DNA of 64,000 nt, taken from a virus. A program made the translations under genes and the position numbers. The DNA lies in IMG/VR virus record IMGVR_UViG_3300036398_003678, positions 1-64,000 of that record. The stretch is one strand, 5' to 3'. Numbering within the stretch: the stretch's first letter is position 1; each line of letters begins with the position of its first letter. Of the stretch, positions 1-64,000 are shown one piece after another. The notes under the pieces are model-generated. The model was not told where the DNA came from. It did not search any database and saw only the letters and a program-made list of their open reading frames with translations.

Positions 1-227
1 TTAACACGACACACGCACTATTAAACAAAACAGAGTTTTGCACTAACAACAATCCGTTATATATGCTTAATAGTCTGATATCAACCGTTAAGGTGTTTCA
101 TGCTACTTCTGCGACTAACATTATCGAAAAATGTCATGTGCTAAGCAATATTATACTAAAAAAAGATTTATTTAATCACAAATTGTCTCTAGTTAATAAA
201 AATTTATGGATCAATCAGCTCATATAA
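1..227 (+). CDS. C-terminal end of an unidentified protein (5' cut by window edge)
   Basis: The frame beginning at base 3 is open from the window edge to a TAA at 225-227, giving about 74 residues with no start needed inside the window. The peptide is rich in Asn, Leu and Lys like its neighbours. The next gene begins 22 bp before this stop, the kind of overlap seen throughout this strand, so this is probably a real gene tail. No family could be recognised from the fragment. Confidence 0.55.
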   Translation, partial: NTTHALLNKTEFCTNNNPLYMLNSLISTVKVFHATSATNIIEKCHVLSNIILKKDLFNHKLSLVNKNLWINQLI

Positions 228-844
228 TTATAGCTAAATACCAAGAAGATACTCGGTGGACAGAAAATCTGCCATCCTTTTATCATATGGTCATCTATGA
301 TAAACATAATCATTTATCAATGAATTTTTTACCCAATATCGGTAGGGAAGCCCACACATATCTTTACCATATAGTAAATAATTATCATAATTTATCAGAT
401 ATAATGGTTTTTTGTCAGGGTAACCCTTTTGATCATTATCCTTCTATTTTACAAAAGTTATCTGATCAAACTTTATTAGAATCTATTTATGATTCATCTG
501 GCTTTTTTGGTTTAGGCCCACAAGTTTCGGAGGGGCCATACGCAAACTTTGACCCTAGACACGAGATGGGCCTACCTATGTTTTATTTTTTAAATTTGTT
601 ATTTGGTATTAATATGCAACCTAAAGATGTTTATAGAACAGTTTACGGGGCTCAGTTTATTACTACGAAAAAGAATATCGTTCATAGGCCAATTGGTTTT
701 TATAAACTAGTATTAGATCTACTTAGCACAGAAAATATTCCTATAGAAGCTTATATTCTTGAAAGGTTGTGGCCATATATATTTGATACGAACTACAAGT
801 TATCTCCAAAAATTTTAAAACTGGTTGAAAAATACTCTAATTAA
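206..844 (+). CDS. DUF3431-family protein (putative glycosyltransferase-associated)
   Basis: This 212-residue protein has the DUF3431 pattern: an N-terminal hydrophobic strand followed by a Y-x-E-D-x-x-W motif (about residues 12-18), then LPNIGREAHTYLYHIV (about 43-58), and then V-F-C-Q-G-N-P-F-D-H (about 68-77). DUF3431 proteins occur near sugar-transfer genes in bacteria, fungi and phages. Their biochemical activity is not established to my knowledge. The gene overlaps the preceding one by 22 bp. With the methyltransferase and glycosyltransferase nearby, a role in glycan modification of host or virion is an inference only. Confidence 0.8.
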   Translation: MDQSAHIIIAKYQEDTRWTENLPSFYHMVIYDKHNHLSMNFLPNIGREAHTYLYHIVNNYHNLSDIMVFCQGNPFDHYPSILQKLSDQTLLESIYDSSGFFGLGPQVSEGPYANFDPRHEMGLPMFYFLNLLFGINMQPKDVYRTVYGAQFITTKKNIVHRPIGFYKLVLDLLSTENIPIEAYILERLWPYIFDTNYKLSPKILKLVEKYSN

Positions 845-953
845 TAGTCATTAAAGAGCATTTGCTATCAGGAGAGTCCTTGAAAAGGATACGTCTGTAT
901 GTTATCATAACGAAGAGAGCGGTTTTCCTTTTAACACAATAAATATCCTATCA

Positions 954-1103
954 ATGAATATTGTCATATTGTTCTCGTTTATCGTTGCGTGTTTTATAGG
1001 TTTTTTGAATGGTATAAAAGCTATGGATAGAGCACGAACACTAGGTATTGGCGTTAAGCCATCCAATAATATTTTTACGTTCTTATTTTTTGACAAGTAC
1101 TAA
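954..1103 (+). CDS. Small hydrophobic protein (49 aa), possible membrane protein
   Basis: An ATG at 954 opens a 49-residue reading frame ending in TAA at 1101-1103. Residues 2-20 form one hydrophobic segment (I, V, L, F, A, G) suited to a membrane span, followed by a basic, polar tail. It fills a gap between two real genes and is on the same strand as them. No good Shine-Dalgarno site is visible directly upstream, so the start is uncertain. The opposite strand is also open here (905-1096), but that peptide looks like a mirror of this one. Confidence 0.4.
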   Translation: MNIVILFSFIVACFIGFLNGIKAMDRARTLGIGVKPSNNIFTFLFFDKY

Positions 1104-1120
1104 TAAATATAATAATTATT

Positions 1121-1744
1121 ATGGTAAAGTATTTTTTAGATCATCTAACACAAAATAGCGATCAGTTTGTATTCGGACCAATACAAGATGACGAAGCTTT
1201 ATTATTGTACTCTATAATTAGAACATGTAACATTAAAACAATACTTGAAGTTGGTGGACTAAATGGTTATTCAGCCAATAATTTTCTACATGCAGTAACA
1301 GACCAAGGAAAGGTCTATACCGTAGATATTTCGTCAGTTAATAAAATTAAAGATAATCATATTGTCATAACAAAAAATGCACAAGATGTAAATACACAGG
1401 ACATAGATAGTTCTTATATAGGTTTGGTTTTTTTTGATGCTCATGCATATGATGAGCAAATGCAATTATTAAATAATCTTATATCTAGTAATTTAATAGA
1501 CGATAATACTATTATAGCGTTACACGATACCAATACTCATCCGTTACAGGTTTGTTCATGGTCATATCAAACAAATGATGGATGGATTCATCAGCCAGTA
1601 GAAAGAAACATGGTAAATACTTTAGTTGATGACTTTGGGTATAATTGTATTAATTTTCATACTCAGCCATCAAACCATAATAATAGTTTACCATTTAGAC
1701 ACGGGATAAGCATACTGAAAAAATTCAAACATCTATCAGTTTGA
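1121..1744 (+). CDS. SAM-dependent class I methyltransferase (Methyltransf_24 type)
   Basis: The 207-residue protein has a Rossmann-type methyltransferase core. The SAM-binding motif I is ILEVGGLNGYSA (about residues 40-51), followed by an acidic strand end in VYTVDIS (about 65-71) and F-F-D-A-H (about 107-111), then a helix of leucines and A-L-H-D-T (about 136-140). This arrangement matches class I methyltransferases of the Methyltransf_24 group, often found in sugar and antibiotic clusters. The substrate cannot be read from the sequence. Its position between a DUF3431 gene and glycosyltransferases suggests a sugar or glycan acceptor (inference). Confidence 0.8.
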   Translation: MVKYFLDHLTQNSDQFVFGPIQDDEALLLYSIIRTCNIKTILEVGGLNGYSANNFLHAVTDQGKVYTVDISSVNKIKDNHIVITKNAQDVNTQDIDSSYIGLVFFDAHAYDEQMQLLNNLISSNLIDDNTIIALHDTNTHPLQVCSWSYQTNDGWIHQPVERNMVNTLVDDFGYNCINFHTQPSNHNNSLPFRHGISILKKFKHLSV

Positions 1745-1757
1745 CAAAGGACACGAA

Positions 1758-2291
1758 ATGCATAATAGACTAGAAAATCAAAGAGTATATTTAGCCGGAG
1801 CTATGGACAGAGTGCCAGACAGAGGTACTACATGGAGAGATAATATTACGCCTTTCTTAGAAGACATGGGCGTTGTGGTTTTTAATCCTATCACTAAGCC
1901 AACCACAACAGGTATGGAAGATCATGATTCTCATATTGTAAAAACTAAGCTAAAACAAAAAGAACGATATGATGAATTATCAGAAATGATGAAAGTTATC
2001 AGGAGAGTTGACCTACGTCTCGTAGATATTAGCGATTTTTTGATAGTCAACCTGAATTTAGATATACATCCATGCGGAACGTATGAGGAAATTTTTAGTG
2101 CTAACAGATGTAAGAAGCCCATTATTATTCATGTAGAACAAGGAAAAATAAATGCCCCTGACTGGATATTCGGAACTATTCCTCATCAAATGATTTTTTC
2201 TTCATGGGACGATCTTAAAAACTATCTTAAGCATATTGATACTGATGAAAACATTGAATCTTATAGAAGATGGCAATTTTTTAATATATAA
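1758..2291 (+). CDS. Nucleoside 2-deoxyribosyltransferase-like protein
   Basis: The 177-residue protein begins with VYLAGAMD (about residues 10-17), the glycine/aspartate-bearing strand-turn of the nucleoside 2-deoxyribosyltransferase fold. It continues with S-D-F-L-I-V-N-L and G-T-Y-E-E-I (centre), where the conserved Glu sits in the family's active-site position, and then K-K-P-I-I-I-H-V. Relatives either exchange bases between deoxynucleosides or hydrolyse dNMPs. The exact reaction cannot be told. AGGACACGAA precedes the ATG at a suitable distance. It sits two genes before GMP reductase, so a purine salvage or nucleotide-pool role is plausible. Confidence 0.72.
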   Translation: MHNRLENQRVYLAGAMDRVPDRGTTWRDNITPFLEDMGVVVFNPITKPTTTGMEDHDSHIVKTKLKQKERYDELSEMMKVIRRVDLRLVDISDFLIVNLNLDIHPCGTYEEIFSANRCKKPIIIHVEQGKINAPDWIFGTIPHQMIFSSWDDLKNYLKHIDTDENIESYRRWQFFNI

Positions 2292-2346
2292 TATTATTTG
2301 ATTTTTTAATGTTATCTTTTGCCCATAGGGGTTGAAGATTTGTATA

Positions 2347-2577
2347 ATGAAAACATTTTTCTGTAAAACCAAAATGCCTAAATACTATGTTAAGTCTGGA
2401 CAAATAAAATTTATTATAGATTCTCCTGATCATACAGCCGCTATTCTGGCGGCTTTAAAGCACTACAAGGGCAGGGGTATAATGACAGGCGCAAAAATCT
2501 GCGTAAGCGAACAGGGATTCGAAGATTTTAAAAAATGGACATGTTATGATACAGATGAATATATGAGGAAAGCGTAG
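2347..2577 (+). CDS. Conserved hypothetical phage protein
   Basis: This small protein (about 76 residues from the ATG at 2347) contains an IIDSPDHTAAILAALKHY stretch and a G-A-K-I-C-V-S-E-Q-G-F motif. The fold appears to be alpha/beta, with no membrane segment. An in-frame TTG at 2332 sits directly against a GGGG and an ATG at 2374 also fits, so the start is uncertain. It lies 3 bp before the GMP reductase gene and is probably cotranscribed with it. I do not recognise a function. Confidence 0.6.
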   Translation: MKTFFCKTKMPKYYVKSGQIKFIIDSPDHTAAILAALKHYKGRGIMTGAKICVSEQGFEDFKKWTCYDTDEYMRKA

Positions 2578-2580
2578 CTT

Positions 2581-3711
2581 ATGCAAAAAATTATCAATGA
2601 ATCAAAATTAGACTTTAATGACGTATTAATAGTTCCTCAACGCTCCACTCTTACTAGTAGATCAGATATAGAGCTAGAACGCACGTTTAGTTTTTATCAT
2701 TCTCCAAGAAGTTGGACCGGTATCCCAATTATGTGCGCCAATATGAGCTTTTGTAGTTTTGAGATGGCGACAGCACTAGCTAAGCATAAAATGATAGCAT
2801 GTTTACACAAATACCATACTGTTGAACAGCTTTCGGATTATTTTCAAAAACACCCAGAAAATATAGACTATACATTCGTATCAATAGGCTATAAAAAAAG
2901 CGACTTAAATCATTTGCTAGAGCTTAAAGAAAAACTAGGAAAGCAGCCAAATATTTGTATAGACGTTCCAAATGGACATATGGATGTTTTTGTTAAATAC
3001 TGTAGGAGAGTTAGAGATCATTTCCCAGAATCCATTATTATTGCTGGGAATGTTACTAATACCTCGTCTACTCAAGAACTATTAATTTATGGAGGCGTCG
3101 ATATTGTAAAGTGTGGTATTGGTGGAGGAAGCGCGTGTACTACTCGCTTTCTTACAGGTTGTGGGGTGCCTCAGTTGAGCTGTTGTTTAGACAATGCCTA
3201 TGTAGCACACGGCCTTCAAAATGGACATAAAAAACTAGGCCTAATCTGCTCTGATGGTGGACACAAAACGGTTGGAGACGTTTGCAAAGCCCTGTGTGCA
3301 GGAAGTGATTTTGTAATGCTCGGCGGATATTTCGCAGGATCCGAGCCTTGTGATGGGGAGTGGAAAACTGAGTATTTGTGCCAATCTCATAATTCGGAGT
3401 GGTGGCAGCCATATGATCCTGGATATTCGACCACAAAAAGAAAAACCGAATTCACATACTACGGAATGAGCACCCACCATGCTCAAGAAAAATATGAAGA
3501 TAATATCAAAGAATATAGAGCTAGTGAAGGAACTAAAATCACCGTACCTTACAAGGGGCCTATGGATAAAATTATCCAAGAATTATTGGGGGGCATCCGT
3601 TCCTGTTGCTGTTATATAGGAGCGGCTCACGTTAAACATATGGCTAAATGTAGTCAGTTTTGTAAAGTGAGCCAAATACATAATAACAACAACCCGCGTC
3701 TAGGTGTTTAA
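2581..3711 (+). CDS. guaC: GMP reductase (IMPDH/GMPR family)
   Basis: GMP reductase converts GMP to IMP and ammonia using NADPH. The 376-residue protein has the IMPDH/GMPR TIM barrel: the N-terminal L-D-F-N-D-V-L signature (about residues 10-16), an I-P-I-M-C-A-N-M strand (48-55), and the catalytic loop G-I-G-G-G-S-A-C-T-T-R with Cys186. This is followed by I-C-S-D-G-G (about 221-226) and a Y-Y-G-M-S flap. The CBS domain pair of IMP dehydrogenase is absent, which favours GMP reductase. The C-terminus overlaps the next gene by one base (TAATG). GMP reductase genes are uncommon in phages. It may rebalance guanine and adenine pools for an AT-rich genome (inference). Confidence 0.88.
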   Translation: MQKIINESKLDFNDVLIVPQRSTLTSRSDIELERTFSFYHSPRSWTGIPIMCANMSFCSFEMATALAKHKMIACLHKYHTVEQLSDYFQKHPENIDYTFVSIGYKKSDLNHLLELKEKLGKQPNICIDVPNGHMDVFVKYCRRVRDHFPESIIIAGNVTNTSSTQELLIYGGVDIVKCGIGGGSACTTRFLTGCGVPQLSCCLDNAYVAHGLQNGHKKLGLICSDGGHKTVGDVCKALCAGSDFVMLGGYFAGSEPCDGEWKTEYLCQSHNSEWWQPYDPGYSTTKRKTEFTYYGMSTHHAQEKYEDNIKEYRASEGTKITVPYKGPMDKIIQELLGGIRSCCCYIGAAHVKHMAKCSQFCKVSQIHNNNNPRLGV

Positions 3712-4772
3712 TGAATATTAATTTTTGTGGCCCCATTAATAATACCGGATATGGACTTGCTTCCTTCAATATCCTAAAAGCACTATCCGGAAAAAATAAA
3801 ATATATTATTTTCCAAAAGGACAACCAAGCGTTAATACACAGCAAGATTATGATTTCGTAGTAGATCTGCTTAATAACCAAGACGATTTCGACATCCATG
3901 CTCCGTTTATTAAAATTTGGCATCAGTTTGATCTAGCAGAAAGAGTTGGTAAAGGAAGATATTTTGCGTATCCATTTTTTGAGCTAGACTCTTTTAATCA
4001 AAGAGAAAAAAAACACCTATCCGTACCAGACGAACTCTTTGTATCTAGTAATTGGGCTAAAGACATAATACTAAACAATGGTATCTGTTCGATAGTGAAT
4101 GTGGCTCCTTTAGGAGTAGACGTTGCTACTTTTAATCATGAGCAGTATTCTATGATAGATCAAAACAAATATGTCTTTTTAAATATTGGTAAATGGGAAA
4201 TTAGAAAAGGTCACGATGTACTTATAGATATATTTAGAAAAGCTTTTCCATCGGAAGAAGATGTTGAACTATGGATAGTAGCGTCAGAACACACAAATAA
4301 CTATTCTAGTGAAGAACAACTTAAAGAATGGAAAAATAAATATTTGATTGACAGTAGGGTAAAACTTTCTCCCGGTGTCGATTCCCAGCAGGATATAGCT
4401 CAGATTATATCTCAGGCTTCTTGTGGTGTGTTTATGTCAAGAGCAGAAGGATGGAATCTCGAACTTTTAGAATGCATGGCTATGAATAAACCAGTAATAG
4501 CAACCGACTACTCTGCCCACACCGAATTTTGTGATAAAGATAATTCTTATCTGGTAAATATTACAGAAACAGAACGAGCATATGATGGCAAGGCATTTGT
4601 TGGACAGGGGAATTGGGCCAAAATAGGCCAATCTCAAATAGATGAGTGCGTAGACTATATGAGATTTGTTTATAAAAATAGAATCACTAATAATTCTGGT
4701 GGCCTAAAAACGGCCCAAAAGCTATCATGGAATAATACAGCCAATATAATAGAAGGGTGTATGTCTAAATAG
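3711..4772 (+). CDS. Glycosyltransferase family 4 (GT-B fold)
   Basis: The 353-residue protein has a GT-B architecture. The N-terminal acceptor domain starts with MNINFCGPINNTGYG, and the C-terminal donor domain starts near residue 145 with F-L-N-I-G-K-W-E-I-R-K-G. It also carries the GT4 donor-binding stretch with M-S-R-A-E-G-W-N-L-E-L-L-E (about 240-252), where E-x7-E residues bind the nucleotide sugar, followed by M-N-K-P-V-I-A-T-D. It probably transfers a sugar from an NDP-sugar to an unknown acceptor such as a virion protein, host glycan or DNA. It overlaps guaC by one base. Confidence 0.87.
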   Translation: MNINFCGPINNTGYGLASFNILKALSGKNKIYYFPKGQPSVNTQQDYDFVVDLLNNQDDFDIHAPFIKIWHQFDLAERVGKGRYFAYPFFELDSFNQREKKHLSVPDELFVSSNWAKDIILNNGICSIVNVAPLGVDVATFNHEQYSMIDQNKYVFLNIGKWEIRKGHDVLIDIFRKAFPSEEDVELWIVASEHTNNYSSEEQLKEWKNKYLIDSRVKLSPGVDSQQDIAQIISQASCGVFMSRAEGWNLELLECMAMNKPVIATDYSAHTEFCDKDNSYLVNITETERAYDGKAFVGQGNWAKIGQSQIDECVDYMRFVYKNRITNNSGGLKTAQKLSWNNTANIIEGCMSK

Positions 4773-4786
4773 ACAGGAGATACTAT

Positions 4787-5299
4787 ATGCCCATACCTCA
4801 GCCAGAAAATAATGAAGATAAACAAAAGTTTATATCCCGCTGCATGAGCAGCGAGGTAATGAAAAAAGATTACCAAGACTCCAAACAAAGAGTAGCGGTG
4901 TGTCTGGGTCAAACAAAAAAAGCAGGATCTTTATTGATCGAAGAAGTTTGCGATAATCTTTTGGCTAGTAATTGTTCATGGGACGATGAATGGGATGAAT
5001 TTACGTGGGAAGTAGAAGCTAATACAATCTACGAAGAAGACGGTAAAACAGTTGCTGCTGAATATCAGGGGCGTAAAGTAACTTTAAATAAGCCCTTTAG
5101 AACTCCTGACGGCCCCAAAAAGTTTAGCGTTTACGTAAAAAACGACAAAGGAAATATTGTCAAAGTAAATTTTGGCGACCCCAACATGAAGATTAAGAAA
5201 AATATTCCAGAGCGCAGAAAAAGCTTTAGAGCTAGACACAATTGTGATAATCCTGGGCCTAAGTGGAAAAGTCGATATTGGGCGTGTAAGAGTTGGTGA
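4787..5299 (+). CDS. Conserved phage protein with RARHNCDNPGP C-terminal motif
   Basis: The 170-residue protein joins two modules common in phage proteins. The N-terminal segment (about residues 10-42) has the K-F-I-S-R-C-M...Q-R-V-A-V-C pattern. The C-terminal segment (about 125-170) reads F-G-D-P-N-M, then R-R-K-S-F-R-A-R-H-N-C-D-N-P-G-P and Y-W-A-C-K-S-W. From memory these modules often accompany prohead or virion-associated proteins, including maturation proteases, but no protease active site is visible here. The start is supported by CAGGAG 10 bp upstream. A GGTGTAT motif lies 31 bp upstream, at 4756. Confidence 0.65.
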   Translation: MPIPQPENNEDKQKFISRCMSSEVMKKDYQDSKQRVAVCLGQTKKAGSLLIEEVCDNLLASNCSWDDEWDEFTWEVEANTIYEEDGKTVAAEYQGRKVTLNKPFRTPDGPKKFSVYVKNDKGNIVKVNFGDPNMKIKKNIPERRKSFRARHNCDNPGPKWKSRYWACKSW

Positions 5300-5332
5300 T
5301 TAGACAATTTCTTAAGCATACAAGTATAATTT

Positions 5333-5340
5333 TATAAATA
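5333..5340 (+). promoter_or_regulatory. T4-late-like TATAAATA box
   Basis: TATAAATA followed by GG lies 38 bp before the start of the gene at 5378, in one of the few intergenic gaps. T4 late promoters consist of TATAAATA alone, read by a gp55-type sigma factor, and such a sigma is encoded just downstream at 5896. A sigma-70-like TATAAT also occurs at 5357-5362, so the gap may hold more than one promoter. Only the sequence match supports this. Confidence 0.45.
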
Positions 5341-5377
5341 GGTTCAGACTAGTCGTTATAATACATGAGGCTTCATT

Positions 5378-5851
5378 ATGGATCGCATAAATGATATTTT
5401 AAATTCTGTTAATAAAGCACTATCAGAAGATAGTAATTTTCTAAATGTAGAAAAACAAGAAACAGAATCACCAGAAATTGAACTCATGGAATATAAAAAA
5501 GATTTCTATAATATGAGCGTTGGCTCTTTAAGAGCTATCATGGAACACGCTAATAGTATATTAAACAGTCTCGAAAACCCAAACGTAAGCGAGAATTTGA
5601 CAGCGGCCCATCTACAGGGTATGATCGCTGTAGTTGAGGATCAAATGCGAGGTATCCATGATTTTGTCATGTATGTCTCGGAGGCTGCCGATAATACTGG
5701 AGCAGGAGCTAAGACTGGGCTATGGGAAAACATTCGTAAAAAAAGACAGCGAATGGGTGATGACTATAGACCAGCTAAGCCAGGAGATAAAGACAGGCCA
5801 GATCCTGACATGTGGAAAAAGCTAACTAAGGACAACAAAAAGTCTGAATAG
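5378..5851 (+). CDS. Conserved phage protein with GLWENIRKKRQRMG C-terminal module
   Basis: The 157-residue protein is predicted to be helical: an acidic N-terminus, a central amphipathic helix region (about residues 45-110), and a Lys/Arg/Pro-rich tail (about 115-157) starting G-L-W-E-N-I-R-K-K. This tail is a recurring module in phage proteins, often paired with the K-P-G-D-K motif that is also present. The function of the module is unknown to me. The ATG follows CATGAGG, with AGG as a weak ribosome site. The preceding gene carries another recurring phage module, so the pair may be virion-associated (inference). Confidence 0.62.
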   Translation: MDRINDILNSVNKALSEDSNFLNVEKQETESPEIELMEYKKDFYNMSVGSLRAIMEHANSILNSLENPNVSENLTAAHLQGMIAVVEDQMRGIHDFVMYVSEAADNTGAGAKTGLWENIRKKRQRMGDDYRPAKPGDKDRPDPDMWKKLTKDNKKSE

Positions 5852-5895
5852 TGTTTATTTGGGCGGTTTGGGGTCAATAATTATAAGGACCGAAT

Positions 5896-6492
5896 ATGGA
5901 AAAGACATTTGATTCTCTATCTACGTATATTGCTTTAGCAAAAAAAACTATCTCTAAATTTGCCCCGAAGTTTTATAACGGACTATCCAAGGAAATGCTT
6001 AGCAATGAGGAAGCCGTTTCGGATGTTGCCACAGCCATTATGTATGCTGACTGGAGATTTGATCCAGATAGACCTGGGAAGACGGGACTAAAGAAAACCC
6101 TATATTCTTATCGGAACCAATGCGCTATTTGGGCTATCAAGACGTATATAACAAATAAATACAAGAAGCCTAAAAACATAAGTATCAATCATGTGTTTAG
6201 CGAAGACTCAGAGTCAGAACTACACAACACCATCCCAGACAAAAAAACTAAGCAGCCTATTGATGTTCTGATAGAAGAAGAAAACGAAACCATACTCTCA
6301 GATGCTATGTCCGCTTTGTGGAATCACTCAGCCCTTTCTGAAAAACAAAAACACCAACTCAAACTATATTATCTCGAAGATAAAACTCTAACAGAGATTG
6401 GTAAAGTTTATGGAGTGTCGAGAGAAGCTATTAGGCAAAATATCAAAAGAAGCTTAGAGACTATAAGACAATATGATAAATGCACAACTTGA
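5896..6492 (+). CDS. RNA polymerase sigma factor, late/gp55-like
   Basis: This 198-residue protein resembles reduced phage sigma factors. Residues about 40-100 resemble sigma region 2, with an aromatic and acidic helix around Y-A-D-W-R-F-D and Y-R-N-Q-C-A-I-W. Residues about 150-190 form a region 4 helix-turn-helix with L-T-E-I-G-K-V-Y-G-V-S-R-E-A-I-R-Q. Such proteins redirect host RNA polymerase to phage late promoters. TATAAATA-like boxes and the recurring GGTGTAT motif in this window are candidate targets. The start follows ATAAGGACCGAAT, a good ribosome site. The gene ends overlapping the next one by 20 bp. Confidence 0.82.
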   Translation: MEKTFDSLSTYIALAKKTISKFAPKFYNGLSKEMLSNEEAVSDVATAIMYADWRFDPDRPGKTGLKKTLYSYRNQCAIWAIKTYITNKYKKPKNISINHVFSEDSESELHNTIPDKKTKQPIDVLIEEENETILSDAMSALWNHSALSEKQKHQLKLYYLEDKTLTEIGKVYGVSREAIRQNIKRSLETIRQYDKCTT

Positions 6493-6814
6493 TCTTTATG
6501 TATTGCGAATGCAAGACAACAAGCTAGAAGTTTTGTTGGACGATAACAAAGAATTGCCTAATCTAAACTTAAATGAAAATTCCGACATCGCTTATCAGCT
6601 TGGAGTATTGTCTAAGCAATATCTTTCTATTGATGATGGGTATTTAAATTTTAGACCTCTAGATATATTTATAGTCAATAAAATACTATATATACCTTAT
6701 ATGGTTCTAATATATAATACCTTGGTTCCTAAACATGGTGGATTTTATTTATTGGAGAGTATAACTAATGAATATAATACAAAAACTTTACTTAAAATTA
6801 AAAACATTATTTAG
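6473..6814 (+). CDS. Hypothetical protein, 113 aa
   Basis: The protein is unrecognised. It begins inside the end of the sigma factor gene (20-bp overlap) and ends 47 bp inside the next gene, which suggests translational coupling. The sequence alternates hydrophobic strands (L-D-L-Y-V-L, I-L-Y-I-P-Y-M-V-L-I-Y) and looks beta-rich. T4 gp55 works with a coactivator and a clamp, so a sigma-accessory role is possible by position, but no sequence feature supports it. Confidence 0.55.
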   Translation: MINAQLDLYVLRMQDNKLEVLLDDNKELPNLNLNENSDIAYQLGVLSKQYLSIDDGYLNFRPLDIFIVNKILYIPYMVLIYNTLVPKHGGFYLLESITNEYNTKTLLKIKNII

Positions 6815-7232
6815 TAGTAGCAAAATCGAAAAAAAAGAAGAAGACCAAAAATATAGCACAAGCAGTAAATTTGGTTTAAAGGATAAAATAAAAGGAGCTA
6901 TCACGTTTAGCCTATACGAAAATAACGATATAGATATTTTATGTTTTTTACCAGAAACTGACAAAATGTCTTCTGATGAAATAACTAGGGAATCGGAAGA
7001 TTTTGGTAAGTTTATTAGTTCTATAACCGACGGACTAGTAGTTGACTCGATAGTATCTCTGTTAGAGAAAAACAAGAAAAAAAGTTCCGATCCAAATGAT
7101 CAATTATTTATTGACAACATATTATTTTTTTGGGCCATGTCCCACATAAATAGAACAGATAAGAAAAAGAATAGTAGCAAAAATCATCCTGTAATTAGAC
7201 CAACAGCGGTTTTTAATCAAATAAAACATTAA
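6768..7232 (+). CDS. Hypothetical protein, 154 aa
   Basis: The protein is unrecognised. The N-terminal 20 residues are basic and hydrophobic. The middle contains an acidic helix-rich region (residues about 60-110), and the C-terminus is lysine-rich (K-K-K-N-S-S-K). GGAGAG is seen about 16 bp before the ATG, a long spacing. The reading frame is well supported by gene packing and codon bias, but function is unknown. Confidence 0.55.
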   Translation: MNIIQKLYLKLKTLFSSSKIEKKEEDQKYSTSSKFGLKDKIKGAITFSLYENNDIDILCFLPETDKMSSDEITRESEDFGKFISSITDGLVVDSIVSLLEKNKKKSSDPNDQLFIDNILFFWAMSHINRTDKKKNSSKNHPVIRPTAVFNQIKH

Positions 7233-7254
7233 AATGCTATTTTCGTGACTTTCT

Positions 7255-7282
7255 GGTGTTTATACTTACTATAATAGCGTCT
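7255..7282 (+). promoter_or_regulatory. GGTGTTTATAC...TATAAT element, candidate promoter
   Basis: GGTGTTTATACTTAC followed by TATAATAG lies 68 bp before the next start codon. It is a one-base variant of the GGTGTAT motif found in most intergenic gaps of this window. A second element, AATAAATAGG, follows at 7301-7310, 13 bp before the start codon. Confidence 0.4.
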
Positions 7283-7322
7283 TAGTGCTTAGTTTTCCCT
7301 AATAAATAGGCTATATTCTTAA

Positions 7323-7775
7323 ATGTCATCCAAGAATAAATTTAAAATCATATGGCAAAAATGGGTTGATCCATTTGGATATGATGATATCGATGAGGCA
7401 GAAGAGGCCGGGCCAGATCAAGACTACTATGAAGATTATGAGAATGAAGAACAAAATAACAATGGAAAGAACTTAGAATCCTACTCTGGAATTTATAATC
7501 CTAAATATGTTAAAGTTATAGCGACTCCGATGGGCGTTATACCTATTAATGAAAATACCGCTAGTAATAAAATTTTTAACTTTTGGATGGGCCATACCAA
7601 TTTTGATATCACTAAAGATATTGTAGATACAATAGAAGAAACTAGCGGAGTAGAATCTTTAGATATTTTTACCAGATACAGATTTCGTATTTCGGTAGGA
7701 AAAGCTTTTGATGATTCTCAGATTATGAGAGATATTAATGATAGGGTTTATGAGCATTTAGACATATATGATTAA
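7323..7775 (+). CDS. Hypothetical acidic protein, 150 aa
   Basis: Residues about 18-45 are strongly acidic (repeats of D, E and Y). The C-terminal two thirds look alpha/beta, with V-K-V-I-A-T-P-M-G-V and a G-V-E-S-L-D-I-F-T-R-Y-R-F-R-I-S-V-G-K-A-F motif of the kind seen in small phage proteins of unknown function. It overlaps the ClpP-like gene by 8 bp, so the two are probably made together. An adaptor or scaffold role next to a head protease is conceivable but unproven. Confidence 0.58.
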   Translation: MSSKNKFKIIWQKWVDPFGYDDIDEAEEAGPDQDYYEDYENEEQNNNGKNLESYSGIYNPKYVKVIATPMGVIPINENTASNKIFNFWMGHTNFDITKDIVDTIEETSGVESLDIFTRYRFRISVGKAFDDSQIMRDINDRVYEHLDIYD

Positions 7776-8451
7776 AAAAGACAACTCATTAGAGACAGAT
7801 GATTTAACTAGCATCCATAATTTTGGTATAGATGTACCAAATAGAGAAATATATTTACACTCTTATTTATCAGATTCGGATGAAGAACCGGGTATAGATT
7901 TTAAGTCAGCTGTTGTGTTTGAAAAAAATCTGAGATATCTAAATTTGATTTCTAATGACCCAATTTTAGTACATATGCATATGCCTGGCGGAGAATGGCA
8001 AGACTGTCTAGGAATGTTTGATGCTATTAAGAGTTCTACAGCTAAAGTTACTATACTGGCCTATGCTAAAGCCGAATCCTCAAGTAGTGTGTTGCTGCAA
8101 TCGGCGCATCTTAGAATTTTGATGCCGAATACTAATCTAATGATTCATTATGGATTTTTAAGTATTGACGGAGAACACAGCAAAGCGGCCGCTAGTTCCA
8201 TTAAGTGGAACGAAGAAGAATGCGATAAGATGATAGATATATTTACCGACCGGTGTATGAATGGTATGATTGCAAAAGAAAAGAATTGGAAAAGAATGAT
8301 GGCTAGAAAACACATCACTTCTCAAATTGCTAACAAATGTGATTGGATTCTAACAGCAGAAGAAGCCGTTTATTATGGTTTCGCTGATGGAATACTCGGT
8401 AGTAAAAAATATCCTAGTATCAATCATCTTAAATCATCTACCAAGAAATGA
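7768..8451 (+). CDS. ClpP-like serine protease
   Basis: The 227-residue protein has the ClpP/crotonase fold signature with an apparently intact triad. Ser104 lies in A-K-A-E-S-S-S-S-V-L-L, His127 in L-M-I-H-Y-G, and Asp193 in C-D-W-I-L-T-A-E-E-A-V-Y-Y-G-F-A-D. In ClpP the Ser is followed by M-G, whereas here it lies in a run of serines, which is unusual. Phage ClpP-like proteins act as prohead maturation proteases or as independent peptidases. Its position near structural genes favours head maturation (inference). It overlaps the next gene by 4 bp (ATGA). Confidence 0.82.
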   Translation: MIKKDNSLETDDLTSIHNFGIDVPNREIYLHSYLSDSDEEPGIDFKSAVVFEKNLRYLNLISNDPILVHMHMPGGEWQDCLGMFDAIKSSTAKVTILAYAKAESSSSVLLQSAHLRILMPNTNLMIHYGFLSIDGEHSKAAASSIKWNEEECDKMIDIFTDRCMNGMIAKEKNWKRMMARKHITSQIANKCDWILTAEEAVYYGFADGILGSKKYPSINHLKSSTKK

Positions 8452-9110
8452 CACACATAGAATATGTCTGCTATGATTATTCGTTAAACGAAATAGAGAC
8501 TCAAAAAAATATAGCAGTCGCCTACAAAATGGGCGTCACCAATATCGGCGTTTTACCATACAGTGTTAATACTGCTAAAAGCGCTGTATCTAATCCAGAA
8601 CTAATAAATATTTCTGTTCCATTAGACCTACCATACGGTCTATCTGATACAAAAACCAGAAATTTTATGGTATCGCAAGCTTGTAAATCTAAAATAAATA
8701 CAATTGATCTTTTTATTCCAACAAAAATTTTAAGTAATAGAAAATATGATAAACTTAGAGAAGATATTAGGTCTAATTTAGAAATTTGCAAAGAGAATAA
8801 TATCAATCTTAGGTATATTTTAGAATATAGGGTGTTTAGTCATGAGATTTTAGCTAAAGTATGCGCTATTTTTGTAGATTTAGGCATAAATACTATTATT
8901 CCTGCGTCCGGTTTTATGATAGATGACATAAATGATAATTTAATAGCTTGTAACTATTTACATACAAAGACAGGTATACGTACTATATGCAACGGGAATA
9001 TATATAGTAGTAAACACGCTAATTTAGTTAGAAACTCCGGCTTATATGGCCTTAGGCTGCACTATCTTAATAGTATTGGTATATTGAATGAAAATAAATA
9101 TACAGAATAA
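8448..9110 (+). CDS. Deoxyribose-phosphate aldolase-like TIM barrel, catalytic lysines not evident
   Basis: The 220-residue protein follows the DeoC barrel order: V-A-Y-K-M-G-V-T-N-I-G-V, then P-L-D-L-P-Y-G, then I-D-L-F-I (Asp87), L-R-Y-I-L-E-Y, I-I-P-A-S-G-F (150-156) and C-N-G-N-I (181-185). DeoC forms a Schiff base through the Lys of a K-T-S-T-G-F motif. The aligned residue here is Ile151, and the second lysine (K-A-S-G-G motif) is also not evident. The protein is therefore probably not a standard aldolase. It overlaps the ClpP-like gene by 4 bp. Homology is judged by eye from motif order. Confidence 0.6.
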   Translation: MTHIEYVCYDYSLNEIETQKNIAVAYKMGVTNIGVLPYSVNTAKSAVSNPELINISVPLDLPYGLSDTKTRNFMVSQACKSKINTIDLFIPTKILSNRKYDKLREDIRSNLEICKENNINLRYILEYRVFSHEILAKVCAIFVDLGINTIIPASGFMIDDINDNLIACNYLHTKTGIRTICNGNIYSSKHANLVRNSGLYGLRLHYLNSIGILNENKYTE

Positions 9111-9147
9111 TAGTTATCAAAAAAAATACTAGTAATTTAGGCCATAG

Positions 9148-9167
9148 GGTGTATTTACCCTTATAGG
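9148..9167 (+). promoter_or_regulatory. GGTGTAT element within a short hairpin, candidate promoter
   Basis: GGTGTATTTACCCTTATAGG lies 54 bp before the gene at 9202. AGGGT and ACCCT at 9147-9151 and 9158-9162 can pair across the motif. It is one of the recurrent GGTGTAT elements. Confidence 0.4.
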
Positions 9168-9201
9168 TAGCGCTATCAATAAAAATAAACGGAGAAATAA
9201 G

Positions 9202-9732
9202 ATGTCAACAACAAAGTCCAAAAACTCTTTACCTGTCAAAAATAACGGCGGATCGTCTATCAATGTGTCTAATGGAGTACTATCTTCTGTTGGTCTCGGC
9301 TCTTCTTTGACCGTATATGGCTCAACGGTTGTAGACGGAACAGAAACAGATGCTGCTTTAGTTGGTGGTGTTTTTGCGTATAACAATAAAAGACCAGTAG
9401 CGAAAAGAGTAACTTCTACATTAGCTGCTGTTTCAAACACCTCGCTTATTAGTGGTGCTGCTGATCCTGCTCGTAGAAGAAGCATAGCTAGAATGGAAGC
9501 CGTAAGAACAACTCTTACTTCCACAGCTTATAGAGCCGGTAAGTATAATGTTTATACCGGTAAGTTCGAAGCTGGTTATCCACAAGTTTCAGTTGATGAT
9601 GCTATGGTTGTGGCTGGCGGTGTCTACAAGGACCAAGCAGCTAATCCAACCAGACAGGTTCCTGGTGAGCTAGTATACAGAACTGGCGCCAAGGTTCCGG
9701 TCATGGCCGACTACAAGCAGAAAAACGGCTAA
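9202..9732 (+). CDS. Putative abundant structural (virion) protein
   Basis: This 176-residue protein is rich in Ala, Gly, Val, Ser and Thr. It has a basic N-terminus and a Gly/Ser/Val-rich region (about residues 15-60) that looks like beta structure, then an Arg-rich segment A-R-R-R-S-I-A-R-M (about 88-96) and P-G-E-L-V-Y-R-T-G. No family was recognised. It has its own upstream element, a clear CGGAGAAATAAG ribosome site and a strong terminator directly downstream. That monocistronic layout suggests high expression, as for a capsid, decoration or tail-tube protein (inference). Confidence 0.62.
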   Translation: MSTTKSKNSLPVKNNGGSSINVSNGVLSSVGLGSSLTVYGSTVVDGTETDAALVGGVFAYNNKRPVAKRVTSTLAAVSNTSLISGAADPARRRSIARMEAVRTTLTSTAYRAGKYNVYTGKFEAGYPQVSVDDAMVVAGGVYKDQAANPTRQVPGELVYRTGAKVPVMADYKQKNG

Positions 9733-9759
9733 GTAAAATATTAATAATTTCATAATACG

Positions 9760-9799
9760 AAGAGCTAATAGCGTAAATGCTGTTAGCTCTTTGTTTTTA
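9760..9799 (+). terminator. Strong intrinsic terminator
   Basis: A 13-bp stem (arms 9760-9772 and 9779-9791, one G-T pair) closes a 6-base loop (GTAAAT) and is followed by TGTTTTTAG. The arms begin AAGAGCTAA and end TTAGCTCTT. It lies 28 bp after the stop codon of the putative structural gene and is the clearest intrinsic terminator in the window. Confidence 0.88.
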
Positions 9800-9818
9800 G
9801 TGTATATACTTTTGATTT
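9799..9818 (+). promoter_or_regulatory. AGTGTATATAC element, candidate promoter
   Basis: AGTGTATATACTTTTG lies just after the terminator and 58 bp before the next gene. It is a one-base variant of the GGTGTAT motif. A TTAAATAGGA sequence follows immediately before the start codon (9841-9850) and provides the AGGA ribosome site. Confidence 0.35.
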
Positions 9819-9856
9819 CTTTTATATTTTATTTCTTTTATTAAATAGGACGCATT

Positions 9857-10177
9857 ATGAGCGAAACTATTATTCATTTCTGGGAAAATCTAGCCACAAC
9901 AGCAATAGGCATAATAGTAACTATGTTGGGATTTTGGGTGACGATAGGCAGAAATATGGCGACCAAAGCGGATGTGGCGCATATGATAGAAACTCAAAGT
10001 CCGTATGCTCATGATAGACAATTTATTATGGAAAGATTAGCCAATAATAAAGAAAGCCAAGCAGCTTTTGCTATGGCCTTACAGCGCAACACAGAAGTTA
10101 TGAATGAGCTTAAAATACAAATAGCAACACTGGGCAAGACTCTAGAAGCTCTAGAAGATAGAATAGAAAGAAATTAA
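9857..10177 (+). CDS. Small membrane protein with C-terminal coiled coil
   Basis: The 106-residue protein has one hydrophobic segment (about residues 12-31, with T-A-I-G-I-I-V-T-M-L-G-F-W-V-T-I) and a long polar helix. The last 35 residues have heptad-like hydrophobic spacing, typical of a coiled coil. This layout resembles phage lysis-associated or small virion membrane proteins, but also many others. It sits at the start of a fibre and lysis region. Start choice is backed by AGGA 7 bp upstream. Confidence 0.58.
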   Translation: MSETIIHFWENLATTAIGIIVTMLGFWVTIGRNMATKADVAHMIETQSPYAHDRQFIMERLANNKESQAAFAMALQRNTEVMNELKIQIATLGKTLEALEDRIERN

Positions 10178-10206
10178 AACATATACTATATATAGAAAGG
10201 CTAAAC

Positions 10207-10434
10207 ATGTCAAGACCATACACAGACATAGTAAGAATAGATAATACTAAAGGCATAAATAATAAGACTGCAGTATGTTCCACTTTGCCAACAGGCAAAT
10301 CATCCACTAGGGTTATTAGACCTAATTTTCCTGGTGATTTAACTATCGAAAACGTTCAACAAAAATTTGGTAATAGATTCTACAACGGCATATTTGTACA
10401 ATTAGCTGGTGGCCAAACAATAATAGGTGGTTAA
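10207..10434 (+). CDS. Hypothetical small protein, 75 aa
   Basis: The protein is unrecognised. It is basic and Gly/Asn-rich, ends in L-A-G-G-Q-T-I-I-G-G, and stops immediately before the ATG of the fibre-like gene at 10435. GAAAGG lies 8 bp upstream of the start. The tight junction suggests it works with the downstream fibre-like protein, for example as a chaperone or connector (inference). Confidence 0.5.
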   Translation: MSRPYTDIVRIDNTKGINNKTAVCSTLPTGKSSTRVIRPNFPGDLTIENVQQKFGNRFYNGIFVQLAGGQTIIGG

Positions 10435-11244
10435 ATGAGTATTAAAAGAATAAATGAATTTCCTGTTGCTAGCGGCGTTAACCTAACTCCCGACGATATT
10501 TTTCTAATGATGGATGATCCTAGCGGCTCTGCGGCGACTAAGAAAGTTTCACTAGCTACATTATCGTCTTTTCTTGGAAACGGGGGCGGTAGTGGTGTCG
10601 CAGTCAATACTGGGGATATTGTATTTAATGGGTCTACTATTAGTTCATCGAATGAAAATGGCAGTGTTACAATTAGCGCAAGCGGTAATCAATGGGGTTT
10701 TAATACTGATAGCAATCTACAAATTCCCGGTAATATTTTACTAAACAATGGTACTAGTTTAGCCAAGGGTACTTTTGATAATAATACTGGTGGACAAAAC
10801 GGTATTAGTCTTAATTGTGCTGTTGGTTATGAATTAAATTGGCAGGGCGGTAGACTAAAGAGTACGTATGATAATGGTGTTACAGCATCCCCGATTTATG
10901 TTGATTCGCCAATGAGCGTAAGTCCCGTTACTGTGGAGATGGCTTATAACTCTACTATAAATGTAGACGCTAAATATGGAGACATGTTCGACATAACCCT
11001 AACTGGTAATGCAACTCTAGCTAATCCCACCAATCCCGTTAACGGCAAAACACTCCGCTGGAGAATCTCCCAAGACTCTACTGGCGGCAGAACCATCACT
11101 CTGGGCAACAAATTTAACATTCCTAGTTCAGCATCATCACCACTACCTTGGAGTACAAGCCCCAATAAGATGGACATTTTAGCTGCCACATATCATGCTG
11201 GGCGAGACAAGTGGGATGTAATTGCTTTTGTTCCCGGTTACTAA
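10435..11244 (+). CDS. Tail-fibre-like structural protein
   Basis: The 269-residue protein starts R-I-N-E-F-P followed by a D-D-I-F-L-M-M-D-D-P-S-G motif and K-V-S-L-A-T-L (about residues 5-43). This is a common N-terminal pattern of phage fibre or appendage proteins that attach to the virion. A Gly-rich linker (about 48-55) precedes a Gly/Asn/Ser/Thr-rich beta-structured body (56-269) with N-G-K-T-L-R-W-R and T-I-T-L-G-N near the end. It probably forms part of a receptor-binding or accessory fibre. Confidence 0.7.
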   Translation: MSIKRINEFPVASGVNLTPDDIFLMMDDPSGSAATKKVSLATLSSFLGNGGGSGVAVNTGDIVFNGSTISSSNENGSVTISASGNQWGFNTDSNLQIPGNILLNNGTSLAKGTFDNNTGGQNGISLNCAVGYELNWQGGRLKSTYDNGVTASPIYVDSPMSVSPVTVEMAYNSTINVDAKYGDMFDITLTGNATLANPTNPVNGKTLRWRISQDSTGGRTITLGNKFNIPSSASSPLPWSTSPNKMDILAATYHAGRDKWDVIAFVPGY

Positions 11245-11275
11245 CATTACGATCAATTTTAAAAAGGAGAAAATT

Positions 11276-11587
11276 ATGAATTTACCCAATCCCGTTACTA
11301 TTCAACCACCTACTATTACCAGAGCTAATGGTGAAGTAAGAGTTCAAAAACCCATTACTCTCTCATCATTAGATGTTACGATTATTGATAATGCTACTAG
11401 AAAGAGTGTTGTGGCTCAAATTCGTCCTTGTCCAAGGCCACTAGTTCTTTGGCAAGGTGATGCTTATACGGCCGCTGGCGATTATACTCAGGCCCAAGTT
11501 GAAGCAAGAGTTCTTGAGTTACTTGGCTCTGATGTTAAGGCTAGTCTTGAAGGCTTATTTTTACCACCGGTTCCACCAACAAAGTAA
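11276..11587 (+). CDS. Hypothetical small structural-region protein, 103 aa
   Basis: The start at 11276 is chosen because AAAAAGGAGA lies just upstream. An in-frame opening from 11222 lacks a ribosome site and overlaps the previous gene. The protein is Pro-rich at both ends and contains L-S-S-L-D-V-T-I-I-D and a helix of about 20 residues near the C-terminus (Q-A-Q-V-E-A-R-V-L-E-L-L). It lies between two fibre-like genes. Function unknown. Confidence 0.58.
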   Translation: MNLPNPVTIQPPTITRANGEVRVQKPITLSSLDVTIIDNATRKSVVAQIRPCPRPLVLWQGDAYTAAGDYTQAQVEARVLELLGSDVKASLEGLFLPPVPPTK

Positions 11588-11616
11588 TTCTTACTACAAA
11601 ATTTAGGAGAAAATAA

Positions 11617-12585
11617 ATGGCAACGCTCTATTTCAACGCGGCTGTCAATGGCAACTGGGCTACGCTCGGCAACTGGTGGACTGACGATACGTTCACCACG
11701 CAGGCGTCTGCTCTGCCGACGAGCAGCGATAGTGTCGTTTTGAGTGCCAGCGTGGGGAGCAACAGCGGCAGTGCGCCAACTGTGGTGAACCTGACGCTCG
11801 TCCGGCCCGGCGGTGTGGTTGTGTCTCTCTTGGTCGCAATCACCGTCACCGGCCAAGCGGTGATCAGTATGGGTACGGAAAACGGCAGCACCGGCACCAT
11901 CACCGGCGATGCGATGTTTAACGACGTTTCGTCCAATCACGGCACCGTCAACGGCGATGCGACGTTTAATGGCGGTTCGCTCAACGAATTCTCCGGCACC
12001 GTCAACGGCAACGCGACGTTCAACGCTTCGTATAATTACGCCACCGTCACCGGCTATGCGACGTTTAACGACGTTTCGTTCAATTACGGCCACGTCAGCG
12101 GCGATGCGACGTTTAGCGAGAGTTCGTGGAACACCTACGGCGGCACAGTCACCGGCGATGCGACGTTCAATGGCGGTTCGCTCAATTTTGGCGGCGTCAC
12201 CGGAGACGCGACGTTTAATGTCAGTTCGATCAACGCAGGCACCGTCAACGGCAACGCGACGTTTAACGACAGCTCACAGAATTTTAACCTCGTCAGCGGC
12301 GGTGCGACATTCAACGACAGTTCGCGCAACGGCGGCGATGTCTACGGCGATGCGACGTTTAATGATTCTGCGTACAACGGCGCCTACACGCCGTCAGACA
12401 GTATCTACGGTCGCGTTCATGGCAATGCGACATTCAACGACAGTTCGTACGTCAACGACGGCGGCACCGTCGATGGCGATGCGACGTTTCGCGGCGCGTC
12501 TTACAACCGACGCGGGATCACCGGCAATGTGATTACCGCCTACGACAAAGGCATCAACGGCTCGTCTATCCTTGGAATAGTATAA
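11617..12585 (+). CDS. GC-rich beta-solenoid repeat protein, putative variable fibre or adhesin
   Basis: The 322-residue protein opens with N-G-N-W-A-T-L-G-N-W-W, a start common in extracellular beta-helix proteins. From about residue 94 it consists of twelve repeats of 15-20 residues with the core G-D/N-A-T-F-N-D-S-S, ending in one degenerate copy. Such repeats suit a right-handed beta-helix. Base composition stands out: 35 of 60 bases are G or C in 11641-11700 and 34 of 60 in 12001-12060, against 15 of 60 in a nearby gene (13021-13080). AGGAGA precedes the ATG. Its place after fibre genes suggests a receptor-binding or decoration module acquired by transfer (inference). Confidence 0.75.
   Translation: MATLYFNAAVNGNWATLGNWWTDDTFTTQASALPTSSDSVVLSASVGSNSGSAPTVVNLTLVRPGGVVVSLLVAITVTGQAVISMGTENGSTGTITGDAMFNDVSSNHGTVNGDATFNGGSLNEFSGTVNGNATFNASYNYATVTGYATFNDVSFNYGHVSGDATFSESSWNTYGGTVTGDATFNGGSLNFGGVTGDATFNVSSINAGTVNGNATFNDSSQNFNLVSGGATFNDSSRNGGDVYGDATFNDSAYNGAYTPSDSIYGRVHGNATFNDSSYVNDGGTVDGDATFRGASYNRRGITGNVITAYDKGINGSSILGIV
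11896..12540 (+). repeat. Tandem coding repeat with GGCGATGCGACGTTT core
   Basis: The DNA repeats the core G-G-C-(G/A)A-(T/C)-G-C-G-A-C-(G/A)-T-T about every 42-66 bases, matching the twelve protein repeats. Copies are diverged but still alike at DNA level, so slippage or recombination could change copy number. Spacer length differs among copies, which argues against a recent single expansion. Confidence 0.75.
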
Positions 12586-12640
12586 ATGCTATGCCAATCT
12601 ATCTCAAACACAATATAACATTTATTAAAGGGTTTCTCTT

Positions 12641-12961
12641 ATGATAAAACCTGGATATAGAACTAGTGAATTTTGGTTTACTCTAGTGAGTTTTTTATTT
12701 AGTGGATTATATCTAATAGGAATATTAGACGACCATAGTCAAAAAGAAGACTTAATAGCAGAAACCAGTCGTGGTTTAGAAGCTACGATACTAATTATCG
12801 GACAGCTAACAGTATTATTTAAATATATCAATGGTAGAACAAATCTTAAACAAACTTGGTGGAGCACAGCCACCGAGAACGAAAGAAAAGAAGCCAATAA
12901 GGCTAACGCCCGTAAAAAGAAAACCAGATCAACAAAAAGAAGAACCCCCAAAGCACAATAG
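12641..12961 (+). CDS. Holin-like membrane protein
   Basis: The 106-residue protein has two hydrophobic segments (about residues 11-27 and 48-65) separated by a short acidic, polar loop, and a strongly basic tail (K-K-K-T-R-S-T-K-R-R near the end). Two spans and a charged cytoplasmic tail are typical of class II holins. AAAGGG lies upstream of the ATG. No endolysin could be identified next to it, so the holin call rests on topology and location only. Confidence 0.5.
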   Translation: MIKPGYRTSEFWFTLVSFLFSGLYLIGILDDHSQKEDLIAETSRGLEATILIIGQLTVLFKYINGRTNLKQTWWSTATENERKEANKANARKKKTRSTKRRTPKAQ

Positions 12962-12969
12962 GCCATTTT

Positions 12970-12989
12970 GGTGTATTCTTATATAAAGG
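12970..12989 (+). promoter_or_regulatory. GGTGTAT element, candidate promoter
   Basis: GGTGTATTCTTATATAAAGG begins 29 bp before the gene at 12999. Its 3' end merges with the AAAGGAG ribosome site. It is an exact copy of the recurrent motif. Confidence 0.4.
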
Positions 12990-12998
12990 AGAAAAACT

Positions 12999-13436
12999 AT
13001 GTCAGAAACATCTAGTATCAAAAATCTAATAGCTCCAGAAATTGATAAATTAATAATTCAGGCTAAATTATCTCTTAACGAAGTTAAAACAGTAGCAATA
13101 GCTCAGGCCTGGAAAATACTACAATTAGCAGTAGCCAGTACTATTCAGGTAATAGAAAATACAGCAACAGATTTAGCTGGAAAAGATAAAAAAGTTATTG
13201 CTATGGAATTGTTAAGTAAGTTTTATGATAGTGTTTTCATAATTGTAGATATTCCCTTTGTTCCTAATCTAGTTGAGCCTATTATACATAAGTACGTGAA
13301 AAGTTTCTTGATGATACTTGTTAGTTCAACAATTGATGCTATGGTAACTACTTTTAGAAATACCGGCGTATTTGTTGACCCCAGTGTAAAAGTCAATACT
13401 TTTATGGACGCTAAGCCCAAAGTTTCAGATAGATAA
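12999..13436 (+). CDS. Hypothetical protein with hydrophobic C-terminal half, 145 aa
   Basis: The N-terminal half is a predicted amphipathic helix (residues about 1-70). The C-terminal half holds hydrophobic stretches (V-F-I-I-V-D-I-P-F-V-P and S-F-L-M-I-L-V-S-S-T-I) that could contact the membrane. AAAGGAG is well placed before the ATG. No family recognised. It belongs to a run of four membrane or membrane-linked genes between the fibre genes and the papain-like protein. Confidence 0.55.
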   Translation: MSETSSIKNLIAPEIDKLIIQAKLSLNEVKTVAIAQAWKILQLAVASTIQVIENTATDLAGKDKKVIAMELLSKFYDSVFIIVDIPFVPNLVEPIIHKYVKSFLMILVSSTIDAMVTTFRNTGVFVDPSVKVNTFMDAKPKVSDR

Positions 13437-13455
13437 TAAATAAGAGGAAAATAAA

Positions 13456-13860
13456 ATGAATTTTACAGAAAGCTTTGATCAATTTGCTAGTAAATTAACT
13501 ACTACAGACTTGGCCCTATATGCTGGAGTTGGATTAGTATTATGGGTTTTATTCAAAGATAAGCTTAGTCCAGTACAAACTCTAGTTTTGAGTCTGATGG
13601 AAAAAGTTAAAACTCTTCTTGGTAGCAGTAAGAAAAACGTGGTTGATGTTCCAGTATTGCCGGTCGTATCAAAACCAGCAGTAAACTCAACAACTACACA
13701 AGATACTGAAGATTTATTCTTTAGACTTGTGGTAAGCTGGAAACAAACAAGAGATCTGGCTGTACAAAGCGGGTGTGCGGAAGCTGTTAAAGTTGCTGAT
13801 CAAATGTTTCCTTATCTTAGTCCAACAGTATGCGCCGACAAAAAGGATATTGTACTATGA
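13456..13860 (+). CDS. Single-span membrane protein, 134 aa
   Basis: One membrane segment lies at about residues 19-33 (L-A-L-Y-A-G-V-G-L-V-L-W-V-L-F). A Pro/Val/Ser/Thr linker (about 58-80) and a helical C-terminal domain follow. AGAGGAAAATAAA gives the ribosome site. The stop overlaps the next ATG (ATGA), so the two are coupled. Function unknown. Confidence 0.58.
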   Translation: MNFTESFDQFASKLTTTDLALYAGVGLVLWVLFKDKLSPVQTLVLSLMEKVKTLLGSSKKNVVDVPVLPVVSKPAVNSTTTQDTEDLFFRLVVSWKQTRDLAVQSGCAEAVKVADQMFPYLSPTVCADKKDIVL

Positions 13861-14348
13861 ATAATAAAACATTAGTATTAGTTGTGGGAGCCTTATTGAT
13901 TTTGGTAGGTCTAACCAGAGCCAATCTGACAAATATACTTCCAAGTGTTCCTCAAACAGTAGACGTAATGGAGTTGTCAGAGCCTGTTGATCCTAATGTT
14001 AAAAAAGAAGCAGAAGAAGTTGTAGCATTAGTAAAGTCTTATTCTGGATCTAAAAACGATTTTAAGAGATTACGAGACTTAATGCTTGATTTGGGGCGTT
14101 TAGTAGAATTAGATGGCGAAAATGAAGTGGTCAAAAATACCGATGAAATTCGTCAAGCTAATAGTATTGCTGGTCCTATGCTAAGACTAGATATGAAAAA
14201 TAAGTATAAGGGTCTCAGCAAAGAAAGTCAAGATGTTGTTATAGCAGCTATTGGCGATGATAATATAGCTTTGTCTAAAGAATTAAGACCCAAGGCTGTC
14301 GAAGGTTTTAATGCTTTGGCTTGGGCATATAATGAGGGAAGTAAATAA
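13857..14348 (+). CDS. Membrane-anchored protein, 163 aa
   Basis: The start at 13857 uses the ATGA overlap with AAAAGGAT upstream. An in-frame ATG at 13830 would overlap more and lacks a site. Residues 5-20 are hydrophobic (L-V-L-V-V-G-A-L-L-I-L-V), serving as anchor or signal. The rest is soluble and helical, with E-E-V-V-A-L-V and R-L-R-D-L-M-L-D-L-G. It ends one base into the start of the papain-like gene, suggesting a shared complex at the membrane or virion (inference). Confidence 0.58.
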   Translation: MNNKTLVLVVGALLILVGLTRANLTNILPSVPQTVDVMELSEPVDPNVKKEAEEVVALVKSYSGSKNDFKRLRDLMLDLGRLVELDGENEVVKNTDEIRQANSIAGPMLRLDMKNKYKGLSKESQDVVIAAIGDDNIALSKELRPKAVEGFNALAWAYNEGSK

Positions 14349-15274
14349 TGCCACGCTTTACTCCTAAAGAACTATATGATAATTATAGACAAGGCTACAG
14401 CGGTTGCCTTTGGGAGCCTCATATTTTTGATCACCTGATGGAAAACTCCAAATATCCATTGTTTGGAGATGCTAGTAAAAAAATTAAAAACTCTGGTAAA
14501 GGACAATTGTCAACACCTTATAAAAGCGTGTTAAAGTTTGATAAAAACCCTTATAACGAAAGACAAGTTACAGGAGATTGCGTATCACATGCAACACGAA
14601 ACGCTTGTGATGTTAGCAGAGCGGTAGAAATAGACGTTCATTCAGACAGAGAGAGCTGGATAGCTAGAGGTGCTACAGAAGGTATTTATGGAGCCAGAGG
14701 ACACGGTGGCCAAGGAATGAGCTGCGCTAGAGCTGCAGAATTTGTGAGTAAATACGGAGGCATATTAGTCCGTCAAAACTATAAAGGGGTTGTAGACCTA
14801 TCTAAGTACCAAGGTATGTTAGGAGCCAATTGGGGAGGTAGAGGCCTACCCGATCCTGTACTAGATCTTGCTAATGACCATCAAATTAAAACAGTATCTC
14901 TCGTTAGAACCGTAGAAGAAGCTAGAGACGCATTAACCAATGGTTATGGTATTAGCGTATGCTCCAGTTATGGCTTTAGTGGCACCAGAGACAAGAAGGG
15001 ATTCGCGAAAGTAAGCGGTAGCTGGGCTCATGCTATGGCATGGATAGCTTGTGATGATACTGGTAGTGAGCCGGTGTTTTTAATTCAAAACAGCTGGGGT
15101 AAATGGAACGATGGAGGACATCCTGATTGGGGTCCTATTCCAGAAGGGTCTTTTTTAATCAAAGCAGATGTTGCCAAGGGTATGTTATCTCAAAACGGGG
15201 CTTACGCTTTTAGCAACTTCGACGGCTTTCCTGTGCAAAAACTACCAGATTACGGATTTGACTCTTATCTATAA
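14348..15274 (+). CDS. Papain-fold cysteine protease (C1-like)
   Basis: The 308-residue protein carries the three papain elements in order. The nucleophile region is R-Q-V-T-G-D-C-V-S with Cys78 preceded by Gln73. The histidine region is G-S-W-A-H-A-M with His228. The asparagine motif is L-I-Q-N-S-W-G with Asn248. It lacks an evident signal peptide or long propeptide. Papain-like enzymes in phage genomes are unusual. Possible roles are cleavage of virion or host proteins, or, if inactive, binding. It overlaps the upstream membrane-protein gene by one base. Confidence 0.8.
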   Translation: MPRFTPKELYDNYRQGYSGCLWEPHIFDHLMENSKYPLFGDASKKIKNSGKGQLSTPYKSVLKFDKNPYNERQVTGDCVSHATRNACDVSRAVEIDVHSDRESWIARGATEGIYGARGHGGQGMSCARAAEFVSKYGGILVRQNYKGVVDLSKYQGMLGANWGGRGLPDPVLDLANDHQIKTVSLVRTVEEARDALTNGYGISVCSSYGFSGTRDKKGFAKVSGSWAHAMAWIACDDTGSEPVFLIQNSWGKWNDGGHPDWGPIPEGSFLIKADVAKGMLSQNGAYAFSNFDGFPVQKLPDYGFDSYL

Positions 15275-15289
15275 TTCTTAAATTATGTT

Positions 15290-15316
15290 AATGGTGTATA
15301 TAATATTATACCCATT
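15290..15316 (+). promoter_or_regulatory. GGTGTAT element in a 10-bp hairpin before a ribosome site
   Basis: AATGG-T-GTATA (15290-15300) pairs with TATAC-CCATT (15307-15316), leaving a one-base bulge and a TAATAT loop. The hairpin contains the recurrent GGTGTAT motif (from 15293) and ends directly against the AGGAG ribosome site at 15317-15321. It could be a promoter element, an attenuating hairpin, or both. Confidence 0.45.
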
Positions 15317-15328
15317 AGGAGTATTTTT

Positions 15329-15541
15329 ATGAATCTTAGAGAGCGTTTACAAATACGCGGTTTAGTTAATCTAATCATTAGTGTTCTTGAGCGTTTGGTT
15401 AATTTAATAATCAAGCTATCTCCAAAACCTAAAATTGATAATCTTCCTGTAAATAAGCCTCATCGTCCTAAACCTCTTAAAAAAGTAGTTGACACTATAG
15501 ATAATATAGTTCCGTTACCTTGGAGAAAAAAAGATGAATAA
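15329..15541 (+). CDS. Hypothetical small basic protein, 70 aa
   Basis: The N-terminal half has an amphipathic hydrophobic helix (L-V-N-L-I-I-S-V-L-E-R-L-V-N-L-I-I). The C-terminal half is Lys/Pro-rich (K-P-H-R-P-K-P-L-K-K). AGGAG lies 7 bp upstream of the ATG. It overlaps the next gene by 8 bp. A membrane-surface protein is suggested; function unknown. Confidence 0.5.
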   Translation: MNLRERLQIRGLVNLIISVLERLVNLIIKLSPKPKIDNLPVNKPHRPKPLKKVVDTIDNIVPLPWRKKDE

Positions 15542-15848
15542 ACTAATTTGTTCAATTTTATTGGCTGGCATATTCTTTTCTTCTACAAGCTATTACGGGT
15601 CTACAACCGCCCCTGTTGTACTCGCAGGGGGCATTATTAAAAGTAAACATGCGGATGAGTCTCAAAAAAAATATAAAAGAAAAGATTGTCCGGTTTGCAA
15701 GGGTAAAGGATGGTATATAAGTGGTGACGGTATTAAAAGAGTAGATTGTGGCTATTGTGAATCAGAAAAAGGCCAGATGGCCCAAGCTCCAACTGCCTCT
15801 AATTGCCCAAATGGTATATGTCCTATCAATAAACCAAAGAGTAAATAA
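15534..15848 (+). CDS. Exported small protein with CxxCxGxG-type zinc motif
   Basis: Residues 1-20 look like a signal peptide (M-N-K-L-I-C-S-I-L-L-A-G-I-F-F). Later there is C-P-V-C-K-G-K-G (about residues 53-60) and C-G-Y-C (about 73-76), the DnaJ-type pair of zinc-binding knuckles, then C-P-N-G-I-C near the end. An exported cysteine-rich protein in a phage membrane cluster could act in the periplasm or cell envelope during lysis or superinfection exclusion (inference). It overlaps the upstream gene by 8 bp. Confidence 0.58.
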   Translation: MNKLICSILLAGIFFSSTSYYGSTTAPVVLAGGIIKSKHADESQKKYKRKDCPVCKGKGWYISGDGIKRVDCGYCESEKGQMAQAPTASNCPNGICPINKPKSK

Positions 15849-15850
15849 TT

Positions 15851-16249
15851 ATGGATAGTAAAGTTAAACTTAAAAATATTGCTATAAAAATATTAAATAA
15901 CACCAATTTGCCCAAAACAGATAATCATAGTTTTGATCCATTAACTATTTTAATGATAATTAGTATAACACTAACCGTTATTAGAATATTACAAGAATGC
16001 AATAAAAACAAACTAAGCAAAGAATGTTCAGCAGCAGACAAATATCAGCTGTACGGCGAACAAATTAAAGAATATAGTTTACGCAGGGGCTGGTTTACCA
16101 AAATGAGAATTAAGAAGGTTTTGCGAAAAGAAATGAAGCCAGATGATTACGCAAAGTATTCTTTATCTATCGTTAATTCTTTATTAGATACAGGAGCTGT
16201 TCTCACGGATGAAGATATTAAAACCTTAGTGGAGAATGCAAATGTTTAA
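15851..16249 (+). CDS. Single-span membrane protein, 132 aa
   Basis: A hydrophobic segment at about residues 29-46 (L-T-I-L-M-I-I-S-I-T-L-T-V-I) is followed by a basic cytoplasmic-type domain (R-R-G-W-F-T-K-M-R-I-K-K-V-L-R-K). It starts 2 bp after the previous stop and overlaps the next gene. Function unknown. Confidence 0.52.
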   Translation: MDSKVKLKNIAIKILNNTNLPKTDNHSFDPLTILMIISITLTVIRILQECNKNKLSKECSAADKYQLYGEQIKEYSLRRGWFTKMRIKKVLRKEMKPDDYAKYSLSIVNSLLDTGAVLTDEDIKTLVENANV

Positions 16250-16493
16250 TATATTAGTATGGTGTGTTTATGGATTGTTTGTAGGATCAATAGCCAAAAG
16301 CCTAGTCCCTGGAGACGAAAATTTTAACTTTACCAAAACTGTCGCTCTCGGAGTAGCAGGATCATATACTGGTGGAGCTATACTGTATTTACTAGGCAAG
16401 TATGATACTTTAAGCCCTGCTGGAATTTTTATGGGCGTGGCTGGATCTGTGGTTAGTTTGGTCGTATACAATAAGCTGATTCAAAGCAAATAA
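16242..16493 (+). CDS. GlsB/YeaQ/YmgE-family small membrane protein
   Basis: The start at 16242 is preferred because GGAG lies 7 bp upstream; an in-frame ATG at 16236 is too close. The 83-residue protein has three hydrophobic segments and the family pattern: G-L-F-V-G-S-I-A-K-S-L-V-P-G, then V-A-L-G-V-A-G-S-Y-T-G-G, and G-V-A-G-S-V-V-S-L-V-V-Y at the end. The family is called transglycosylase-associated, but its function is uncertain. In this lysis-like region an envelope-related role is plausible. Confidence 0.72.
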   Translation: MFNILVWCVYGLFVGSIAKSLVPGDENFNFTKTVALGVAGSYTGGAILYLLGKYDTLSPAGIFMGVAGSVVSLVVYNKLIQSK

Positions 16494-16500
16494 AACCGGC

Positions 16501-16528
16501 TTGCCTCTTGAGATGCTCATGGTATAAT
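16501..16528 (+). promoter_or_regulatory. Sigma-70 promoter with extended -10
   Basis: TTGCCT (16501-16506), a 16-bp spacer and TATAAT (16523-16528), with TGG directly before the -10 as an extended -10 element. The expected start of transcription is about 16535, only about 2 bases before the ATG of the dCMP deaminase gene, so the mRNA would be almost leaderless. Confidence 0.7.
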
Positions 16529-16536
16529 AGTGGATC

Positions 16537-17013
16537 ATGAAGCATCAACGACCCACATGGACGGACTATTTTTTAGGAATGGCTAAGGTTGTTTCGCAAC
16601 GTAGTCACGACCCACACACCCAACACGGATGCGTAATTACGGACAACAATCATAGGATTTTAGGTGTGGGTTATAATGGGTTTCCTAGAGGTTTGGACGA
16701 CGAAAAGCTACCAACAACTAGACCAGAGAAATATTCATGGATGGTCCATTCGGAAATCAATGCTTTGGCCAATTGTGTTGTTAGGCCAGATAAGGGAATA
16801 GCCTACGTGACGGGGCAATGCTGCAACAACTGTATCATCTCATTGTGGCAAGAAGGCATTGAAACTGTATATATGATAAATAGTCACGGAACCCATTTAT
16901 TTGATGAAGATGCGCGAAAAAGATTTGACACTTTTATAGCAATGAGTGGTATGAAAATTTTTTATATTGATCCAGATTTGAACTGGCTGAGACAAATACC
17001 CGGTGTATTATGA
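16537..17013 (+). CDS. Deoxycytidylate deaminase (dCMP deaminase)
   Basis: dCMP deaminase converts dCMP to dUMP, the precursor of dTMP. The 158-residue protein has the zinc site: H71-S-E73 (with H-S-E-I-N-A-L) and C96-N-N-C99. In most relatives the second motif is P-C-x-x-C, but here the Pro is replaced by Cys95. An HxDPxTQHG-type N-terminal motif and G-Y-N-G-F-P (about 45-50) also match. It opens the nucleotide-synthesis block and is followed by a small overlapping gene and nrdB. Confidence 0.87.
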   Translation: MKHQRPTWTDYFLGMAKVVSQRSHDPHTQHGCVITDNNHRILGVGYNGFPRGLDDEKLPTTRPEKYSWMVHSEINALANCVVRPDKGIAYVTGQCCNNCIISLWQEGIETVYMINSHGTHLFDEDARKRFDTFIAMSGMKIFYIDPDLNWLRQIPGVL

Positions 17014-17168
17014 TCTTACCTTGTTTTTATATTTCTCTCCTAGTATTTTTTTATAACGCCTATTCTGGTGACTCTATTATGATTGAGCAATCTTTTAAGT
17101 CAGTGGTAATACTAGGGTTATTAGCTAATATATATATCAAAACAGAAAGATCAATTTATGATTTTTGA
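17010..17168 (+). CDS. Small membrane protein, 52 aa
   Basis: An ATG at 17010 overlaps the deaminase stop (ATGA) and opens a 52-residue frame ending 11 bp inside nrdB. It contains two hydrophobic segments (about residues 2-15 and 31-41, V-V-I-L-G-L-L-A-N-I-Y). The overlap at both ends is typical of coupled phage genes. No homologue recognised, and with no separate ribosome site the gene is plausible rather than certain. Confidence 0.45.
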   Translation: MILPCFYISLLVFFYNAYSGDSIMIEQSFKSVVILGLLANIYIKTERSIYDF

Positions 17169-18129
17169 TGAACAAATTTCTAGAAAACCTGATCATTACC
17201 CTTGGACCCAGGACTTTATGGCAGCGATGCATAATGGTTTTTGGACTCATAAGGAATTTAATTTTAGTAGTGATGTTCAAGATTTTAAAGTTAACCTAAC
17301 CGAACAAGAACGTCAGATAGTAACCCGAGCCTTATCAACTATAGGTCAATTAGAAATTAGTGTTAAAAAGTTTTGGGCCAAACTAGGAGATAATTTGCCT
17401 CACCCTAGTATTAATGATATGGGATATGTTATGGCCAACGTTGAGGTTATTCATGGAGATGCTTACGAGAGACTATTGGAAGTGCTAGGTATAGATCATG
17501 CTTTTGATGATATTCTACAATTAGATATTATTAAGGGTCGCGTAAATTATCTACGCAAGCACCTTCACAAATTTCATGATAATAACAAAAAACAGTTCGT
17601 ATATTCTTTAATACTTTTTACCTTGTTTGTTGAAAATATTGCTTTATTCTCACAATTCTACACCATCAGCTTTTTTGGAAGATATAAAAACGCATTGAAG
17701 GACACCAACAAGCAAGTAGAATACACGTCAAGAGAAGAAAATCTTCATGCTATGATAGGTATTAAAATCATTAATACTATTAAAGAAGAATATCCAGAAC
17801 TATTCGATGATGAGCTAAAAGCAAAAATAGAACATGAAGCTAAGGACGCTATTAAGTATGAATGTCAAATTATAGAATGGATAGTTAATGGATATGATCA
17901 CGAAAAACTAAACTCCAACTTGCTGAAGGAGTTCATCAAGAATAGAATGAATGAGTCTTTAAAACAAATAGGTTATGACCATATTTTTGAAATAGATAAC
18001 ACAGAAATAGCTAAGACCACATGGTTCGATGAACAAGTTCTAGGAAATAATATGACAGATTTTTTCCATAGCAGGCCGGTGGAATACGCGAAAAACTCTC
18101 AGAGTTTTGATGTAGAAGACTTATTTTAG
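17158..18129 (+). CDS. nrdB: Ribonucleotide reductase class I, small (beta) subunit
   Basis: The beta subunit houses the di-iron/tyrosyl radical that starts reduction of ribonucleotides. In this 323-residue protein the ligands fit: E66, E96 and H99 in E-V-I-H-G-D-A-Y with the radical Tyr103, E159 in F-V-E-N, and E194 and H197 in S-R-E-E-N-L-H. A C-terminal tail (S-F-D-V-E-D-L-F) suits binding to the alpha subunit. It is followed 38 bp later by nrdA, the reverse of the common A-B order. Confidence 0.93.
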   Translation: MIFDEQISRKPDHYPWTQDFMAAMHNGFWTHKEFNFSSDVQDFKVNLTEQERQIVTRALSTIGQLEISVKKFWAKLGDNLPHPSINDMGYVMANVEVIHGDAYERLLEVLGIDHAFDDILQLDIIKGRVNYLRKHLHKFHDNNKKQFVYSLILFTLFVENIALFSQFYTISFFGRYKNALKDTNKQVEYTSREENLHAMIGIKIINTIKEEYPELFDDELKAKIEHEAKDAIKYECQIIEWIVNGYDHEKLNSNLLKEFIKNRMNESLKQIGYDHIFEIDNTEIAKTTWFDEQVLGNNMTDFFHSRPVEYAKNSQSFDVEDLF

Positions 18130-18167
18130 ATATAAACTTTTAAAGATTTAGCTAAGGAAAAATCAAG

Positions 18168-19820
18168 ATGAACAATAAGAAGTATTATTGGCTTAATTCG
18201 CATAGTAGAATTTTCTTAGAACGTGGTTATCTAAAAGAAGGTGTTACACCAGAAGTGAGGATTAGACAAATAGCCGAAACCGCAGAAACTATACTGAATA
18301 TCAATGGTTTTGCGGATAAGTTTGAGGACTATATGTCTAGGGGGTTCTACTCGTTGGCCACGCCGGTTTGGACTAATTTTGGTAATGACAGAGGACTGCC
18401 CGTGTCGTGCTTCAACTCCTATATTCCGGATACAATGGACGGTATATTGTATAAGGTAGCAGAGGTTGGAATGATGAGTAAATTAGGAGGTGGTACATCC
18501 GGATATTTTGGAGATCTAAGAGCCAGAGGCGTCAAGATTAGCGTAGGCGGAGAATCTAGCGGCCCTGTTCACTTTATGGAGCTATTTGACAAGGTAGCGG
18601 AAGTAGTTTCGCAAGGCTCGGCTAGAAGAGGGTCGTTTGCCGCGTATCTACCTGTTGAACATCCGGATATAGAGGAGTATTTGCAGATAAGATCCGAGGG
18701 ACATAATATTCAGAATATGAGTATAGCTGTAACCATTACAGACGACTGGATGAAGGATATGGTTGATGGGGATAAAGACAAGAGAAAAATCTGGGCAAAA
18801 ATAATTCAAAAAAGATTCGAAACTGGATATCCATATATTCTATTTTCAGATAATATAAATAATAACGCCCCACAAGCATATAAAGACAAAAGGCTTAAAA
18901 TAAAGAGTTCAAATCTTTGCTCAGAAATAGCCCTGTACTCTGATGAGGCAAATTCTTTTGTTTGTGTGCTATCATCATTAAATCTTCTGCATTGGGAAGA
19001 AATAAAGAATACAGACGCTATCGAAACAATGGTATATTTTTTGGATGCCGTTAACGAAGAGTTTATAAGAAAAACTGGTAACACACGATTTTTACAAGCC
19101 GCACATAACTTTGCTAAATCTCAAAGGGCTTTGGGTATGGGTGTTCTTGGATGGCATTCTTTGTTACAGTCTAAAATGATAGGCTTTGAATCTATGCAGG
19201 CCAAGTCTCTAAATACAGAGATATGGAAAACTATAAGGCAAAGAGCAGACAAGGCCTCTACTGAACTAGCGGGAATTTTTGGAGAACCGGAACTTCTAAA
19301 AGGATACAACAGAAGAAATGTGACAACCCTCGCTGTTGCACCAACCACTTCGAGTTCTTTTATATTGGGTCAGGTTAGTCCATCTGTAGAGCCTCTTAAT
19401 TCGAATTATTTTGTTAAAAAACTAGCAAAGGGTAGCTTTACATATAAAAATCCGTATCTTAAGAAATTATTAAAGGATAGAGATATGGATAAAGAAGAAA
19501 TATGGAAAGATATACTAGTCAGAGGCGGGTCTGTACAACATCTTACTTTCTTGACCAAAGAAGAAAAAGATGTATTTAAAACATTTGGAGAAATTAGTCA
19601 AAAAGAAATAGTGATTCAAAATATTCAACGACAAAAATATATAGATCAAGCAATTTCTCTTAATCTAATGATACCGCCAAACTGCCCAGCTAAAGAAGTT
19701 AGCGAACTACTGATATATGGATGGGAAAACGGCATTAAGACTTTTTATTATCAAAGGTCGTCAAATCCTGCACAAGAGTTAGCTCGTAGCATTCTAACGT
19801 GTAGTAGTTGTGAAGCATAG
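18168..19820 (+). CDS. nrdA: Ribonucleotide reductase class I, large (alpha) subunit, short form
   Basis: The 550-residue alpha subunit is about 200 residues shorter than typical NrdA. Catalytic residues are present: Cys81 (V-S-C-F-N), Cys251 and Glu253 (S-N-L-C-S-E-I), Cys266 (S-F-V-C-V-L-S-S-L-N-L), the radical-transfer pair in T-F-Y-Y-Q-R near residue 527, and a terminal C-S-S-C for re-reduction. The N-terminal ATP-cone, which shuts the enzyme off with dATP, is missing. That would free dNTP synthesis from feedback. TAAGGA lies upstream of the ATG. Confidence 0.93.
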   Translation: MNNKKYYWLNSHSRIFLERGYLKEGVTPEVRIRQIAETAETILNINGFADKFEDYMSRGFYSLATPVWTNFGNDRGLPVSCFNSYIPDTMDGILYKVAEVGMMSKLGGGTSGYFGDLRARGVKISVGGESSGPVHFMELFDKVAEVVSQGSARRGSFAAYLPVEHPDIEEYLQIRSEGHNIQNMSIAVTITDDWMKDMVDGDKDKRKIWAKIIQKRFETGYPYILFSDNINNNAPQAYKDKRLKIKSSNLCSEIALYSDEANSFVCVLSSLNLLHWEEIKNTDAIETMVYFLDAVNEEFIRKTGNTRFLQAAHNFAKSQRALGMGVLGWHSLLQSKMIGFESMQAKSLNTEIWKTIRQRADKASTELAGIFGEPELLKGYNRRNVTTLAVAPTTSSSFILGQVSPSVEPLNSNYFVKKLAKGSFTYKNPYLKKLLKDRDMDKEEIWKDILVRGGSVQHLTFLTKEEKDVFKTFGEISQKEIVIQNIQRQKYIDQAISLNLMIPPNCPAKEVSELLIYGWENGIKTFYYQRSSNPAQELARSILTCSSCEA

Positions 19821-19849
19821 TCTATTTAAATGAAGGAGTGAAAAAGGAT

Positions 19850-20215
19850 ATGGGAAATGTTTTTAAGGACCAAACAGATTTTATGGTGGCGTGTGATCAA
19901 ACAGTATGCGAATGGAATAAGTCCCAACTAGATATGTATCATGCTCTTATAAAAGAAGAGACCAAGGAACTACAAGAAGCATTTGACAATAGTGACAAGG
20001 TAGAAATACTGGATGCTCTTATTGATATAATAGTTGTTACAGTTGGAGCTATTAATAGCATGGGGGCTCATGGAGAAGGAGCTTGGGATGAGGTTATGCG
20101 GACCAATTTTGCTAAAATAGATACCTCAACTGGTAAGGTAAAAAAGAGATCCGACGGTAAAGTACTAAAGCCAGAAAATTGGCTTCCTCCGAAATTAGAT
20201 AGTTTTGTAATATAA
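19850..20215 (+). CDS. MazG-like nucleotide pyrophosphohydrolase
   Basis: The start at ATG 19850 has AAGGAG 11 bp upstream; GTG 19838 is an alternative. The roughly 121-residue protein has the all-alpha NTP-PPase metal site: E-E-T-K-E-L and E-I-L-D-A-L-I-D-I (E-E-x-x-E ... E-x-x-D pattern). It ends R-S-D-G-K-V-L-K-P-E-N-W-x-x-P, a tail common in phage members. It probably hydrolyses an (d)NTP to the monophosphate, in line with the RNR and deaminase next to it. Confidence 0.85.
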   Translation: MGNVFKDQTDFMVACDQTVCEWNKSQLDMYHALIKEETKELQEAFDNSDKVEILDALIDIIVVTVGAINSMGAHGEGAWDEVMRTNFAKIDTSTGKVKKRSDGKVLKPENWLPPKLDSFVI

Positions 20216-20220
20216 ACTAT

Positions 20221-20240
20221 GGTGTATTATATAGTTGCGT
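20221..20240 (+). promoter_or_regulatory. GGTGTAT element, candidate promoter
   Basis: GGTGTATTATATAGTTGC starts 55 bp before the phoH start codon, in the only gap between the nucleotide-synthesis block and the PhoH gene. It is an exact copy of the recurrent motif. Confidence 0.42.
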
Positions 20241-20275
20241 AAGTGGTTTGAAATACTCCTGACAAGGAACTCAAC

Positions 20276-21004
20276 TTGAAAAAAAATAATCGCAGCTCTA
20301 ATAAAAAAAAGAGCAAGGTCATTGATTTAACCAACGAAATCAATCCTAATGGTTACGCATACAGAAATAGATTAAAACCCAGAACAGAAAATCAAAAAGA
20401 GTATATTAGAACCGTAGCAGAAAACACGATAACCTTTTGTCAAGGACTTGCAGGTAGCGGAAAGACGCATATCGCCATAGGTATGGCGTTGGAGTATTTG
20501 CTTGACGAGAAAGTTAAAAAAATTATTATCACTAGACCCATTCTAGAGGCTGGTGAAAAGATAGGTTATCTACCAGGATCAGCAGAAGAGAAATTACATC
20601 CATATTTATTACCCATACTCGACGAAATAGACCATTTCATTTCACCAGCTCAATATGCCTCTTTAAGACTTAACAATAAAATAGAGGTAGTACCTTTAGG
20701 TCTAATGAGAGGACGTAATTTCCATAATTCTTTTATCGTTGCTGATGAGTGTCAAAATGCTTCTTATGAGCAGCTCAAGATGCTTATAACTAGAACAGGA
20801 CAGCATAGTAGGATGGTTTTAACTGGGGACGTAGCGCAATCCGATCTAAACAGACACTTACAGGGAGGGTTTATAAATATGATAAATGCCCTATCTGGAT
20901 TAGATGGTATAGGCTATTCCAAACTAGAAGCCGTGGACATAGTGAGAAATCCAATTATCTCACAGATTCTTGGAAGATTAGATTCGTATGAGAAACAGAT
21001 CTGA
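20276..21004 (+). CDS. phoH: PhoH-like ATPase
   Basis: The 242-residue protein has Walker A G-L-A-G-S-G-K-T (57-64), the R-P-I-L-E-A-G-E-K-I-G-Y-L-P-G signature (about 87-101) and Walker B with I-V-A-D-E-C-Q-N (about 158-165), then L-T-G-D-x-x-Q-S-D. PhoH proteins are predicted RNA helicase or nuclease-linked ATPases common in phages; the phage role is unsettled. The start is TTG, with AAGGA 7 bp upstream; no ATG fits before the P-loop. It overlaps the HNH gene by 17 bp. Confidence 0.9.
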   Translation: MKKNNRSSNKKKSKVIDLTNEINPNGYAYRNRLKPRTENQKEYIRTVAENTITFCQGLAGSGKTHIAIGMALEYLLDEKVKKIIITRPILEAGEKIGYLPGSAEEKLHPYLLPILDEIDHFISPAQYASLRLNNKIEVVPLGLMRGRNFHNSFIVADECQNASYEQLKMLITRTGQHSRMVLTGDVAQSDLNRHLQGGFINMINALSGLDGIGYSKLEAVDIVRNPIISQILGRLDSYEKQI

Positions 21005-21608
21005 AGCGAGAAACTGTCTTTTACTTAATGCTGATTTGCGTCCTTTAAGGATAATTCCTTGGCAAAAGGCGATAGTGTGGTCTATCAAATATGACCAAGA
21101 CTCAGATTATGGTATAGAAATTATACAATATCACAAAAATAAAAAAATACTGGGCGCATGTGGTAAGGAATATAAATTGCCGTCAGTGGCTAAATGTATA
21201 TCCTTTTTAAATTTGTATAATAAAAGAATCACTTTTTCTAAAGACAATATATTTATAAGAGACAATTATACTTGTCAGTATTGTGGTTTAAAATTACCGG
21301 CTTCTCAATTAACTAGAGATCATGTTGTTCCGCGTTCTAGGATAAAGAATAAAACAGATATTATATTAACAGACTGGTCTAATATAGTAACCTCTTGTGT
21401 GATTTGCAACGCTAAAAAAAGAGATAGAACTCCGCAAGAGGCCAATATGAAAATTTTAACTAAGCCCACAAGACCTACGTTTTCAGAAAAATACTTGCCT
21501 CTCTACAGGCATCTATCTATTATAGAAATGGACTGGCTCCCGTATCTTGGAAAGGTAATACCTAATGAAAATCAATCCACAGGATTTTATTCTCCAACAG
21601 AAAACTAG
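20988..21608 (+). CDS. HNH endonuclease
   Basis: The 206-residue protein has an HNH nuclease domain (about residues 95-150): C-Q-Y-C-G, L-T-R-D-H-V-V-P-R-S (His-centred beta hairpin), W-S-N-I-V-T-S-C and C-N-A-K-K. The two Cys pairs hold a structural zinc. The N-terminal 90 residues are like those of phage and bacterial HNH proteins that start L-L-L-N-A-D-L-R-P-L. It may be a free-standing homing enzyme or take part in recombination or packaging. It overlaps both neighbours. Confidence 0.85.
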   Translation: MRNRSEARNCLLLNADLRPLRIIPWQKAIVWSIKYDQDSDYGIEIIQYHKNKKILGACGKEYKLPSVAKCISFLNLYNKRITFSKDNIFIRDNYTCQYCGLKLPASQLTRDHVVPRSRIKNKTDIILTDWSNIVTSCVICNAKKRDRTPQEANMKILTKPTRPTFSEKYLPLYRHLSIIEMDWLPYLGKVIPNENQSTGFYSPTEN

Positions 21609-21990
21609 TGTAGAAGATCTTTTTTATACTCTCGAAGGAGAGCATGACGCTTTAGACGATCAGGGTTATCCCACGGTCGCCGGGTCTAAGTTAGACAGAG
21701 TTTTTGCTAAAGCTATATATGGTCGCAAGCCAAGAGAGCTTAAAATTAATAATGGCGTTAATAGGATATCTTACAGATACTATATTTTAGCCAATCCAGA
21801 AAAAATACCATACAACCCCAAAAAGCTTCATTCTGTAGAGAAAAAAGATAAGCTATCTTTCGTCAATAATGTTTGTAAAGAGGGATGGTCGTTTATAGAG
21901 GTTTCGAAAACAGCTTTTGATAAGTATCTGATGTTTTTGAAAACAAAAAATCTAAAATGGCTTAAAGAGACGCAAAGAGAACTTAAATAA
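21565..21990 (+). CDS. Conserved hypothetical protein, paralogue of the gene at 22663
   Basis: The 141-residue protein shares an ordered set of motifs with the product at 22663: Y-x-x-x-G-x-H-D near the N-terminus, P-x-V, A-K-x-I, Y-N-P in the middle and F-D-x-Y-L-x-F-L-x-T-K-N-x-x-W-L near the end. The two are clearly related and only one kilobase apart, pointing to a local duplication. No known family recognised. It overlaps the HNH gene by 44 bp. Confidence 0.6.
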   Translation: MKINPQDFILQQKTSVEDLFYTLEGEHDALDDQGYPTVAGSKLDRVFAKAIYGRKPRELKINNGVNRISYRYYILANPEKIPYNPKKLHSVEKKDKLSFVNNVCKEGWSFIEVSKTAFDKYLMFLKTKNLKWLKETQRELK

Positions 21991-22328
21991 TGCCCACCTA
22001 TACTTTTGTCTGTGAAGAATGTAAAAATAAATTCGAGCTTTTTTTTACTATCAAAAACTATATAGAGTCTCCAAAATGTGAATCTTGTGGATCACAACAA
22101 ACCTGTAGGTCTTATCAAGACGATTTAGCTGGAATGTGTGGTTCTGTTATTAAGGCCGATTCGGAACTCAAAACTATAGGAGATCTAGCTAATAGAAATA
22201 GAGATAGATTAAGCGCAGATCAAAAAAATCACTTATATCATAAGCACAATAACTATAAAGAAGACTTTCATTTAAAACTACCATCGGGAATGACACGAAT
22301 CGAAAAGCCTAAAAAATATGGACAATAA
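21990..22328 (+). CDS. FmdB-type zinc-ribbon protein
   Basis: The N-terminus P-T-Y-T-F-V-C-E-E-C, followed by C-E-S-C at about residues 30-33, is the CxxC...CxxC zinc ribbon of the FmdB family. The remaining 75 residues are helical and charged. Such proteins are presumed regulators or nucleic-acid binders. It starts on the last base of the preceding gene and overlaps the next by 11 bp. Confidence 0.72.
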   Translation: MPTYTFVCEECKNKFELFFTIKNYIESPKCESCGSQQTCRSYQDDLAGMCGSVIKADSELKTIGDLANRNRDRLSADQKNHLYHKHNNYKEDFHLKLPSGMTRIEKPKKYGQ

Positions 22329-22659
22329 AGAAAACCTACCAGATATAAGCCAAGAGCTGGTACAAAAACTAAACGATTTCTTTAATGACGATTTGACAGA
22401 ACACATACGTCATAACCAGTCGTCTAAGCAAGAAATGTTTGCCGATAAGAAGAGTACGGATGCTCCAAAAGAAATAGTTGTTAATCTTAAGACATATATA
22501 TATGAACAGAACGAAAAAGGGGAAACAACAGCACCCTCTAAAGTAGTAGAAAAAAACTTCTTCATTCCTGTGAAATCTACAGAAGATAGCGATTTAATAG
22601 TAGAAACTTTTTCTCAGAGAATATATGAATGTATAACACAGGGAGCCAAAGGACTTTAA
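22318..22659 (+). CDS. Hypothetical acidic protein, 113 aa
   Basis: The protein is unrecognised: an acidic helical N-terminus (residues 1-45), then beta-rich V-V-N-L-K-T-Y-I-Y and V-E-K-N-F-F-I-P-V. It sits between the two paralogous genes and shares their strand and spacing (3 bp before the next start). It is probably part of the same transcription unit. Confidence 0.5.
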   Translation: MDNKENLPDISQELVQKLNDFFNDDLTEHIRHNQSSKQEMFADKKSTDAPKEIVVNLKTYIYEQNEKGETTAPSKVVEKNFFIPVKSTEDSDLIVETFSQRIYECITQGAKGL

Positions 22660-22662
22660 TCA

Positions 22663-23040
22663 ATGCAAAATTTTTTATTTGAACAAACGCCCGATCAGCT
22701 ACCCGATGAAACAGTGTGCTATGGTATTCTTGGTACTCACGATAATATAGATGAGCACAATCTGCCTATTGTAAATCCAACGAATACTAAATTTATTTTG
22801 GCTAAAAAGATCTTGAAGACTAATGGAGACTATAAATTCTTAATCAGGATAAATACTGAGCACAAACTATATAACCCTTTATCTATTTATGGCAGAGAAA
22901 AAAGTGGACAATTATTATCAAATATTACTAGGTCAAATATAGAATATAGAGAAGTAAACTGTCGAGCATTTGATTTTTATTTGCGTTTTTTATCCACAAA
23001 AAACATAGCATGGTTATACAAAGCGGAAAGAGAGGTTTGA
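22663..23040 (+). CDS. Conserved hypothetical protein, paralogue of the gene at 21565
   Basis: The 125-residue protein matches the 21565 product across its length: Y-G-I-L-G-T-H-D-N-I-D, L-P-I-V, L-A-K-K-I, Y-N-P and F-D-F-Y-L-R-F-L-S-T-K-N. It lacks the longer loop in the middle of its relative. The pair could form a heteromer. Function unknown. Confidence 0.58.
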   Translation: MQNFLFEQTPDQLPDETVCYGILGTHDNIDEHNLPIVNPTNTKFILAKKILKTNGDYKFLIRINTEHKLYNPLSIYGREKSGQLLSNITRSNIEYREVNCRAFDFYLRFLSTKNIAWLYKAEREV

Positions 23041-23043
23041 TTT

Positions 23044-23352
23044 ATGGCTAGAGCAAAAAAAAGCAGTAAACTGGAATTACAAGAATACGCCTCACTATGG
23101 CTGCGTCACACAGGAATGAATGACGCCGAAATCAGTGATAAATTAGGCATAGATATAGACACTATTGCTGCGTGGACCAAGAGCAAGCAAAAGACTAAGC
23201 AGCGCCTAACTATTAATGAAACGGCTGGAAAAAAGAATAAAAGCGTTAGTATAATGACCATGGCAGCATCACAAGCCTCGGACGAATTACGAAAAGCTCA
23301 AAGTCAAACATCTCCTCGTAATAACAATTGTATTTTCAGACCAAACGACTGA
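23044..23352 (+). CDS. Helix-turn-helix protein, 102 aa
   Basis: Residues about 10-48 form a helix-turn-helix: the helix Y-A-S-L-W-L-R-H, then M-N-D-A-E-I-S-D-K-L-G-I-D-I-D-T-I-A-A-W. The rest is Lys/Gln/Ser-rich and probably disordered. It could bind DNA as a regulator or as a small terminase-like adaptor, but no terminase is nearby. It is three bases after its upstream neighbour. Confidence 0.62.
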   Translation: MARAKKSSKLELQEYASLWLRHTGMNDAEISDKLGIDIDTIAAWTKSKQKTKQRLTINETAGKKNKSVSIMTMAASQASDELRKAQSQTSPRNNNCIFRPND

Positions 23353-23357
23353 AAAGA

Positions 23358-23777
23358 ATGTATATTTCTAAATACTCTAACGGCAAGACAGTCTCTGCTG
23401 CTCAATATATCACAGAGATAATATGTGAACACAAAGCAGTCTTAGAGAAAAGAGATCTGCATTTTAGATTTTGGTTAAATAAAGAGTGGGAAAAGTTTTT
23501 TCGCGATCAAATAGCCACTGCTAATAAATTGCTTAAACAATATTCTCCTAACGCCATAATCAAAGCTCTCAACAGTCCCAAAGCCGCAAAAATATATTCT
23601 TTGCGAGCCCCGCACCTCATAGCTATTATAGATTCATGCGCCAAATCCATAGAGATAGAGTCAAAGAAAGAAACGACAAAAGAAATAACAAGAAACGACT
23701 CTACATCATATAAGAACAGAGTTTCTAAAACAAACAATATATTATCCAAGCTAAAGGAACTAGATGATGGGACTTAA
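23358..23777 (+). CDS. Hypothetical protein upstream of the recombinase, 139 aa
   Basis: The start at 23358 is chosen because GAAAAGA lies just before it and the preceding gene ends at 23352; an in-frame ATG at 23328 would overlap. The protein is basic and helical, with H-F-R-F-W-L-N-K-E-W-E-K-F-F and a Lys/Glu-rich tail. It overlaps the RecA/UvsX gene by 14 bp. No family recognised. A role with the recombinase is suggested only by position. Confidence 0.58.
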   Translation: MYISKYSNGKTVSAAQYITEIICEHKAVLEKRDLHFRFWLNKEWEKFFRDQIATANKLLKQYSPNAIIKALNSPKAAKIYSLRAPHLIAIIDSCAKSIEIESKKETTKEITRNDSTSYKNRVSKTNNILSKLKELDDGT

Positions 23778-24786
23778 AGAAGACGTAAAAAAGAATTTTG
23801 GAGATAATGTAATATTAACAGCTAACTCTGTTATTGATAAAAATCTAGTAACTATTCCGGTCGGTCCGGCACTAGATGTTGTTTTGAACGGAGGAATACC
23901 AGAAGGCTCTTTCGTTATTTTTACTGGTCAACCCAAATGCGGTAAGACAACAACATCCCTCGACTTTTGCGCTACTGCACAGAAAAAAGAATATGCTCAC
24001 GGATCATTCAAAGAGGGTAGAGAAGTGTACTACCTTAACATAGAAGGTAGATTGAAAAAAAGAGATCTAGAAGGAATCCCAGGACTCAATCTTGATAAGT
24101 TTAATATCATAGGATCTCAAGAAGGTAAGATATTACATGCAGAAGAATATCTACAGATAGCAGAAAGAATCATTAATGAAATACCCGGGTCGGTAGTTGT
24201 TATAGACTCATATTCAGCACTATGCACCGAGACAGAAATTACAAGCGATATGAATAAGATGCAAAGAGCAGACGGAGCGAAGCTACTTGCTAAATTCTGT
24301 AGAAAAGTCGCAAATGTTATTCCGGTTAATAGAAATATTGTGATTGGTATTACTCATCAAATGGGCAATCCTGGTATGGGACACAGCGAATGGAAAGAAA
24401 AGAGCGGTCAGGCCATAGCATATCAAACAGATATTAAAATTAAGGCTAATTATTTTAGCCCATGGAATCTAACCGCCGATAGTCCACAAATAGGACAAGA
24501 GGTTCATTGGCAAGTTGTGTGTTCTGCTCTTGGTGCTCCCGGTGGTAAAATCACAAGTTACCTAAGATACGGACAAGGTATTGATAAGCAAATGGAACTA
24601 TTAACACTGGCCGTAGATCTTGGCTTAATATCTAAGGGCGGAGCGTGGTATACTATCAGTTCCGTAGAAGATAAACCAAAGTTTCAAGGACTTGAAAAAA
24701 CAAGACAGTATCTATTAGATCATCCAGAAGTATATGACGACTTATGGAATAAAGTTAAAGATACTATGGGAATCAAATGCAAGTAA
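23764..24786 (+). CDS. RecA/UvsX-type recombinase
   Basis: The 340-residue protein has the RecA core: Walker A G-Q-P-K-C-G-K-T-T-T (about residues 55-64), E-V-Y-Y-L-N-I-E-G (catalytic Glu region), Walker B V-V-V-I-D-S-Y-S-A-L, and I-V-I-G-I-T-H-Q-M (Gln switch). It lacks the long N-terminal helix and C-terminal domain of bacterial RecA. It drives strand exchange and replication restart. AAGGA lies 5 bp before the ATG. The nuclease gene that follows overlaps by 10 bp. Confidence 0.88.
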   Translation: MMGLKEDVKKNFGDNVILTANSVIDKNLVTIPVGPALDVVLNGGIPEGSFVIFTGQPKCGKTTTSLDFCATAQKKEYAHGSFKEGREVYYLNIEGRLKKRDLEGIPGLNLDKFNIIGSQEGKILHAEEYLQIAERIINEIPGSVVVIDSYSALCTETEITSDMNKMQRADGAKLLAKFCRKVANVIPVNRNIVIGITHQMGNPGMGHSEWKEKSGQAIAYQTDIKIKANYFSPWNLTADSPQIGQEVHWQVVCSALGAPGGKITSYLRYGQGIDKQMELLTLAVDLGLISKGGAWYTISSVEDKPKFQGLEKTRQYLLDHPEVYDDLWNKVKDTMGIKCK

Positions 24787-25184
24787 AAGATCTCGATGGC
24801 AATAGTCATAATTGGCAATTAATTGGAAATATAGCACATGGGTCTATAGCCAATAAGTCTAGTTTACACTTGCAGGCTAGAGACCTAATCCGCGAATGTT
24901 TTCCGACCTTGCAGATACTAGAGGAAGTACCTATTAATCCTAGGAGATCAGAGACCCTGTACTTAGACTTCTACCTACCGTTAATAAAAAAATGTATCGA
25001 AGTTCATGGTGAGCAACATTACAAATTTAGTCGTTTTTTTCACAACACTACTCTTGGATTTATTAGGCACAAGAAAAGAGATCAGGATAAAAAAGAGTGG
25101 TGTGAATTAAACGGCATAGAATATGTAGAGCTTCCTTTTGACCAAACAAATGACTGGATATCAAGGATTAAAAATGAACACTAA
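24777..25184 (+). CDS. Vsr/DUF559-like endonuclease, possible junction resolvase
   Basis: The 135-residue protein has a PD-(D/E)XK core of Vsr/DUF559 type: L-D-F-Y-L-P followed by C-I-E-V-H-G-E-Q-H-Y (the Asp/Glu-x-x-Gln/His centre, about residues 61-82), then K-K-R-D-Q-D-K-K-E-W-C-E-L-N-G-I-E-Y-V-E-L-P. It is joined to the recombinase gene by a 10-bp overlap. A role in recombination, such as junction resolution or end processing, is inferred from that context. A mismatch or homing enzyme is the alternative. Confidence 0.7.
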   Translation: MQVKDLDGNSHNWQLIGNIAHGSIANKSSLHLQARDLIRECFPTLQILEEVPINPRRSETLYLDFYLPLIKKCIEVHGEQHYKFSRFFHNTTLGFIRHKKRDQDKKEWCELNGIEYVELPFDQTNDWISRIKNEH

Positions 25185-25656
25185 AGAACAAGTTAATGAG
25201 TGGGATAGGGTTCTTGATGAATATGAAAAAAGTATTGGCATAGGGCTATATAAGCCGGATTGTTTTTCCGAAGAAGAACTCAATACGTATTTTCAAATGA
25301 GTAGAGACGAACTCGAAAAGACCACACCAGAAGTATGCGGCGAGATAGCTTATAGATTAGGCCAGTTTGCATTTCACATTCAACGCAGTATAAACAGAGA
25401 ACTATCCAGACTAAACTGGGCGGATGAGACCATCAAAGAAATTATAGCGGATGAACTTAATAATTATAAAGGCTATGGATATGTTGAAAAGTCTTTGCAG
25501 GCTATTAAACATAATGAAAAGGCTTTGTCTCTAAATAAAATTAAAAAATATGCAAAACAAAGAAGCGATAGATTGCAATATTTAGCCAACAGTATTAAAC
25601 ATTTATCCGATATTATGTTATCTATTCAAAAGACAAAGGTGAAACATGGCTCTTGA
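25174..25656 (+). CDS. Helical protein, UvsY-like mediator candidate
   Basis: The start at 25174 has AAGGA 6 bp upstream; a TTG at 25138 is in frame but has no site. The 160-residue protein is all-helical with few prolines, and pairs of Leu/Ile at helix spacing in the last 70 residues (Y-L-A-N-S-I-K-H-L-S-D-I-M). T4 UvsY, which loads UvsX on SSB-coated DNA, is also a small helical protein. The location one gene after the recombinase fits, but no sequence motif proves it. Confidence 0.45.
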   Translation: MNTKEQVNEWDRVLDEYEKSIGIGLYKPDCFSEEELNTYFQMSRDELEKTTPEVCGEIAYRLGQFAFHIQRSINRELSRLNWADETIKEIIADELNNYKGYGYVEKSLQAIKHNEKALSLNKIKKYAKQRSDRLQYLANSIKHLSDIMLSIQKTKVKHGS

Positions 25657-26038
25657 TAAAAACGATATTCAGCAACTTATAGCTATTTTACAAAAAGGGC
25701 TGATGGATGATGCTCCGGAAGTTCTAGAAGAACCCAAAGCCAATAAAAAGACAAAGACAACAAAGAAGAAGACATCTCAGCATAAGCCTATTAAGTCTAC
25801 TACAGGGCGCAATAGTTCCAATAAATTTTTGAGTATGCCAGAGCTGCATATGCATAAAGAAGATATCGACATAGACAGAATATTGAGTAAGCAGCCTCCC
25901 GTATCTCGTAATAGAAACTATACTCCTGTCAAGGTTACTTGTAGATTATGCGGCAGGTCGGAAAGTGTACATCCGCAGCTAATAACAGAAGGCGCTGCGA
26001 GATATAAGTGTAACAAGTGCTCAACCACACAAGGCTAA
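25646..26038 (+). CDS. Zinc-finger protein, 130 aa
   Basis: A short helix at the N-terminus (residues 5-20), a Lys/Thr-rich flexible middle (30-60), and a C-terminal zinc ribbon: C-R-L-C-G-R and C-N-K-C-S about 20 residues apart. It ends 7 bp before the DnaB gene. It could be a helicase loader or DNA-binding accessory by position, but no loader motif is seen. Confidence 0.58.
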   Translation: MALDKNDIQQLIAILQKGLMDDAPEVLEEPKANKKTKTTKKKTSQHKPIKSTTGRNSSNKFLSMPELHMHKEDIDIDRILSKQPPVSRNRNYTPVKVTCRLCGRSESVHPQLITEGAARYKCNKCSTTQG

Positions 26039-26045
26039 TAAATAT

Positions 26046-27524
26046 ATGATACTATGCGACCCTGCCGCAGAAAGAGCAGTTCTAAGCGGTATATTCCAAT
26101 ATGGCGATGACTCTTATCTTGAAGTATGTGATCTTCTTAAAGAATCAACATTTACTATAGACAGTAATCAATATATATATAAATGCTTAGCTCATGTATT
26201 ATCTGTTGGAAAAACAGAACATACAGATACTATTAGTACGAAAAAACTAGATATAGCATCCATATACTCAGCTGCCCAAGAACTAGGGATATCTCACCTA
26301 TTACAAAAAAAGGAAGAGGTTCAGCATTTACAGGCCATTAGAGATTTCCCTGTTGAAAAATCTAATGTTAAAAAATTTGCCGCAAAGATAAAAAAGCTAG
26401 AAATAGCAAGAGACCTATATAAATCGCTCGGAGATACTCAAGAGAAGCTATTAGATATTACCGGCACCGAAAGCATATCGTCTATTCTTTCTATCGCGGA
26501 AGACACGATACTTGATTTTTCTACAGGGCTGGTGGATAATGCTACTGAACCGGAGTCGATTAGTAAAAACCTAGATGATTATATCAATAATCTAATAGAT
26601 AATCCGATTAGTCAGATGGGTATACCCACTGGGTTTCCTGTATACGACATGGCTATAGGCGGTGGACTTAGAAAAAGCACTATCAATGTGATAGCAGCTA
26701 GACCGAAAGTCGGTAAAACATTATTGTCTGATAATATAGGTTTTCATATCGCCAATAAGCTAAAAATTCCGGTCTTAAATATGGACACAGAAATGACCAA
26801 AGAAGACCATATACACAGACTCATAGCTATGAGCGCCGAGGTCGAAATGTCAAAAATAGAAACCGGCAAATTCGCAGAGACGCCAGCTATGAAAGAAAAG
26901 GTACTCAAAGCAGTAGAGGATTTAAAACAAACGCCCATTTTTCATAAAAGCATTGCCGGTAAGCCCTTTGATGAACAAATATCTATGATGAAAAGATGGC
27001 TCATTAAAGAAGTTGGACTGAATGACGATGGAACCGCTAAAGATTGCGTTATATTTTATGACTATCTAAAGCTCATGGACTCTGCTGGTATATCTCAAGA
27101 CATGAAGGAATATCAGGTTCTAGGGTTTATGATGACCGCTCTTCATAATTTTGCTTGCAAATATAAGCTACCAATCGTGGCGTTTGTACAATTAAATAGA
27201 GACGGCATATCCAAAGAAAGCACAGACACCGCATCTGGATCGGATCGAATCATATGGCTTTGCAGTAATTTTACTATATTTAAGCGTAAGTCAGATGAAG
27301 AAATAGCAGAAGACGGACCAGAAGCGGGGAACAGAAAGCTTATACCTGTAATAAGTCGTCATGGCGGAGGGCTCGACGACAATGATTATATTAATTGTCA
27401 CATGAAGGGTTGGTGCGCCAAAATTTCCGAAGGTCAAACAAGAATAGAACTTAAAAATAATTTGGGTATAAAAACTAATGGCTTTACAATCGATGAAAAT
27501 AAAGATCAAATCGACTTCGTATAA
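26046..27524 (+). CDS. dnaB: DnaB-type replicative DNA helicase
   Basis: The 492-residue protein has the DnaB N-terminal helical domain (P-A-A-E-R-A-V-L-S-G-I, residues 6-16), a linker and a RecA-like motor from about residue 190. The motor includes G-I-P-T-G-F-P-V-Y-D, Walker A A-A-R-P-K-V-G-K-T (217-225), V-I-F-Y-D-Y-L-K-L (Walker B region, Asp) and V-A-F-V-Q-L-N-R. It unwinds DNA at the fork and works with the primase, whose gene overlaps it by 47 bp. Confidence 0.93.
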   Translation: MILCDPAAERAVLSGIFQYGDDSYLEVCDLLKESTFTIDSNQYIYKCLAHVLSVGKTEHTDTISTKKLDIASIYSAAQELGISHLLQKKEEVQHLQAIRDFPVEKSNVKKFAAKIKKLEIARDLYKSLGDTQEKLLDITGTESISSILSIAEDTILDFSTGLVDNATEPESISKNLDDYINNLIDNPISQMGIPTGFPVYDMAIGGGLRKSTINVIAARPKVGKTLLSDNIGFHIANKLKIPVLNMDTEMTKEDHIHRLIAMSAEVEMSKIETGKFAETPAMKEKVLKAVEDLKQTPIFHKSIAGKPFDEQISMMKRWLIKEVGLNDDGTAKDCVIFYDYLKLMDSAGISQDMKEYQVLGFMMTALHNFACKYKLPIVAFVQLNRDGISKESTDTASGSDRIIWLCSNFTIFKRKSDEEIAEDGPEAGNRKLIPVISRHGGGLDDNDYINCHMKGWCAKISEGQTRIELKNNLGIKTNGFTIDENKDQIDFV

Positions 27525-28668
27525 TCAAAATCAGTTAAAAGTATTATCGGATAATATTTGTGATAATATAGAAGAAGTTTTATCTAGACTAGATATTTCT
27601 GAATATCGGCTTATGTCTAGAATGCTGACTATGAGCTGCCCTATACACGGAGGAGACAACGAGTCTGCTTTAAACCTATATCACGAAGGAGATACATATA
27701 GAGGCAATTGGAAATGTAGAACGCATCAGTGTGAAAAGGTTTTTAAGGCATCTGTGATAGGTTTTATACGTGGGGTATTGTCCCATAAAAAATTTAATTG
27801 GGTTAAAGATGGAGACCCAACAGTTTCTTTTCAAGAAACAATAGCAGTGATCAACGATATTCTCGGCGAAAAGAATATTGATCAACTAAATGTAGATTCT
27901 AAAGAAATAGAAAAACAAAAGTTCTCCAATACCATAAAGTATCTATCAAAAGAACATATCAATAGAGATATTATTAAAATAGATAAAAATTTGGTTAAAA
28001 AATCACTAGATATTCCTTCGCCATACTTTTTGTCTAGGGGCTTTTCTAGCGAAATTCTGAAAAAATTTGATGTCGGAGAATGTCTCAAACCTAATAAAGA
28101 GATGTATTTGAGAGCAGTAGTGCCTATCTATGATCTAACTGGTAAGTGGGTGGTGGCCTGTACTGGCAGAAGCATATTTGATAAGTGTTCTAAGTGTTCA
28201 TCTTTTCATAGTCCAGAAACTACATGTCCCAGTAAAACAATATCTAAATGGAGACATAGTTCTGGTTTTAGAAGTGAAGAAAATTTGTACAATATATGGA
28301 ATGCTAAAAATCATATAACTGATACTAAAACAGTAATCATAGTAGAAAGCCCCGGCAATGTCTGGAGGCTAGAAGAAGCGGGCATATATAATGCAGTAGC
28401 TGTTTTCGGTTCTTCACTCAGCGATAAGCAAAAAATGTTATTAGACATATCTGGTGCTATGAAGATTATTACGATTATGGACAATGACGAAGCTGGCCTT
28501 AAAGCCGCAGAGAGCATAACGAATAAGTGTTCAAGAACCTATTTAATAGATCATATAAGACTAGAAAATATATGCCAAGAGCATTCTGTTAATTATGCAG
28601 ATGTTGGGGATATGACGGTGGAAGAAATTAATAAATATATTAGGCCAAAGATAGGAGAAATATTGTGA
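27478..28668 (+). CDS. DnaG-like DNA primase
   Basis: The 396-residue protein has an N-terminal zinc-binding domain (about residues 48-82, C-P-I-H ... C-R-T-H-Q-C) and a TOPRIM domain with V-I-I-V-E-S-P-G-N (catalytic Glu, about 282-290) and I-M-D-N-D-E-A-G (Asp pair, about 336-343). A second Cys set (C-S-K-C ... C) near 240 may bind another metal. The helicase-interacting C-terminal domain of bacterial DnaG is missing. It overlaps dnaB by 47 bp in another frame. Confidence 0.85.
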   Translation: MALQSMKIKIKSTSYNQNQLKVLSDNICDNIEEVLSRLDISEYRLMSRMLTMSCPIHGGDNESALNLYHEGDTYRGNWKCRTHQCEKVFKASVIGFIRGVLSHKKFNWVKDGDPTVSFQETIAVINDILGEKNIDQLNVDSKEIEKQKFSNTIKYLSKEHINRDIIKIDKNLVKKSLDIPSPYFLSRGFSSEILKKFDVGECLKPNKEMYLRAVVPIYDLTGKWVVACTGRSIFDKCSKCSSFHSPETTCPSKTISKWRHSSGFRSEENLYNIWNAKNHITDTKTVIIVESPGNVWRLEEAGIYNAVAVFGSSLSDKQKMLLDISGAMKIITIMDNDEAGLKAAESITNKCSRTYLIDHIRLENICQEHSVNYADVGDMTVEEINKYIRPKIGEIL

Positions 28669-29399
28669 CACTGATTCTAGGATTTTCTGGTAAAAAACAG
28701 TCTGGAAAAACAACATCCGGTAATTTTATTGTATCATTATGTATGTCTAAGCTCGGGTTGGCTGGGGACATTAAAATAGATAATAATGGTAAAATTATCG
28801 TATCGGACTTACTGGGTAATAGAAGCTACAAAGGCATTTATGATGCTGAGCAGCTGGTTAACGATACTGATGATTATATACTAATGGAGATTAGAGAAAG
28901 GCTCAATCCTTATATCAAAATATATAATTTTGCTGATACCTTAAAAAAAGATATTTGTATCAATATTCTTGGTCTGAGTCGTGATCAGTGTTATGGAAAT
29001 GAAGATGCCAAAAATAGTCTTACCAGCTTAGAATTAGACGGGGCTGCAATGACAGCGAGAGAAGTTATGCAGTATATTGGCACAGATATATTTCGTAAAT
29101 TAAGCCCTAATATTTGGGCAGATGCTACTATCAGAAAGATACAGAGAGAAGCGCCAAAAATAGCAATTATTACAGATTGTAGATTTCCTAACGAGGTAGA
29201 TATTATTAAAAATAGTGGTGGACACGTTATTAGATTAACGCGTAGTCCATACGAATCTGATCATATTAGTGAAAATATTTTAGACAAAGATCAGTACGAC
29301 TGGAATAATTTTAGTTTTGTTATAGATAATGATCAAATGTCTATATATGAACAATGCATGGAGATACAAAACGCTTTAAAAGAGGTGCTATCATTATAA
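28665..29399 (+). CDS. Deoxynucleoside monophosphate kinase-like P-loop protein
   Basis: The start is a GTG at 28665 within a 4-bp overlap with the primase gene. The 244-residue protein has Walker A F-S-G-K-K-Q-S-G-K-T-T (about residues 7-17), a central Y-G-N-E-D-A-K segment, M-Q-Y-I-G-T-D-I-F-R, and I-I-T-D-C-R-F-P-N-E (about 166-175), a signature of phage dNMP kinases (T4 gp1 type). It would phosphorylate dNMPs made by the RNR, deaminase and MazG pathway. Confidence 0.82.
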   Translation: MTLILGFSGKKQSGKTTSGNFIVSLCMSKLGLAGDIKIDNNGKIIVSDLLGNRSYKGIYDAEQLVNDTDDYILMEIRERLNPYIKIYNFADTLKKDICINILGLSRDQCYGNEDAKNSLTSLELDGAAMTAREVMQYIGTDIFRKLSPNIWADATIRKIQREAPKIAIITDCRFPNEVDIIKNSGGHVIRLTRSPYESDHISENILDKDQYDWNNFSFVIDNDQMSIYEQCMEIQNALKEVLSL

Positions 29400-30436
29400 T
29401 AACGTATTTTAGAAGCAGTTCATATAATACCCATAGTATGTGCGAGCAGCAGTTCTTTATGGAATATGTATTGGGTTGGAGAGGACCATCCGGACAAAAG
29501 GCAGATAAAGGAACTATTGTACATAAGGTTCTAGAAATCTTGGCGTTTATTAAACAGTCTCAACAGGACAATATTGCATTTTTTACGGATGATATCGTAG
29601 GGAAAGTTAATGTTGATGACTATAGCCTTAACACCATAATAGAAAAGGTATATAAGCACTATTCCGAAATAAGTACTCATCATAAGTGGTCTATAAAAGA
29701 CTATAAAGACTGTCATGCTTGGGTATATAAAGCTATCGAATTTAATGACGGTATGTTTGATCCACGCAATAGACAAATATTGTGTCCAGAGCAACATTTT
29801 GATTTTGAAATTAAAAAATCGTGGGCTAAATACTCATACGATTTGCCGGACGGATCAAAGTTAGAAGGCAATCTGGCCCTAAAAGGCACCATCGACTTAA
29901 TAACAAAAGTCAACGATAAAACCATAGAGATCGTAGACTGGAAAACTGGACGAAGGCTGGACTGGGCAACAGGACAAGAAAAGACTCAAGAAAAACTAGA
30001 AAAAGACCCACAATTAAGAATATATCATTATGCTATCAGTCATTTATATCCTGAAATAGAGCATATCATGTTTTCTATTTATTTTATCAATGACGGGGGT
30101 CCTTTTTCTGTTTGTTTTGAAAAATCTCACTTAAAAGAAACAGAAGATATGCTTAGGCAAAAATTTGAGTATATAAAGAAAACAAAAAAGCCTAGATTAA
30201 ACAAGAGCTGGATGTGTAGTAAGTTGTGTCATTTCGGAAAAACAACATTTGAAAATACCGGCATCGACCCTATAATTGAATACAGAGACGGTCAGACTTG
30301 TCAAAACGGGTCATTCATGACTAAATGTGAACAAGTTAAACACGATATAGAATTATATAATATCGATACGGTTGTTAATCTGTATAAGAGTCCCAATCAT
30401 ACCTTTGGATCATATAAGGCGCCAGGATCTACATGA
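29354..30436 (+). CDS. RecB/Cas4-type PD-(D/E)XK nuclease with Cys cluster
   Basis: The 360-residue protein has the RecB nuclease set: G-T-I-V-H-K-V-L-E with His57, G-T-I-D-L-I (Asp181), E-I-V-D-W-K-T-G (Asp195, Lys197) and Q-L-R-I-Y (Gln220, Tyr224). Cysteines at 30, 288, 292, 316 and 325 frame the domain as in Cas4/AddB proteins, which hold an iron-sulfur cluster; spacing here differs (C-x3-C, then C-x8-C). It probably processes DNA ends in recombination. The start overlaps the kinase gene by 46 bp and lacks a clear ribosome site. Confidence 0.82.
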   Translation: MHGDTKRFKRGAIIIITYFRSSSYNTHSMCEQQFFMEYVLGWRGPSGQKADKGTIVHKVLEILAFIKQSQQDNIAFFTDDIVGKVNVDDYSLNTIIEKVYKHYSEISTHHKWSIKDYKDCHAWVYKAIEFNDGMFDPRNRQILCPEQHFDFEIKKSWAKYSYDLPDGSKLEGNLALKGTIDLITKVNDKTIEIVDWKTGRRLDWATGQEKTQEKLEKDPQLRIYHYAISHLYPEIEHIMFSIYFINDGGPFSVCFEKSHLKETEDMLRQKFEYIKKTKKPRLNKSWMCSKLCHFGKTTFENTGIDPIIEYRDGQTCQNGSFMTKCEQVKHDIELYNIDTVVNLYKSPNHTFGSYKAPGST

Positions 30437-32301
30437 AAAATTATGTTCCTTTACACGTACACTCCCACTACTCTCTACTTGATGGCTTGAGCAAACCCAG
30501 TCAAATAGCCGCTAGGTGTTTGGATATAGGAGTTAAGAGCTGCGCAATAACGGATCATGGTACCATAGCCGGCGCTGTTCAGTTTCATAATACGATGAAA
30601 ACAAATAAGATCAAGCCTATCCTTGGCTGCGAAATATATTTGTGCCATCAAAATTCTACTATAAAAACAAAAGAAAATAGAGACTTAACGCATTTTTTAT
30701 TGTTGGCAAAAAACTATAAGGGATGGCAAACCTTGATTAAAATAGTATCCGCTTGTAATCACCCAAGTAGATTTTATCACAAACCTAGAATTAGCCTAGC
30801 GGAATTATCTGAATATCTAGACGGAAATATTATAGGTTACTGTGGTCATCTAGGATCTTATTTACACGATATTACCCAACAAGCAAAACCAGAGGACGCT
30901 AAAAATATTGGTATTAATTTTGTGGCACAAATGAAAGAAATGTTTGGGGTTGATAACTTTTTCTTGGAAAGCCAACTCATGGACCAGCAATATAGTCCAG
31001 AACAAATATCTATGACAGAATATGTTAGAGAGTTAGGAAAAACCACTAATACTAAGGTATTATGTACGCCAGACGCTCATTATTGTTCCAAAGAAGATGC
31101 TGTGGATCAAAGGATCTTATTGTGCAACAATCTTAAAACAACTATAGCAGAAATCAATAAAAAGCTCTTAAATAATGAAGACACTTCTATGGCCTGTTTT
31201 TTTAGATCCGATAACTTTCATATTTTATCTCCTAAAGAAATGATCGAGATCCACACAGAAGAAGAGATAGAAAATACAATATATGTAGATTCCTTATGTG
31301 AAGATTATAACATATCAAGCCCTCCGATACTACCTCCTTTTAAATGTCCAAATAATCAAAACCCCGATGAATATCTCAGACAACTATGCCGTGATGGCTG
31401 GGCAAAAAAAATAAAAAATCATATACCAGAATCAGATCATCCAGTTTATGTTGACCGCATTAAATATGAATTAGATATTCTACAAAAGGCCGGTTTATCT
31501 AGTTACTTTTTGATAGTTCAAGATATTGTGCAGTATGTGTCTGAGAATGGATGGCTCCCAGGCCCAGGTAGAGGCTCTGCCGCTGGCTGCTTGGTGTCTT
31601 ATTTAATTGGCATAACATCTATAGACCCTATCAGGTATAATTTAATTTTCGAGCGTTTTTACAACGCAGGCAGAAATACCGCGGATCGTGTGTCCATGCC
31701 AGATATAGACGTTGACGTTCCAATCAATAAGAGAGAAGAAGTTGTAGATTATATAAAAAACAAATACGGTTATAACAAAGTCTCTCAAATGATTACTTTT
31801 AATACTATGAAAGGCAGAGGAGCCTTAAAAGAAGTTTTACGTGTCTATGGTAATATATCTTTTGAAGAAATGAATAGAATCACAAAGAATATCCCAGACG
31901 AAGCTAAGATAGCGGATGAATTGCAAGAAATGAAAGACGATACGGGGGAATCTTCTATCATAAGATGGGCTTTAGAGAACAATGGAGACAAACTGAAAGA
32001 ATGGTGTTACTTAAACGAACACGGAGAGCTTGAGGGTCCTTTAGCAAAGCGTTTTGAGCAGGCTATAAGACTGGAGGGTACTAAATCTAATCAGTCTAAA
32101 CATGCTGCCGGTGTAGTAATAAGCAGCGAACCACTTGACTCTGTGTGTCCTATGGTTTATGATTCTAAAGCAGATCAGACTATAGCTGGCATGGAGATGC
32201 AAGACTTGGAATATTTGGGAATAATTAAATTTGATATTTTGGGTGTTGCGATGTTAGATAAAATGATGGAAGTCTCTCAAATTCTTAAAAATGGAGGTTG
32301 A
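30433..32301 (+). CDS. dnaE: DNA polymerase III alpha, N-terminal part (PHP and palm)
   Basis: This 622-residue half of a family C polymerase holds the PHP domain (L-H-V-H-S-H-Y-S-L-L-D-G, then I-T-D-H-G and T-P-D-A-H-Y) and the palm. Palm motifs are P-G-R-G-S-A-A-G-C, P-D-I-D-V-D (Asp424, 426, 428) and I-K-F-D-I-L-G-V (Asp601), so all catalytic aspartates are here. The PHP metal ligands look largely kept, so PHP proofreading is possible. The protein stops 21 residues after Asp601. The fingers, beta-clamp and OB parts are encoded separately at 33196. Confidence 0.92.
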   Translation: MKNYVPLHVHSHYSLLDGLSKPSQIAARCLDIGVKSCAITDHGTIAGAVQFHNTMKTNKIKPILGCEIYLCHQNSTIKTKENRDLTHFLLLAKNYKGWQTLIKIVSACNHPSRFYHKPRISLAELSEYLDGNIIGYCGHLGSYLHDITQQAKPEDAKNIGINFVAQMKEMFGVDNFFLESQLMDQQYSPEQISMTEYVRELGKTTNTKVLCTPDAHYCSKEDAVDQRILLCNNLKTTIAEINKKLLNNEDTSMACFFRSDNFHILSPKEMIEIHTEEEIENTIYVDSLCEDYNISSPPILPPFKCPNNQNPDEYLRQLCRDGWAKKIKNHIPESDHPVYVDRIKYELDILQKAGLSSYFLIVQDIVQYVSENGWLPGPGRGSAAGCLVSYLIGITSIDPIRYNLIFERFYNAGRNTADRVSMPDIDVDVPINKREEVVDYIKNKYGYNKVSQMITFNTMKGRGALKEVLRVYGNISFEEMNRITKNIPDEAKIADELQEMKDDTGESSIIRWALENNGDKLKEWCYLNEHGELEGPLAKRFEQAIRLEGTKSNQSKHAAGVVISSEPLDSVCPMVYDSKADQTIAGMEMQDLEYLGIIKFDILGVAMLDKMMEVSQILKNGG

Positions 32302-32302
32302 T

Positions 32303-32482
32303 ATGCCCAAGCTATTGTCTGAGGTTGCTGTTGGTGTCAAATTTTCTGTCAATGGTACAGAATATAGGAGAATTGAGGACGTTAGAGTAAGTTGCTGTCG
32401 AGTGGTAAACTGCGTCAATTTGGCCGATGGGTCAAATCAGTTTGTACCACCTAATACCACTGTAGAAGAGTTAAATGGTTAA
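32303..32482 (+). CDS. Small protein between the polymerase halves, 59 aa
   Basis: The start at 32303 has GGAGG 5 bp upstream and follows the stop of the polymerase half by one base. The product is small, with beta-type V-G-V-K-F-S-V-N-G-T-E-Y-R-R-I and a C-C-R-V-V-N-C triple-Cys stretch, then P-P-N-T-T-V-E-E-L. Function unknown. It overlaps the exonuclease gene by 8 bp. Its place inside the polymerase locus makes a replisome role plausible. Confidence 0.6.
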   Translation: MPKLLSEVAVGVKFSVNGTEYRRIEDVRVSCCRVVNCVNLADGSNQFVPPNTTVEELNG

Positions 32483-33173
32483 TTTTCAAAAATTATGCGT
32501 GTTTGATATGGAAACTGACGGGGCTGATCCATCGCGATGCAGCCCTGTTCAGATTGCAGCCGTAATGATAGATCCGATTAAGTTAGAGATTATTAAAGAC
32601 TCTCAATTTAATTGTACATTAAAGCCAGAAGCAATAGAAGAGAACCCGACGTATTCCTATGCGGATTCTGATGTTTTAGATTTTCATGCTAAGGTTAAGA
32701 GTTCTTCTAAGGAGCAAATCTTAAAAGAATGGCATGCTTATCAAAAGCAAGAATCTGGGTGGCAAATGTTTGTGTCCTATCTAGATATGTATCACAGCAG
32801 ATCTGAAAGAAAATCTTTTTTCAGCGCTCCAATTGCATGTGGATATAATATACATAGATTCGATTTAAAGATCGTAGATAGATTAAGTAAAAAGTATAAG
32901 AATGTAACCAAGGAAGGAACCACAAGCCTATTCTATCCTAGAGATACTATAGACTTGATGCATATGATGTTTTTATGGTTTGAAAATAATGGAGATCTTA
33001 AAAACTATACCCTAGATTCTGTAAGAGATTATTTTGGAATCCCAAAAGAAGGCGCCCACGATGCTCTAAAAGACGTTATGGATACAGCAGAACTGCTTTT
33101 AAGGTTTTTGAAGCTACATAGAAATCTTGCTAGGAAAATCAAATTCAGAGACTCTTTTGCGATCTCCGAGTAA
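32475..33173 (+). CDS. DEDDh 3'-5' exonuclease (DnaQ-like), probable proofreader
   Basis: The 232-residue protein has Exo I V-F-D-M-E-T-D-G (Asp11, Glu13), Exo II A-C-G-Y-N-I-H-R-F-D-L (Asp near residue 129), and Exo III G-A-H-D-A-L-K-D-V-M-D (His and Asp near 195-200), the DEDDh set. DnaQ-like proteins proofread for DnaE. It lies between the two polymerase halves, 22 bp before the second. It is 8 bp into the end of the small upstream gene. Confidence 0.88.
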   Translation: MVNFQKLCVFDMETDGADPSRCSPVQIAAVMIDPIKLEIIKDSQFNCTLKPEAIEENPTYSYADSDVLDFHAKVKSSSKEQILKEWHAYQKQESGWQMFVSYLDMYHSRSERKSFFSAPIACGYNIHRFDLKIVDRLSKKYKNVTKEGTTSLFYPRDTIDLMHMMFLWFENNGDLKNYTLDSVRDYFGIPKEGAHDALKDVMDTAELLLRFLKLHRNLARKIKFRDSFAISE

Positions 33174-33195
33174 GGACTAATCATAAATAGGTTAT

Positions 33196-34827
33196 ATGTC
33201 AGAATACTATACGTTTGATTGTGGATGTAAATTTCCATTGGATAAACACGATGGGGAGTCAATACCTCGTATTAATTTTTCTCCATATATTGATAACATA
33301 GATCTTGCTTGTAATAGAACTTGGGAATTAATAGGCTCTGGCAATACAAAAGGATGCTTTCAGTTAGAGTCTAGGCTTGGCCAATCTATGGCAAAAAAAT
33401 TGAAACCCAATAATATTGAACAGCTATCTGCTTTGATAGCGATATTGCGCCCTGGTTGTCTGGAAGCCTTAAGAGATGGCAAGAGCGTTAGTAATCACTA
33501 TATAGACAAGAAAAATGGATCAGAATCTATAGATTATTTTCATCCTAGTTTAGAGCATATACTCAAAGAAACCTATGGGGAGATGATATATCAAGAACAG
33601 GCGATGCAAATATCTCAAGAGATAGCTGGGTTCGATTTGCAGGAAGCTGACGTTCTCAGAAAAGCCATTGGAAAGAAAAAGCCAGAGGAAATGGCTAAAC
33701 TGAAAACCAAGTTCATAGAAGGATGTAAGACTAAAAAAATAGTGACAGAATCAGAAGCCGAAGAAATTTTCGGATGGATCGAAAAAAGCCAAAGATACTC
33801 TTTTAATAAGTCTCATAGCGTTAGTTACGCTATAAATGCTTACTTATCGGCTTTTGCCAAGGCTCATTTTCCTAGAATATTTTTTGCTTCTTATCTCAGA
33901 TATGCAAAAGACAAAGTTGATCCGAAACAAGAAATCAAAGAATTGGTAAAAAATGCCAATCAAATGAATATAGATATTAGAGTACCGGACTTTAGAGATA
34001 TGTCTAAACTATTCTATCTCAAGAATAAAGTTATCTATTTTGGTTTAACAAATATAAAGGGCCTTGGAGATTCGGTATATGAAAAGATTACCGCCCTATG
34101 TCACGGAAAAGATCTAGGGTCTATGTCCTGGGCATATATCCTATTACAGGTACTCCCTAATATCAATTCTTTGGCAGCTAAAAATATGATATCATCAGGG
34201 GCTTTTGATTATCTTAAGATCAACAGAACAGAGATGATTTTACAATATGAACTTATCTCAAGACTTACACAAAAAGAGATCGATTTTTTGATAAGCTCAG
34301 TCGATGGGTCGAAAAATTTGTCTCTGAATAAGTCCGTCCTGCAACTACTACAAAAGCCTAAACTCACACAAAAAAGAAAAGAAGTAATTAATAATATTCT
34401 GGAAACTTTAGACCATCCTCCATATTCTTTGATAGATAAAATAGAATGGTTATCTGACACCGAAGAAACACTACTAGGCACGGCTATAAGCTGTTCCAAA
34501 CTAGATTCATATGATATGGCTATGACTAATACAGACTGTAAGGATTTCCATAATAATAAAGGCTTAACCAAAAATATTATCATTGCTGGAGAAATAGATA
34601 ATATCCATATAGTCAAAACAAAAAAAGGTAAGAACCCAGGACAAGAAATGGCTTTTATAAGCATATCGGATCAATATGGCTCCATAGACTCTATTATATT
34701 TTTTCCAGAAAAATATCTAGAATACAAACACCATCTATTTGTTAATAATATACTAATATTTATAGGCTCTAAAAACAAAGAGATGGACGGCTTGATCGTA
34801 GAGAAATGTTTTATGCCGTCGTCTTGA
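33196..34827 (+). CDS. dnaE: DNA polymerase III alpha, C-terminal part (fingers to OB fold)
   Basis: The 543-residue second half starts with a short Cys-containing segment (Asp-Cys-Gly-Cys, residues 9-12), then N-T-K-G-C-F-Q-L-E-S (about 50-59), R-P-G-C-L-E, Y-Q-E-Q-A-M, R-Y-S-F-N-K-S-H-S-V-S-Y (fingers, near 195) and the helix-hairpin-helix region L-T-N-I-K-G-L-G. A C-terminal OB-fold starts near K-N-I-I-I-A-G-E-I. In E. coli DnaE the F-Q-L-E-S segment follows the third catalytic Asp in the same chain. TCATAAATAGG lies just upstream. TTGACA of a promoter overlaps its stop codon. Confidence 0.91.
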   Translation: MSEYYTFDCGCKFPLDKHDGESIPRINFSPYIDNIDLACNRTWELIGSGNTKGCFQLESRLGQSMAKKLKPNNIEQLSALIAILRPGCLEALRDGKSVSNHYIDKKNGSESIDYFHPSLEHILKETYGEMIYQEQAMQISQEIAGFDLQEADVLRKAIGKKKPEEMAKLKTKFIEGCKTKKIVTESEAEEIFGWIEKSQRYSFNKSHSVSYAINAYLSAFAKAHFPRIFFASYLRYAKDKVDPKQEIKELVKNANQMNIDIRVPDFRDMSKLFYLKNKVIYFGLTNIKGLGDSVYEKITALCHGKDLGSMSWAYILLQVLPNINSLAAKNMISSGAFDYLKINRTEMILQYELISRLTQKEIDFLISSVDGSKNLSLNKSVLQLLQKPKLTQKRKEVINNILETLDHPPYSLIDKIEWLSDTEETLLGTAISCSKLDSYDMAMTNTDCKDFHNNKGLTKNIIIAGEIDNIHIVKTKKGKNPGQEMAFISISDQYGSIDSIIFFPEKYLEYKHHLFVNNILIFIGSKNKEMDGLIVEKCFMPSS

Positions 34828-34854
34828 CATCGCCGGGGTCTTCCCTACTATAGT
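34824..34854 (+). promoter_or_regulatory. Sigma-70 promoter for ssb
   Basis: TTGACA at 34824-34829 overlaps the dnaE stop codon and is followed by TACTATAGT at 34846-34854. TACTAT gives a 16-bp spacer. The predicted start of transcription lies near 34858, so the mRNA would begin at the hairpin described next. It is the clearest -35/-10 pair in the window. Confidence 0.75.
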
Positions 34855-34857
34855 GTT

Positions 34858-34874
34858 GTGAGCGGTTGGCTCAC
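34858..34874 (+). promoter_or_regulatory. GTGAGC-GCTCAC hairpin at the 5' end of the ssb mRNA
   Basis: GTGAGC (34858-34863) and GCTCAC (34869-34874) form a perfect 6-bp stem over the loop GGTTG. The stem lies right where transcription from the ssb promoter should begin, and 30 bp before the ssb start. It may protect the mRNA 5' end or serve as an operator or SSB-binding feedback site. No long U-tract follows, so it is not a terminator. Confidence 0.6.
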
Positions 34875-34904
34875 GATTGGTTTAAATAAACAAGGAGAAC
34901 TTAA

Positions 34905-35282
34905 ATGAATATTACGATTCTTAAGGGTAATCTAGCTCGTGATCCAGAGGTGCGCATGGTTGGTTCGGGCGACAAGCAAACTTCTGTCGTTAATTTTACC
35001 GTTGCGGTATCACGCGAATACACAAAGGCAAACGGCACAAAGGACAAGATTACTTCTTTTATCAATTGTGAAGCTTGGGACTCTGGCGCAGAGATTATCG
35101 GAACTTCTTTCAAGAAGGGTGATCTGGTAATGATCGAAGGATCTCTAAGAAATGATTCTTGGGAAAAGGATGGCGTTAAGCATAGCACTCTGAAGGTAAG
35201 AGTCAATAATTTTTCAAAAATCACAAAGCTATCTAGATCCGCTTCAAAGGATCAGTCAACAGAAGAAGTTGTTGCTTTCTAA
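34905..35282 (+). CDS. ssb: Single-stranded DNA-binding protein (bacterial type)
   Basis: The 125-residue OB-fold protein has the bacterial SSB pattern: K-G-N-L-A-R-D-P-E-V-R, V-V-N-F-T-V-A-V-S, F-I-N-C-E-A-W-D, and K-G-D-L-V-M-I-E-G-S-L-R. It ends E-E-V-V-A-F; the last residues are acidic with a terminal Phe, as in bacterial SSB tails that dock partner proteins, though the usual D-D-I-P-F is not exact. A strong promoter, a leader hairpin and a following terminator make it a single-gene unit. AAGGAGAAC precedes the ATG. Confidence 0.92.
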   Translation: MNITILKGNLARDPEVRMVGSGDKQTSVVNFTVAVSREYTKANGTKDKITSFINCEAWDSGAEIIGTSFKKGDLVMIEGSLRNDSWEKDGVKHSTLKVRVNNFSKITKLSRSASKDQSTEEVVAF

Positions 35283-35317
35283 GGACAGAACAATCATTAG
35301 CGGAACTAGAGAACTAT

Positions 35318-35341
35318 GAGGGGCGAAAGCCCCTCTAAGTT
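35318..35341 (+). terminator. Terminator hairpin after ssb
   Basis: GAGGGGC (35318-35324), the tetraloop GAAA and GCCCCTC (35329-35335) make a perfect 7-bp GC-rich stem with a stable loop. The downstream TAAGTTTATT is only weakly U-rich. It follows the ssb stop by 36 bp. An ATG at 35316 lies against this stem and is unlikely to be used for translation. Confidence 0.8.
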
Positions 35342-35345
35342 TATT

Positions 35346-37019
35346 ATGACTAATACAAAACTCAAAATCCTAGTTTGTTCAGAAGCGAGTTTTTTAAATA
35401 CCGGGTTTGCAAACTATACCAAAGAACTACTGCAAAGACTGTATGACTCAAATAAATTTGAGATTGCAGAATTTGCTTCTTATGGACTAACGGATGATCC
35501 AAGAAGAGGTAGTATAAAATGGAAATACTATGCAAACGCCGTTAGTTCAAATGATCCTAGATACACAGAGTACAATAAGACAACGGAAAACCAATTCGGC
35601 AGGTGGCGATTTGAAAAGGTGCTTCTGGATTTTCGTCCAAATGTGGTGATAGATGTACGTGACTATTGGATGAATTATTATCAGTCTATTAGTCCTTTAA
35701 GGGATTTTTACCATTGGGTCGTAATGCCAACTGTTGATTCTTATCCTCAGCAAGAGCCATGGATCGAAACATACGCTTCTGCTGATGCCGTATTCACCTA
35801 TTCCGATTGGGGCGCCAAAGTACTCGCCTATCAAAGCAACAATCATATCAATTATATAAATACCGTGTCTCCTGGAGTAGATATAAATCTATTTCAAAGT
35901 TTTGACGATACTAAAAGACAGCAGCTTAAAACAGAGTACGGTTTATCTGATACGTTTTTAATTGGATCAGTCATGCGTAATCAAAAGCGCAAACTTATTC
36001 CGGAACTAATAGTATCGTTTAAAAAACTGATTAACGAACTTAATATAAGTAATCACGCAAAAAAAGATAAGTGTTTTTTATGGCTACATACCAGTTATCC
36101 TGATGCCGGGTGGGACATCCCCTCGCTGCTAAAAGAAAATAATATTTTTTCCAAGATATTATTCTCATACTTCTGTAAACAATGTCATCATGTCAAGGCT
36201 TCTGTATTTTCTGGGGCAACTATTAAATGTCCAAAATGCTCCAGTCGTTCTATGTCTATGCCATCAGTTACAGACGCACCAACTAGCGCGAAACTTTCAG
36301 AAATTTATAATCTTTTTGATTTGTATATACAATATGCTATTTGCGAAGGTTTTGGAATGCCTCAAGTAGAAGGGGCCGCATGCGGTACGCCGATTGCTAC
36401 TGTTGACTATAGTGCTATGAAGGATATTGTCAAGAAGCTTGAAGCAGACCCGATTAGAGTGCGTAAAAAATTTAAAGAGTTGGAGACTAAAGCCTTTAGG
36501 GTATATCCAGACAACGCGCAGCTGCTACAGATTATTCATAAGTATTTGAACTATACAGACAACGAGATGATACAAATTAGGAGGAGAACTAGGGAGTTAG
36601 TAGAAAAACATTTCGATTGGGATGATATATACAAAAAATGGGAACACTATCTTAGTTCACTAAATCCAGATAATTGTGCCAAAAAACAATGGGATAGTCC
36701 ACCACTGTATTTAGAGCCAATACCTCAGAATATTATGGAGCAAAATATTGATAAGTCTCATAACTTAAATACTTTAACTCTGGTGTGCTCTAAATATCTA
36801 AAAGACTTAAAGTTTTTATGTAATATGAACACCCTAGATATGTTATTCTATGCTGATTATGGCTTTACTCAGCAAGGCATTACGCTTGAGAAATACTCTA
36901 TTACAAATGCACTGGCCGCTATACAAAACAAAATAAATAACCACAATATGGCTGAGCGAGCAAGAGCACAGAACTCACCAATAAATGAAGACTTTATAGT
37001 AGGCGCAAATAATCCATGA
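35346..37019 (+). CDS. Glycosyltransferase family 4 with zinc-ribbon insertion
   Basis: The start at 35346 is chosen because the earlier in-frame ATG (35316) abuts the ssb terminator. The 557-residue GT-B protein has an N-terminal domain starting K-I-L-V-C-S-E-A-S-F-L-N-T-G-F and a donor domain with I-G-S-V-M-R-N-Q-K-R-K near residue 210. A C-K-Q-C ... C-P-K-C zinc ribbon is inserted near 285-310, before C-E-G-F-G-M-P-Q-V-E-G-A-A-C-G-T-P-I. The E-G-F-G-x-P-x-x-E donor motif is intact, so it is probably active. The zinc insertion is unusual for GT4. It opens the eight-gene run. Confidence 0.85.
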   Translation: MTNTKLKILVCSEASFLNTGFANYTKELLQRLYDSNKFEIAEFASYGLTDDPRRGSIKWKYYANAVSSNDPRYTEYNKTTENQFGRWRFEKVLLDFRPNVVIDVRDYWMNYYQSISPLRDFYHWVVMPTVDSYPQQEPWIETYASADAVFTYSDWGAKVLAYQSNNHINYINTVSPGVDINLFQSFDDTKRQQLKTEYGLSDTFLIGSVMRNQKRKLIPELIVSFKKLINELNISNHAKKDKCFLWLHTSYPDAGWDIPSLLKENNIFSKILFSYFCKQCHHVKASVFSGATIKCPKCSSRSMSMPSVTDAPTSAKLSEIYNLFDLYIQYAICEGFGMPQVEGAACGTPIATVDYSAMKDIVKKLEADPIRVRKKFKELETKAFRVYPDNAQLLQIIHKYLNYTDNEMIQIRRRTRELVEKHFDWDDIYKKWEHYLSSLNPDNCAKKQWDSPPLYLEPIPQNIMEQNIDKSHNLNTLTLVCSKYLKDLKFLCNMNTLDMLFYADYGFTQQGITLEKYSITNALAAIQNKINNHNMAERARAQNSPINEDFIVGANNP

Positions 37020-37996
37020 GTATTTTATTTATAGGTCCTTATAGAAATACCGATACTCTGGGACAGGTATCTAGATTGTATATTAGCCAGTTGGCTAAGC
37101 GATATGGTACTGAGGATGTGGTATCTAGACCAGTATATCTATCATCATTGCACAGAATTTTACCGAAAAAAATAGAATTTATTACTGAAAAAACAAGTAT
37201 AGCACAAAATCAATACGATATATGTGTACAGCATCTGCCGTTAGAACACATACAATATATGCCTGACGTAGCTTCTCAACATCATGTATTTCCAATAATA
37301 GAAAATATAGAAGATTTTGGAATATCATCCAGTTCTCTAGATATTTTACGTTTCTTTGATAATATAGTGGTCCAATCAAAAAAAGAGGCTTCCACCATAA
37401 CAACTTATTGTCCCGATCTAGCCGATAAAATATCTATATTAGACACAGGGGTAGATAAGAATAATTTGATTAATTATACTAATAATAAGTACGTTTTCGA
37501 TAACTATCATCATACAAAGAAACTGTATTTTATAGGTAATTTTGATGAAGATGAGGGCATTATCAAAAAAATAATTTTTTCTTTATACTCTAGCATATCT
37601 GAACGTCCGTTTGGAGCTGTTTGCGTATTCTTTTTAGATTATTATAATGCTCCTAATATAGAGCTATTAGAAAACAATATTAAAAATATGCGTTCAGAAT
37701 TTGGCCTTCCAACAGAATATGGAAAAGAAATTTTTATTTTTAAACAATTTACAGAATCAGAAATAATAGCAGCACATAAATCTTGTGATATATATTTATC
37801 TCTAAATGAAAAAAATACTCTATACTTGCAAGAAACTTATGCTAGACTATGCGGAAATACAGTTATAAGTCTTGATGATTACTCAGATATAGCGGTTCCT
37901 ATGAAAACCGAATTGGCTTCATATTCATATCAAATGAAAAGACGAAGTATATCTATCATAAATTTATCTAAATTGATTAAGAGTGCTATTATATGA
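37016..37996 (+). CDS. GT-B-like protein, weakly conserved
   Basis: The 326-residue protein starts I-L-F-I-G-P-Y-R-N-T-D-T-L-G-Q-V-S-R, like GT4 N-termini, and contains I-S-I-L-D-T-G-V-D, comparable to the P-x-G-V-D hinge of GT4. Near the end, S-C-D-I-Y-L-S-L-N-E-K-N-T-L-Y-L-Q-E-T-Y-A matches the donor-site region with the second Glu kept. It overlaps the neighbours by 4 bp each. It is probably a glycosyltransferase; donor and acceptor unknown. Confidence 0.6.
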   Translation: MSILFIGPYRNTDTLGQVSRLYISQLAKRYGTEDVVSRPVYLSSLHRILPKKIEFITEKTSIAQNQYDICVQHLPLEHIQYMPDVASQHHVFPIIENIEDFGISSSSLDILRFFDNIVVQSKKEASTITTYCPDLADKISILDTGVDKNNLINYTNNKYVFDNYHHTKKLYFIGNFDEDEGIIKKIIFSLYSSISERPFGAVCVFFLDYYNAPNIELLENNIKNMRSEFGLPTEYGKEIFIFKQFTESEIIAAHKSCDIYLSLNEKNTLYLQETYARLCGNTVISLDDYSDIAVPMKTELASYSYQMKRRSISIINLSKLIKSAII

Positions 37997-38766
37997 ACTA
38001 TAAACTATCTAATATAGCAAGAACCGCCATCAAAGGCACAAAAAATCATAGGATAGTATACTATCCCCATGGCTCTGTAATGGACAGCATACTCGGCTCA
38101 ATACCGGGCATGACTCTAACTCTATATGAATCAGACATTACGTGCGGGGCTTCATGCGTACTGTTGTACGATAACGCATATAGTGGAAAAGAAAATGAAA
38201 TCGCTAAATATTTTCATACTAATATTGTTAATCTACGTATCTCAGAAATCGAAGACGAATCAGAAAATTGTGAGCATGTATACCAATTTAATTTAGCGGA
38301 TGACTCTTATGGTCTACCAAAACCAATAAAGCCATTGTCTATTCAAAATAAAACATTATTATACATCAGAGATAAGGATCCTTATCACACAGAAATGATA
38401 ATTAGGTTCTTGGATTCTCAGAATATTAAATATGATGCTATAGACCCAAAAATCTTTTATAATAGAGATATACAAGAGATATATGGTTTCTTAAGTCAGT
38501 ATAAGGTCTTATTAAATAACACCAATAAGATAGATCTTTTAGCGGGCTATCGAGCCGGCTGCCTACCAATAACCTTCAAGAATCAGTTCGCTAAAAACAA
38601 ATATCTCAGACTTATAGAAGACAATAAAATACATGATCTTATTTATTCAGAGCATGCTCGCGAAGACAACATGAATGAATTCGATAACTTGTATAATTTT
38701 GATAAGTTTGTGGATCGCTTAATGTCTCATATTAATCACGTCGTATCAACACCATTCATTTTATGA
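37993..38766 (+). CDS. Unidentified protein with GT-B-like C-terminal motif
   Basis: The 257-residue protein is not recognised as a whole. Its C-terminal third has Y-K-V-L-L-N-N-T-N-K-I-D-L-L-A-G-Y-R-A-G-C-L-P-I-T-F split by a short loop, with spacing like the GT4 segment in which a helix ends in A-x-G-x-P-x-I. No complete nucleotide-sugar site is visible. It overlaps both neighbours by 4 bp, so it is coupled to the glycosyltransferase genes. Confidence 0.5.
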   Translation: MNYKLSNIARTAIKGTKNHRIVYYPHGSVMDSILGSIPGMTLTLYESDITCGASCVLLYDNAYSGKENEIAKYFHTNIVNLRISEIEDESENCEHVYQFNLADDSYGLPKPIKPLSIQNKTLLYIRDKDPYHTEMIIRFLDSQNIKYDAIDPKIFYNRDIQEIYGFLSQYKVLLNNTNKIDLLAGYRAGCLPITFKNQFAKNKYLRLIEDNKIHDLIYSEHAREDNMNEFDNLYNFDKFVDRLMSHINHVVSTPFIL

Positions 38767-39176
38767 TCAAATCATTTATAATATCACACGTACCAAACGA
38801 TACCAACTCCATAACCATAGAGCAAAGCGCGCAGATACCCAATTATTATGCTCAAGAGATAGAAATACAATCTCCAGGCGTTCTCATGAATATCGATGAG
38901 TCCGTATACGAAACTATACTAAAACTATCCAAAAAGCTTTGTTTAAATGGAGTACTGTCTTTTAACATATTAGATATGAAAGATTTGGCTAAACACTATT
39001 TATCTGGGGCTGTAGAGGAAACAGAATTCCTTAATATCATAGAGGATAATAAAGGATTCAGCTTTGATATCTCATATTTTATATCAGTATTAAAAAGCAA
39101 TACAGATATTACGCTTAAAAATATCAACAAAGAACAATTTATATTAAACATAACTATAGAAAGAATAGCCGTTTAA
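38763..39176 (+). CDS. Hypothetical protein of the glycosyltransferase run, 137 aa
   Basis: The protein is unrecognised: an N-terminal strand K-S-F-I-I-S-H-V-P, then a helix L-K-L-S-K-K-L-C-L-N-G-V-L-S-F-N-I-L-D, and a beta-rich end (F-I-L-N-I-T-I-E-R). The middle resembles the late strand-helix part of a class I methyltransferase (G-V-L-S-F-N-I) but no SAM motif I is present. It overlaps the upstream gene by 4 bp. Confidence 0.48.
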   Translation: MIKSFIISHVPNDTNSITIEQSAQIPNYYAQEIEIQSPGVLMNIDESVYETILKLSKKLCLNGVLSFNILDMKDLAKHYLSGAVEETEFLNIIEDNKGFSFDISYFISVLKSNTDITLKNINKEQFILNITIERIAV

Positions 39177-39177
39177 C

Positions 39178-39933
39178 ATGAAAGACACCAACTGCAAAAA
39201 CTGTATTTTTTCGTCGCCCGCTGCACAAGACCACGAGCCAAAATGCGAATTCGGTATTGTGGATAAGATAAAAAACATAAAAGAAAAAGACATTAGCATA
39301 GAACACGGGTATTACAAAATAAATAACTATTTGTGTCGATATGGTTTCTCTAAATCTGCTTATGACAGCAATCAAGAACATATCAAGGGTATGGACCTTA
39401 AAAATAAACTACTAGAGAGACTTAAATTACGATATTATCTGGTTGTTGACGCTAGAGGAGTCTCTTTCGATAACTCTCTTATTAATAAAATAAACACAGA
39501 AGATGGCTGTCCTGGATACCTATCTATTATTGTCGATAATGATGAAGATGCTAAGAAGTATATAGACCTTATAGAATCCGATGCCAATAGAAAATATGGA
39601 TATAAGATACACTGCATATTTGAGAAGGGCGAAATAGGCCAAGTGCTCAATATGATATTAGATACAAATATGAGAAGGAATAATACCCAATATTTTTGGA
39701 TTTGGAAAATAGACAATATACCAGATCTTAATAAGTCTATATCTTCTATTAAAGAGATTCTACATATTTACCAACCAGATTGCGATTTTATTACCCATAA
39801 CTCAATGACTATAAAAGATATTTATGGACTATTCTTACCTTTTGAATACTATGTTTTTATAAAAGATGGATATGCTTCTTTAGAAAAAGCTGTCAATAAG
39901 TATGAAAATCCCAGAGTAGTATATTATGAGTGA
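39178..39933 (+). CDS. Unidentified protein with N-terminal Cys cluster, 251 aa
   Basis: The N-terminus has C-K-N-C-I-F and later C-E-F-G and C-R-Y-G (within residues 5-60), a possible metal site. The central part (about 80-170) has Y-Y-L-V-V-D-A-R-G-V-S, S-I-I-V-D-N-D-E-D-A and F-W-I-W-K-I-D-N-I, which could be a GT-A-like alpha/beta fold with an Asp-containing turn. The family assignment is not secure. It starts one base after the upstream stop. Confidence 0.48.
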   Translation: MKDTNCKNCIFSSPAAQDHEPKCEFGIVDKIKNIKEKDISIEHGYYKINNYLCRYGFSKSAYDSNQEHIKGMDLKNKLLERLKLRYYLVVDARGVSFDNSLINKINTEDGCPGYLSIIVDNDEDAKKYIDLIESDANRKYGYKIHCIFEKGEIGQVLNMILDTNMRRNNTQYFWIWKIDNIPDLNKSISSIKEILHIYQPDCDFITHNSMTIKDIYGLFLPFEYYVFIKDGYASLEKAVNKYENPRVVYYE

Positions 39934-40606
39934 TGTAAATATTTTATTTTTAGCTTCTGAGATTACTAAGGGTATGAAATCTATAGGGCCAAAATGTCTG
40001 CTATCACTGAATAACAATATGTCTGTGCTAGACTATCAGCTATCCAAAGCTAAGTCACAATTTAAGCACGCTAGAATTAGCGTATTAACAGGGTTCGAAA
40101 ACGAAAAGGTAAGAAAATATCTAAATAATAAACATAAATCCGTCACTTCTATCGTTGACCCATACTATGCTAAATCTAATCAAACTCATGCTATATTAAC
40201 AGCAATACAGTATTTATCAGACATTAAAAACTTATTTATTGTTGGTAGCGGCATACTTTTTAAAGAGTATCCAAAAATAAAAACCAGTGATAAATCAACC
40301 TTATATTATCTGAATAATCAAAAAGAAAACTTTAGTTTAGGAAGTCTTGGTACACAAGCGGCCAAATATATCTTCTATGACCTACCACACACTTGGTCAG
40401 AATGCGTATTCTTAGATGAAAAGAGTATCGACAATATGCGGCTTTTAAATAAAAATGTTTTTGGGCAACTGTATCTTTTTGAACTTATCAACAAACTAAT
40501 AGATCAAAATATAGAGTTTTCCACTAATGTAATAGACAAAAAAAATATATTTAAAGTAGGGTCACATAAAGACATTCTTAAGGCAAAAAGATTTTCCTCA
40601 ATATGA
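39926..40606 (+). CDS. Nucleotidyltransferase-like protein (sugar-nucleotide type)
   Basis: The 226-residue protein follows the NTP-transferase order: N-I-L-F-L-A-S-E-I-T-K-G-M-K-S-I-G-P-K-C-L-L-S-L (broken here), where P-K-C-L-L matches the P-K-x-L-L motif. Then come V-L-D-Y-Q-L-S-K-A-K, I-S-V-L-T-G-F and L-F-I-V-G-S-G-I-L-F in place of the usual V-x-G-D. The usual metal-binding Asp of that strand is replaced by Ser-Gly, so activity is uncertain. It probably arose from enzymes making NDP-sugars or phosphocholine donors. Confidence 0.6.
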   Translation: MSDVNILFLASEITKGMKSIGPKCLLSLNNNMSVLDYQLSKAKSQFKHARISVLTGFENEKVRKYLNNKHKSVTSIVDPYYAKSNQTHAILTAIQYLSDIKNLFIVGSGILFKEYPKIKTSDKSTLYYLNNQKENFSLGSLGTQAAKYIFYDLPHTWSECVFLDEKSIDNMRLLNKNVFGQLYLFELINKLIDQNIEFSTNVIDKKNIFKVGSHKDILKAKRFSSI

Positions 40607-41319
40607 AAAAATGTTATTTTTGTATAGATAGTTCGCAATTAAAGTATAGATTTATAGAGAATCTTAAGCTTTGTAAGATTGAATCGCATTTTGCGATAAG
40701 CAATGACAATATTTTTAAATATCCTTATAGTGGTATTCCAAACTATATTATAGACACAAAAACTATAGACGACACTGTTATGATGTTTATAGAGGAGTAC
40801 GCTGAATCTGACAAGATAAAAATTTTTCTATACCATCATAATGCAGACCTCGTATTAGTAGAGCAAATCAATAATAAGGTCACCCATCTATTGAATCAGG
40901 AGACAGATAATCCTGGATGCGTGAATATTCAAAAATATATAAATAACCACATATTCTTTGATAGATCATCCAATACTCCTAGAAGCAATATCATGGCCGG
41001 TTTTCTTGGGGAAGTATCAGAGATTCCGTTTAATCTAACAAAATATCTTATGCTTTCTGACTCTAAAAAAGAAACCATGATTAGACTATTTGATAACCCC
41101 GATATAGCAAATACATATAATGTTGGAATAATATCAGAACATGAAAAAGCTAATATATTACAAACTTATAAGTATTTTCTTAATATAAATGACAGTTATA
41201 TATATGAGGCGATTGCATGTGGAATTACGGTCTTAGACCATAAAAATATGCAACCTATTGATAAAAATCTATATAAAGGTGGTGCCGATATCTCTAAATT
41301 TATAGAGTTTTTACTATGA
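40603..41319 (+). CDS. Unidentified protein with GT-B-like C-terminal motif, 238 aa
   Basis: The N-terminal part has a C-Y-F-C-I-D start and alpha/beta alternation. The C-terminus includes Y-F-L-N-I-N-D-S-Y-I-Y-E-A-I-A-C-G-I-T-V-L-D, which resembles the GT4 donor-site segment (E-A-x-A-C-G-x-x-V). No nucleotide-sugar site is otherwise clear. It overlaps its neighbours by 4 bp each and is one of three short proteins in this run that keep only this part of the GT-B signature. Confidence 0.5.
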   Translation: MKKCYFCIDSSQLKYRFIENLKLCKIESHFAISNDNIFKYPYSGIPNYIIDTKTIDDTVMMFIEEYAESDKIKIFLYHHNADLVLVEQINNKVTHLLNQETDNPGCVNIQKYINNHIFFDRSSNTPRSNIMAGFLGEVSEIPFNLTKYLMLSDSKKETMIRLFDNPDIANTYNVGIISEHEKANILQTYKYFLNINDSYIYEAIACGITVLDHKNMQPIDKNLYKGGADISKFIEFLL

Positions 41320-41771
41320 ATAAAAATATAATAGGTTTTGTATTATTACATTTAGATGGTCGTCAATCCGAGGAAATAATAGAATCATTGCGTCATCTTA
41401 TGAACGTGCGACCAGATTTAAATATTCTAATATTTAATAGCTATAATAATATAGACACAAAAAATATTCCAGTATTACATATAAATCAAGCGAAATTTTT
41501 TCGAGGAGATTTATTTGTTTTTGACATAGTAGGTTTAATGATATCAGTGTCCTCATATTGCGCTAAAAATATATATTATTATGCGCAAAATATTCCGTGG
41601 ATGACCGATACCTCTACAAAATTTAGTTTTTGGTCTGAACTACTAGAAAATGATAGGGTAAAAATTATAGCACAAACCCCGGACATAGCTACTATATATA
41701 GTAATATATGGAAAAATCCAACCGCAGTATTAGGAGATCTTAATCCAAATGAGTTATGCAAAATCTTATAG
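41316..41771 (+). CDS. Hypothetical protein ending the glycosyltransferase run, 151 aa
   Basis: The protein is unrecognised. It has I-I-G-F-V-L-L-H-L-D-G at the start, N-I-Y-Y-Y-A-Q-N-I-P-W-M in the middle and V-K-I-I-A-Q-T-P-D-I-A-T-I-Y at the end. The pattern of strands and helices could be half of a GT-B fold. It overlaps the upstream gene by 4 bp and the next by 23 bp. Confidence 0.48.
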   Translation: MNKNIIGFVLLHLDGRQSEEIIESLRHLMNVRPDLNILIFNSYNNIDTKNIPVLHINQAKFFRGDLFVFDIVGLMISVSSYCAKNIYYYAQNIPWMTDTSTKFSFWSELLENDRVKIIAQTPDIATIYSNIWKNPTAVLGDLNPNELCKIL

Positions 41772-42561
41772 TTCTTTATCGGACAGCGATAAAAAAAAGC
41801 TAATAACTGATTTATATATCAAAAAACAAAAAAGCTTTGCTGATGTTGCGGAACAATTAGGTACATACGCAAATAAGGTGCGTAGAGATGCAAAAAAACT
41901 AGGTATTAAAATTAGAGATAAATCTGCCGCTCAACAAAACGCATTACAGACAGGTAAGCATAAACACCCAACCCTAGGAACATCTAGATCAGAAACAACT
42001 AAGTCAAAAATAGGAATGGGTCTAATAAAGTCTTGGGAAGGAATGGACGATATATCTAAACAAAAAATTATCAAACAAAAAAAAGACCAGTGGGAAAACT
42101 TATCTGATGACAAAAAAAGCAATATGATTAAAAAAGCTAATGAGGCAGTTAGGTTGTCTAGTAAGAGGGGTTCCAAATTAGAAAACCATATTTTAGAATA
42201 TCTTATTGGTAAAGGCTGGCGTGTTGATTTTCACAAAGAACAAGTTTTGTCAAACACAAAGTTGCAGATCGATCTTTTTCTACCTACTATGAACACAGCA
42301 ATAGAGGTTGACGGCCCTTCTCATTTTCAACCGGTTTGGGGCGAAGAAACTTTGGCTAAAAATATAAAATACGATCAAAAAAAAGAAGGACTCCTAATAG
42401 GAAAAGGATACGTATTAATTAGGATAAAGCAAACCAAAGATTTTTCAAAAACTAGAGCCAATCTTGTGTGCGAGGCTTTAGAAAAAATCTTAAAAAGTAT
42501 TGATAACAAATTTCCAAGTATAGAAGATAGAATTATAGCAATAAAGGACACTCATGAGTAA
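41749..42561 (+). CDS. HTH plus Vsr/DUF559-like endonuclease, possible homing nuclease
   Basis: The 270-residue protein has an N-terminal helix-turn-helix (F-A-D-V-A-E-Q-L-G-T-Y-A-N-K-V-R-R, about residues 26-42), then a segment with S-R-S-E-T-T-K-S-K-I-G like the NUMOD3 DNA-binding repeats of homing nucleases. A C-terminal nuclease core follows (I-D-L-F-L-P and A-I-E-V-D-G-P-S-H-F, about 172-196; K-Y-D-Q-K-K-E-G-L-L-I-G-K-G). Vsr-like (EDxHD) homing nucleases are known from phage introns. No intron is visible, so it may be free-standing or a recombination nuclease. Confidence 0.7.
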   Translation: MSYAKSYSSLSDSDKKKLITDLYIKKQKSFADVAEQLGTYANKVRRDAKKLGIKIRDKSAAQQNALQTGKHKHPTLGTSRSETTKSKIGMGLIKSWEGMDDISKQKIIKQKKDQWENLSDDKKSNMIKKANEAVRLSSKRGSKLENHILEYLIGKGWRVDFHKEQVLSNTKLQIDLFLPTMNTAIEVDGPSHFQPVWGEETLAKNIKYDQKKEGLLIGKGYVLIRIKQTKDFSKTRANLVCEALEKILKSIDNKFPSIEDRIIAIKDTHE

Positions 42562-43294
42562 GAATAAAAAAAACGACTCTGTTCATACAGAAGAAAAAAC
42601 CGCTGTCCAAGAAAATGTGGTCAAAAAACCATCCATAGGAGATCTGGAATGGACCGAATATGTATTAGGCCTTTTGTCTGATGATGAAAAAATAAGCGGC
42701 AACCCTACCACCGACGGATTACGTAGAGTATTTGAAGAAGCGATGAGCTGTAAAATAATATCTTCTAATACACAGGTGGTACAATCCCCGAGTCCAGACA
42801 ATGAGAAAAGGGCTACCGTGGTACACTCTCTAACATACGTTTTAAATCCTGGCCACCAGGACAAGCCAGATTTAAATACTGTCTGTGTAGACGGCGCCGC
42901 AGACGTTTATTGGGGCAATTGCGACAAGATCTACCGTAATCATCCTGTGGCCGTAGCCGAAACCAGGGCAGAAGGTAGGGCGCTTAGAAGAGCCCTAAGA
43001 TTAAGAAAGGTGGTAGCAGCTGAAGAATTAGCTCAAGAAATAGAGGATCATCCCGATAGTAATACTGTTTCAAAAATAACAAATAATCAAATTAATTTTG
43101 TTGACGTTATGGCCCAAAGGCTTAATATAAACGTATCAAAAGTATTAGAGTCAAATGGCATAAAATACGATAATGTCTATGATATGCCTCACGAAGATGC
43201 TGTTAAATTAATTAGAATGTTATCAAAGTATCAGCAGGATATATCCTTGATCACACAAGACCTATTCGGCTATGCTACAACATGGAAAGAATAA
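42554..43294 (+). CDS. Putative Rad52-like single-strand annealing protein
   Basis: The 246-residue protein has V-H-S-L-T-Y-V-L-N-P-G near residue 95 and V-A-V-A-E-T-R-A-E-G-R-A-L-R-R-A-L-R-L (broken to fit, about 133-151). This resembles the A-E-T-R-A-x-G-R-A-L-R motif of Rad52-type phage annealing proteins. The C-terminus is a helical tail. A strand-annealing function would match the nearby nucleases. The call rests on this motif and location. It overlaps the upstream nuclease gene by 8 bp. Confidence 0.55.
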   Translation: MSKNKKNDSVHTEEKTAVQENVVKKPSIGDLEWTEYVLGLLSDDEKISGNPTTDGLRRVFEEAMSCKIISSNTQVVQSPSPDNEKRATVVHSLTYVLNPGHQDKPDLNTVCVDGAADVYWGNCDKIYRNHPVAVAETRAEGRALRRALRLRKVVAAEELAQEIEDHPDSNTVSKITNNQINFVDVMAQRLNINVSKVLESNGIKYDNVYDMPHEDAVKLIRMLSKYQQDISLITQDLFGYATTWKE

Positions 43295-43295
43295 T

Positions 43296-43634
43296 ATGAA
43301 AGTTATATATAAAGCAAGCGATAAACTACAGTTCGAGCTTGAGGGAGCGGGACAAAAAGAAATCTTCAAAGAGCTAGCACTGATACAAGAAATCTTTTCG
43401 GAAGAGAAGTGCGGCTTGTGTCAAAGCACCAACCTAAGATTCATAGTACGTTCTGTGGAAGGCAACGATTACTATGAATTAAGATGTGCTGATTGTGGAG
43501 CAATTCTAGCATTCGGACAGCACAAAAAGGGAGGCACCCTATTTCCCAAAAGAAAAGATGATGACGGCAATTGGTTGCCAAATAAGGGGTGGCACAAATA
43601 CCAAAAAGAAGAGTCTCAAAAAACTAAAAAATAG
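43296..43634 (+). CDS. Zinc-ribbon protein, 112 aa
   Basis: The start at 43296 follows the upstream stop by one base and has GAAAGAA upstream; an in-frame opening at 43272 overlaps. The protein carries C-G-L-C (about residues 40-43) and C-A-D-C-G (about 67-71), a zinc ribbon, then a Lys-rich tail with G-N-W-L-P-N-K-G-W-H-K-Y. It is the last gene of the + strand block. Proteins like this are common in phages next to annealing proteins. Confidence 0.68.
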   Translation: MKVIYKASDKLQFELEGAGQKEIFKELALIQEIFSEEKCGLCQSTNLRFIVRSVEGNDYYELRCADCGAILAFGQHKKGGTLFPKRKDDDGNWLPNKGWHKYQKEESQKTKK

Positions 43635-43638
43635 TTTT
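43620..43638. terminator. Possible bidirectional AT-rich terminator between convergent blocks
   Basis: AAAACTA (43620-43626) and TAGTTTT (43632-43638) pair across an AAAAA loop, with A- and T-runs on each side. It spans the stop of the last + gene and lies 9 bp from the stop of the giant - gene. The stem is AT-rich and weak, so the call is tentative. Confidence 0.4.
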
Positions 43639-43646
43639 ATTGAAAT

Positions 43647-46600
43647 TTAACCATTTGCTGGTGGCGAAGCCGGGGCCTGCGGAGGATCTGTGGCATCATA
43701 TTCATATGGAATCCACTCCCAAGGCTCCTTGGTTTCTGTCATAATACTATTCTTGTTTTCTACTCCGTCTACGCTACCAAAAAATGCCCTATAAATCATT
43801 TCATTCTGCATTTTGTATCCATCTGGTGGGTTAACATATCTACCAGTATTTTTATCTAAACATACCCAGCAATCAAACCCCCACTGCGTTTCTCCTCCCA
43901 ATCCTCTGCCGGGCGTGGTTTTACCTAATTGTCCTAACCAATTAGGCTGATATCTATCATAATGCTGATCATATTCTTTATATTTTCTAGGAATACGTAT
44001 AAATCTAATTTTAATATTATCTGCATTATTAACGTCTATAACGTCGCCAAGACGAACCTCTGTTCTTGGTTTTCTAGCGTTGCTGGGTATATCGTATTTC
44101 TCGAAAATAGCAACCAATGTATCTAAATGAGAGGAATCTCCCTCTCCGCCATTGAGCCACATATATCTTTCTGTAAATGTAATATCCGTGCTACCAATTT
44201 GTATCTCTTGCCAGCTTGATACCCCTGGTGCCGCAGCCAAATCCCTGCTTCTGCCACCAGTTAAGGAGTATATAGTTTTACCAGGGCCTTCAGAGCTTAC
44301 ATCCTCGTCCCCGCCAGTTATAGAAGCGGTTTCCGGGCATACTTGTTGATTTTCTTTTCCTAATATACCTACTCCATTAATATTTGCGCTATTAGGTATA
44401 CAATTATATTTTACTTCTTTCATAATTTTAGTTGTCATATCTGTTGCTAGTGAACACTTTTGATCTGGGTCTATATGCACCCAAAAATAATCTGTATTAT
44501 AAGAAATTTGTTCGGTTAATTCTCCATCGGCACCAGTCGTCACAGACCTTTGTATTACCGGTAATATTCCCTCGGTATAAAGATTATTGGTATCTCTCAA
44601 CCTAGTCAATGTTTGTAGCTCTTCGTGTCTTTTTTGTATTAGTCTGGAAGTAAACCCTATACGACAATCTTCTTCTACATAATTTGGGGTCAAGCAACTA
44701 GTCGGCTCATCTTCACTAGACAATAAAGCCAGATATGACCCCAAATCAGGAATAGATAGCGCTTTTAGTTCGGTTAGTGTTATATTTGTAGGAAAAGAAT
44801 CCTCCTCTTTTGCTATATTGAGTCTATTTTCAAACGCTTGAGATTTAGTTGTTAAAAAAGCTATTCTAGTATTTATAGTATTAATTGTATTCGCATCTAG
44901 CTTATTTTGAGGCTGATTAAAAATAAAATCATTAGCTATAGATATGGTTCCAGTATCCGGTACTTCCGAACTACTTTTAAATCTATCTAGTCTTAGATCT
45001 ATAAAGGCATAAGAGGTGTTAAATTTGTAAAATGGAGCTATTTGCTCCTCTTTAATTTTTAAAAGTTTTTCCGCACTATCTTTTAAGCACGGGTCGCAAT
45101 CTTCCAAATCTGGCTCTAGAAAAGAGATATATGCTTTAAGATCTGGAATAAACATTATTTCAACTTGCGACACTGGTATAGAAGCATCAATAGCGTGTAA
45201 TCTTGCTTTTAAAGCGTCTTCGTCTGTAATGTTTTTTCTAGCGGTCTCTTTCTGTTTTTTCAGGTTATCTATCTGTTGCAGTAGTTGTGGTGACGGTTTA
45301 CCCAGTAAAACATACTGCTTAAGTAATCCTCTTTGTTCAGTATCTATTGACCAAGGAAAGCCCCTTATAGTGTTATTGCGTGTAGGAGACGCAATATTTT
45401 CTAAATTGATATCTAAATTATTGACTTTTATAGAATCAAATCTAAATAAAAATTTATGTTTATGATTAATATTTTCATAAATAGGTTCTATATGATTCTG
45501 ATCGAATAAATAAGACAAAGTATTTTCCCTAATATTCTCTACTCCTCTACCATATGAGCCCTCTCCAAATGCGCTAAAGTGTCTATCTGGTGTTTTTCTT
45601 GGTGTCTGAGATTTCTCTAAGCCCCATATATTGATAGGAGTTGCACCCCCTATCGTAGTATAGTCATTTTTAAAAATGATCAAGGTGTCTTGATTGTCTT
45701 CTGGTTTAGTAAAATACGATGCATCATTTATGTTAGTATTGAGTTTAAATACCGTGTATTCTTTATTGTTAATAGATATTAAAGCTTTAGAAGCTATTGT
45801 TCTATTAACCATTCTGTTTGCGTCTGTTGTCGTGGGACTAGAAATACTAATGGTATCATTAGTGTCAAAAAGATAATACGCCCTTGGGCCATAGATCTTT
45901 ATAACAGACTTATTCCCTATTAAATCTGTAGAGGTAAAGCCTCCACTAAACCCAACCACCGCATTATCAACAATATACTTGTGCTTGAATAGGCTGTCGG
46001 CCCAGTCGGAGGCGCTAGGTAAAAACTCTGCGTCAGATTCTGCGAAGAACTGAAAATCAAAATGAGATAAAAAAGGTATATTATTTTTTTTGAGCTTAAT
46101 ATATGAATACTGATTATTTTGCAGAGTATGGCAGTTGTCGTATCTAAAAATAGGTAGTTCTGTTTTATACCAAACATTACCGTCGTTACTAATCGCCACG
46201 AGCGCTTTGTCTGAGGCCCCAAATGGTCGTCTAGAATATCTTCCTACTTGTGTTTTACGTTGTTGTATTTCTGTAAGATTAGAGGCTCTATTTTGAGCAA
46301 AAAAATCATAAATAGCACCATACCCAGTACTAGGATCTCCAGTAAAAACCGAACCGCCACCACCATAGACTGGCGTCATGGCTGTTATAATCTGTAATAT
46401 TGCCCAGGTGGGGAATTCCACCATATTAAATCTCGTAGCCGTGGTTAATTCTGGTTCTTTATAAGCACAAAAATTCGAATTATCAAGATAATTATATGGA
46501 GCATTTAAATTTACTTGTGGAATAAGATGTTTGCGGTCCTTGAAATTTGCTATAAAACTGCTGCCGTTGGTAAAAGTTGGGTCTTGATTTTTACGATCAA

Positions 46601-49600
46601 ATAGACCAATGGGATCAGTTGGCTCTGATCTAGTAGTCTTATCTGTATGTATTATGAGATCCCAAGAACACAAGGCATTGCTTAATATACCTGGTTTTAC
46701 TTTATCTGTGACCCCTTTCATACCCAGCAAAGTAGCATTCCATGGATTCATATCTCTTACAATAAAATTGTCTTCATAGTCCCATATTCCTACATAAAGC
46801 GCAAACGTTGTGTCTTTGAGTGGTAAGCCATTAAATTTATGCAGGCAGGCTTCTTTGGGAATAAGTCCGTTCTTAACCATTGAAGACCTATATATCGAAC
46901 ACGCAGCATCGTCGTACCCATTAGGAGTGAGCGTGGGCTTAATCTTGTGGTTTTGAGTATATGTTTGATTATTCTTAAATAAAACTTCACTGTTGATTTT
47001 ATTAGGATTACCACCCATATCCAAAGAAGTATTATCCGAAAATGTTATACTATAATTATAAGTATAGTCTTCAATATAGTCTCTGTTTAATAAATATAGT
47101 CGCCTGGTACTAGGATCAGGATTAGCGTTCATATTAATCAATGCCGTCCTGTACGCTGCTAAATCGGCAAATTGTGATCCTACTGTGGATATATCTATCT
47201 GATTTGGATTATCAAGTATATCTGTGGTATTATTGATTCCAGACCACGCGGCATTCGAAGCTTCTAGCCAAACTACCATATGTTTAATATTTGGATAGTT
47301 TAAGTTATTAATTCTAACTTCAATATCCCTAATCGTTAACGAATCTATATCCGGCCTATCGATCCCATAAACCACTGCGTTATTAGTAATATCACAAGTC
47401 ATATCTGCTAAGCCAGCATTTAAAATATCTACATGGTACTCATCAGACATATATTCGTAAGCATCGCTCGAACTTCTATATCCAAGATTATTATCATGAC
47501 CAGTATAATCGCTATAAGGAACCCCGCTTCTGTTTGTAATATAGATAGCTGATCTTTTATAACTAGGAGCAAGTTGCTTGTCGTGATAATAAGAAGCTTT
47601 TAAACCATATATACCTAGGCCTTTAAAAACGAATGTATTTTTTTTATCCATCTTCCATTTTAATACAGAATTTTTATTTTTATGCTGCTGATACAGACTG
47701 TCGTTGGCCAAAGACGACAGGGCTGTATCCTGAGAATTCGGTGAAGGTATCCATCCTAAACGAGGATGGAAAGTTCCTTTACTAAAAATAATATCTCCCG
47801 AGCTGTTAATATTTAAATATTTTTTATGACATAAGATATTATCGGGTGTTTCAAAATTATGCTTAGTTAGCAATACCGGCATCGTACCGCTTGGAGCCGG
47901 ATGATACGGGATAGTAATACCCAGACTATTGACGACCTTTTGATCATATCCCCCATATGCCTTAACTGGGGGCGCAAACTTCATGGAGGTGCGAGGATCA
48001 TCAAAATTAACAATAATATCTCCAGATGGGGCCACAGTAGGGGTTTCGTGCCTAGCAAAAAACCTATTCAAAGTACGAGCCAGCCCTCTTCGTCTTCGAT
48101 AGTATCCGGAAGTTCCTGTAGGCCTACTTCCTAATTTGGTCGGAGAAGCATATAAAAGATCTATTAACAAAGAATTACAATTAGTATATTTATCAGATCC
48201 GTCTCTTATATGCTCTAATATCATATTGTCTATATATATTATGGTATTGTTAGGTTTGATAGTAAACGTTAACGGTTTATTATTTATGGAGTTATTTTTT
48301 TTAACCCCAAAATAAGGCCCAGTATCTTGAAGCTTTACCATACCAGGCACACTAAAGTCTCCTGTGGTACCTATCACGTTAGGGGCTAATGGGACTATAG
48401 CATAAGAATCTGATTTTAATGGCCAAAACAAACCTTGTTTACCAAGAGCAAACTGACTCAAGTTACAACACATTGTTTTTAGTATGTCGTTTGGAATAGT
48501 GTTTTCAGAATCTGCGCCTACTGGAAGATTGGCTGGAAATTCATCAATACGGCTAGATATATCTATGGCTTCGCTGGGAACAATTTTTCCTGGCTCGTAC
48601 TCACCAGCACTATTAGCAACATAAATAGTTAGTGTGTCAGTTTGCGTATCGAAAGGAGAGAACATGGTCATTCTAACAACATATTTTCCTGTGCTGCGAA
48701 TCCAAATTTTCGGCATTTCGTCTGTTGTTGTTTTTTGTTTGATTGTATATGCGCATTTTCCCTTAATATTAGGGTCTATAGCACAATTACTAAACCTTAA
48801 ACAATCAGGACCTTCGACCTGTTCCCAAAAAGCTCTATTTCTATAATTAGTAAAATTTTGTGTTTGATCAACACCCCCTACGAAAAATGATTTTTCAGTA
48901 ACTATAGCCGGGGGCGACTGCGTAAAGTCCCAACGCAGATCATCATCTGATAATGTTATTTTGATAGAGGGTCCAAGGTCAAGTGCGGGAGAAGTACCAA
49001 AATCTCCAGGTCCTCCTACGTTATATACGGCGCCAAGTGGAGACCTGGTAATATCTGCTAAAGGTAATAACTTATTATTTAGTTCTTGTTCCGGAGCATC
49101 TACTGCATTAGATCCGGTATTATCTAATAAGATTTCACTGGTATTTCTTGTAAAATTAGTTTCTAGTTCTAGTCCTTGACATTCTATTTTTTCATTATTA
49201 TATAAAATAAGTCTCCATGTTTGATCTGGGCCTAGGTCTTCAAAATTATTGTGTCTTAAAGTTTTATCGCAAAAAGACCTCCATAATCTTCTGCAACTAA
49301 AATTGGGGCCATCTGGCATTAGATGTTTATATGAAACATTAGTATCTGAGGTTATCCTAAGATGAGCAGGATACTTGTTAATGATTCGTTTGAATAAATC
49401 TTTTTTTGATGTAACTAATGAAGAAGATAGTGAACCGACAAAGGTGGCGTTACTACTAAGGTTTTTATATCTTACCATAATTTGATACAGTAATTTAGCA
49501 AATAGCGTTATTTCTTTATTTATATCCACTGTTGTCATGGTTAAATTAGCGGCTATATCGGTATTTAAAAAAGTGGATAGTAGCTGCTGTATTTCTGGAT

Positions 49601-50681
49601 GATACAAAAGATCTAGTGATACTCGATCAATTGTTGGTGCCGTGGCCAAAAAATAAGATAATTTACGCAAGGCCTTGGCTTTATCTTTAGGTAATGAGCT
49701 TCCATTAGCTAGTTTTATTTGGGCGGCTGTTAATCTGTGATATATGCTATTAGCCTTATAAAACAATGAGGGGCTAAGATAAGTGTGGGTGCAGATACCA
49801 GAGGAAAAATCCTCTTTTTGTCGTCTTTTATTCAAAGAGTAAGAGTAAGCCTCTCCGTCTGCTATCCATAATCTATCATTGGACCTCTGGCCGTCAGTCG
49901 TTAAACCCATAATTGTTTCAGTATGTACTTTAAATAAGGGATTAAGAGTTGCGAGGTCTTCAACTTTAGATAAATTAAAAACAGATTGTTCAGAATTAAA
50001 GGTCATATTAGCACTACTACTAATTTCTGTACTAGATCCAATAATACTATTATCTTTATGCGGCAAGAGCAGGGTGGAGTCGTTCTTTTTAATCAGGATG
50101 TCATTTGTGGATATGTTTACGGAGCGACCATTATCCGTATAAGACAATGCCTGATTGCAAACCACAGGATATCCATTTGGTATATTTTTAATAGAAACAT
50201 GTGTTGAATAAATATTATTAGACTCTAATCTATACCAACACATTATACTATAATCTATATTATATGAAATGTCGTTAGAGTGGGTGTACCAATCAGAACT
50301 TAATTTAGTATTAGCATTATTAATGATCCAATTTTTATATTCTCCACGAAAACTAATAAAGTCTTCTATACCAAAAATTTTCTTTTTATTGGTGCCATAT
50401 CTTTTGATTTCTTTATTTTGTACGTAATTATCGTTAGTTATAAAAATAGGAATCCAGACATCTTTTAATAATTCTGGATCCGATACCCCCAATAAGTTTT
50501 TGCTCTGAGTAATTAGCTCTCTTAGTTGATTAATTTTGAAATCTACATTAGATACTACATTATTATTAAACTTTAAAGATAGCTGATCGTCACTATTTAA
50601 GCCTAATGTGTATGGTAATATATCGTCTATAAAGGCGCTATTATATATGGTACACTGATTAATTTTATCGTCTTTATACAT
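43647..50681 (-). CDS. Giant virion structural protein, 2344 aa
   Basis: The largest gene in the window. Its N-terminal 500 residues are mostly helical and polar. A PKD/Ig-like domain with F-W-E-Q-V-E-G-P-D-C and V-R-M-T-M-F occurs near residues 610-690. A long beta-rich body follows, with helical segments near 1850-2000 carrying heptad-like spacing. Two Cys pairs near the middle of the C-terminal third (D-C-D-P-C, C-L-T) may form disulphides. A good AAGGAG ribosome site precedes the ATG. By size and neighbours it is probably a tail, baseplate or fibre protein, with no enzymatic motif seen. Confidence 0.65.
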   Translation of the reverse strand: MYKDDKINQCTIYNSAFIDDILPYTLGLNSDDQLSLKFNNNVVSNVDFKINQLRELITQSKNLLGVSDPELLKDVWIPIFITNDNYVQNKEIKRYGTNKKKIFGIEDFISFRGEYKNWIINNANTKLSSDWYTHSNDISYNIDYSIMCWYRLESNNIYSTHVSIKNIPNGYPVVCNQALSYTDNGRSVNISTNDILIKKNDSTLLLPHKDNSIIGSSTEISSSANMTFNSEQSVFNLSKVEDLATLNPLFKVHTETIMGLTTDGQRSNDRLWIADGEAYSYSLNKRRQKEDFSSGICTHTYLSPSLFYKANSIYHRLTAAQIKLANGSSLPKDKAKALRKLSYFLATAPTIDRVSLDLLYHPEIQQLLSTFLNTDIAANLTMTTVDINKEITLFAKLLYQIMVRYKNLSSNATFVGSLSSSLVTSKKDLFKRIINKYPAHLRITSDTNVSYKHLMPDGPNFSCRRLWRSFCDKTLRHNNFEDLGPDQTWRLILYNNEKIECQGLELETNFTRNTSEILLDNTGSNAVDAPEQELNNKLLPLADITRSPLGAVYNVGGPGDFGTSPALDLGPSIKITLSDDDLRWDFTQSPPAIVTEKSFFVGGVDQTQNFTNYRNRAFWEQVEGPDCLRFSNCAIDPNIKGKCAYTIKQKTTTDEMPKIWIRSTGKYVVRMTMFSPFDTQTDTLTIYVANSAGEYEPGKIVPSEAIDISSRIDEFPANLPVGADSENTIPNDILKTMCCNLSQFALGKQGLFWPLKSDSYAIVPLAPNVIGTTGDFSVPGMVKLQDTGPYFGVKKNNSINNKPLTFTIKPNNTIIYIDNMILEHIRDGSDKYTNCNSLLIDLLYASPTKLGSRPTGTSGYYRRRRGLARTLNRFFARHETPTVAPSGDIIVNFDDPRTSMKFAPPVKAYGGYDQKVVNSLGITIPYHPAPSGTMPVLLTKHNFETPDNILCHKKYLNINSSGDIIFSKGTFHPRLGWIPSPNSQDTALSSLANDSLYQQHKNKNSVLKWKMDKKNTFVFKGLGIYGLKASYYHDKQLAPSYKRSAIYITNRSGVPYSDYTGHDNNLGYRSSSDAYEYMSDEYHVDILNAGLADMTCDITNNAVVYGIDRPDIDSLTIRDIEVRINNLNYPNIKHMVVWLEASNAAWSGINNTTDILDNPNQIDISTVGSQFADLAAYRTALINMNANPDPSTRRLYLLNRDYIEDYTYNYSITFSDNTSLDMGGNPNKINSEVLFKNNQTYTQNHKIKPTLTPNGYDDAACSIYRSSMVKNGLIPKEACLHKFNGLPLKDTTFALYVGIWDYEDNFIVRDMNPWNATLLGMKGVTDKVKPGILSNALCSWDLIIHTDKTTRSEPTDPIGLFDRKNQDPTFTNGSSFIANFKDRKHLIPQVNLNAPYNYLDNSNFCAYKEPELTTATRFNMVEFPTWAILQIITAMTPVYGGGGSVFTGDPSTGYGAIYDFFAQNRASNLTEIQQRKTQVGRYSRRPFGASDKALVAISNDGNVWYKTELPIFRYDNCHTLQNNQYSYIKLKKNNIPFLSHFDFQFFAESDAEFLPSASDWADSLFKHKYIVDNAVVGFSGGFTSTDLIGNKSVIKIYGPRAYYLFDTNDTISISSPTTTDANRMVNRTIASKALISINNKEYTVFKLNTNINDASYFTKPEDNQDTLIIFKNDYTTIGGATPINIWGLEKSQTPRKTPDRHFSAFGEGSYGRGVENIRENTLSYLFDQNHIEPIYENINHKHKFLFRFDSIKVNNLDINLENIASPTRNNTIRGFPWSIDTEQRGLLKQYVLLGKPSPQLLQQIDNLKKQKETARKNITDEDALKARLHAIDASIPVSQVEIMFIPDLKAYISFLEPDLEDCDPCLKDSAEKLLKIKEEQIAPFYKFNTSYAFIDLRLDRFKSSSEVPDTGTISIANDFIFNQPQNKLDANTINTINTRIAFLTTKSQAFENRLNIAKEEDSFPTNITLTELKALSIPDLGSYLALLSSEDEPTSCLTPNYVEEDCRIGFTSRLIQKRHEELQTLTRLRDTNNLYTEGILPVIQRSVTTGADGELTEQISYNTDYFWVHIDPDQKCSLATDMTTKIMKEVKYNCIPNSANINGVGILGKENQQVCPETASITGGDEDVSSEGPGKTIYSLTGGRSRDLAAAPGVSSWQEIQIGSTDITFTERYMWLNGGEGDSSHLDTLVAIFEKYDIPSNARKPRTEVRLGDVIDVNNADNIKIRFIRIPRKYKEYDQHYDRYQPNWLGQLGKTTPGRGLGGETQWGFDCWVCLDKNTGRYVNPPDGYKMQNEMIYRAFFGSVDGVENKNSIMTETKEPWEWIPYEYDATDPPQAPASPPANG

Positions 50682-50683
50682 AA

Positions 50684-53600
50684 CTAAGACTCCTTAGTGG
50701 CGCTCAGTATCCATCTTCCGGCCGTAAAATTAAACATACCCTTATTGCCCACAATTGTTCTAAATCCAAATGGATTGTCAAAATTGGTCAACATTGTAGG
50801 ATTATTTTCTCCTCTGCGTTTTCCTTGTACATAACTCATTTCAAGGGTGGCTTGATTTCCACTATTAATAATACCGTAAACAATATAAGACGGCTTAGTA
50901 ATCGGCTCATAAAATCCCGTATTGGAATCATAACGACATAGTAGCTTGGCTCCTCTTGGGGCGGTATAACCCGCTTTGTCTTGAACAAATACTAATCTTC
51001 TATAGTTTTGCTGTAATGGCTCTGCGGAATATTCTACATCGTCTAAGAATGCTCTTGCCACATAAGTAGTATCGGTATAATCGTCTTTTATTAGATCTTC
51101 TTCTAGAGTAACATAAACAAATTTATAAGTTGTACTCACATCGGATGTAGAAACACTCCAAACTCTACGATTTTCATCCCATCTCAAATCTATCGGTCCA
51201 ACAGGCCATAGATCGGATCTTTCGGCCCAGTCTTTATAAAACTTGTTGCTTTTTTTCTTGATCCATTTTCCGTTTTCCACAGACCATCCGATGCCTATAA
51301 TGTCTCCCAGGGTCTGATTGGCACCGGCCTCAAATAATCCAGGATTATCGGGATCGTTTTCTGTTTCATATAGCGTGACATTATCTTCGTCTGTAATTTC
51401 TCTAAAAGCACCATTATCATTAACAACTATAGGCTTAGATCTTTTTATATATTTATTTGCTGTATTATCAACCGGAAACTCAAATACATCACCTTCTTCT
51501 AGCTGAGCATAAGTTTTAGCGGTTCTCGTAATTGTGACCAAGAATCTCTTGGGCCGTCCATTAGAATCAAATTCAACGGGCTCATCAGCAGCATTGGGTA
51601 CCGGATAGCCTTCCGTATCGTATCCCCAGCCATGCAAAGTTATAGGTCCACGTAAACCAAAAAATCTATGATTCATTAGTCTGTTGGGATTACCAGCTAT
51701 GTCATACTCATAAAAATCTATATTGTGTCCCTGACCCTGCTCGTTCGGCTTTTGCTTATTTCCATTAGTTAAATAATAGTCTCCTAAATTACTATTAATA
51801 TTAAAACCCATATCATTTTTGGGTGGTTCAGCGCCTCTACCCACCACCTGAATACTGTGTCTACATCTAGATTCTACGGAAGCATTAGGATTACGGAAAA
51901 GACCGTATGGAACCACAATAGGCTGTAAGCTAAAAAGATTAATAGGTATTTCCACACCCTCTTCCGAACCTGACGAGCTAGATGAATCGCTATCACTAGA
52001 CGATTGTGTTGTTGATGAGGACTCATTCAAAGATAATAGCGAAGAAATATCTGTTCCACTAGCAACAATATACGGAGGTAAAGACTCCGCAGATTTTTTA
52101 AGCTGTGTTTTTGAGCTACCTTTGGGTACGGACTGAACGCCACAATGTTGGCATTTGAAATTGGCCTGTGAGGATTCTCTGGTTTTATAATTATAAATGT
52201 TAACATTTAACTTTTGATCCCCGTTACAGAAAGGACACTGTTCCGGATTGTAAACAGACATATGGGATGTTGACCCGGCCCAAGTAGGATAGAAAGAAAC
52301 TGGAGAAAACAAACCATCTACGCTCATCACAGATTTGGACGCATATTCATGGCCCAACTCTGTTTTGGCGTCCGCGGGAGTATATGTTCCCACAAAAGTT
52401 TTACGTCTATGTGTTTCATAAAGAGTGGCTATTGTTTTTGCGTCATCATTAAATTTAGCTGCTTTTGTGGCATCGTCACCTGGATCAGCGCCGTATCTCA
52501 AAGAGATACCGTTTTCTGGAACCGTTGGTTTACCCGGTTTATTCTCATCATTCTGCCTAGCATCGGATGCTGTTTCATTAGATGATTCTTGTATTTCTCG
52601 TATAAACTGATTATGTATAAAAGGAACGCTGCCTCCTATAAATAATACGCTGGGACTCCAATCATAAAACTTTTTGCGCTTTTGAGACAAATTAGCTTGA
52701 TTAGCATATCCTTTACCAGACCCTATGCCTTTACGTATATTATCTTTTTGTTCATTAATGGTTTTTAATGAGCTATTATATGTATTAGCTATTTGTTTAT
52801 TTCTTTTTATATTTTGTAGAGCGAACTCTTTGGTTCTGTCAGTATCAGCTTTGTTAAAAAGAGCCAGTTTTCTAGTATGTGTTCTAAATCCATATGTTGT
52901 GGTGATGTCTCTACCAAAACTAATACTAATACTAGTGATGATGGGGGCTAATTGTTCGTCCGGCGCCGTCAAAGTCAATAAATTATAAGTTAAGGAGGTT
53001 TGTGTTGTTGGATTTGGAGGATTTACTATATTACCACCAAACATTCTAGATACGATTTCCGGTAACGGTGATCCTGATGCTTTTTCATCAGTATATACTG
53101 CGGTACTACTAGACGATCTAGTATATAGAACATTATTATGAATAGTCTGGCTCGTTGGAAGACTACCATAAGTTTGAGCGGTCCTGCTGATAAACCTTGA
53201 TCCAATACCGAATATCGGTAAACCAGGAGTTTGTATACTGCCCATTTCTCCTACTGGCTGATAATTAGCCATGGCTTGTATTTTTTTGACAGCTACCCTA
53301 TCTAACAAAGACATATTGCCATAATTCCATGGCGCTAAATCCTGATCATATTCTACTTTGACTCCTCCGATTAGGTTTTCTACCCCATTGGACGCGGCTG
53401 ACACATTATGTGTTGGAAAAATTTCTTCTCTTATCAAATAAGGATAATTCGTCCATGGTCCATAGGAAAAAATCTTGGATTTAACAGGTATAGCCGCAAA
53501 AAAGGGATGAGCAGCCTTTGGCTGTAAGGAAGGATAAAGAGATGATATATTATGAGGATTGCCTCTTAAAAAAGCTCCGTTAAATATTGGGGCACAATAA

Positions 53601-56600
53601 CTTAGCATATATTTTACAAAGGGGACGTCTATAGTCCCACCATTTTCTTGTGTCGCCTTGTAATATATGCCTAGGTCTTCAATTGACACATTTGCTATTA
53701 TTGTAGACGATGGATCTGTTTCATAAGATAAGCTGCTAGATGCTAACTGAATACCAGGAGCGTCTATTATTACTCTCGGCCCTCTCATGGTTTCAGGATA
53801 TAAAAACGCAAAACCCTCTTCTGAGGTTGTTTTAACATAGAGTTTTTTACATACTGCTTCTGGCAACGTATTGCCAAACGCGTCGGGATGAGCAGCCACT
53901 GGTTTCACTATGTATTCCGAAGCAGACAGGCTGGAAATATCTAAACTAGGAAGCGTAAAGTCGCTTAATGGTCGATTTATTCCGCCTGCCTTGGCAGCCT
54001 GCCACTGAACCAAAAGATCCTGATGCAATTTGCCGTCCTTATCTCCGGCATTTCTACCCAAAGCACCTATGAAGGCATTGATATTCGGTAAAGTGCTCAA
54101 AAAGAATCGTGTTCTATCAAAATTGTCAGAAGCATTATACCCCACAATAGGAGGAATACAAGCATTATCATTAGCCAAAGTAAAATAATCCGATGAACCA
54201 ACCGCAATAGTATCGTCTATATAATTTTGAGGCTCTTCCCATGCTTCAGAACACGGTTCGTAATTATAGAAAATCTTGCCGCTACCTTGGTATACAAAAA
54301 ATGGGGAAGAGTTGGCCGGAGCAGTTATATCAAAATACTGCTGATCTTTATAAGCTCTGACCCCCGGCATTCTAACCATATATTTTTTACCATAATATTT
54401 TTGTCCAAGATTAGCTACAAAACTAGTCAAGATATCAAAATCTCTTAAAAAATTAGGATGTAAAAATACATCAAAGCTAGAGCCCGCTAAATCCGGTTGA
54501 TCAGGACGAGGTTCATCGGGTATGCCAGTAGATCCAGCAGCATTAGCCTGTTGTTGCCATGATCCAAAAGTTTCCGAAATAGGACTACCAGCTGTTTTAT
54601 ACGCCGCTAAGAGCATTAAGAATAAATCTGGTTTAAAGATTTTTTCTAAACAGTATATAAGATAAGCTTCGGGTCCTGACATAGCAGCGCGAATCTCTGA
54701 TTCTCCTATGGAAAAAAAAGATCCTGCGGTAAACAAAGATCGTAGAGGCACACTAGTAATAGGTAGTTCGGAAACATACATAGCCACAATAATCTGACCG
54801 GTCCACGTATCAAACCATACTGGCCTAATTCTACGAAATACATTACTATCCGATCCCGTTGACATCTCAATATTTTCTTCGTTTTGATATCCAAAAAATG
54901 GACAAATTACATCTTCATATAGCGGTATGAATCTAGCCGGTCTGGTCTGCGATCCCGCTGGCGACGGATTGATATTCTCTGTTGGACCATAATTACCGTG
55001 CTTAATAGTATTTGTACTACCCCAAGGGTCATCGTATGCAGTATCGTCGCTATTAAATCTTTGACCGGTTGGCCTAATCTCCTCAGACATATTTAATAAA
55101 CTATGATTTTCTGAGCCATTCATTGTTTCAGAAACATATGGATTTCTTTGAGAATATCCTGTTGGAAATCTTATTTTACCTAAAAGGTTACCTGGTAAAG
55201 CATGATAGTTAACGAACTGATTTAACACACTATCGAATATATAATTAGATTGTGTGTATGCTAATCTATAGCTCTTGGTCTGATATAGTCTTTGTATCGG
55301 TGGACCAAATAATAAGCTTCTAATATTACTGGGATTATTTTCTTTTCCGAGACTACCAGTTGATATGGGTATACCATTGGCCTCATAGGCGGCTATGGTA
55401 TCTTTAATCATATGTGTCGCCGGCTGAAATCTTCTAGATACTGTATGCAGCTTAATAACACTAATAACCTGTGTACTATTATCAAATGCCATTATCGGAA
55501 TCATTTCCCAATAAAAATCATATCCTGCCTCATCGGTAATCTGTCGAACAAAATCCATAATACTAATTACCGATCCAGAAATCCTAAAATCATCTGGCAC
55601 ATCTGGAAGTTCATCTAAATCTAAAACACATTGACATCTCAATTGTCCATTACGGTCCGGGAACGGAGGTATAACCCCGTAACTATTTATCGTCGATATT
55701 CTTGAAAGATCAGATTCTTTTTGTATCGACTTCACCAGTATTCTGCCAAATGGAGAAAATCTATTTTTATTCAATTGATCCAGTTGATCGAGCCCGTCAT
55801 CACTGCGATACGATGATGTTAATACCAACAAAGCGTCTTTGATATCTTTAGCTTTCAATCCATTATCATTAATTTTAGCAGCTCCGAAGTTATCTACTCC
55901 ACAAGATTCTAAAAAGCCGTACACATTAAAAACGTTTGGTATGGCCCCTTGGCTCAAAGTACCTAGGCCCGACATATCATTAGTTGATGAATTTACTGGT
56001 CCTCCGTATAGAACAGTGGAGCTTTGAGCTTTTGTAAATACTGCACCAGAATAATCTCCTATAATAATCCAACTATTATTTAGTATATTATCTGGTCCTT
56101 CTATAGACACTCTATAAGTCGCGCCTCCGCTACTAACCTCTCGTTCCCATGATTGAACCAGACCCGCAAATGCAAAATCCTGCATCTTAAAATAAACAGG
56201 CGTACCTATTATATCATAACTAACTGGTACGGGCGGATCGCCAGCAGCCCCTAAAGTGGTAGCGGTTCCAAAAAAACCGGGATCTCCTGTTCTAAGGTAC
56301 TCCGACGCAAAACCATGCTGCTCGTCGAATTTATAGTAAACTTTTCCAGGAATCAATTTTTCTTTTGGCTTTGGAGTACTATAAGCGTTAAAAGCATTAC
56401 CTCTTTCATCAATATAGCAGTTGTCGCCGGTGCAGGTATAATAATGATTGGGTTCGTAACTAGTGGTCGATGTTATTTGAGGTATTCCTTCACACCCCTT
56501 GTCTTCCACTAGAGTAATCGAAACCGTAGATGGCTGACCGCCCCAACCCATATTAGCATTAAAACTACTAACACTTGCTCCTAAAAACAGTGTTTGAGCT

Positions 56601-56647
56601 ATTGGCTTGGGCTGCGGACCCTCTGTTGAACATGGTACTGATAGCAT
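50684..56647 (-). CDS. Giant virion structural protein, 1987 aa
   Basis: The protein is Pro/Gly/Asn-rich and beta-structured. Near residues 1465-1500 it has a zinc ribbon (C-P-F-C-N-G-D and C-Q-H-C-G). Just after it is a Ser/Asp-rich low-complexity stretch (about 1540-1560). A helical segment near 1280-1330 (K-R-N-K-Q-I-A-N) interrupts the beta-rich parts. It ends 2 bp before the 2344-residue gene and starts 5 bp after the 633-residue gene. Its N-terminal region (Y-K-F-D-E-Q-H-G) and early Cys pairs look like a structural baseplate or hub protein. No enzyme motif seen. Confidence 0.62.
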   Translation of the reverse strand: MLSVPCSTEGPQPKPIAQTLFLGASVSSFNANMGWGGQPSTVSITLVEDKGCEGIPQITSTTSYEPNHYYTCTGDNCYIDERGNAFNAYSTPKPKEKLIPGKVYYKFDEQHGFASEYLRTGDPGFFGTATTLGAAGDPPVPVSYDIIGTPVYFKMQDFAFAGLVQSWEREVSSGGATYRVSIEGPDNILNNSWIIIGDYSGAVFTKAQSSTVLYGGPVNSSTNDMSGLGTLSQGAIPNVFNVYGFLESCGVDNFGAAKINDNGLKAKDIKDALLVLTSSYRSDDGLDQLDQLNKNRFSPFGRILVKSIQKESDLSRISTINSYGVIPPFPDRNGQLRCQCVLDLDELPDVPDDFRISGSVISIMDFVRQITDEAGYDFYWEMIPIMAFDNSTQVISVIKLHTVSRRFQPATHMIKDTIAAYEANGIPISTGSLGKENNPSNIRSLLFGPPIQRLYQTKSYRLAYTQSNYIFDSVLNQFVNYHALPGNLLGKIRFPTGYSQRNPYVSETMNGSENHSLLNMSEEIRPTGQRFNSDDTAYDDPWGSTNTIKHGNYGPTENINPSPAGSQTRPARFIPLYEDVICPFFGYQNEENIEMSTGSDSNVFRRIRPVWFDTWTGQIIVAMYVSELPITSVPLRSLFTAGSFFSIGESEIRAAMSGPEAYLIYCLEKIFKPDLFLMLLAAYKTAGSPISETFGSWQQQANAAGSTGIPDEPRPDQPDLAGSSFDVFLHPNFLRDFDILTSFVANLGQKYYGKKYMVRMPGVRAYKDQQYFDITAPANSSPFFVYQGSGKIFYNYEPCSEAWEEPQNYIDDTIAVGSSDYFTLANDNACIPPIVGYNASDNFDRTRFFLSTLPNINAFIGALGRNAGDKDGKLHQDLLVQWQAAKAGGINRPLSDFTLPSLDISSLSASEYIVKPVAAHPDAFGNTLPEAVCKKLYVKTTSEEGFAFLYPETMRGPRVIIDAPGIQLASSSLSYETDPSSTIIANVSIEDLGIYYKATQENGGTIDVPFVKYMLSYCAPIFNGAFLRGNPHNISSLYPSLQPKAAHPFFAAIPVKSKIFSYGPWTNYPYLIREEIFPTHNVSAASNGVENLIGGVKVEYDQDLAPWNYGNMSLLDRVAVKKIQAMANYQPVGEMGSIQTPGLPIFGIGSRFISRTAQTYGSLPTSQTIHNNVLYTRSSSSTAVYTDEKASGSPLPEIVSRMFGGNIVNPPNPTTQTSLTYNLLTLTAPDEQLAPIITSISISFGRDITTTYGFRTHTRKLALFNKADTDRTKEFALQNIKRNKQIANTYNSSLKTINEQKDNIRKGIGSGKGYANQANLSQKRKKFYDWSPSVLFIGGSVPFIHNQFIREIQESSNETASDARQNDENKPGKPTVPENGISLRYGADPGDDATKAAKFNDDAKTIATLYETHRRKTFVGTYTPADAKTELGHEYASKSVMSVDGLFSPVSFYPTWAGSTSHMSVYNPEQCPFCNGDQKLNVNIYNYKTRESSQANFKCQHCGVQSVPKGSSKTQLKKSAESLPPYIVASGTDISSLLSLNESSSTTQSSSDSDSSSSSGSEEGVEIPINLFSLQPIVVPYGLFRNPNASVESRCRHSIQVVGRGAEPPKNDMGFNINSNLGDYYLTNGNKQKPNEQGQGHNIDFYEYDIAGNPNRLMNHRFFGLRGPITLHGWGYDTEGYPVPNAADEPVEFDSNGRPKRFLVTITRTAKTYAQLEEGDVFEFPVDNTANKYIKRSKPIVVNDNGAFREITDEDNVTLYETENDPDNPGLFEAGANQTLGDIIGIGWSVENGKWIKKKSNKFYKDWAERSDLWPVGPIDLRWDENRRVWSVSTSDVSTTYKFVYVTLEEDLIKDDYTDTTYVARAFLDDVEYSAEPLQQNYRRLVFVQDKAGYTAPRGAKLLCRYDSNTGFYEPITKPSYIVYGIINSGNQATLEMSYVQGKRRGENNPTMLTNFDNPFGFRTIVGNKGMFNFTAGRWILSATKES

Positions 56648-56652
56648 AATTT

Positions 56653-58554
56653 TTAATGATTCATCCAGTTATCTGTGGCTTGACACGTTTGATATGTCCA
56701 GGAAACGCTCCTGCTATATCTTCCTTCTGTAGGATTCCAAGTTCTATTATCGCTATTCAAAAAAACATTCCCCGGTATTGCTCCTCTGCTTTGGGGCCAT
56801 ATGGGAGTAACCTGCGCCCCGAAAGGCTGTAAACCGCTTATAATAGTATCGATAGTCTGATATATATAGCCACCAGTATATAAGGGACAACTTGAGTTAA
56901 CTTGTAAAAACTCACTTATACTAGAAGGTGGTACGACCACCACTTCCACACTAACGCTTTTTCTAGCAGAAGATTTCCCCATCTTCTGTATGATTGGACC
57001 TAATTGTCTGCCAACAACGAAAGTCTCTGCTATTACATCAGCTGGTCCATCATCGGTAATAGAGATATTTTGCGACAAAGTCCCGCTGATAGCATTTTGC
57101 TTATTATTAAACTCATAAGAGTAAGAAATGGTACCATTTAATAAACTATGTCCTTCTGTGGTGGATACCGGAATAACATTAAGCAAAGTTTGTTTAGCAA
57201 AAATGGGGTTGATTGGTGCCACAGGAGGGTTGGAGGCAGCAGGGTTTACATAAGTCTGTGTTCTCTCTCTGCTGTTGACTATAGAGCAGGCCCTTGTGTA
57301 AAGAGTTGGCTTAATATCATCAAGCCATCCGTCTAGGGCATTTTGGTATTTGAATGCCTTTATATTTCCCGTTGTTGCGGGCGGAGTAGCTGACGAAGGA
57401 GAACTAGTTGATCCTCCTGAGCTCGTTAGTGGACCATTAGCGGTTTCCTTAGCGAAGTCTAATCCTATTAAACCACTATTATCAGGAGCTAAGCCAGTAC
57501 GTAATATCCCAGTGGTTTCTGTTTCTAGACCCCTAACTGTACCCTGAACCCTAACGGTAGTCGTATAATTATCACTAGTAGACGACTCTATCGAAAAATC
57601 TTCTATATATCGCACCCCACTATTAAAAGCTAGCCAATTATCATTAACCTCATAAGAACCTTCTGTGAGACTAAAATTAATAGATCTAACATGGTTGAAG
57701 AGAGATATCGAAGAACCAAAAGGTAATGTAGTAGACCCGCCACCAGCGCCTCCGCCAGCAATATAGGCCCCGCTACCTTGAAAAGGCCAGGCCAGTCTTT
57801 GTTCCACCCACTTTTTAGCATTCAAATAGGCCTTACTCATCTCACCTGCTTTACCAGCAGGACAAGAAGTATTATTGTTACCAGGAGTGCTGCTTGAAGA
57901 ATTACCAGACGATTGTAGGCCAGCAGCGGACACCCTATGCGAAACTCTATACTGGGGCATATTAGTAAATTTAAAATTACTACCGCCTAAAGAGCCTATC
58001 CTAGTATTTTCGGATCCTTCTGGCTTCTTTTGTACTCCGGAATCCCAGGTCATATAGATATAATCCTCTATAGGCTCTATAGACCAACTATCAGAAGTGT
58101 TCGATACCGGTGGCTCTCCGCTAATAGCAGATTCTACTATTTCTAAGCCTATAGAATAATCTGCTGTAAATACCCAATTGTCGCTTGATTTATCTGCCTT
58201 AAAATTTGAAACTCTAACCCCTGAAAACTCAGCTAGGTTCGTACCATTGCACTGGACCTCCAAAACCCCTTGCTCGCATTTAGTAAAAAGATCTTTAAGA
58301 TCATTTATGGCTTTATAAACAGCCGATATACCAGACTGAGACCCTGTGGTTTTAACGATTTTCCCATCGAGATTGATAGAAGTAATCATGCTAGTTGGCA
58401 CACCAGCATTGTCCCTATTAATAGTTCTATCTATAGACATAAAAGGCGTTGGTCCCACTATACTGTGTAGTCCCGAGCCGTTATATAGTATAGCAACAGA
58501 AGATTTAGTCGATGTTCCTGGTGGATTGGGCGGAGGAGGGAAGAATGGCGGCAT
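56653..58554 (-). CDS. Structural protein with Pro-rich N-terminus, 633 aa
   Basis: The protein starts M-P-P-F-F-P-P-P-P-N-P-P-G-T-S, then has repeated beta-rich domains of about 130-160 residues separated by Gly/Ser/Thr linkers (near 215-235 and 375-390). Two domains share a pattern around F-K-A-D-K-S-S-D-N-W and F-N-S-G-V-R-Y-I-E-D-F, suggesting internal duplication. The ribosome site is CAGGATAATAAT before the ATG. By location and composition it is a tail or baseplate component. Confidence 0.62.
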   Translation of the reverse strand: MPPFFPPPPNPPGTSTKSSVAILYNGSGLHSIVGPTPFMSIDRTINRDNAGVPTSMITSINLDGKIVKTTGSQSGISAVYKAINDLKDLFTKCEQGVLEVQCNGTNLAEFSGVRVSNFKADKSSDNWVFTADYSIGLEIVESAISGEPPVSNTSDSWSIEPIEDYIYMTWDSGVQKKPEGSENTRIGSLGGSNFKFTNMPQYRVSHRVSAAGLQSSGNSSSSTPGNNNTSCPAGKAGEMSKAYLNAKKWVEQRLAWPFQGSGAYIAGGGAGGGSTTLPFGSSISLFNHVRSINFSLTEGSYEVNDNWLAFNSGVRYIEDFSIESSTSDNYTTTVRVQGTVRGLETETTGILRTGLAPDNSGLIGLDFAKETANGPLTSSGGSTSSPSSATPPATTGNIKAFKYQNALDGWLDDIKPTLYTRACSIVNSRERTQTYVNPAASNPPVAPINPIFAKQTLLNVIPVSTTEGHSLLNGTISYSYEFNNKQNAISGTLSQNISITDDGPADVIAETFVVGRQLGPIIQKMGKSSARKSVSVEVVVVPPSSISEFLQVNSSCPLYTGGYIYQTIDTIISGLQPFGAQVTPIWPQSRGAIPGNVFLNSDNRTWNPTEGRYSRSVSWTYQTCQATDNWMNH

Positions 58555-58603
58555 ATTATTATCCTGTTATATTATTTGCAATATTACAAATTATATATAA
58601 TTA

Positions 58604-58622
58604 AAGATACTCCTGTAGTATC
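58604..58622 (-). terminator. Possible terminator hairpin on the minus strand
   Basis: GATACT and AGTATC (58606-58611 and 58617-58622) form a 6-bp stem over five bases, followed on the minus strand by TTTAATTA. It lies 35 bp after the stop of the gene at 58657-59301. The U-tract is short, so termination strength is uncertain. Confidence 0.4.
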
Positions 58623-58656
58623 ATATTCTTTTTTTATTAATCATTATATGATATAG

Positions 58657-59301
58657 TTAAGACAAAGCAATAGACTCTTGTACTATACCAACAGTGTCCA
58701 AAATAATATTTCTAGGCAATACAACAATACCATCTCCATCTATAGAAAGCATAAAAGTAATAGGGTTTGTGGATGACGGAATTAAAGCATTATCAAATTC
58801 CACAAATATCTTACGACTATTTGTATCTATAAATAAATTATATTTATTACTGCCGATAGTGGTATTTCCATACTTAACATCTAATAATCCGATATCGAGT
58901 CTTGACATATCTAAATTATTAGCATTATTAATTTGTAAAATATATGCAGCATTTTTAAGAGGTCTGATGTTATTATCATCGCATACAAATTGACTAAAAA
59001 ACTCTAACTCCTGAGTTCTTTGTGAGGCTACAAAGGATATGGAATTGGGAAATATTCTAGATTTTGCTGGACCCATGCTAACGATTTTAGCTGTATATTT
59101 TTTCCCAGGATGAAGATGCTCGCACTTCAATATGATGCTGTCCGGGCAGCAGCATTCTGTTCCAGTCAATGATGTTTTACTACCATTATCAAATGATATT
59201 CTGGGTGGCTTGATACACGGCTTATTAGTAGCCGTTGGAGTAATTGTTGGAGTTGGAGTGGGTTGAGAAATAAGTTCTGACCCAGGTTCGGTAGTTGACA
59301 T
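58657..59301 (-). CDS. Structural protein with TP-rich linker and PGxxY domain
   Basis: The start at ATG 59301 has AGGAAC upstream; a GTG at 59352 is in frame but sits inside the GGTGTAT element and is rejected. The 214-residue protein has a Pro/Thr linker (P-T-P-T-P-T-I-T-P-T), then C-C-C-P-D, a P-G-K-K-Y domain near residues 62-100 and a C-terminal beta domain. It shares the P-G-x-x-Y domain with neighbouring genes. It is probably a surface or fibre component of the virion. Confidence 0.62.
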   Translation of the reverse strand: MSTTEPGSELISQPTPTPTITPTATNKPCIKPPRISFDNGSKTSLTGTECCCPDSIILKCEHLHPGKKYTAKIVSMGPAKSRIFPNSISFVASQRTQELEFFSQFVCDDNNIRPLKNAAYILQINNANNLDMSRLDIGLLDVKYGNTTIGSNKYNLFIDTNSRKIFVEFDNALIPSSTNPITFMLSIDGDGIVVLPRNIILDTVGIVQESIALS

Positions 59302-59331
59302 AAAAACTAAGTTCCTATGGATTCGTGTAAG

Positions 59332-59353
59332 GTATCTAATAAGATAATACACC
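59332..59353 (-). promoter_or_regulatory. GGTGTAT element on the minus strand, candidate promoter
   Basis: On the minus strand GGTGTATTATCTTATTAGATA begins at 59353, 52 bases before the chosen start at 59301. It repeats the + strand motif at the same type of distance but in the opposite orientation, which supports it as a real element. Confidence 0.48.
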
Positions 59354-59387
59354 TATTATAGATATTTATTTTTAAGCGTAAATCGGC

Positions 59388-59395
59388 TATTTATA
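59388..59395 (-). promoter_or_regulatory. TATAAATA box on the minus strand
   Basis: TATAAATA on the minus strand lies within the palindrome GGCTATTTATAGC, 87 bp before the ATG at 59301. It matches the T4 late promoter consensus and lies in the largest minus-strand gap (59302-59434). Confidence 0.48.
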
Positions 59396-59434
59396 GCTAA
59401 ACTTAAAGAGCGCGATTTTTATTATACAGAATAA

Positions 59435-60526
59435 TTACGGACAATTGTAGGAGCACTGTATAGAAATAAAGTCCACAAGATGCTCATTCGATTCTGGATC
59501 TTCTATAACGCACTTTACTATAGCTTTTGTTTGTCCCGCCATATCTACTAAACACGCTATCTTACCATTACCGTCTCCAAATCCAGAAATTCCACTAGCT
59601 GGCGATACACTGATATCCGATGGCCAACTCTCAAAACCAAAATTATAGGATCTCCCAGGCTCTGCTCCGGAAATATTCACCGCTAATGGCACACCTACTG
59701 CACAGCAGTTGCCCCCAACAGACAGCTTGGGACCTCCAACAAAAACTGGTTTTGGTTTTTTAACTGCGCATTTTGGAGGTATGCATTGATTGCATTTTAC
59801 CATAATAGTATCCGACATAACCGGACAGCCCAGATTATCTGGACCTGTTACCCTTAATTCTAATATAGAATATATATTTTTTTGACTAAAATCTTTATCT
59901 GGATAGATATCCAACTTATAAGGAAAATAGCCAGAGTAATTACCAGTAGTTGGAGCAAAATTAAATATATTAGTTATAGAATCTCCAGAAGTCGATGGAA
60001 TAAATGTTCCAGATAACGGAGTGATTGTGCTGGGCCAATTGGAGGCTAATGAACTATAAGAGTATGAATATTGTCTACCGGGGATTAACCCACTTGTATT
60101 AGCTGATATATCCGCATAGATATTTCCAGAACCAGATAAAGAAACAGAATTATTAGGGAACGAAACGGTTGGACAGCATGGAGATAATGTGGCACATTTT
60201 TCTGGTGGCAAAGGATTAGAAATGGTGCCGCCGATAGCTGGAATAACATATGGAAAAGATGCGGAATTTTTAGAAATAAAATAGTACTCTTGTCCGCTTT
60301 TAAGCTCGGTTAAACTACTACTGGAACCAGGAGATCCGTCTATATTTTTAAAAAAAACTGGAATTATACCATTCTCTTCTTGACTACCATATATTGTATA
60401 TATGTTGCTAATAAAATTATTATATTGTAATAATAAACTAGGTTCTAATCCAGCGGGAGCTGATAATAGTGGCAAAGGTTCACTACCTAAATATCTTTCT
60501 ATTATAAACTCATTAGTAATCAACAT
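59435..60526 (-). CDS. Structural protein with two PGRxY domains, 363 aa
   Basis: Two copies of the domain are seen, at about residues 147-176 (I-P-G-R-Q-Y-S-Y-S-Y-S-S) and 288-316 (E-P-G-R-S-Y-N-F-G-F-E-S), each followed by a S-G motif and each preceded by paired Cys (C-C-P and C-C-A). Each copy is closed by an x-C-x-x-C end (M-V-K-C-N-Q-C and I-Q-C-S-Y-N-C). The pattern suggests disulphide- or metal-stabilised Ig-like domains. The ribosome site is AAGAGGCAAAAC. It is probably a virion surface protein. Confidence 0.62.
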   Translation of the reverse strand: MLITNEFIIERYLGSEPLPLLSAPAGLEPSLLLQYNNFISNIYTIYGSQEENGIIPVFFKNIDGSPGSSSSLTELKSGQEYYFISKNSASFPYVIPAIGGTISNPLPPEKCATLSPCCPTVSFPNNSVSLSGSGNIYADISANTSGLIPGRQYSYSYSSLASNWPSTITPLSGTFIPSTSGDSITNIFNFAPTTGNYSGYFPYKLDIYPDKDFSQKNIYSILELRVTGPDNLGCPVMSDTIMVKCNQCIPPKCAVKKPKPVFVGGPKLSVGGNCCAVGVPLAVNISGAEPGRSYNFGFESWPSDISVSPASGISGFGDGNGKIACLVDMAGQTKAIVKCVIEDPESNEHLVDFISIQCSYNCP

Positions 60527-60561
60527 GTTTTGCCTCTTATTATTACTCTTTGTATCTATGC

Positions 60562-60581
60562 GATATATTTAGTTATACACC
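60562..60581 (-). promoter_or_regulatory. GGTGTAT element on the minus strand (overlaps a stop codon)
   Basis: GGTGTATAACTAAATATATC on the minus strand begins at 60581, 55 bases before the start at 60526. It overlaps the last codons and stop of the upstream gene (ends ...GGT GTA TAA). The motif may therefore be chance here, although its distance from the start fits the others. Confidence 0.35.
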
Positions 60582-61100
60582 GGTATTAGTTAAAATAATT
60601 TGACCTATATTTATTGTGCCAATATATTGTGAACCATTTAGTGTTAATTTAATACTTTTACCAAAGTACGGCCCGATAAAAGATAAATCTCCAACTTTAT
60701 TTCCTCCAACAAAGAGGCTAGCAGAAGATGGTATTGGCGCAGGCTGGCCGGGCTGAGGAAGTAAAGCAGAAGGTAAAACGGGTACCAATACGGATATATT
60801 AGATGATGAATTAGCAGGGATAACTCTAATAATTAGTAGATTGTTGTATCTATATGTCCAATTATTTGCAAGATTGAGCACTATCTCTGGATCCACTTGC
60901 ATAGAGGGAGTTACTGTTGGAGTGGGGTTAGGCGTCATATTAGGAGTAAGAGTAGGGGTCGGGGTTGGAGATCTCGACACAGAAGGCGTAGGTCCAGGAG
61001 TGGCAGGGTTTTCTAGGCACTCTACCATCATTAAATCCTCAGATGTATAGTTACCATCTGTTAAAATAGCTTTAAGTAACATGTAATTTTTTTGAGACAT
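60573..61100 (-). CDS. Structural protein with TP-rich linker, 175 aa
   Basis: The 175-residue protein has an N-terminal 30 residues, a 35-residue Pro/Thr/Ser linker (P-G-P-T-P-S ... T-P-T-P-T-L-T-P, about 33-68), then an Ala/Pro/Ser-rich beta domain ending in N-T-G-V. AGGAAAT lies upstream of the ATG. It belongs to the linker-carrying group of virion proteins on this strand. Confidence 0.6.
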   Translation of the reverse strand: MSQKNYMLLKAILTDGNYTSEDLMMVECLENPATPGPTPSVSRSPTPTPTLTPNMTPNPTPTVTPSMQVDPEIVLNLANNWTYRYNNLLIIRVIPANSSSNISVLVPVLPSALLPQPGQPAPIPSSASLFVGGNKVGDLSFIGPYFGKSIKLTLNGSQYIGTINIGQIILTNTGV

Positions 61101-61120
61101 ATTAAATTTCCTATATTATC

Positions 61121-63259
61121 TTAGTTAGATGACACCCCAAGAGGCAGTGGTGTTTGTGTCATTGTTGGTGTTGGAGTCGGGGTAGATGTACTAGTACTAG
61201 TAGGAGTGGGGGTAGAGGTTCTGGTTATCGTGGGCGTAATACTACTAGTGACTGTTATTGTCGGTGTTGGAGTAGGAGTTACGGTATTATCTGTGCAATC
61301 CATGGTTCCGCATTCGCACTTGGTAGTACCGGAAGTATAATTTGTATAACTTATGGATCCTATGCTATTAGTATTTGCGATTGCATTTTCTCTTGTTAGA
61401 TAAAAAGAGAATGTGCTAGAATTAGTTAGATTTCCATATTTTTTAGCAAATCGAACGATATTTATAGATCTTTGTCCTGGATTACTTTTTATTATATTAA
61501 CCCCACTACCATCTCCAGCTAAGAAAGGGGTTTTCTTAATATATAGACCAGTCTCGTCTATCTCTTCTAAATAATTAGTTAAGACTGTGGACGGAAATGG
61601 TAAAGATAGTGTGGTGCATACATCTGTTGATTTAATGCCTAAATTCCACACAGATAATCTGTTAATAGGCATATCTACTAAACCATTATCATAAGTTACT
61701 GGATTTTCTTGTGTCCATATACCAATATCTGTGTCCATAGACCATAGCGGAATAGTATTTGATTGTATTTGACTATTGAGCTCTAGTGTTACGGTAGCTG
61801 ACTTAGACATAGTATAAGCGACATTACCGAATTGATCCGTGGCTTCTATAGAGAAAAGGGCATAAGTATAAAATACCGCATTATCTGATACCAAGTTATA
61901 ATTATTATCTAAATAATTAGACACATTGAATCCGCCAGGAAATATTTTTAAAGCCTTTTCATCAGATACTCCGAAGTGAATAGCTCTAAAAGTTATATCT
62001 CCGTTCAAAACCGTACCAGTTTTTGATCTCAACACAGTTCCACTTGGTACGATAATATCACATGTTTCCGGTTTTAGTTGTGTGGGCTCGCAAGTTAGTA
62101 CGACTGAATTAGTAATTTCTCCAATATTGTTAGTGGTAGTCGTAACTGTTGCGTGTGACACAGATGTGGGCATACCGCTATTGTTTAATAGGTTTATTTC
62201 GATGGTTCTATTGGATTTGTCTGCTAATACAAGATTTTGTCCAGTATGCATGAAGCCCGGTTTAATAACTTTTAGGTAAAAAGTAATATTATGATTATGA
62301 CTTAGGATAGGTGAATTATCTAATAGATTAATACCAACAGAAGATTTGTTGATTTTTTGAATATTCAATAAACGATTTTGTTGCAATACTCCGTTGTATC
62401 TGACATTAGATATTGTTAATGCCGCATCCGAAAGATCTATATCGTTACTATTTTGTATATCTTTGAATGATATAGTAAATACTCTAGAGCTTGATAAAGC
62501 ATTATCTACAGTCTCTGTATCTAAATTGATATCTATTGATTCTGGCAAAACTCCACAAGTATTACCACAGCTAAATACATATAGAGGCGTTCTTTTAGAC
62601 ACGTTGGTGGATAAATCTGTTAAATTAAAACTAATATAAAACACAGGAGACGTATTGGCTGAAATTATGGATACTAATGTGTTAAAATTTTGCTCAGTTT
62701 CACTACTAGCGAATAGTTCACCCGAAGCGTTTGAAAAATGAACACCAGTACTAGGCGCAGAACTAAAAGAATATCTGTATTTGCGGCCAGGTACTAAATT
62801 TTCTGCAACCGCTACAAGATTGATTGGGAGATCACAGTTTGGTAGCAGCTTATCTCCCGACTTATTGATATCGTCTAATATTAATTTAACACTAAAATCT
62901 GACCTATATTTGTCATGACATTTTGTGCATCGTACCAAAGTGGTATTATGAGCTAACGCTTGTCCAGAATCGTTTTTTAGATAAGCTTTAATAATAGCTG
63001 TTTTTACACCTATTAAAAGCACGGAGGGTTCGCGCCTAATACTTTGTGACGAGGCGCTAAAGAATCTATTATCGTCTTCTGGAAAACGTATCTCTCCTAT
63101 GACATTATCAAAATATTGTACAGCAACAACCTCATAGCTTAGCGTATAGTATTGATTAGTAGCCAGCTCTGTGCATATAATAGGGAGAGTATATGTTTCC
63201 AAACAGCTCTCTAGATCACAAAAGTTCCATATATCTTGTTGAAATTGAAGTGTAGCCAT
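61121..63259 (-). CDS. Large fibre-like structural protein with PGRxY domain and TP-rich tail, 712 aa
   Basis: The N-terminal part holds one Cys-paired domain (C-T-K-C at about 111-114) and the P-G-R-K-Y domain (about 155-200). Several Ig-like beta domains follow to about residue 640. Then come C-E-C-G-T-M-D-C and a Pro/Thr/Ser linker of about 55 residues (657-712), ending near the C-terminus. AAGGAAT precedes the ATG. Such a linker usually connects a fibre to a globular tip, but here it lies at the C-terminal end. It is a virion surface or fibre protein by inference. Confidence 0.62.
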   Translation of the reverse strand: MATLQFQQDIWNFCDLESCLETYTLPIICTELATNQYYTLSYEVVAVQYFDNVIGEIRFPEDDNRFFSASSQSIRREPSVLLIGVKTAIIKAYLKNDSGQALAHNTTLVRCTKCHDKYRSDFSVKLILDDINKSGDKLLPNCDLPINLVAVAENLVPGRKYRYSFSSAPSTGVHFSNASGELFASSETEQNFNTLVSIISANTSPVFYISFNLTDLSTNVSKRTPLYVFSCGNTCGVLPESIDINLDTETVDNALSSSRVFTISFKDIQNSNDIDLSDAALTISNVRYNGVLQQNRLLNIQKINKSSVGINLLDNSPILSHNHNITFYLKVIKPGFMHTGQNLVLADKSNRTIEINLLNNSGMPTSVSHATVTTTTNNIGEITNSVVLTCEPTQLKPETCDIIVPSGTVLRSKTGTVLNGDITFRAIHFGVSDEKALKIFPGGFNVSNYLDNNYNLVSDNAVFYTYALFSIEATDQFGNVAYTMSKSATVTLELNSQIQSNTIPLWSMDTDIGIWTQENPVTYDNGLVDMPINRLSVWNLGIKSTDVCTTLSLPFPSTVLTNYLEEIDETGLYIKKTPFLAGDGSGVNIIKSNPGQRSINIVRFAKKYGNLTNSSTFSFYLTRENAIANTNSIGSISYTNYTSGTTKCECGTMDCTDNTVTPTPTPTITVTSSITPTITRTSTPTPTSTSTSTPTPTPTMTQTPLPLGVSSN

Positions 63260-63272
63260 TATTAATCATTCC

Positions 63273-64000
63273 TTAATTACACGATGGTATGTTTAAGACC
63301 AAAGCATTGTTATATAAAATATCTAGAGAGTCTGTTTTTAAGATTTGTATTTGACAAATCTGATTATTAAAATTAGCGGCATTTGCTAACGATATATTAA
63401 TAGATCCAGATAATGTCTGAGCCGGAATCGTTAAAGCAGAAGCAGATACTGTGGTGATTGGCGAGGTTCCTTGTACAATAATTCTTGCTATATATTCTTG
63501 AGCGACAGAAGAGGCCTTATTAGTTAACCAATTCAGTGTAATTCTCGGAGCACCCCCTGAACAGCCATACTCGGTGGATGAGACGGTTACAGAAGCGGGG
63601 ATAGACGACTGGGTTGGTGTTGGTGTTGGGAATATTTCACAGGGATTATCCTCAAACATGGGAGGTTCTATGTTTTCTATATCGTAATTACATAGATAAT
63701 CAAAATCTGATTCTATATAACCATTATTACCGAATGTAGTATCAGCAACAGTAAATTCTCCAGACGTGTCTTTGGATCTTCTAGCGACTCTGAAAGAATA
63801 GTTATAGTCGTTACCCCCAAAGCCAACTATATACAGCTTATTATTATAGACTACTAGCGCAGAAATGGTCTCAGACTGTATATTTTGAGCACTAAGCCTA
63901 TTCTTTCTCTGGTTTCCGAATAGATCGGTCTCTGTACCGCCCAAAAGTACAGGAGTCGTATTACCAGATGATAAATTGTATTTGGCTATAACGAATCTAT
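63273..64000 (-). CDS. Delta-60-repeat-type structural protein (N-terminal part beyond the window)
   Basis: The minus-strand frame stays open to the window edge, so the 5' end is missing. It contains F-V-I-A-K-Y-N near the edge and F-R-V-A-R-R-S ... D-T-T-F-G-N-N-G-Y-I about 60 residues on, the pattern of delta-60 repeats (F-x-x-A-R-Y-x ... D-x-x-F-G-x-x-G). These are beta-propeller-like repeats found in bacterial surface proteins. A short P-T-P-T-P-T linker leads to a C-terminal beta domain. A TTG in frame at 63944 is not the start. Confidence 0.6.
   Translation of the reverse strand, partial: RFVIAKYNLSSGNTTPVLLGGTETDLFGNQRKNRLSAQNIQSETISALVVYNNKLYIVGFGGNDYNYSFRVARRSKDTSGEFTVADTTFGNNGYIESDFDYLCNYDIENIEPPMFEDNPCEIFPTPTPTQSSIPASVTVSSTEYGCSGGAPRITLNWLTNKASSVAQEYIARIIVQGTSPITTVSASALTIPAQTLSGSINISLANAANFNNQICQIQILKTDSLDILYNNALVLNIPSCN

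What the first reader, a model, noticed from the sequence alone, without database searches (positions are those of the whole stretch)
30433..34827. DNA polymerase III alpha is split into two genes with a proofreading exonuclease between them
The N-terminal half (PHP and palm, Asp424/426/428 and Asp601) stops 21 residues after the third catalytic Asp. The C-terminal half restarts before the F-Q-L-E-S segment. A 59-residue gene and a DEDDh exonuclease lie between. Cyanobacterial split DnaE breaks elsewhere (at the S-F-N-K-S-H-S motif) and uses a split intein. Here neither junction shows intein residues. The halves would have to assemble non-covalently, and the exonuclease is made in equal reading order, so a polymerase-exonuclease complex with a fixed gene order is likely. 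Family C polymerase as a two-piece enzyme with an internal exonuclease gene looks new to me.
Basis: partly seen in the sequence, partly recalled or inferred. Interest (0 to 1): 0.78.

Follow-up and report, generated by a model that had tools for sequence, protein, structure and literature searches.

The report
Phage replicative polymerase in two genes
A widespread but uncultivated group of large phages makes its main DNA-copying enzyme as two separate proteins, with a likely proofreading enzyme encoded between them; split phage polymerases were known before, but this conserved three-gene unit seems undescribed.

Summary
DnaE-type Pol III alpha is encoded as N (PHP+palm, 30433-32301) and C (fingers+HHH+OB, 33196-34827), with a 59-aa gene and an intact-looking DEDDh exonuclease between. 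It is not an artefact: all 274 related loci (152 distinct exonuclease genes) show the order N-exo-C and none has an intact polymerase, whereas bacterial DnaE genes pulled in by the same search run through the junction. The family is one clade (SH-aLRT 100). Catalytic residues are invariant and all three genes show protein-level constraint. No other polymerase was found in the large relatives checked. The junction is too short for an intein, and Rfam finds no intron.

Most likely the halves assemble non-covalently and the exonuclease proofreads; both steps are inferred.

The claim of a new two-piece family C polymerase is only partly right. Splits are known in PolA, PolB and a minimal jumbo-phage Pol III, and Rossellomorea phage phiT1 has a fission at this very junction. 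What appears new is the stable N-exo-C unit and a Cys-rich head on C (140 of 143 heads, 0 of 27 bacterial).

The parts
30433..32301 (+). DnaE N-half (622 aa): PHP domain and palm/NTP-binding domain, with all three catalytic Asp
   Evidence: Pfam PHP and DNA_pol3_alpha; TIGR00594 profile positions 1-572; AlphaFold pLDDT 86.6, Foldseek best 2hpi E=2e-43; 35-row alignment
31702..31716 (+). codons of D424, D426, D428 (PDIDVDVP motif)
   Evidence: D424, D426, D428 invariant over 35 sequences
32233..32235 (+). codon of D601, third catalytic Asp (FDILG), 21 residues before the stop
   Evidence: invariant
32303..32482 (+). s59: 59-aa protein of an unnamed family (VGxxFxxNGxEYxKxxxxRVSCC); its end overlaps the exonuclease start by 8 nt; accessory, not universal
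   Evidence: no Pfam/PHROG/NCBIfam/PDB relative; single copy in the record
32475..33173 (+). DEDDh 3'-5' exonuclease (232 aa), predicted proofreading subunit, with a conserved C-terminal tail (FLKLHRNLxxKIKFKxSF)
   Evidence: RNase_T and PHROG 192 'DNA polymerase exonuclease subunit'; catalytic residues invariant; tail constrained as strongly as the domain
33196..34827 (+). DnaE C-half (543 aa): fingers, HHH, OB fold; no obvious clamp-binding motif
   Evidence: Pfam finger and HHH_6; PRK05673 positions 584-1052 of 1146; AlphaFold pLDDT 85.4, matches 4iqj, 7pu7, 2hpi; motif scan
33196..33312 (+). Cys-rich head of the C-half (C9-G-C11 ... C39), absent from intact DnaE
   Evidence: 140 of 143 distinct heads against 0 of 27 bacterial DnaE; residue C39 aligns with an Asp of E. 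coli DnaE
26046..30436 (+). upstream replication genes: DnaB-like helicase, Toprim primase, dNMP kinase, PD-(D/E)XK nuclease
34905..35282 (+). single-strand binding protein just downstream

Best explanation
This is a true, old gene fission of a phage DnaE-type replicative polymerase. N-half (PHP+palm) and C-half (fingers+HHH+OB) are made as two stable proteins that dock without a peptide bond into one DnaE-shaped enzyme. The break lies in the loop between the palm and the fingers. The catalytic residues are all in N; the nucleotide- and DNA-gripping fingers are in C. The exonuclease made between them is the proofreading subunit (epsilon equivalent), translated from the same stretch of message. 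Shown: gene structure, conserved order, intact catalytic residues, constraint on each protein, one-clade origin, no other polymerase found in the phages checked. Inferred: physical assembly, polymerase activity, exonuclease docking (probably on PHP, as epsilon does), and a role of the Cys-rich head in holding the joint.
For: N-exo-C order in 274/274 loci, 152 distinct exonuclease genes, no intact copy. Bacterial DnaE found by the same kind of C-half search are intact across the junction. One clade, SH-aLRT 100. Catalytic residues of polymerase and exonuclease invariant. Changes concentrate at third codon positions in N, C and exo, including the last 21 codons of N and the exo tail. N, C and exo distances correlate (Mantel r 0.79-0.91). 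One finger domain in each of nine phage records, no Pol A, no Pol B in the own record. Both halves are predicted as confident parts of DnaE. The s59 stop overlaps the exo start in most members. Split PolB halves of phage 25 co-purify and are active, and a split NrdA is active (reviewed in PMC2988022).
Against: No complex was modelled or measured: only single chains could be folded. Exo and C are sometimes separated by other genes (L129, L188, L294), so adjacency is not absolute. Trees are 'quick' trees with long branches. Conserved co-location alone cannot prove binding. Records are linear contigs that may be incomplete.
Confidence: 0.82

Rival explanations
1. The two halves are rejoined at RNA level by a split (trans-splicing) group I or II intron, with the exonuclease as intron cargo.
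For: Introns in phage DNA polymerase genes are common (cited in PMC10580990); homing endonucleases do visit this gene family.
Against: No Rfam intron in the window at gathering score or at E<=1 over 32200-33400. Coding constraint continues to the natural ends of N and through the head of C. A DEDDh exonuclease is not intron cargo of a known kind. Some members have only a few to about 30 nt between N and exo (L289, L357), leaving no room for intron halves there.
Confidence: 0.04
2. Protein trans-splicing by a split intein joins the halves.
For: Cyanobacterial DnaE does this; a PolB of jumbo phage MIJ3 is described with a split intein (PMC6892783); relatives of this family carry inteins elsewhere in the gene (L032, L036, L083).
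Against: Only 21 residues follow D601 and only about 31 precede the conserved fingers, far below intein size; no intein motif (His-Asn followed by Cys/Ser/Thr) is conserved there.
Confidence: 0.02
3. The polymerase does reassemble, but the exonuclease is only a neighbour (a repair or nucleotide-salvage nuclease), not a proofreading subunit.
For: Exo is separated from C by other genes in L129, L188 and L294; sister-like L370 has a split polymerase with an RNase HII gene and no exonuclease between the halves; weak profile similarity also to ExoI-type nucleases.
Against: Present between the halves in 274/274 loci of the family; best phage family is 'DNA polymerase exonuclease subunit'; conserved C-terminal tail beyond the catalytic domain; no other RNase_T nuclease in the record.
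Confidence: 0.2
4. Artefact or decayed gene: frameshift, assembly error or pseudogene.
For: P1201's split at this junction could be such a case, since its relative PotatoChip is intact.
Against: Identical arrangement in independent contigs from many metagenomes, with protein-level constraint.
Confidence: 0.005
5. The halves do not form a polymerase; each has taken a new role and the phage replicates with a host enzyme.
For: No phage clamp was found and the C-half lacks the region after the OB fold that binds tau in E. coli (plus general knowledge).
Against: Catalytic palm residues and much of the finger core are invariant, and the genes sit among helicase, primase and SSB.
Confidence: 0.05

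Closest known systems
Rossellomorea phage phiT1 gp20/gp19/gp18 (PV767480)
   Same: DnaE broken at the same palm-finger junction, with a small ORF (49 aa) between
   Different: No exonuclease between, no Cys-rich head, about 30-33% identity; one phage. Whether the fission is independent is open (p-AU 0.54)
Minimal split Pol III alpha of group 2.2 jumbo phages (PMC7824862)
   Same: Family C polymerase in two standalone phage proteins expected to reconstitute an enzyme
   Different: Genes lie far apart, the enzyme is reduced to core domains, and a family B polymerase is present; here PHP is present and the genes are adjacent
Split family A polymerase of OM43 phages MEP401/MEP402 (PMC10580990)
   Same: Polymerase in two ORFs separated by a small unknown ORF, conserved across a phage group
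   Different: Family A; the exonuclease domain is fused to the first half
T4-like phage 25 and 44RR gene 43A/43B; Aeh1 NrdA genes-in-pieces (reviewed in PMC2988022)
   Same: Gene fission with function retained by non-covalent association
   Different: Family B polymerase or RNR; insert is a homing endonuclease or untranslated stretch, in few phages
Cyanobacterial split DnaE with split intein
   Same: DnaE encoded in two genes (from general knowledge)
   Different: Break at another site, joined covalently by a split intein
Bacillus phage G gp329/gp330/gp331/gp339
   Same: DnaE-like polymerase in pieces, one break close to the third catalytic Asp
   Different: Three pieces, with a homing endonuclease and other genes between; breaks at other positions

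Membership tests
DnaE-type family C DNA polymerase | PHP, palm, fingers, HHH and OB regions in order | tested here: met
   Pfam PHP, DNA_pol3_alpha, finger, HHH_6; NCBIfam PRK05673 positions 5-575 plus 584-1052; OB-like strands in the model
DnaE-type family C DNA polymerase | three catalytic Asp | tested here: met
   D424, D426, D601 invariant
DnaE-type family C DNA polymerase | single polypeptide | tested here: not met
   two genes in every locus
DnaE-type family C DNA polymerase | internal clamp-binding motif and C-terminal tau-binding region | tested here: inconclusive
   no QxxLF-type motif in C; profile match ends at 1052 of 1146; divergent motifs cannot be excluded
Split-intein DnaE or fractured gene | intein halves at the break | tested here: not met
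   21 + about 31 residues only, no splice motif
Split-intein DnaE or fractured gene | break at the SFNKSHS site (cyanobacterial) | tested here: not met
   motif intact inside C-half
Genes-in-pieces made by a homing endonuclease | homing endonuclease gene at the break | tested here: not met
   none at the break in the window; an HNH gene sits at the N/s59 border only in L032 and L052
Genes-in-pieces made by a homing endonuclease | function retained by the pieces | not testable with these tools
   needs purified proteins
Group 2.2 jumbo-phage split Pol III | no PHP, distant genes, accompanied by PolB | tested here: not met
   PHP present, genes adjacent, no PolB in the own record
DnaQ-like DEDDh proofreading exonuclease | DEDDh catalytic residues | tested here: met
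   D11, E13, D130, H195, D200 invariant
DnaQ-like DEDDh proofreading exonuclease | binds the polymerase and edits mismatches | not testable with these tools
   no complex modelling or assay available

The most novel reading that the evidence does not exclude
The family has a stable multi-subunit phage replicase: N, C and exonuclease (with s59 in most members) form one complex, the Cys-rich head of C (C-x-C ... C) acts as a metal staple that replaces the lost peptide link, and the complex works without a phage sliding clamp. The palm-finger junction is a recurrent slot into which phages place functional partner genes (exonuclease here, RNase HII in sister-like L370, a small ORF in phiT1).
Probability: 0.22. 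Interest if true: 0.75.

Novelty: new variant of a known kind. Interest (0 to 1): 0.55.

Why it matters
A replicative polymerase cut between its catalytic palm and its fingers has been kept across a broad phage group seen in many metagenomes, with its likely proofreader encoded in the gap. It offers a natural test of how a family C polymerase tolerates a broken backbone near its active centre, whether co-translation of a proofreader between the halves matters, and how gene fission becomes permanent without an intein or intron. It also warns annotation and marker-gene pipelines that a large class of phage polymerases appears as two partial genes.

Tried and rejected
Assembly error: rejected by 274 loci. 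Intron: Rfam on window and relatives gave nothing. Intein: too short, no motif. Frameshift or readthrough: many stops in all frames and two full genes between. Second intact DnaE elsewhere: none found. Bacteroides phage DAC19, of the only described phage group hit by the exonuclease, has no DnaE pieces next to it (terminase and ligase instead), so it led nowhere. P1201 as a precedent at the same junction: doubtful, because PotatoChip is intact. s59 against Pfam, PHROGs, NCBIfam and PDB: no credible relative. Plasmid search added only dnaE-like genes at about 30% identity. Paper searches found no description of this arrangement, but the library lacks most subscription journals. The 'Fractured genes' paper (PMC2677866) was not held. 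The phiT1 fission as one event with this family: neither shown nor rejected.

Full report
What is there. The window is part of a 121,241-base linear virus record. At 30433-34827 four genes lie head to tail: a 622-aa DnaE N-half (PHP, palm), a 59-aa gene, a 232-aa DEDDh exonuclease and a 543-aa DnaE C-half (fingers, HHH, OB). The polymerase residues D424, D426 and D601 are in N; N stops 21 residues after D601. C begins with a head of about 31 residues before the DnaE homology starts. Against NCBIfam PRK05673 the halves cover positions 5-575 and 584-1052 of 1146, so almost nothing of the linker is lost; the region beyond 1052 is missing. Upstream are DnaB-like helicase, primase, dNMP kinase and a PD-(D/E)XK nuclease; downstream is SSB.

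Is it real. Searches of IMG/VR with the C-half, which are blind to whether the gene is split, returned relatives at about 42-100% identity, and a further search with the exonuclease added more. Over all loci held, 274 carry N, exo and C; all 274 are in the order N-exo-C, with 152 distinct exonuclease genes (several loci come from the same contigs, so 152 is the safer number). No locus in the family had an intact gene. As a control, bacterial DnaE genes found with the C-half profile run without a stop through the junction. The two phage-like contigs binned as Lokiarchaeota (L198, L199) and three binned with bacteria (L195-L197) have the split form. This rules out an assembly error.

Are the pieces functional. 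Catalytic residues are invariant in 35 N-halves and 32 exonucleases. Nucleotide differences pile up at third codon positions in N, C and exo, including the last 21 codons of N and the exonuclease tail; the first 30 codons of C are the least constrained part. N, C and exo distances correlate strongly (Mantel r 0.905 for N/C, 0.79 and 0.82 with exo; 0 of 999 permutations), as expected of genes inherited together. Eight relatives of 192-233 kb have one finger domain each, no family A polymerase and no beta clamp; seven have a single clean N-half. In the eighth (L362) the N-half is broken by stops, perhaps sequencing error. The own record has no family B polymerase. AlphaFold models of the halves (mean pLDDT 86.6 and 85.4) match DnaE structures as expected. 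Only single chains could be modelled.

How it most likely works. The simplest reading is non-covalent reassembly of a DnaE enzyme from two proteins. Protein splicing is ruled out by length and lack of motifs. RNA splicing is made very unlikely by the absence of intron signals, by constraint up to the natural ends, and by members with almost no space between N and exo (L289, L357). Precedent for function of split phage enzymes exists: the 43A/43B halves of a T4-like phage co-purify with polymerase activity, and a split NrdA is active (PMC2988022). The exonuclease is the natural candidate for the proofreading subunit: PHROG 192 is named 'DNA polymerase exonuclease subunit', it has a conserved tail after the catalytic domain, and it is always between the halves in this family. 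That it binds PHP as epsilon does in E. coli is inference from general knowledge.

The small gene. s59 forms an unnamed family (VGxxFxxNGxEYxKxxxxRVSCC) with no relative in the libraries. Its stop usually overlaps the exonuclease start by 8 nt, which suggests coupled translation. It is not essential to the arrangement: L198/L199 have an unrelated 71-aa ORF and L289 and L357 have none.

The head of the C-half carries C-x-C followed about 28 residues later by a third Cys, in 140 of 143 distinct heads and in 0 of 27 bacterial DnaE at the same place. The third Cys aligns with an Asp of E. coli DnaE. L370, a distant split polymerase that groups with the family (SH-aLRT 100, long branch), has the same kind of head but carries an RNase HII gene and two others, not the exonuclease, between the halves. 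This suggests that the Cys head goes with the split, and that the exonuclease was placed there later or lost in L370. A metal site at the joint is a hypothesis only.

Origin. The family is one clade in all trees, so one old fission explains it. phiT1 has a fission at the same junction with a 49-aa ORF; the best tree that includes its closer relatives places it with phages of Bacillota, but joining it to the family is not rejected (p-AU 0.54), so one or two events remain possible. Homing endonucleases still visit: an HNH gene sits between N and s59 in L032 and L052, an intein with an endonuclease gene interrupts N in L032 and L036, an intein sits at SFNKS in L083, and one sublineage has N broken again at the PDIDVD motif with a LAGLIDADG gene between. 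An endonuclease may have caused the original break, but nothing in this window shows it.

What is known. Split phage polymerases have been reported in family A (PMC10580990), family B (PMC2988022; PMC6892783 with an intein) and as a minimal family C enzyme in jumbo phages (PMC7824862). The present family differs in having a full PHP-containing DnaE, adjacent genes, an exonuclease between the halves, and no intein. It is therefore a new variant of a known kind. The literature search covers open-access PMC only.

Verdict. Observation confirmed; interpretation partly supported. Interest 0.55: solid, widespread and easily testable, but conceptually close to published split phage enzymes.

Noticed in passing
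L007 6140-9133; also L061, L064, L074, L076, L078-L080, L195: The N-half is broken a second time at the catalytic PDIDVD motif: the upstream piece ends ..ISFPEF.., a LAGLIDADG gene follows, and the downstream piece has its own conserved extension of roughly 80-100 aa before MPDID. Possibly a three-piece polymerase.
   Followed up: partly
L370 2099-6533: Distant split DnaE with the same junction and a C-x-C...C head, but with a 110-aa ORF, an RNase HII gene and a zinc-ribbon-like ORF between the halves, and no exonuclease.
   Followed up: partly
L032 and L052, about 8440-9134: HNH homing-endonuclease-like gene inserted between the N-half and s59.
   Followed up: no
L032, L036 (N-half at GPGRG|SAAG) and L083 (C-half at SFNKS|H): Inteins with endonuclease genes inside the polymerase halves; the L083 site is the cyanobacterial DnaE intein site.
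   Followed up: no
L188 3587-4570: A prepilin/DUF1559-type gene of the sort typical of Planctomycetota lies between exo and the C-half: a possible host hint, or a chimeric contig.
   Followed up: no
L276 4989-8271 (Rossellomorea phage phiT1): Described phage with DnaE split at the same junction by a 49-aa ORF; annotated as two Pol III alpha genes.
   Followed up: yes
L286 24916-28276 (Corynebacterium phage P1201): Two overlapping Pol III alpha genes break at this junction, while relative PotatoChip is intact: a recent frameshift or a sequencing error.
   Followed up: partly
L285 1-10009 (Bacillus phage G): DnaE-like polymerase in three genes (gp329, gp331, gp339) with a homing endonuclease and other genes between.
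   Followed up: partly
L195-L199: Phage contigs binned into bacterial and Lokiarchaeota genomes; L198/L199 carry what reads as a bacterial-type sigma factor next to the C-half, so the archaeal label is probably misbinning.
   Followed up: no
L362 2225-4095: N-half broken by many stops and frame changes in an otherwise normal locus; looks like sequencing error or decay.
   Followed up: no
window 35316-43294: Run of same-strand genes after SSB; the first is a glycosyltransferase, and six of the following genes scanned have no Pfam match.
   Followed up: no
window 17158-24786: Ribonucleotide reductase small and large subunits, an HNH endonuclease (20988-21608) and a RecA/UvsX-like recombinase (23764-24786) upstream of the replication genes.
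   Followed up: no
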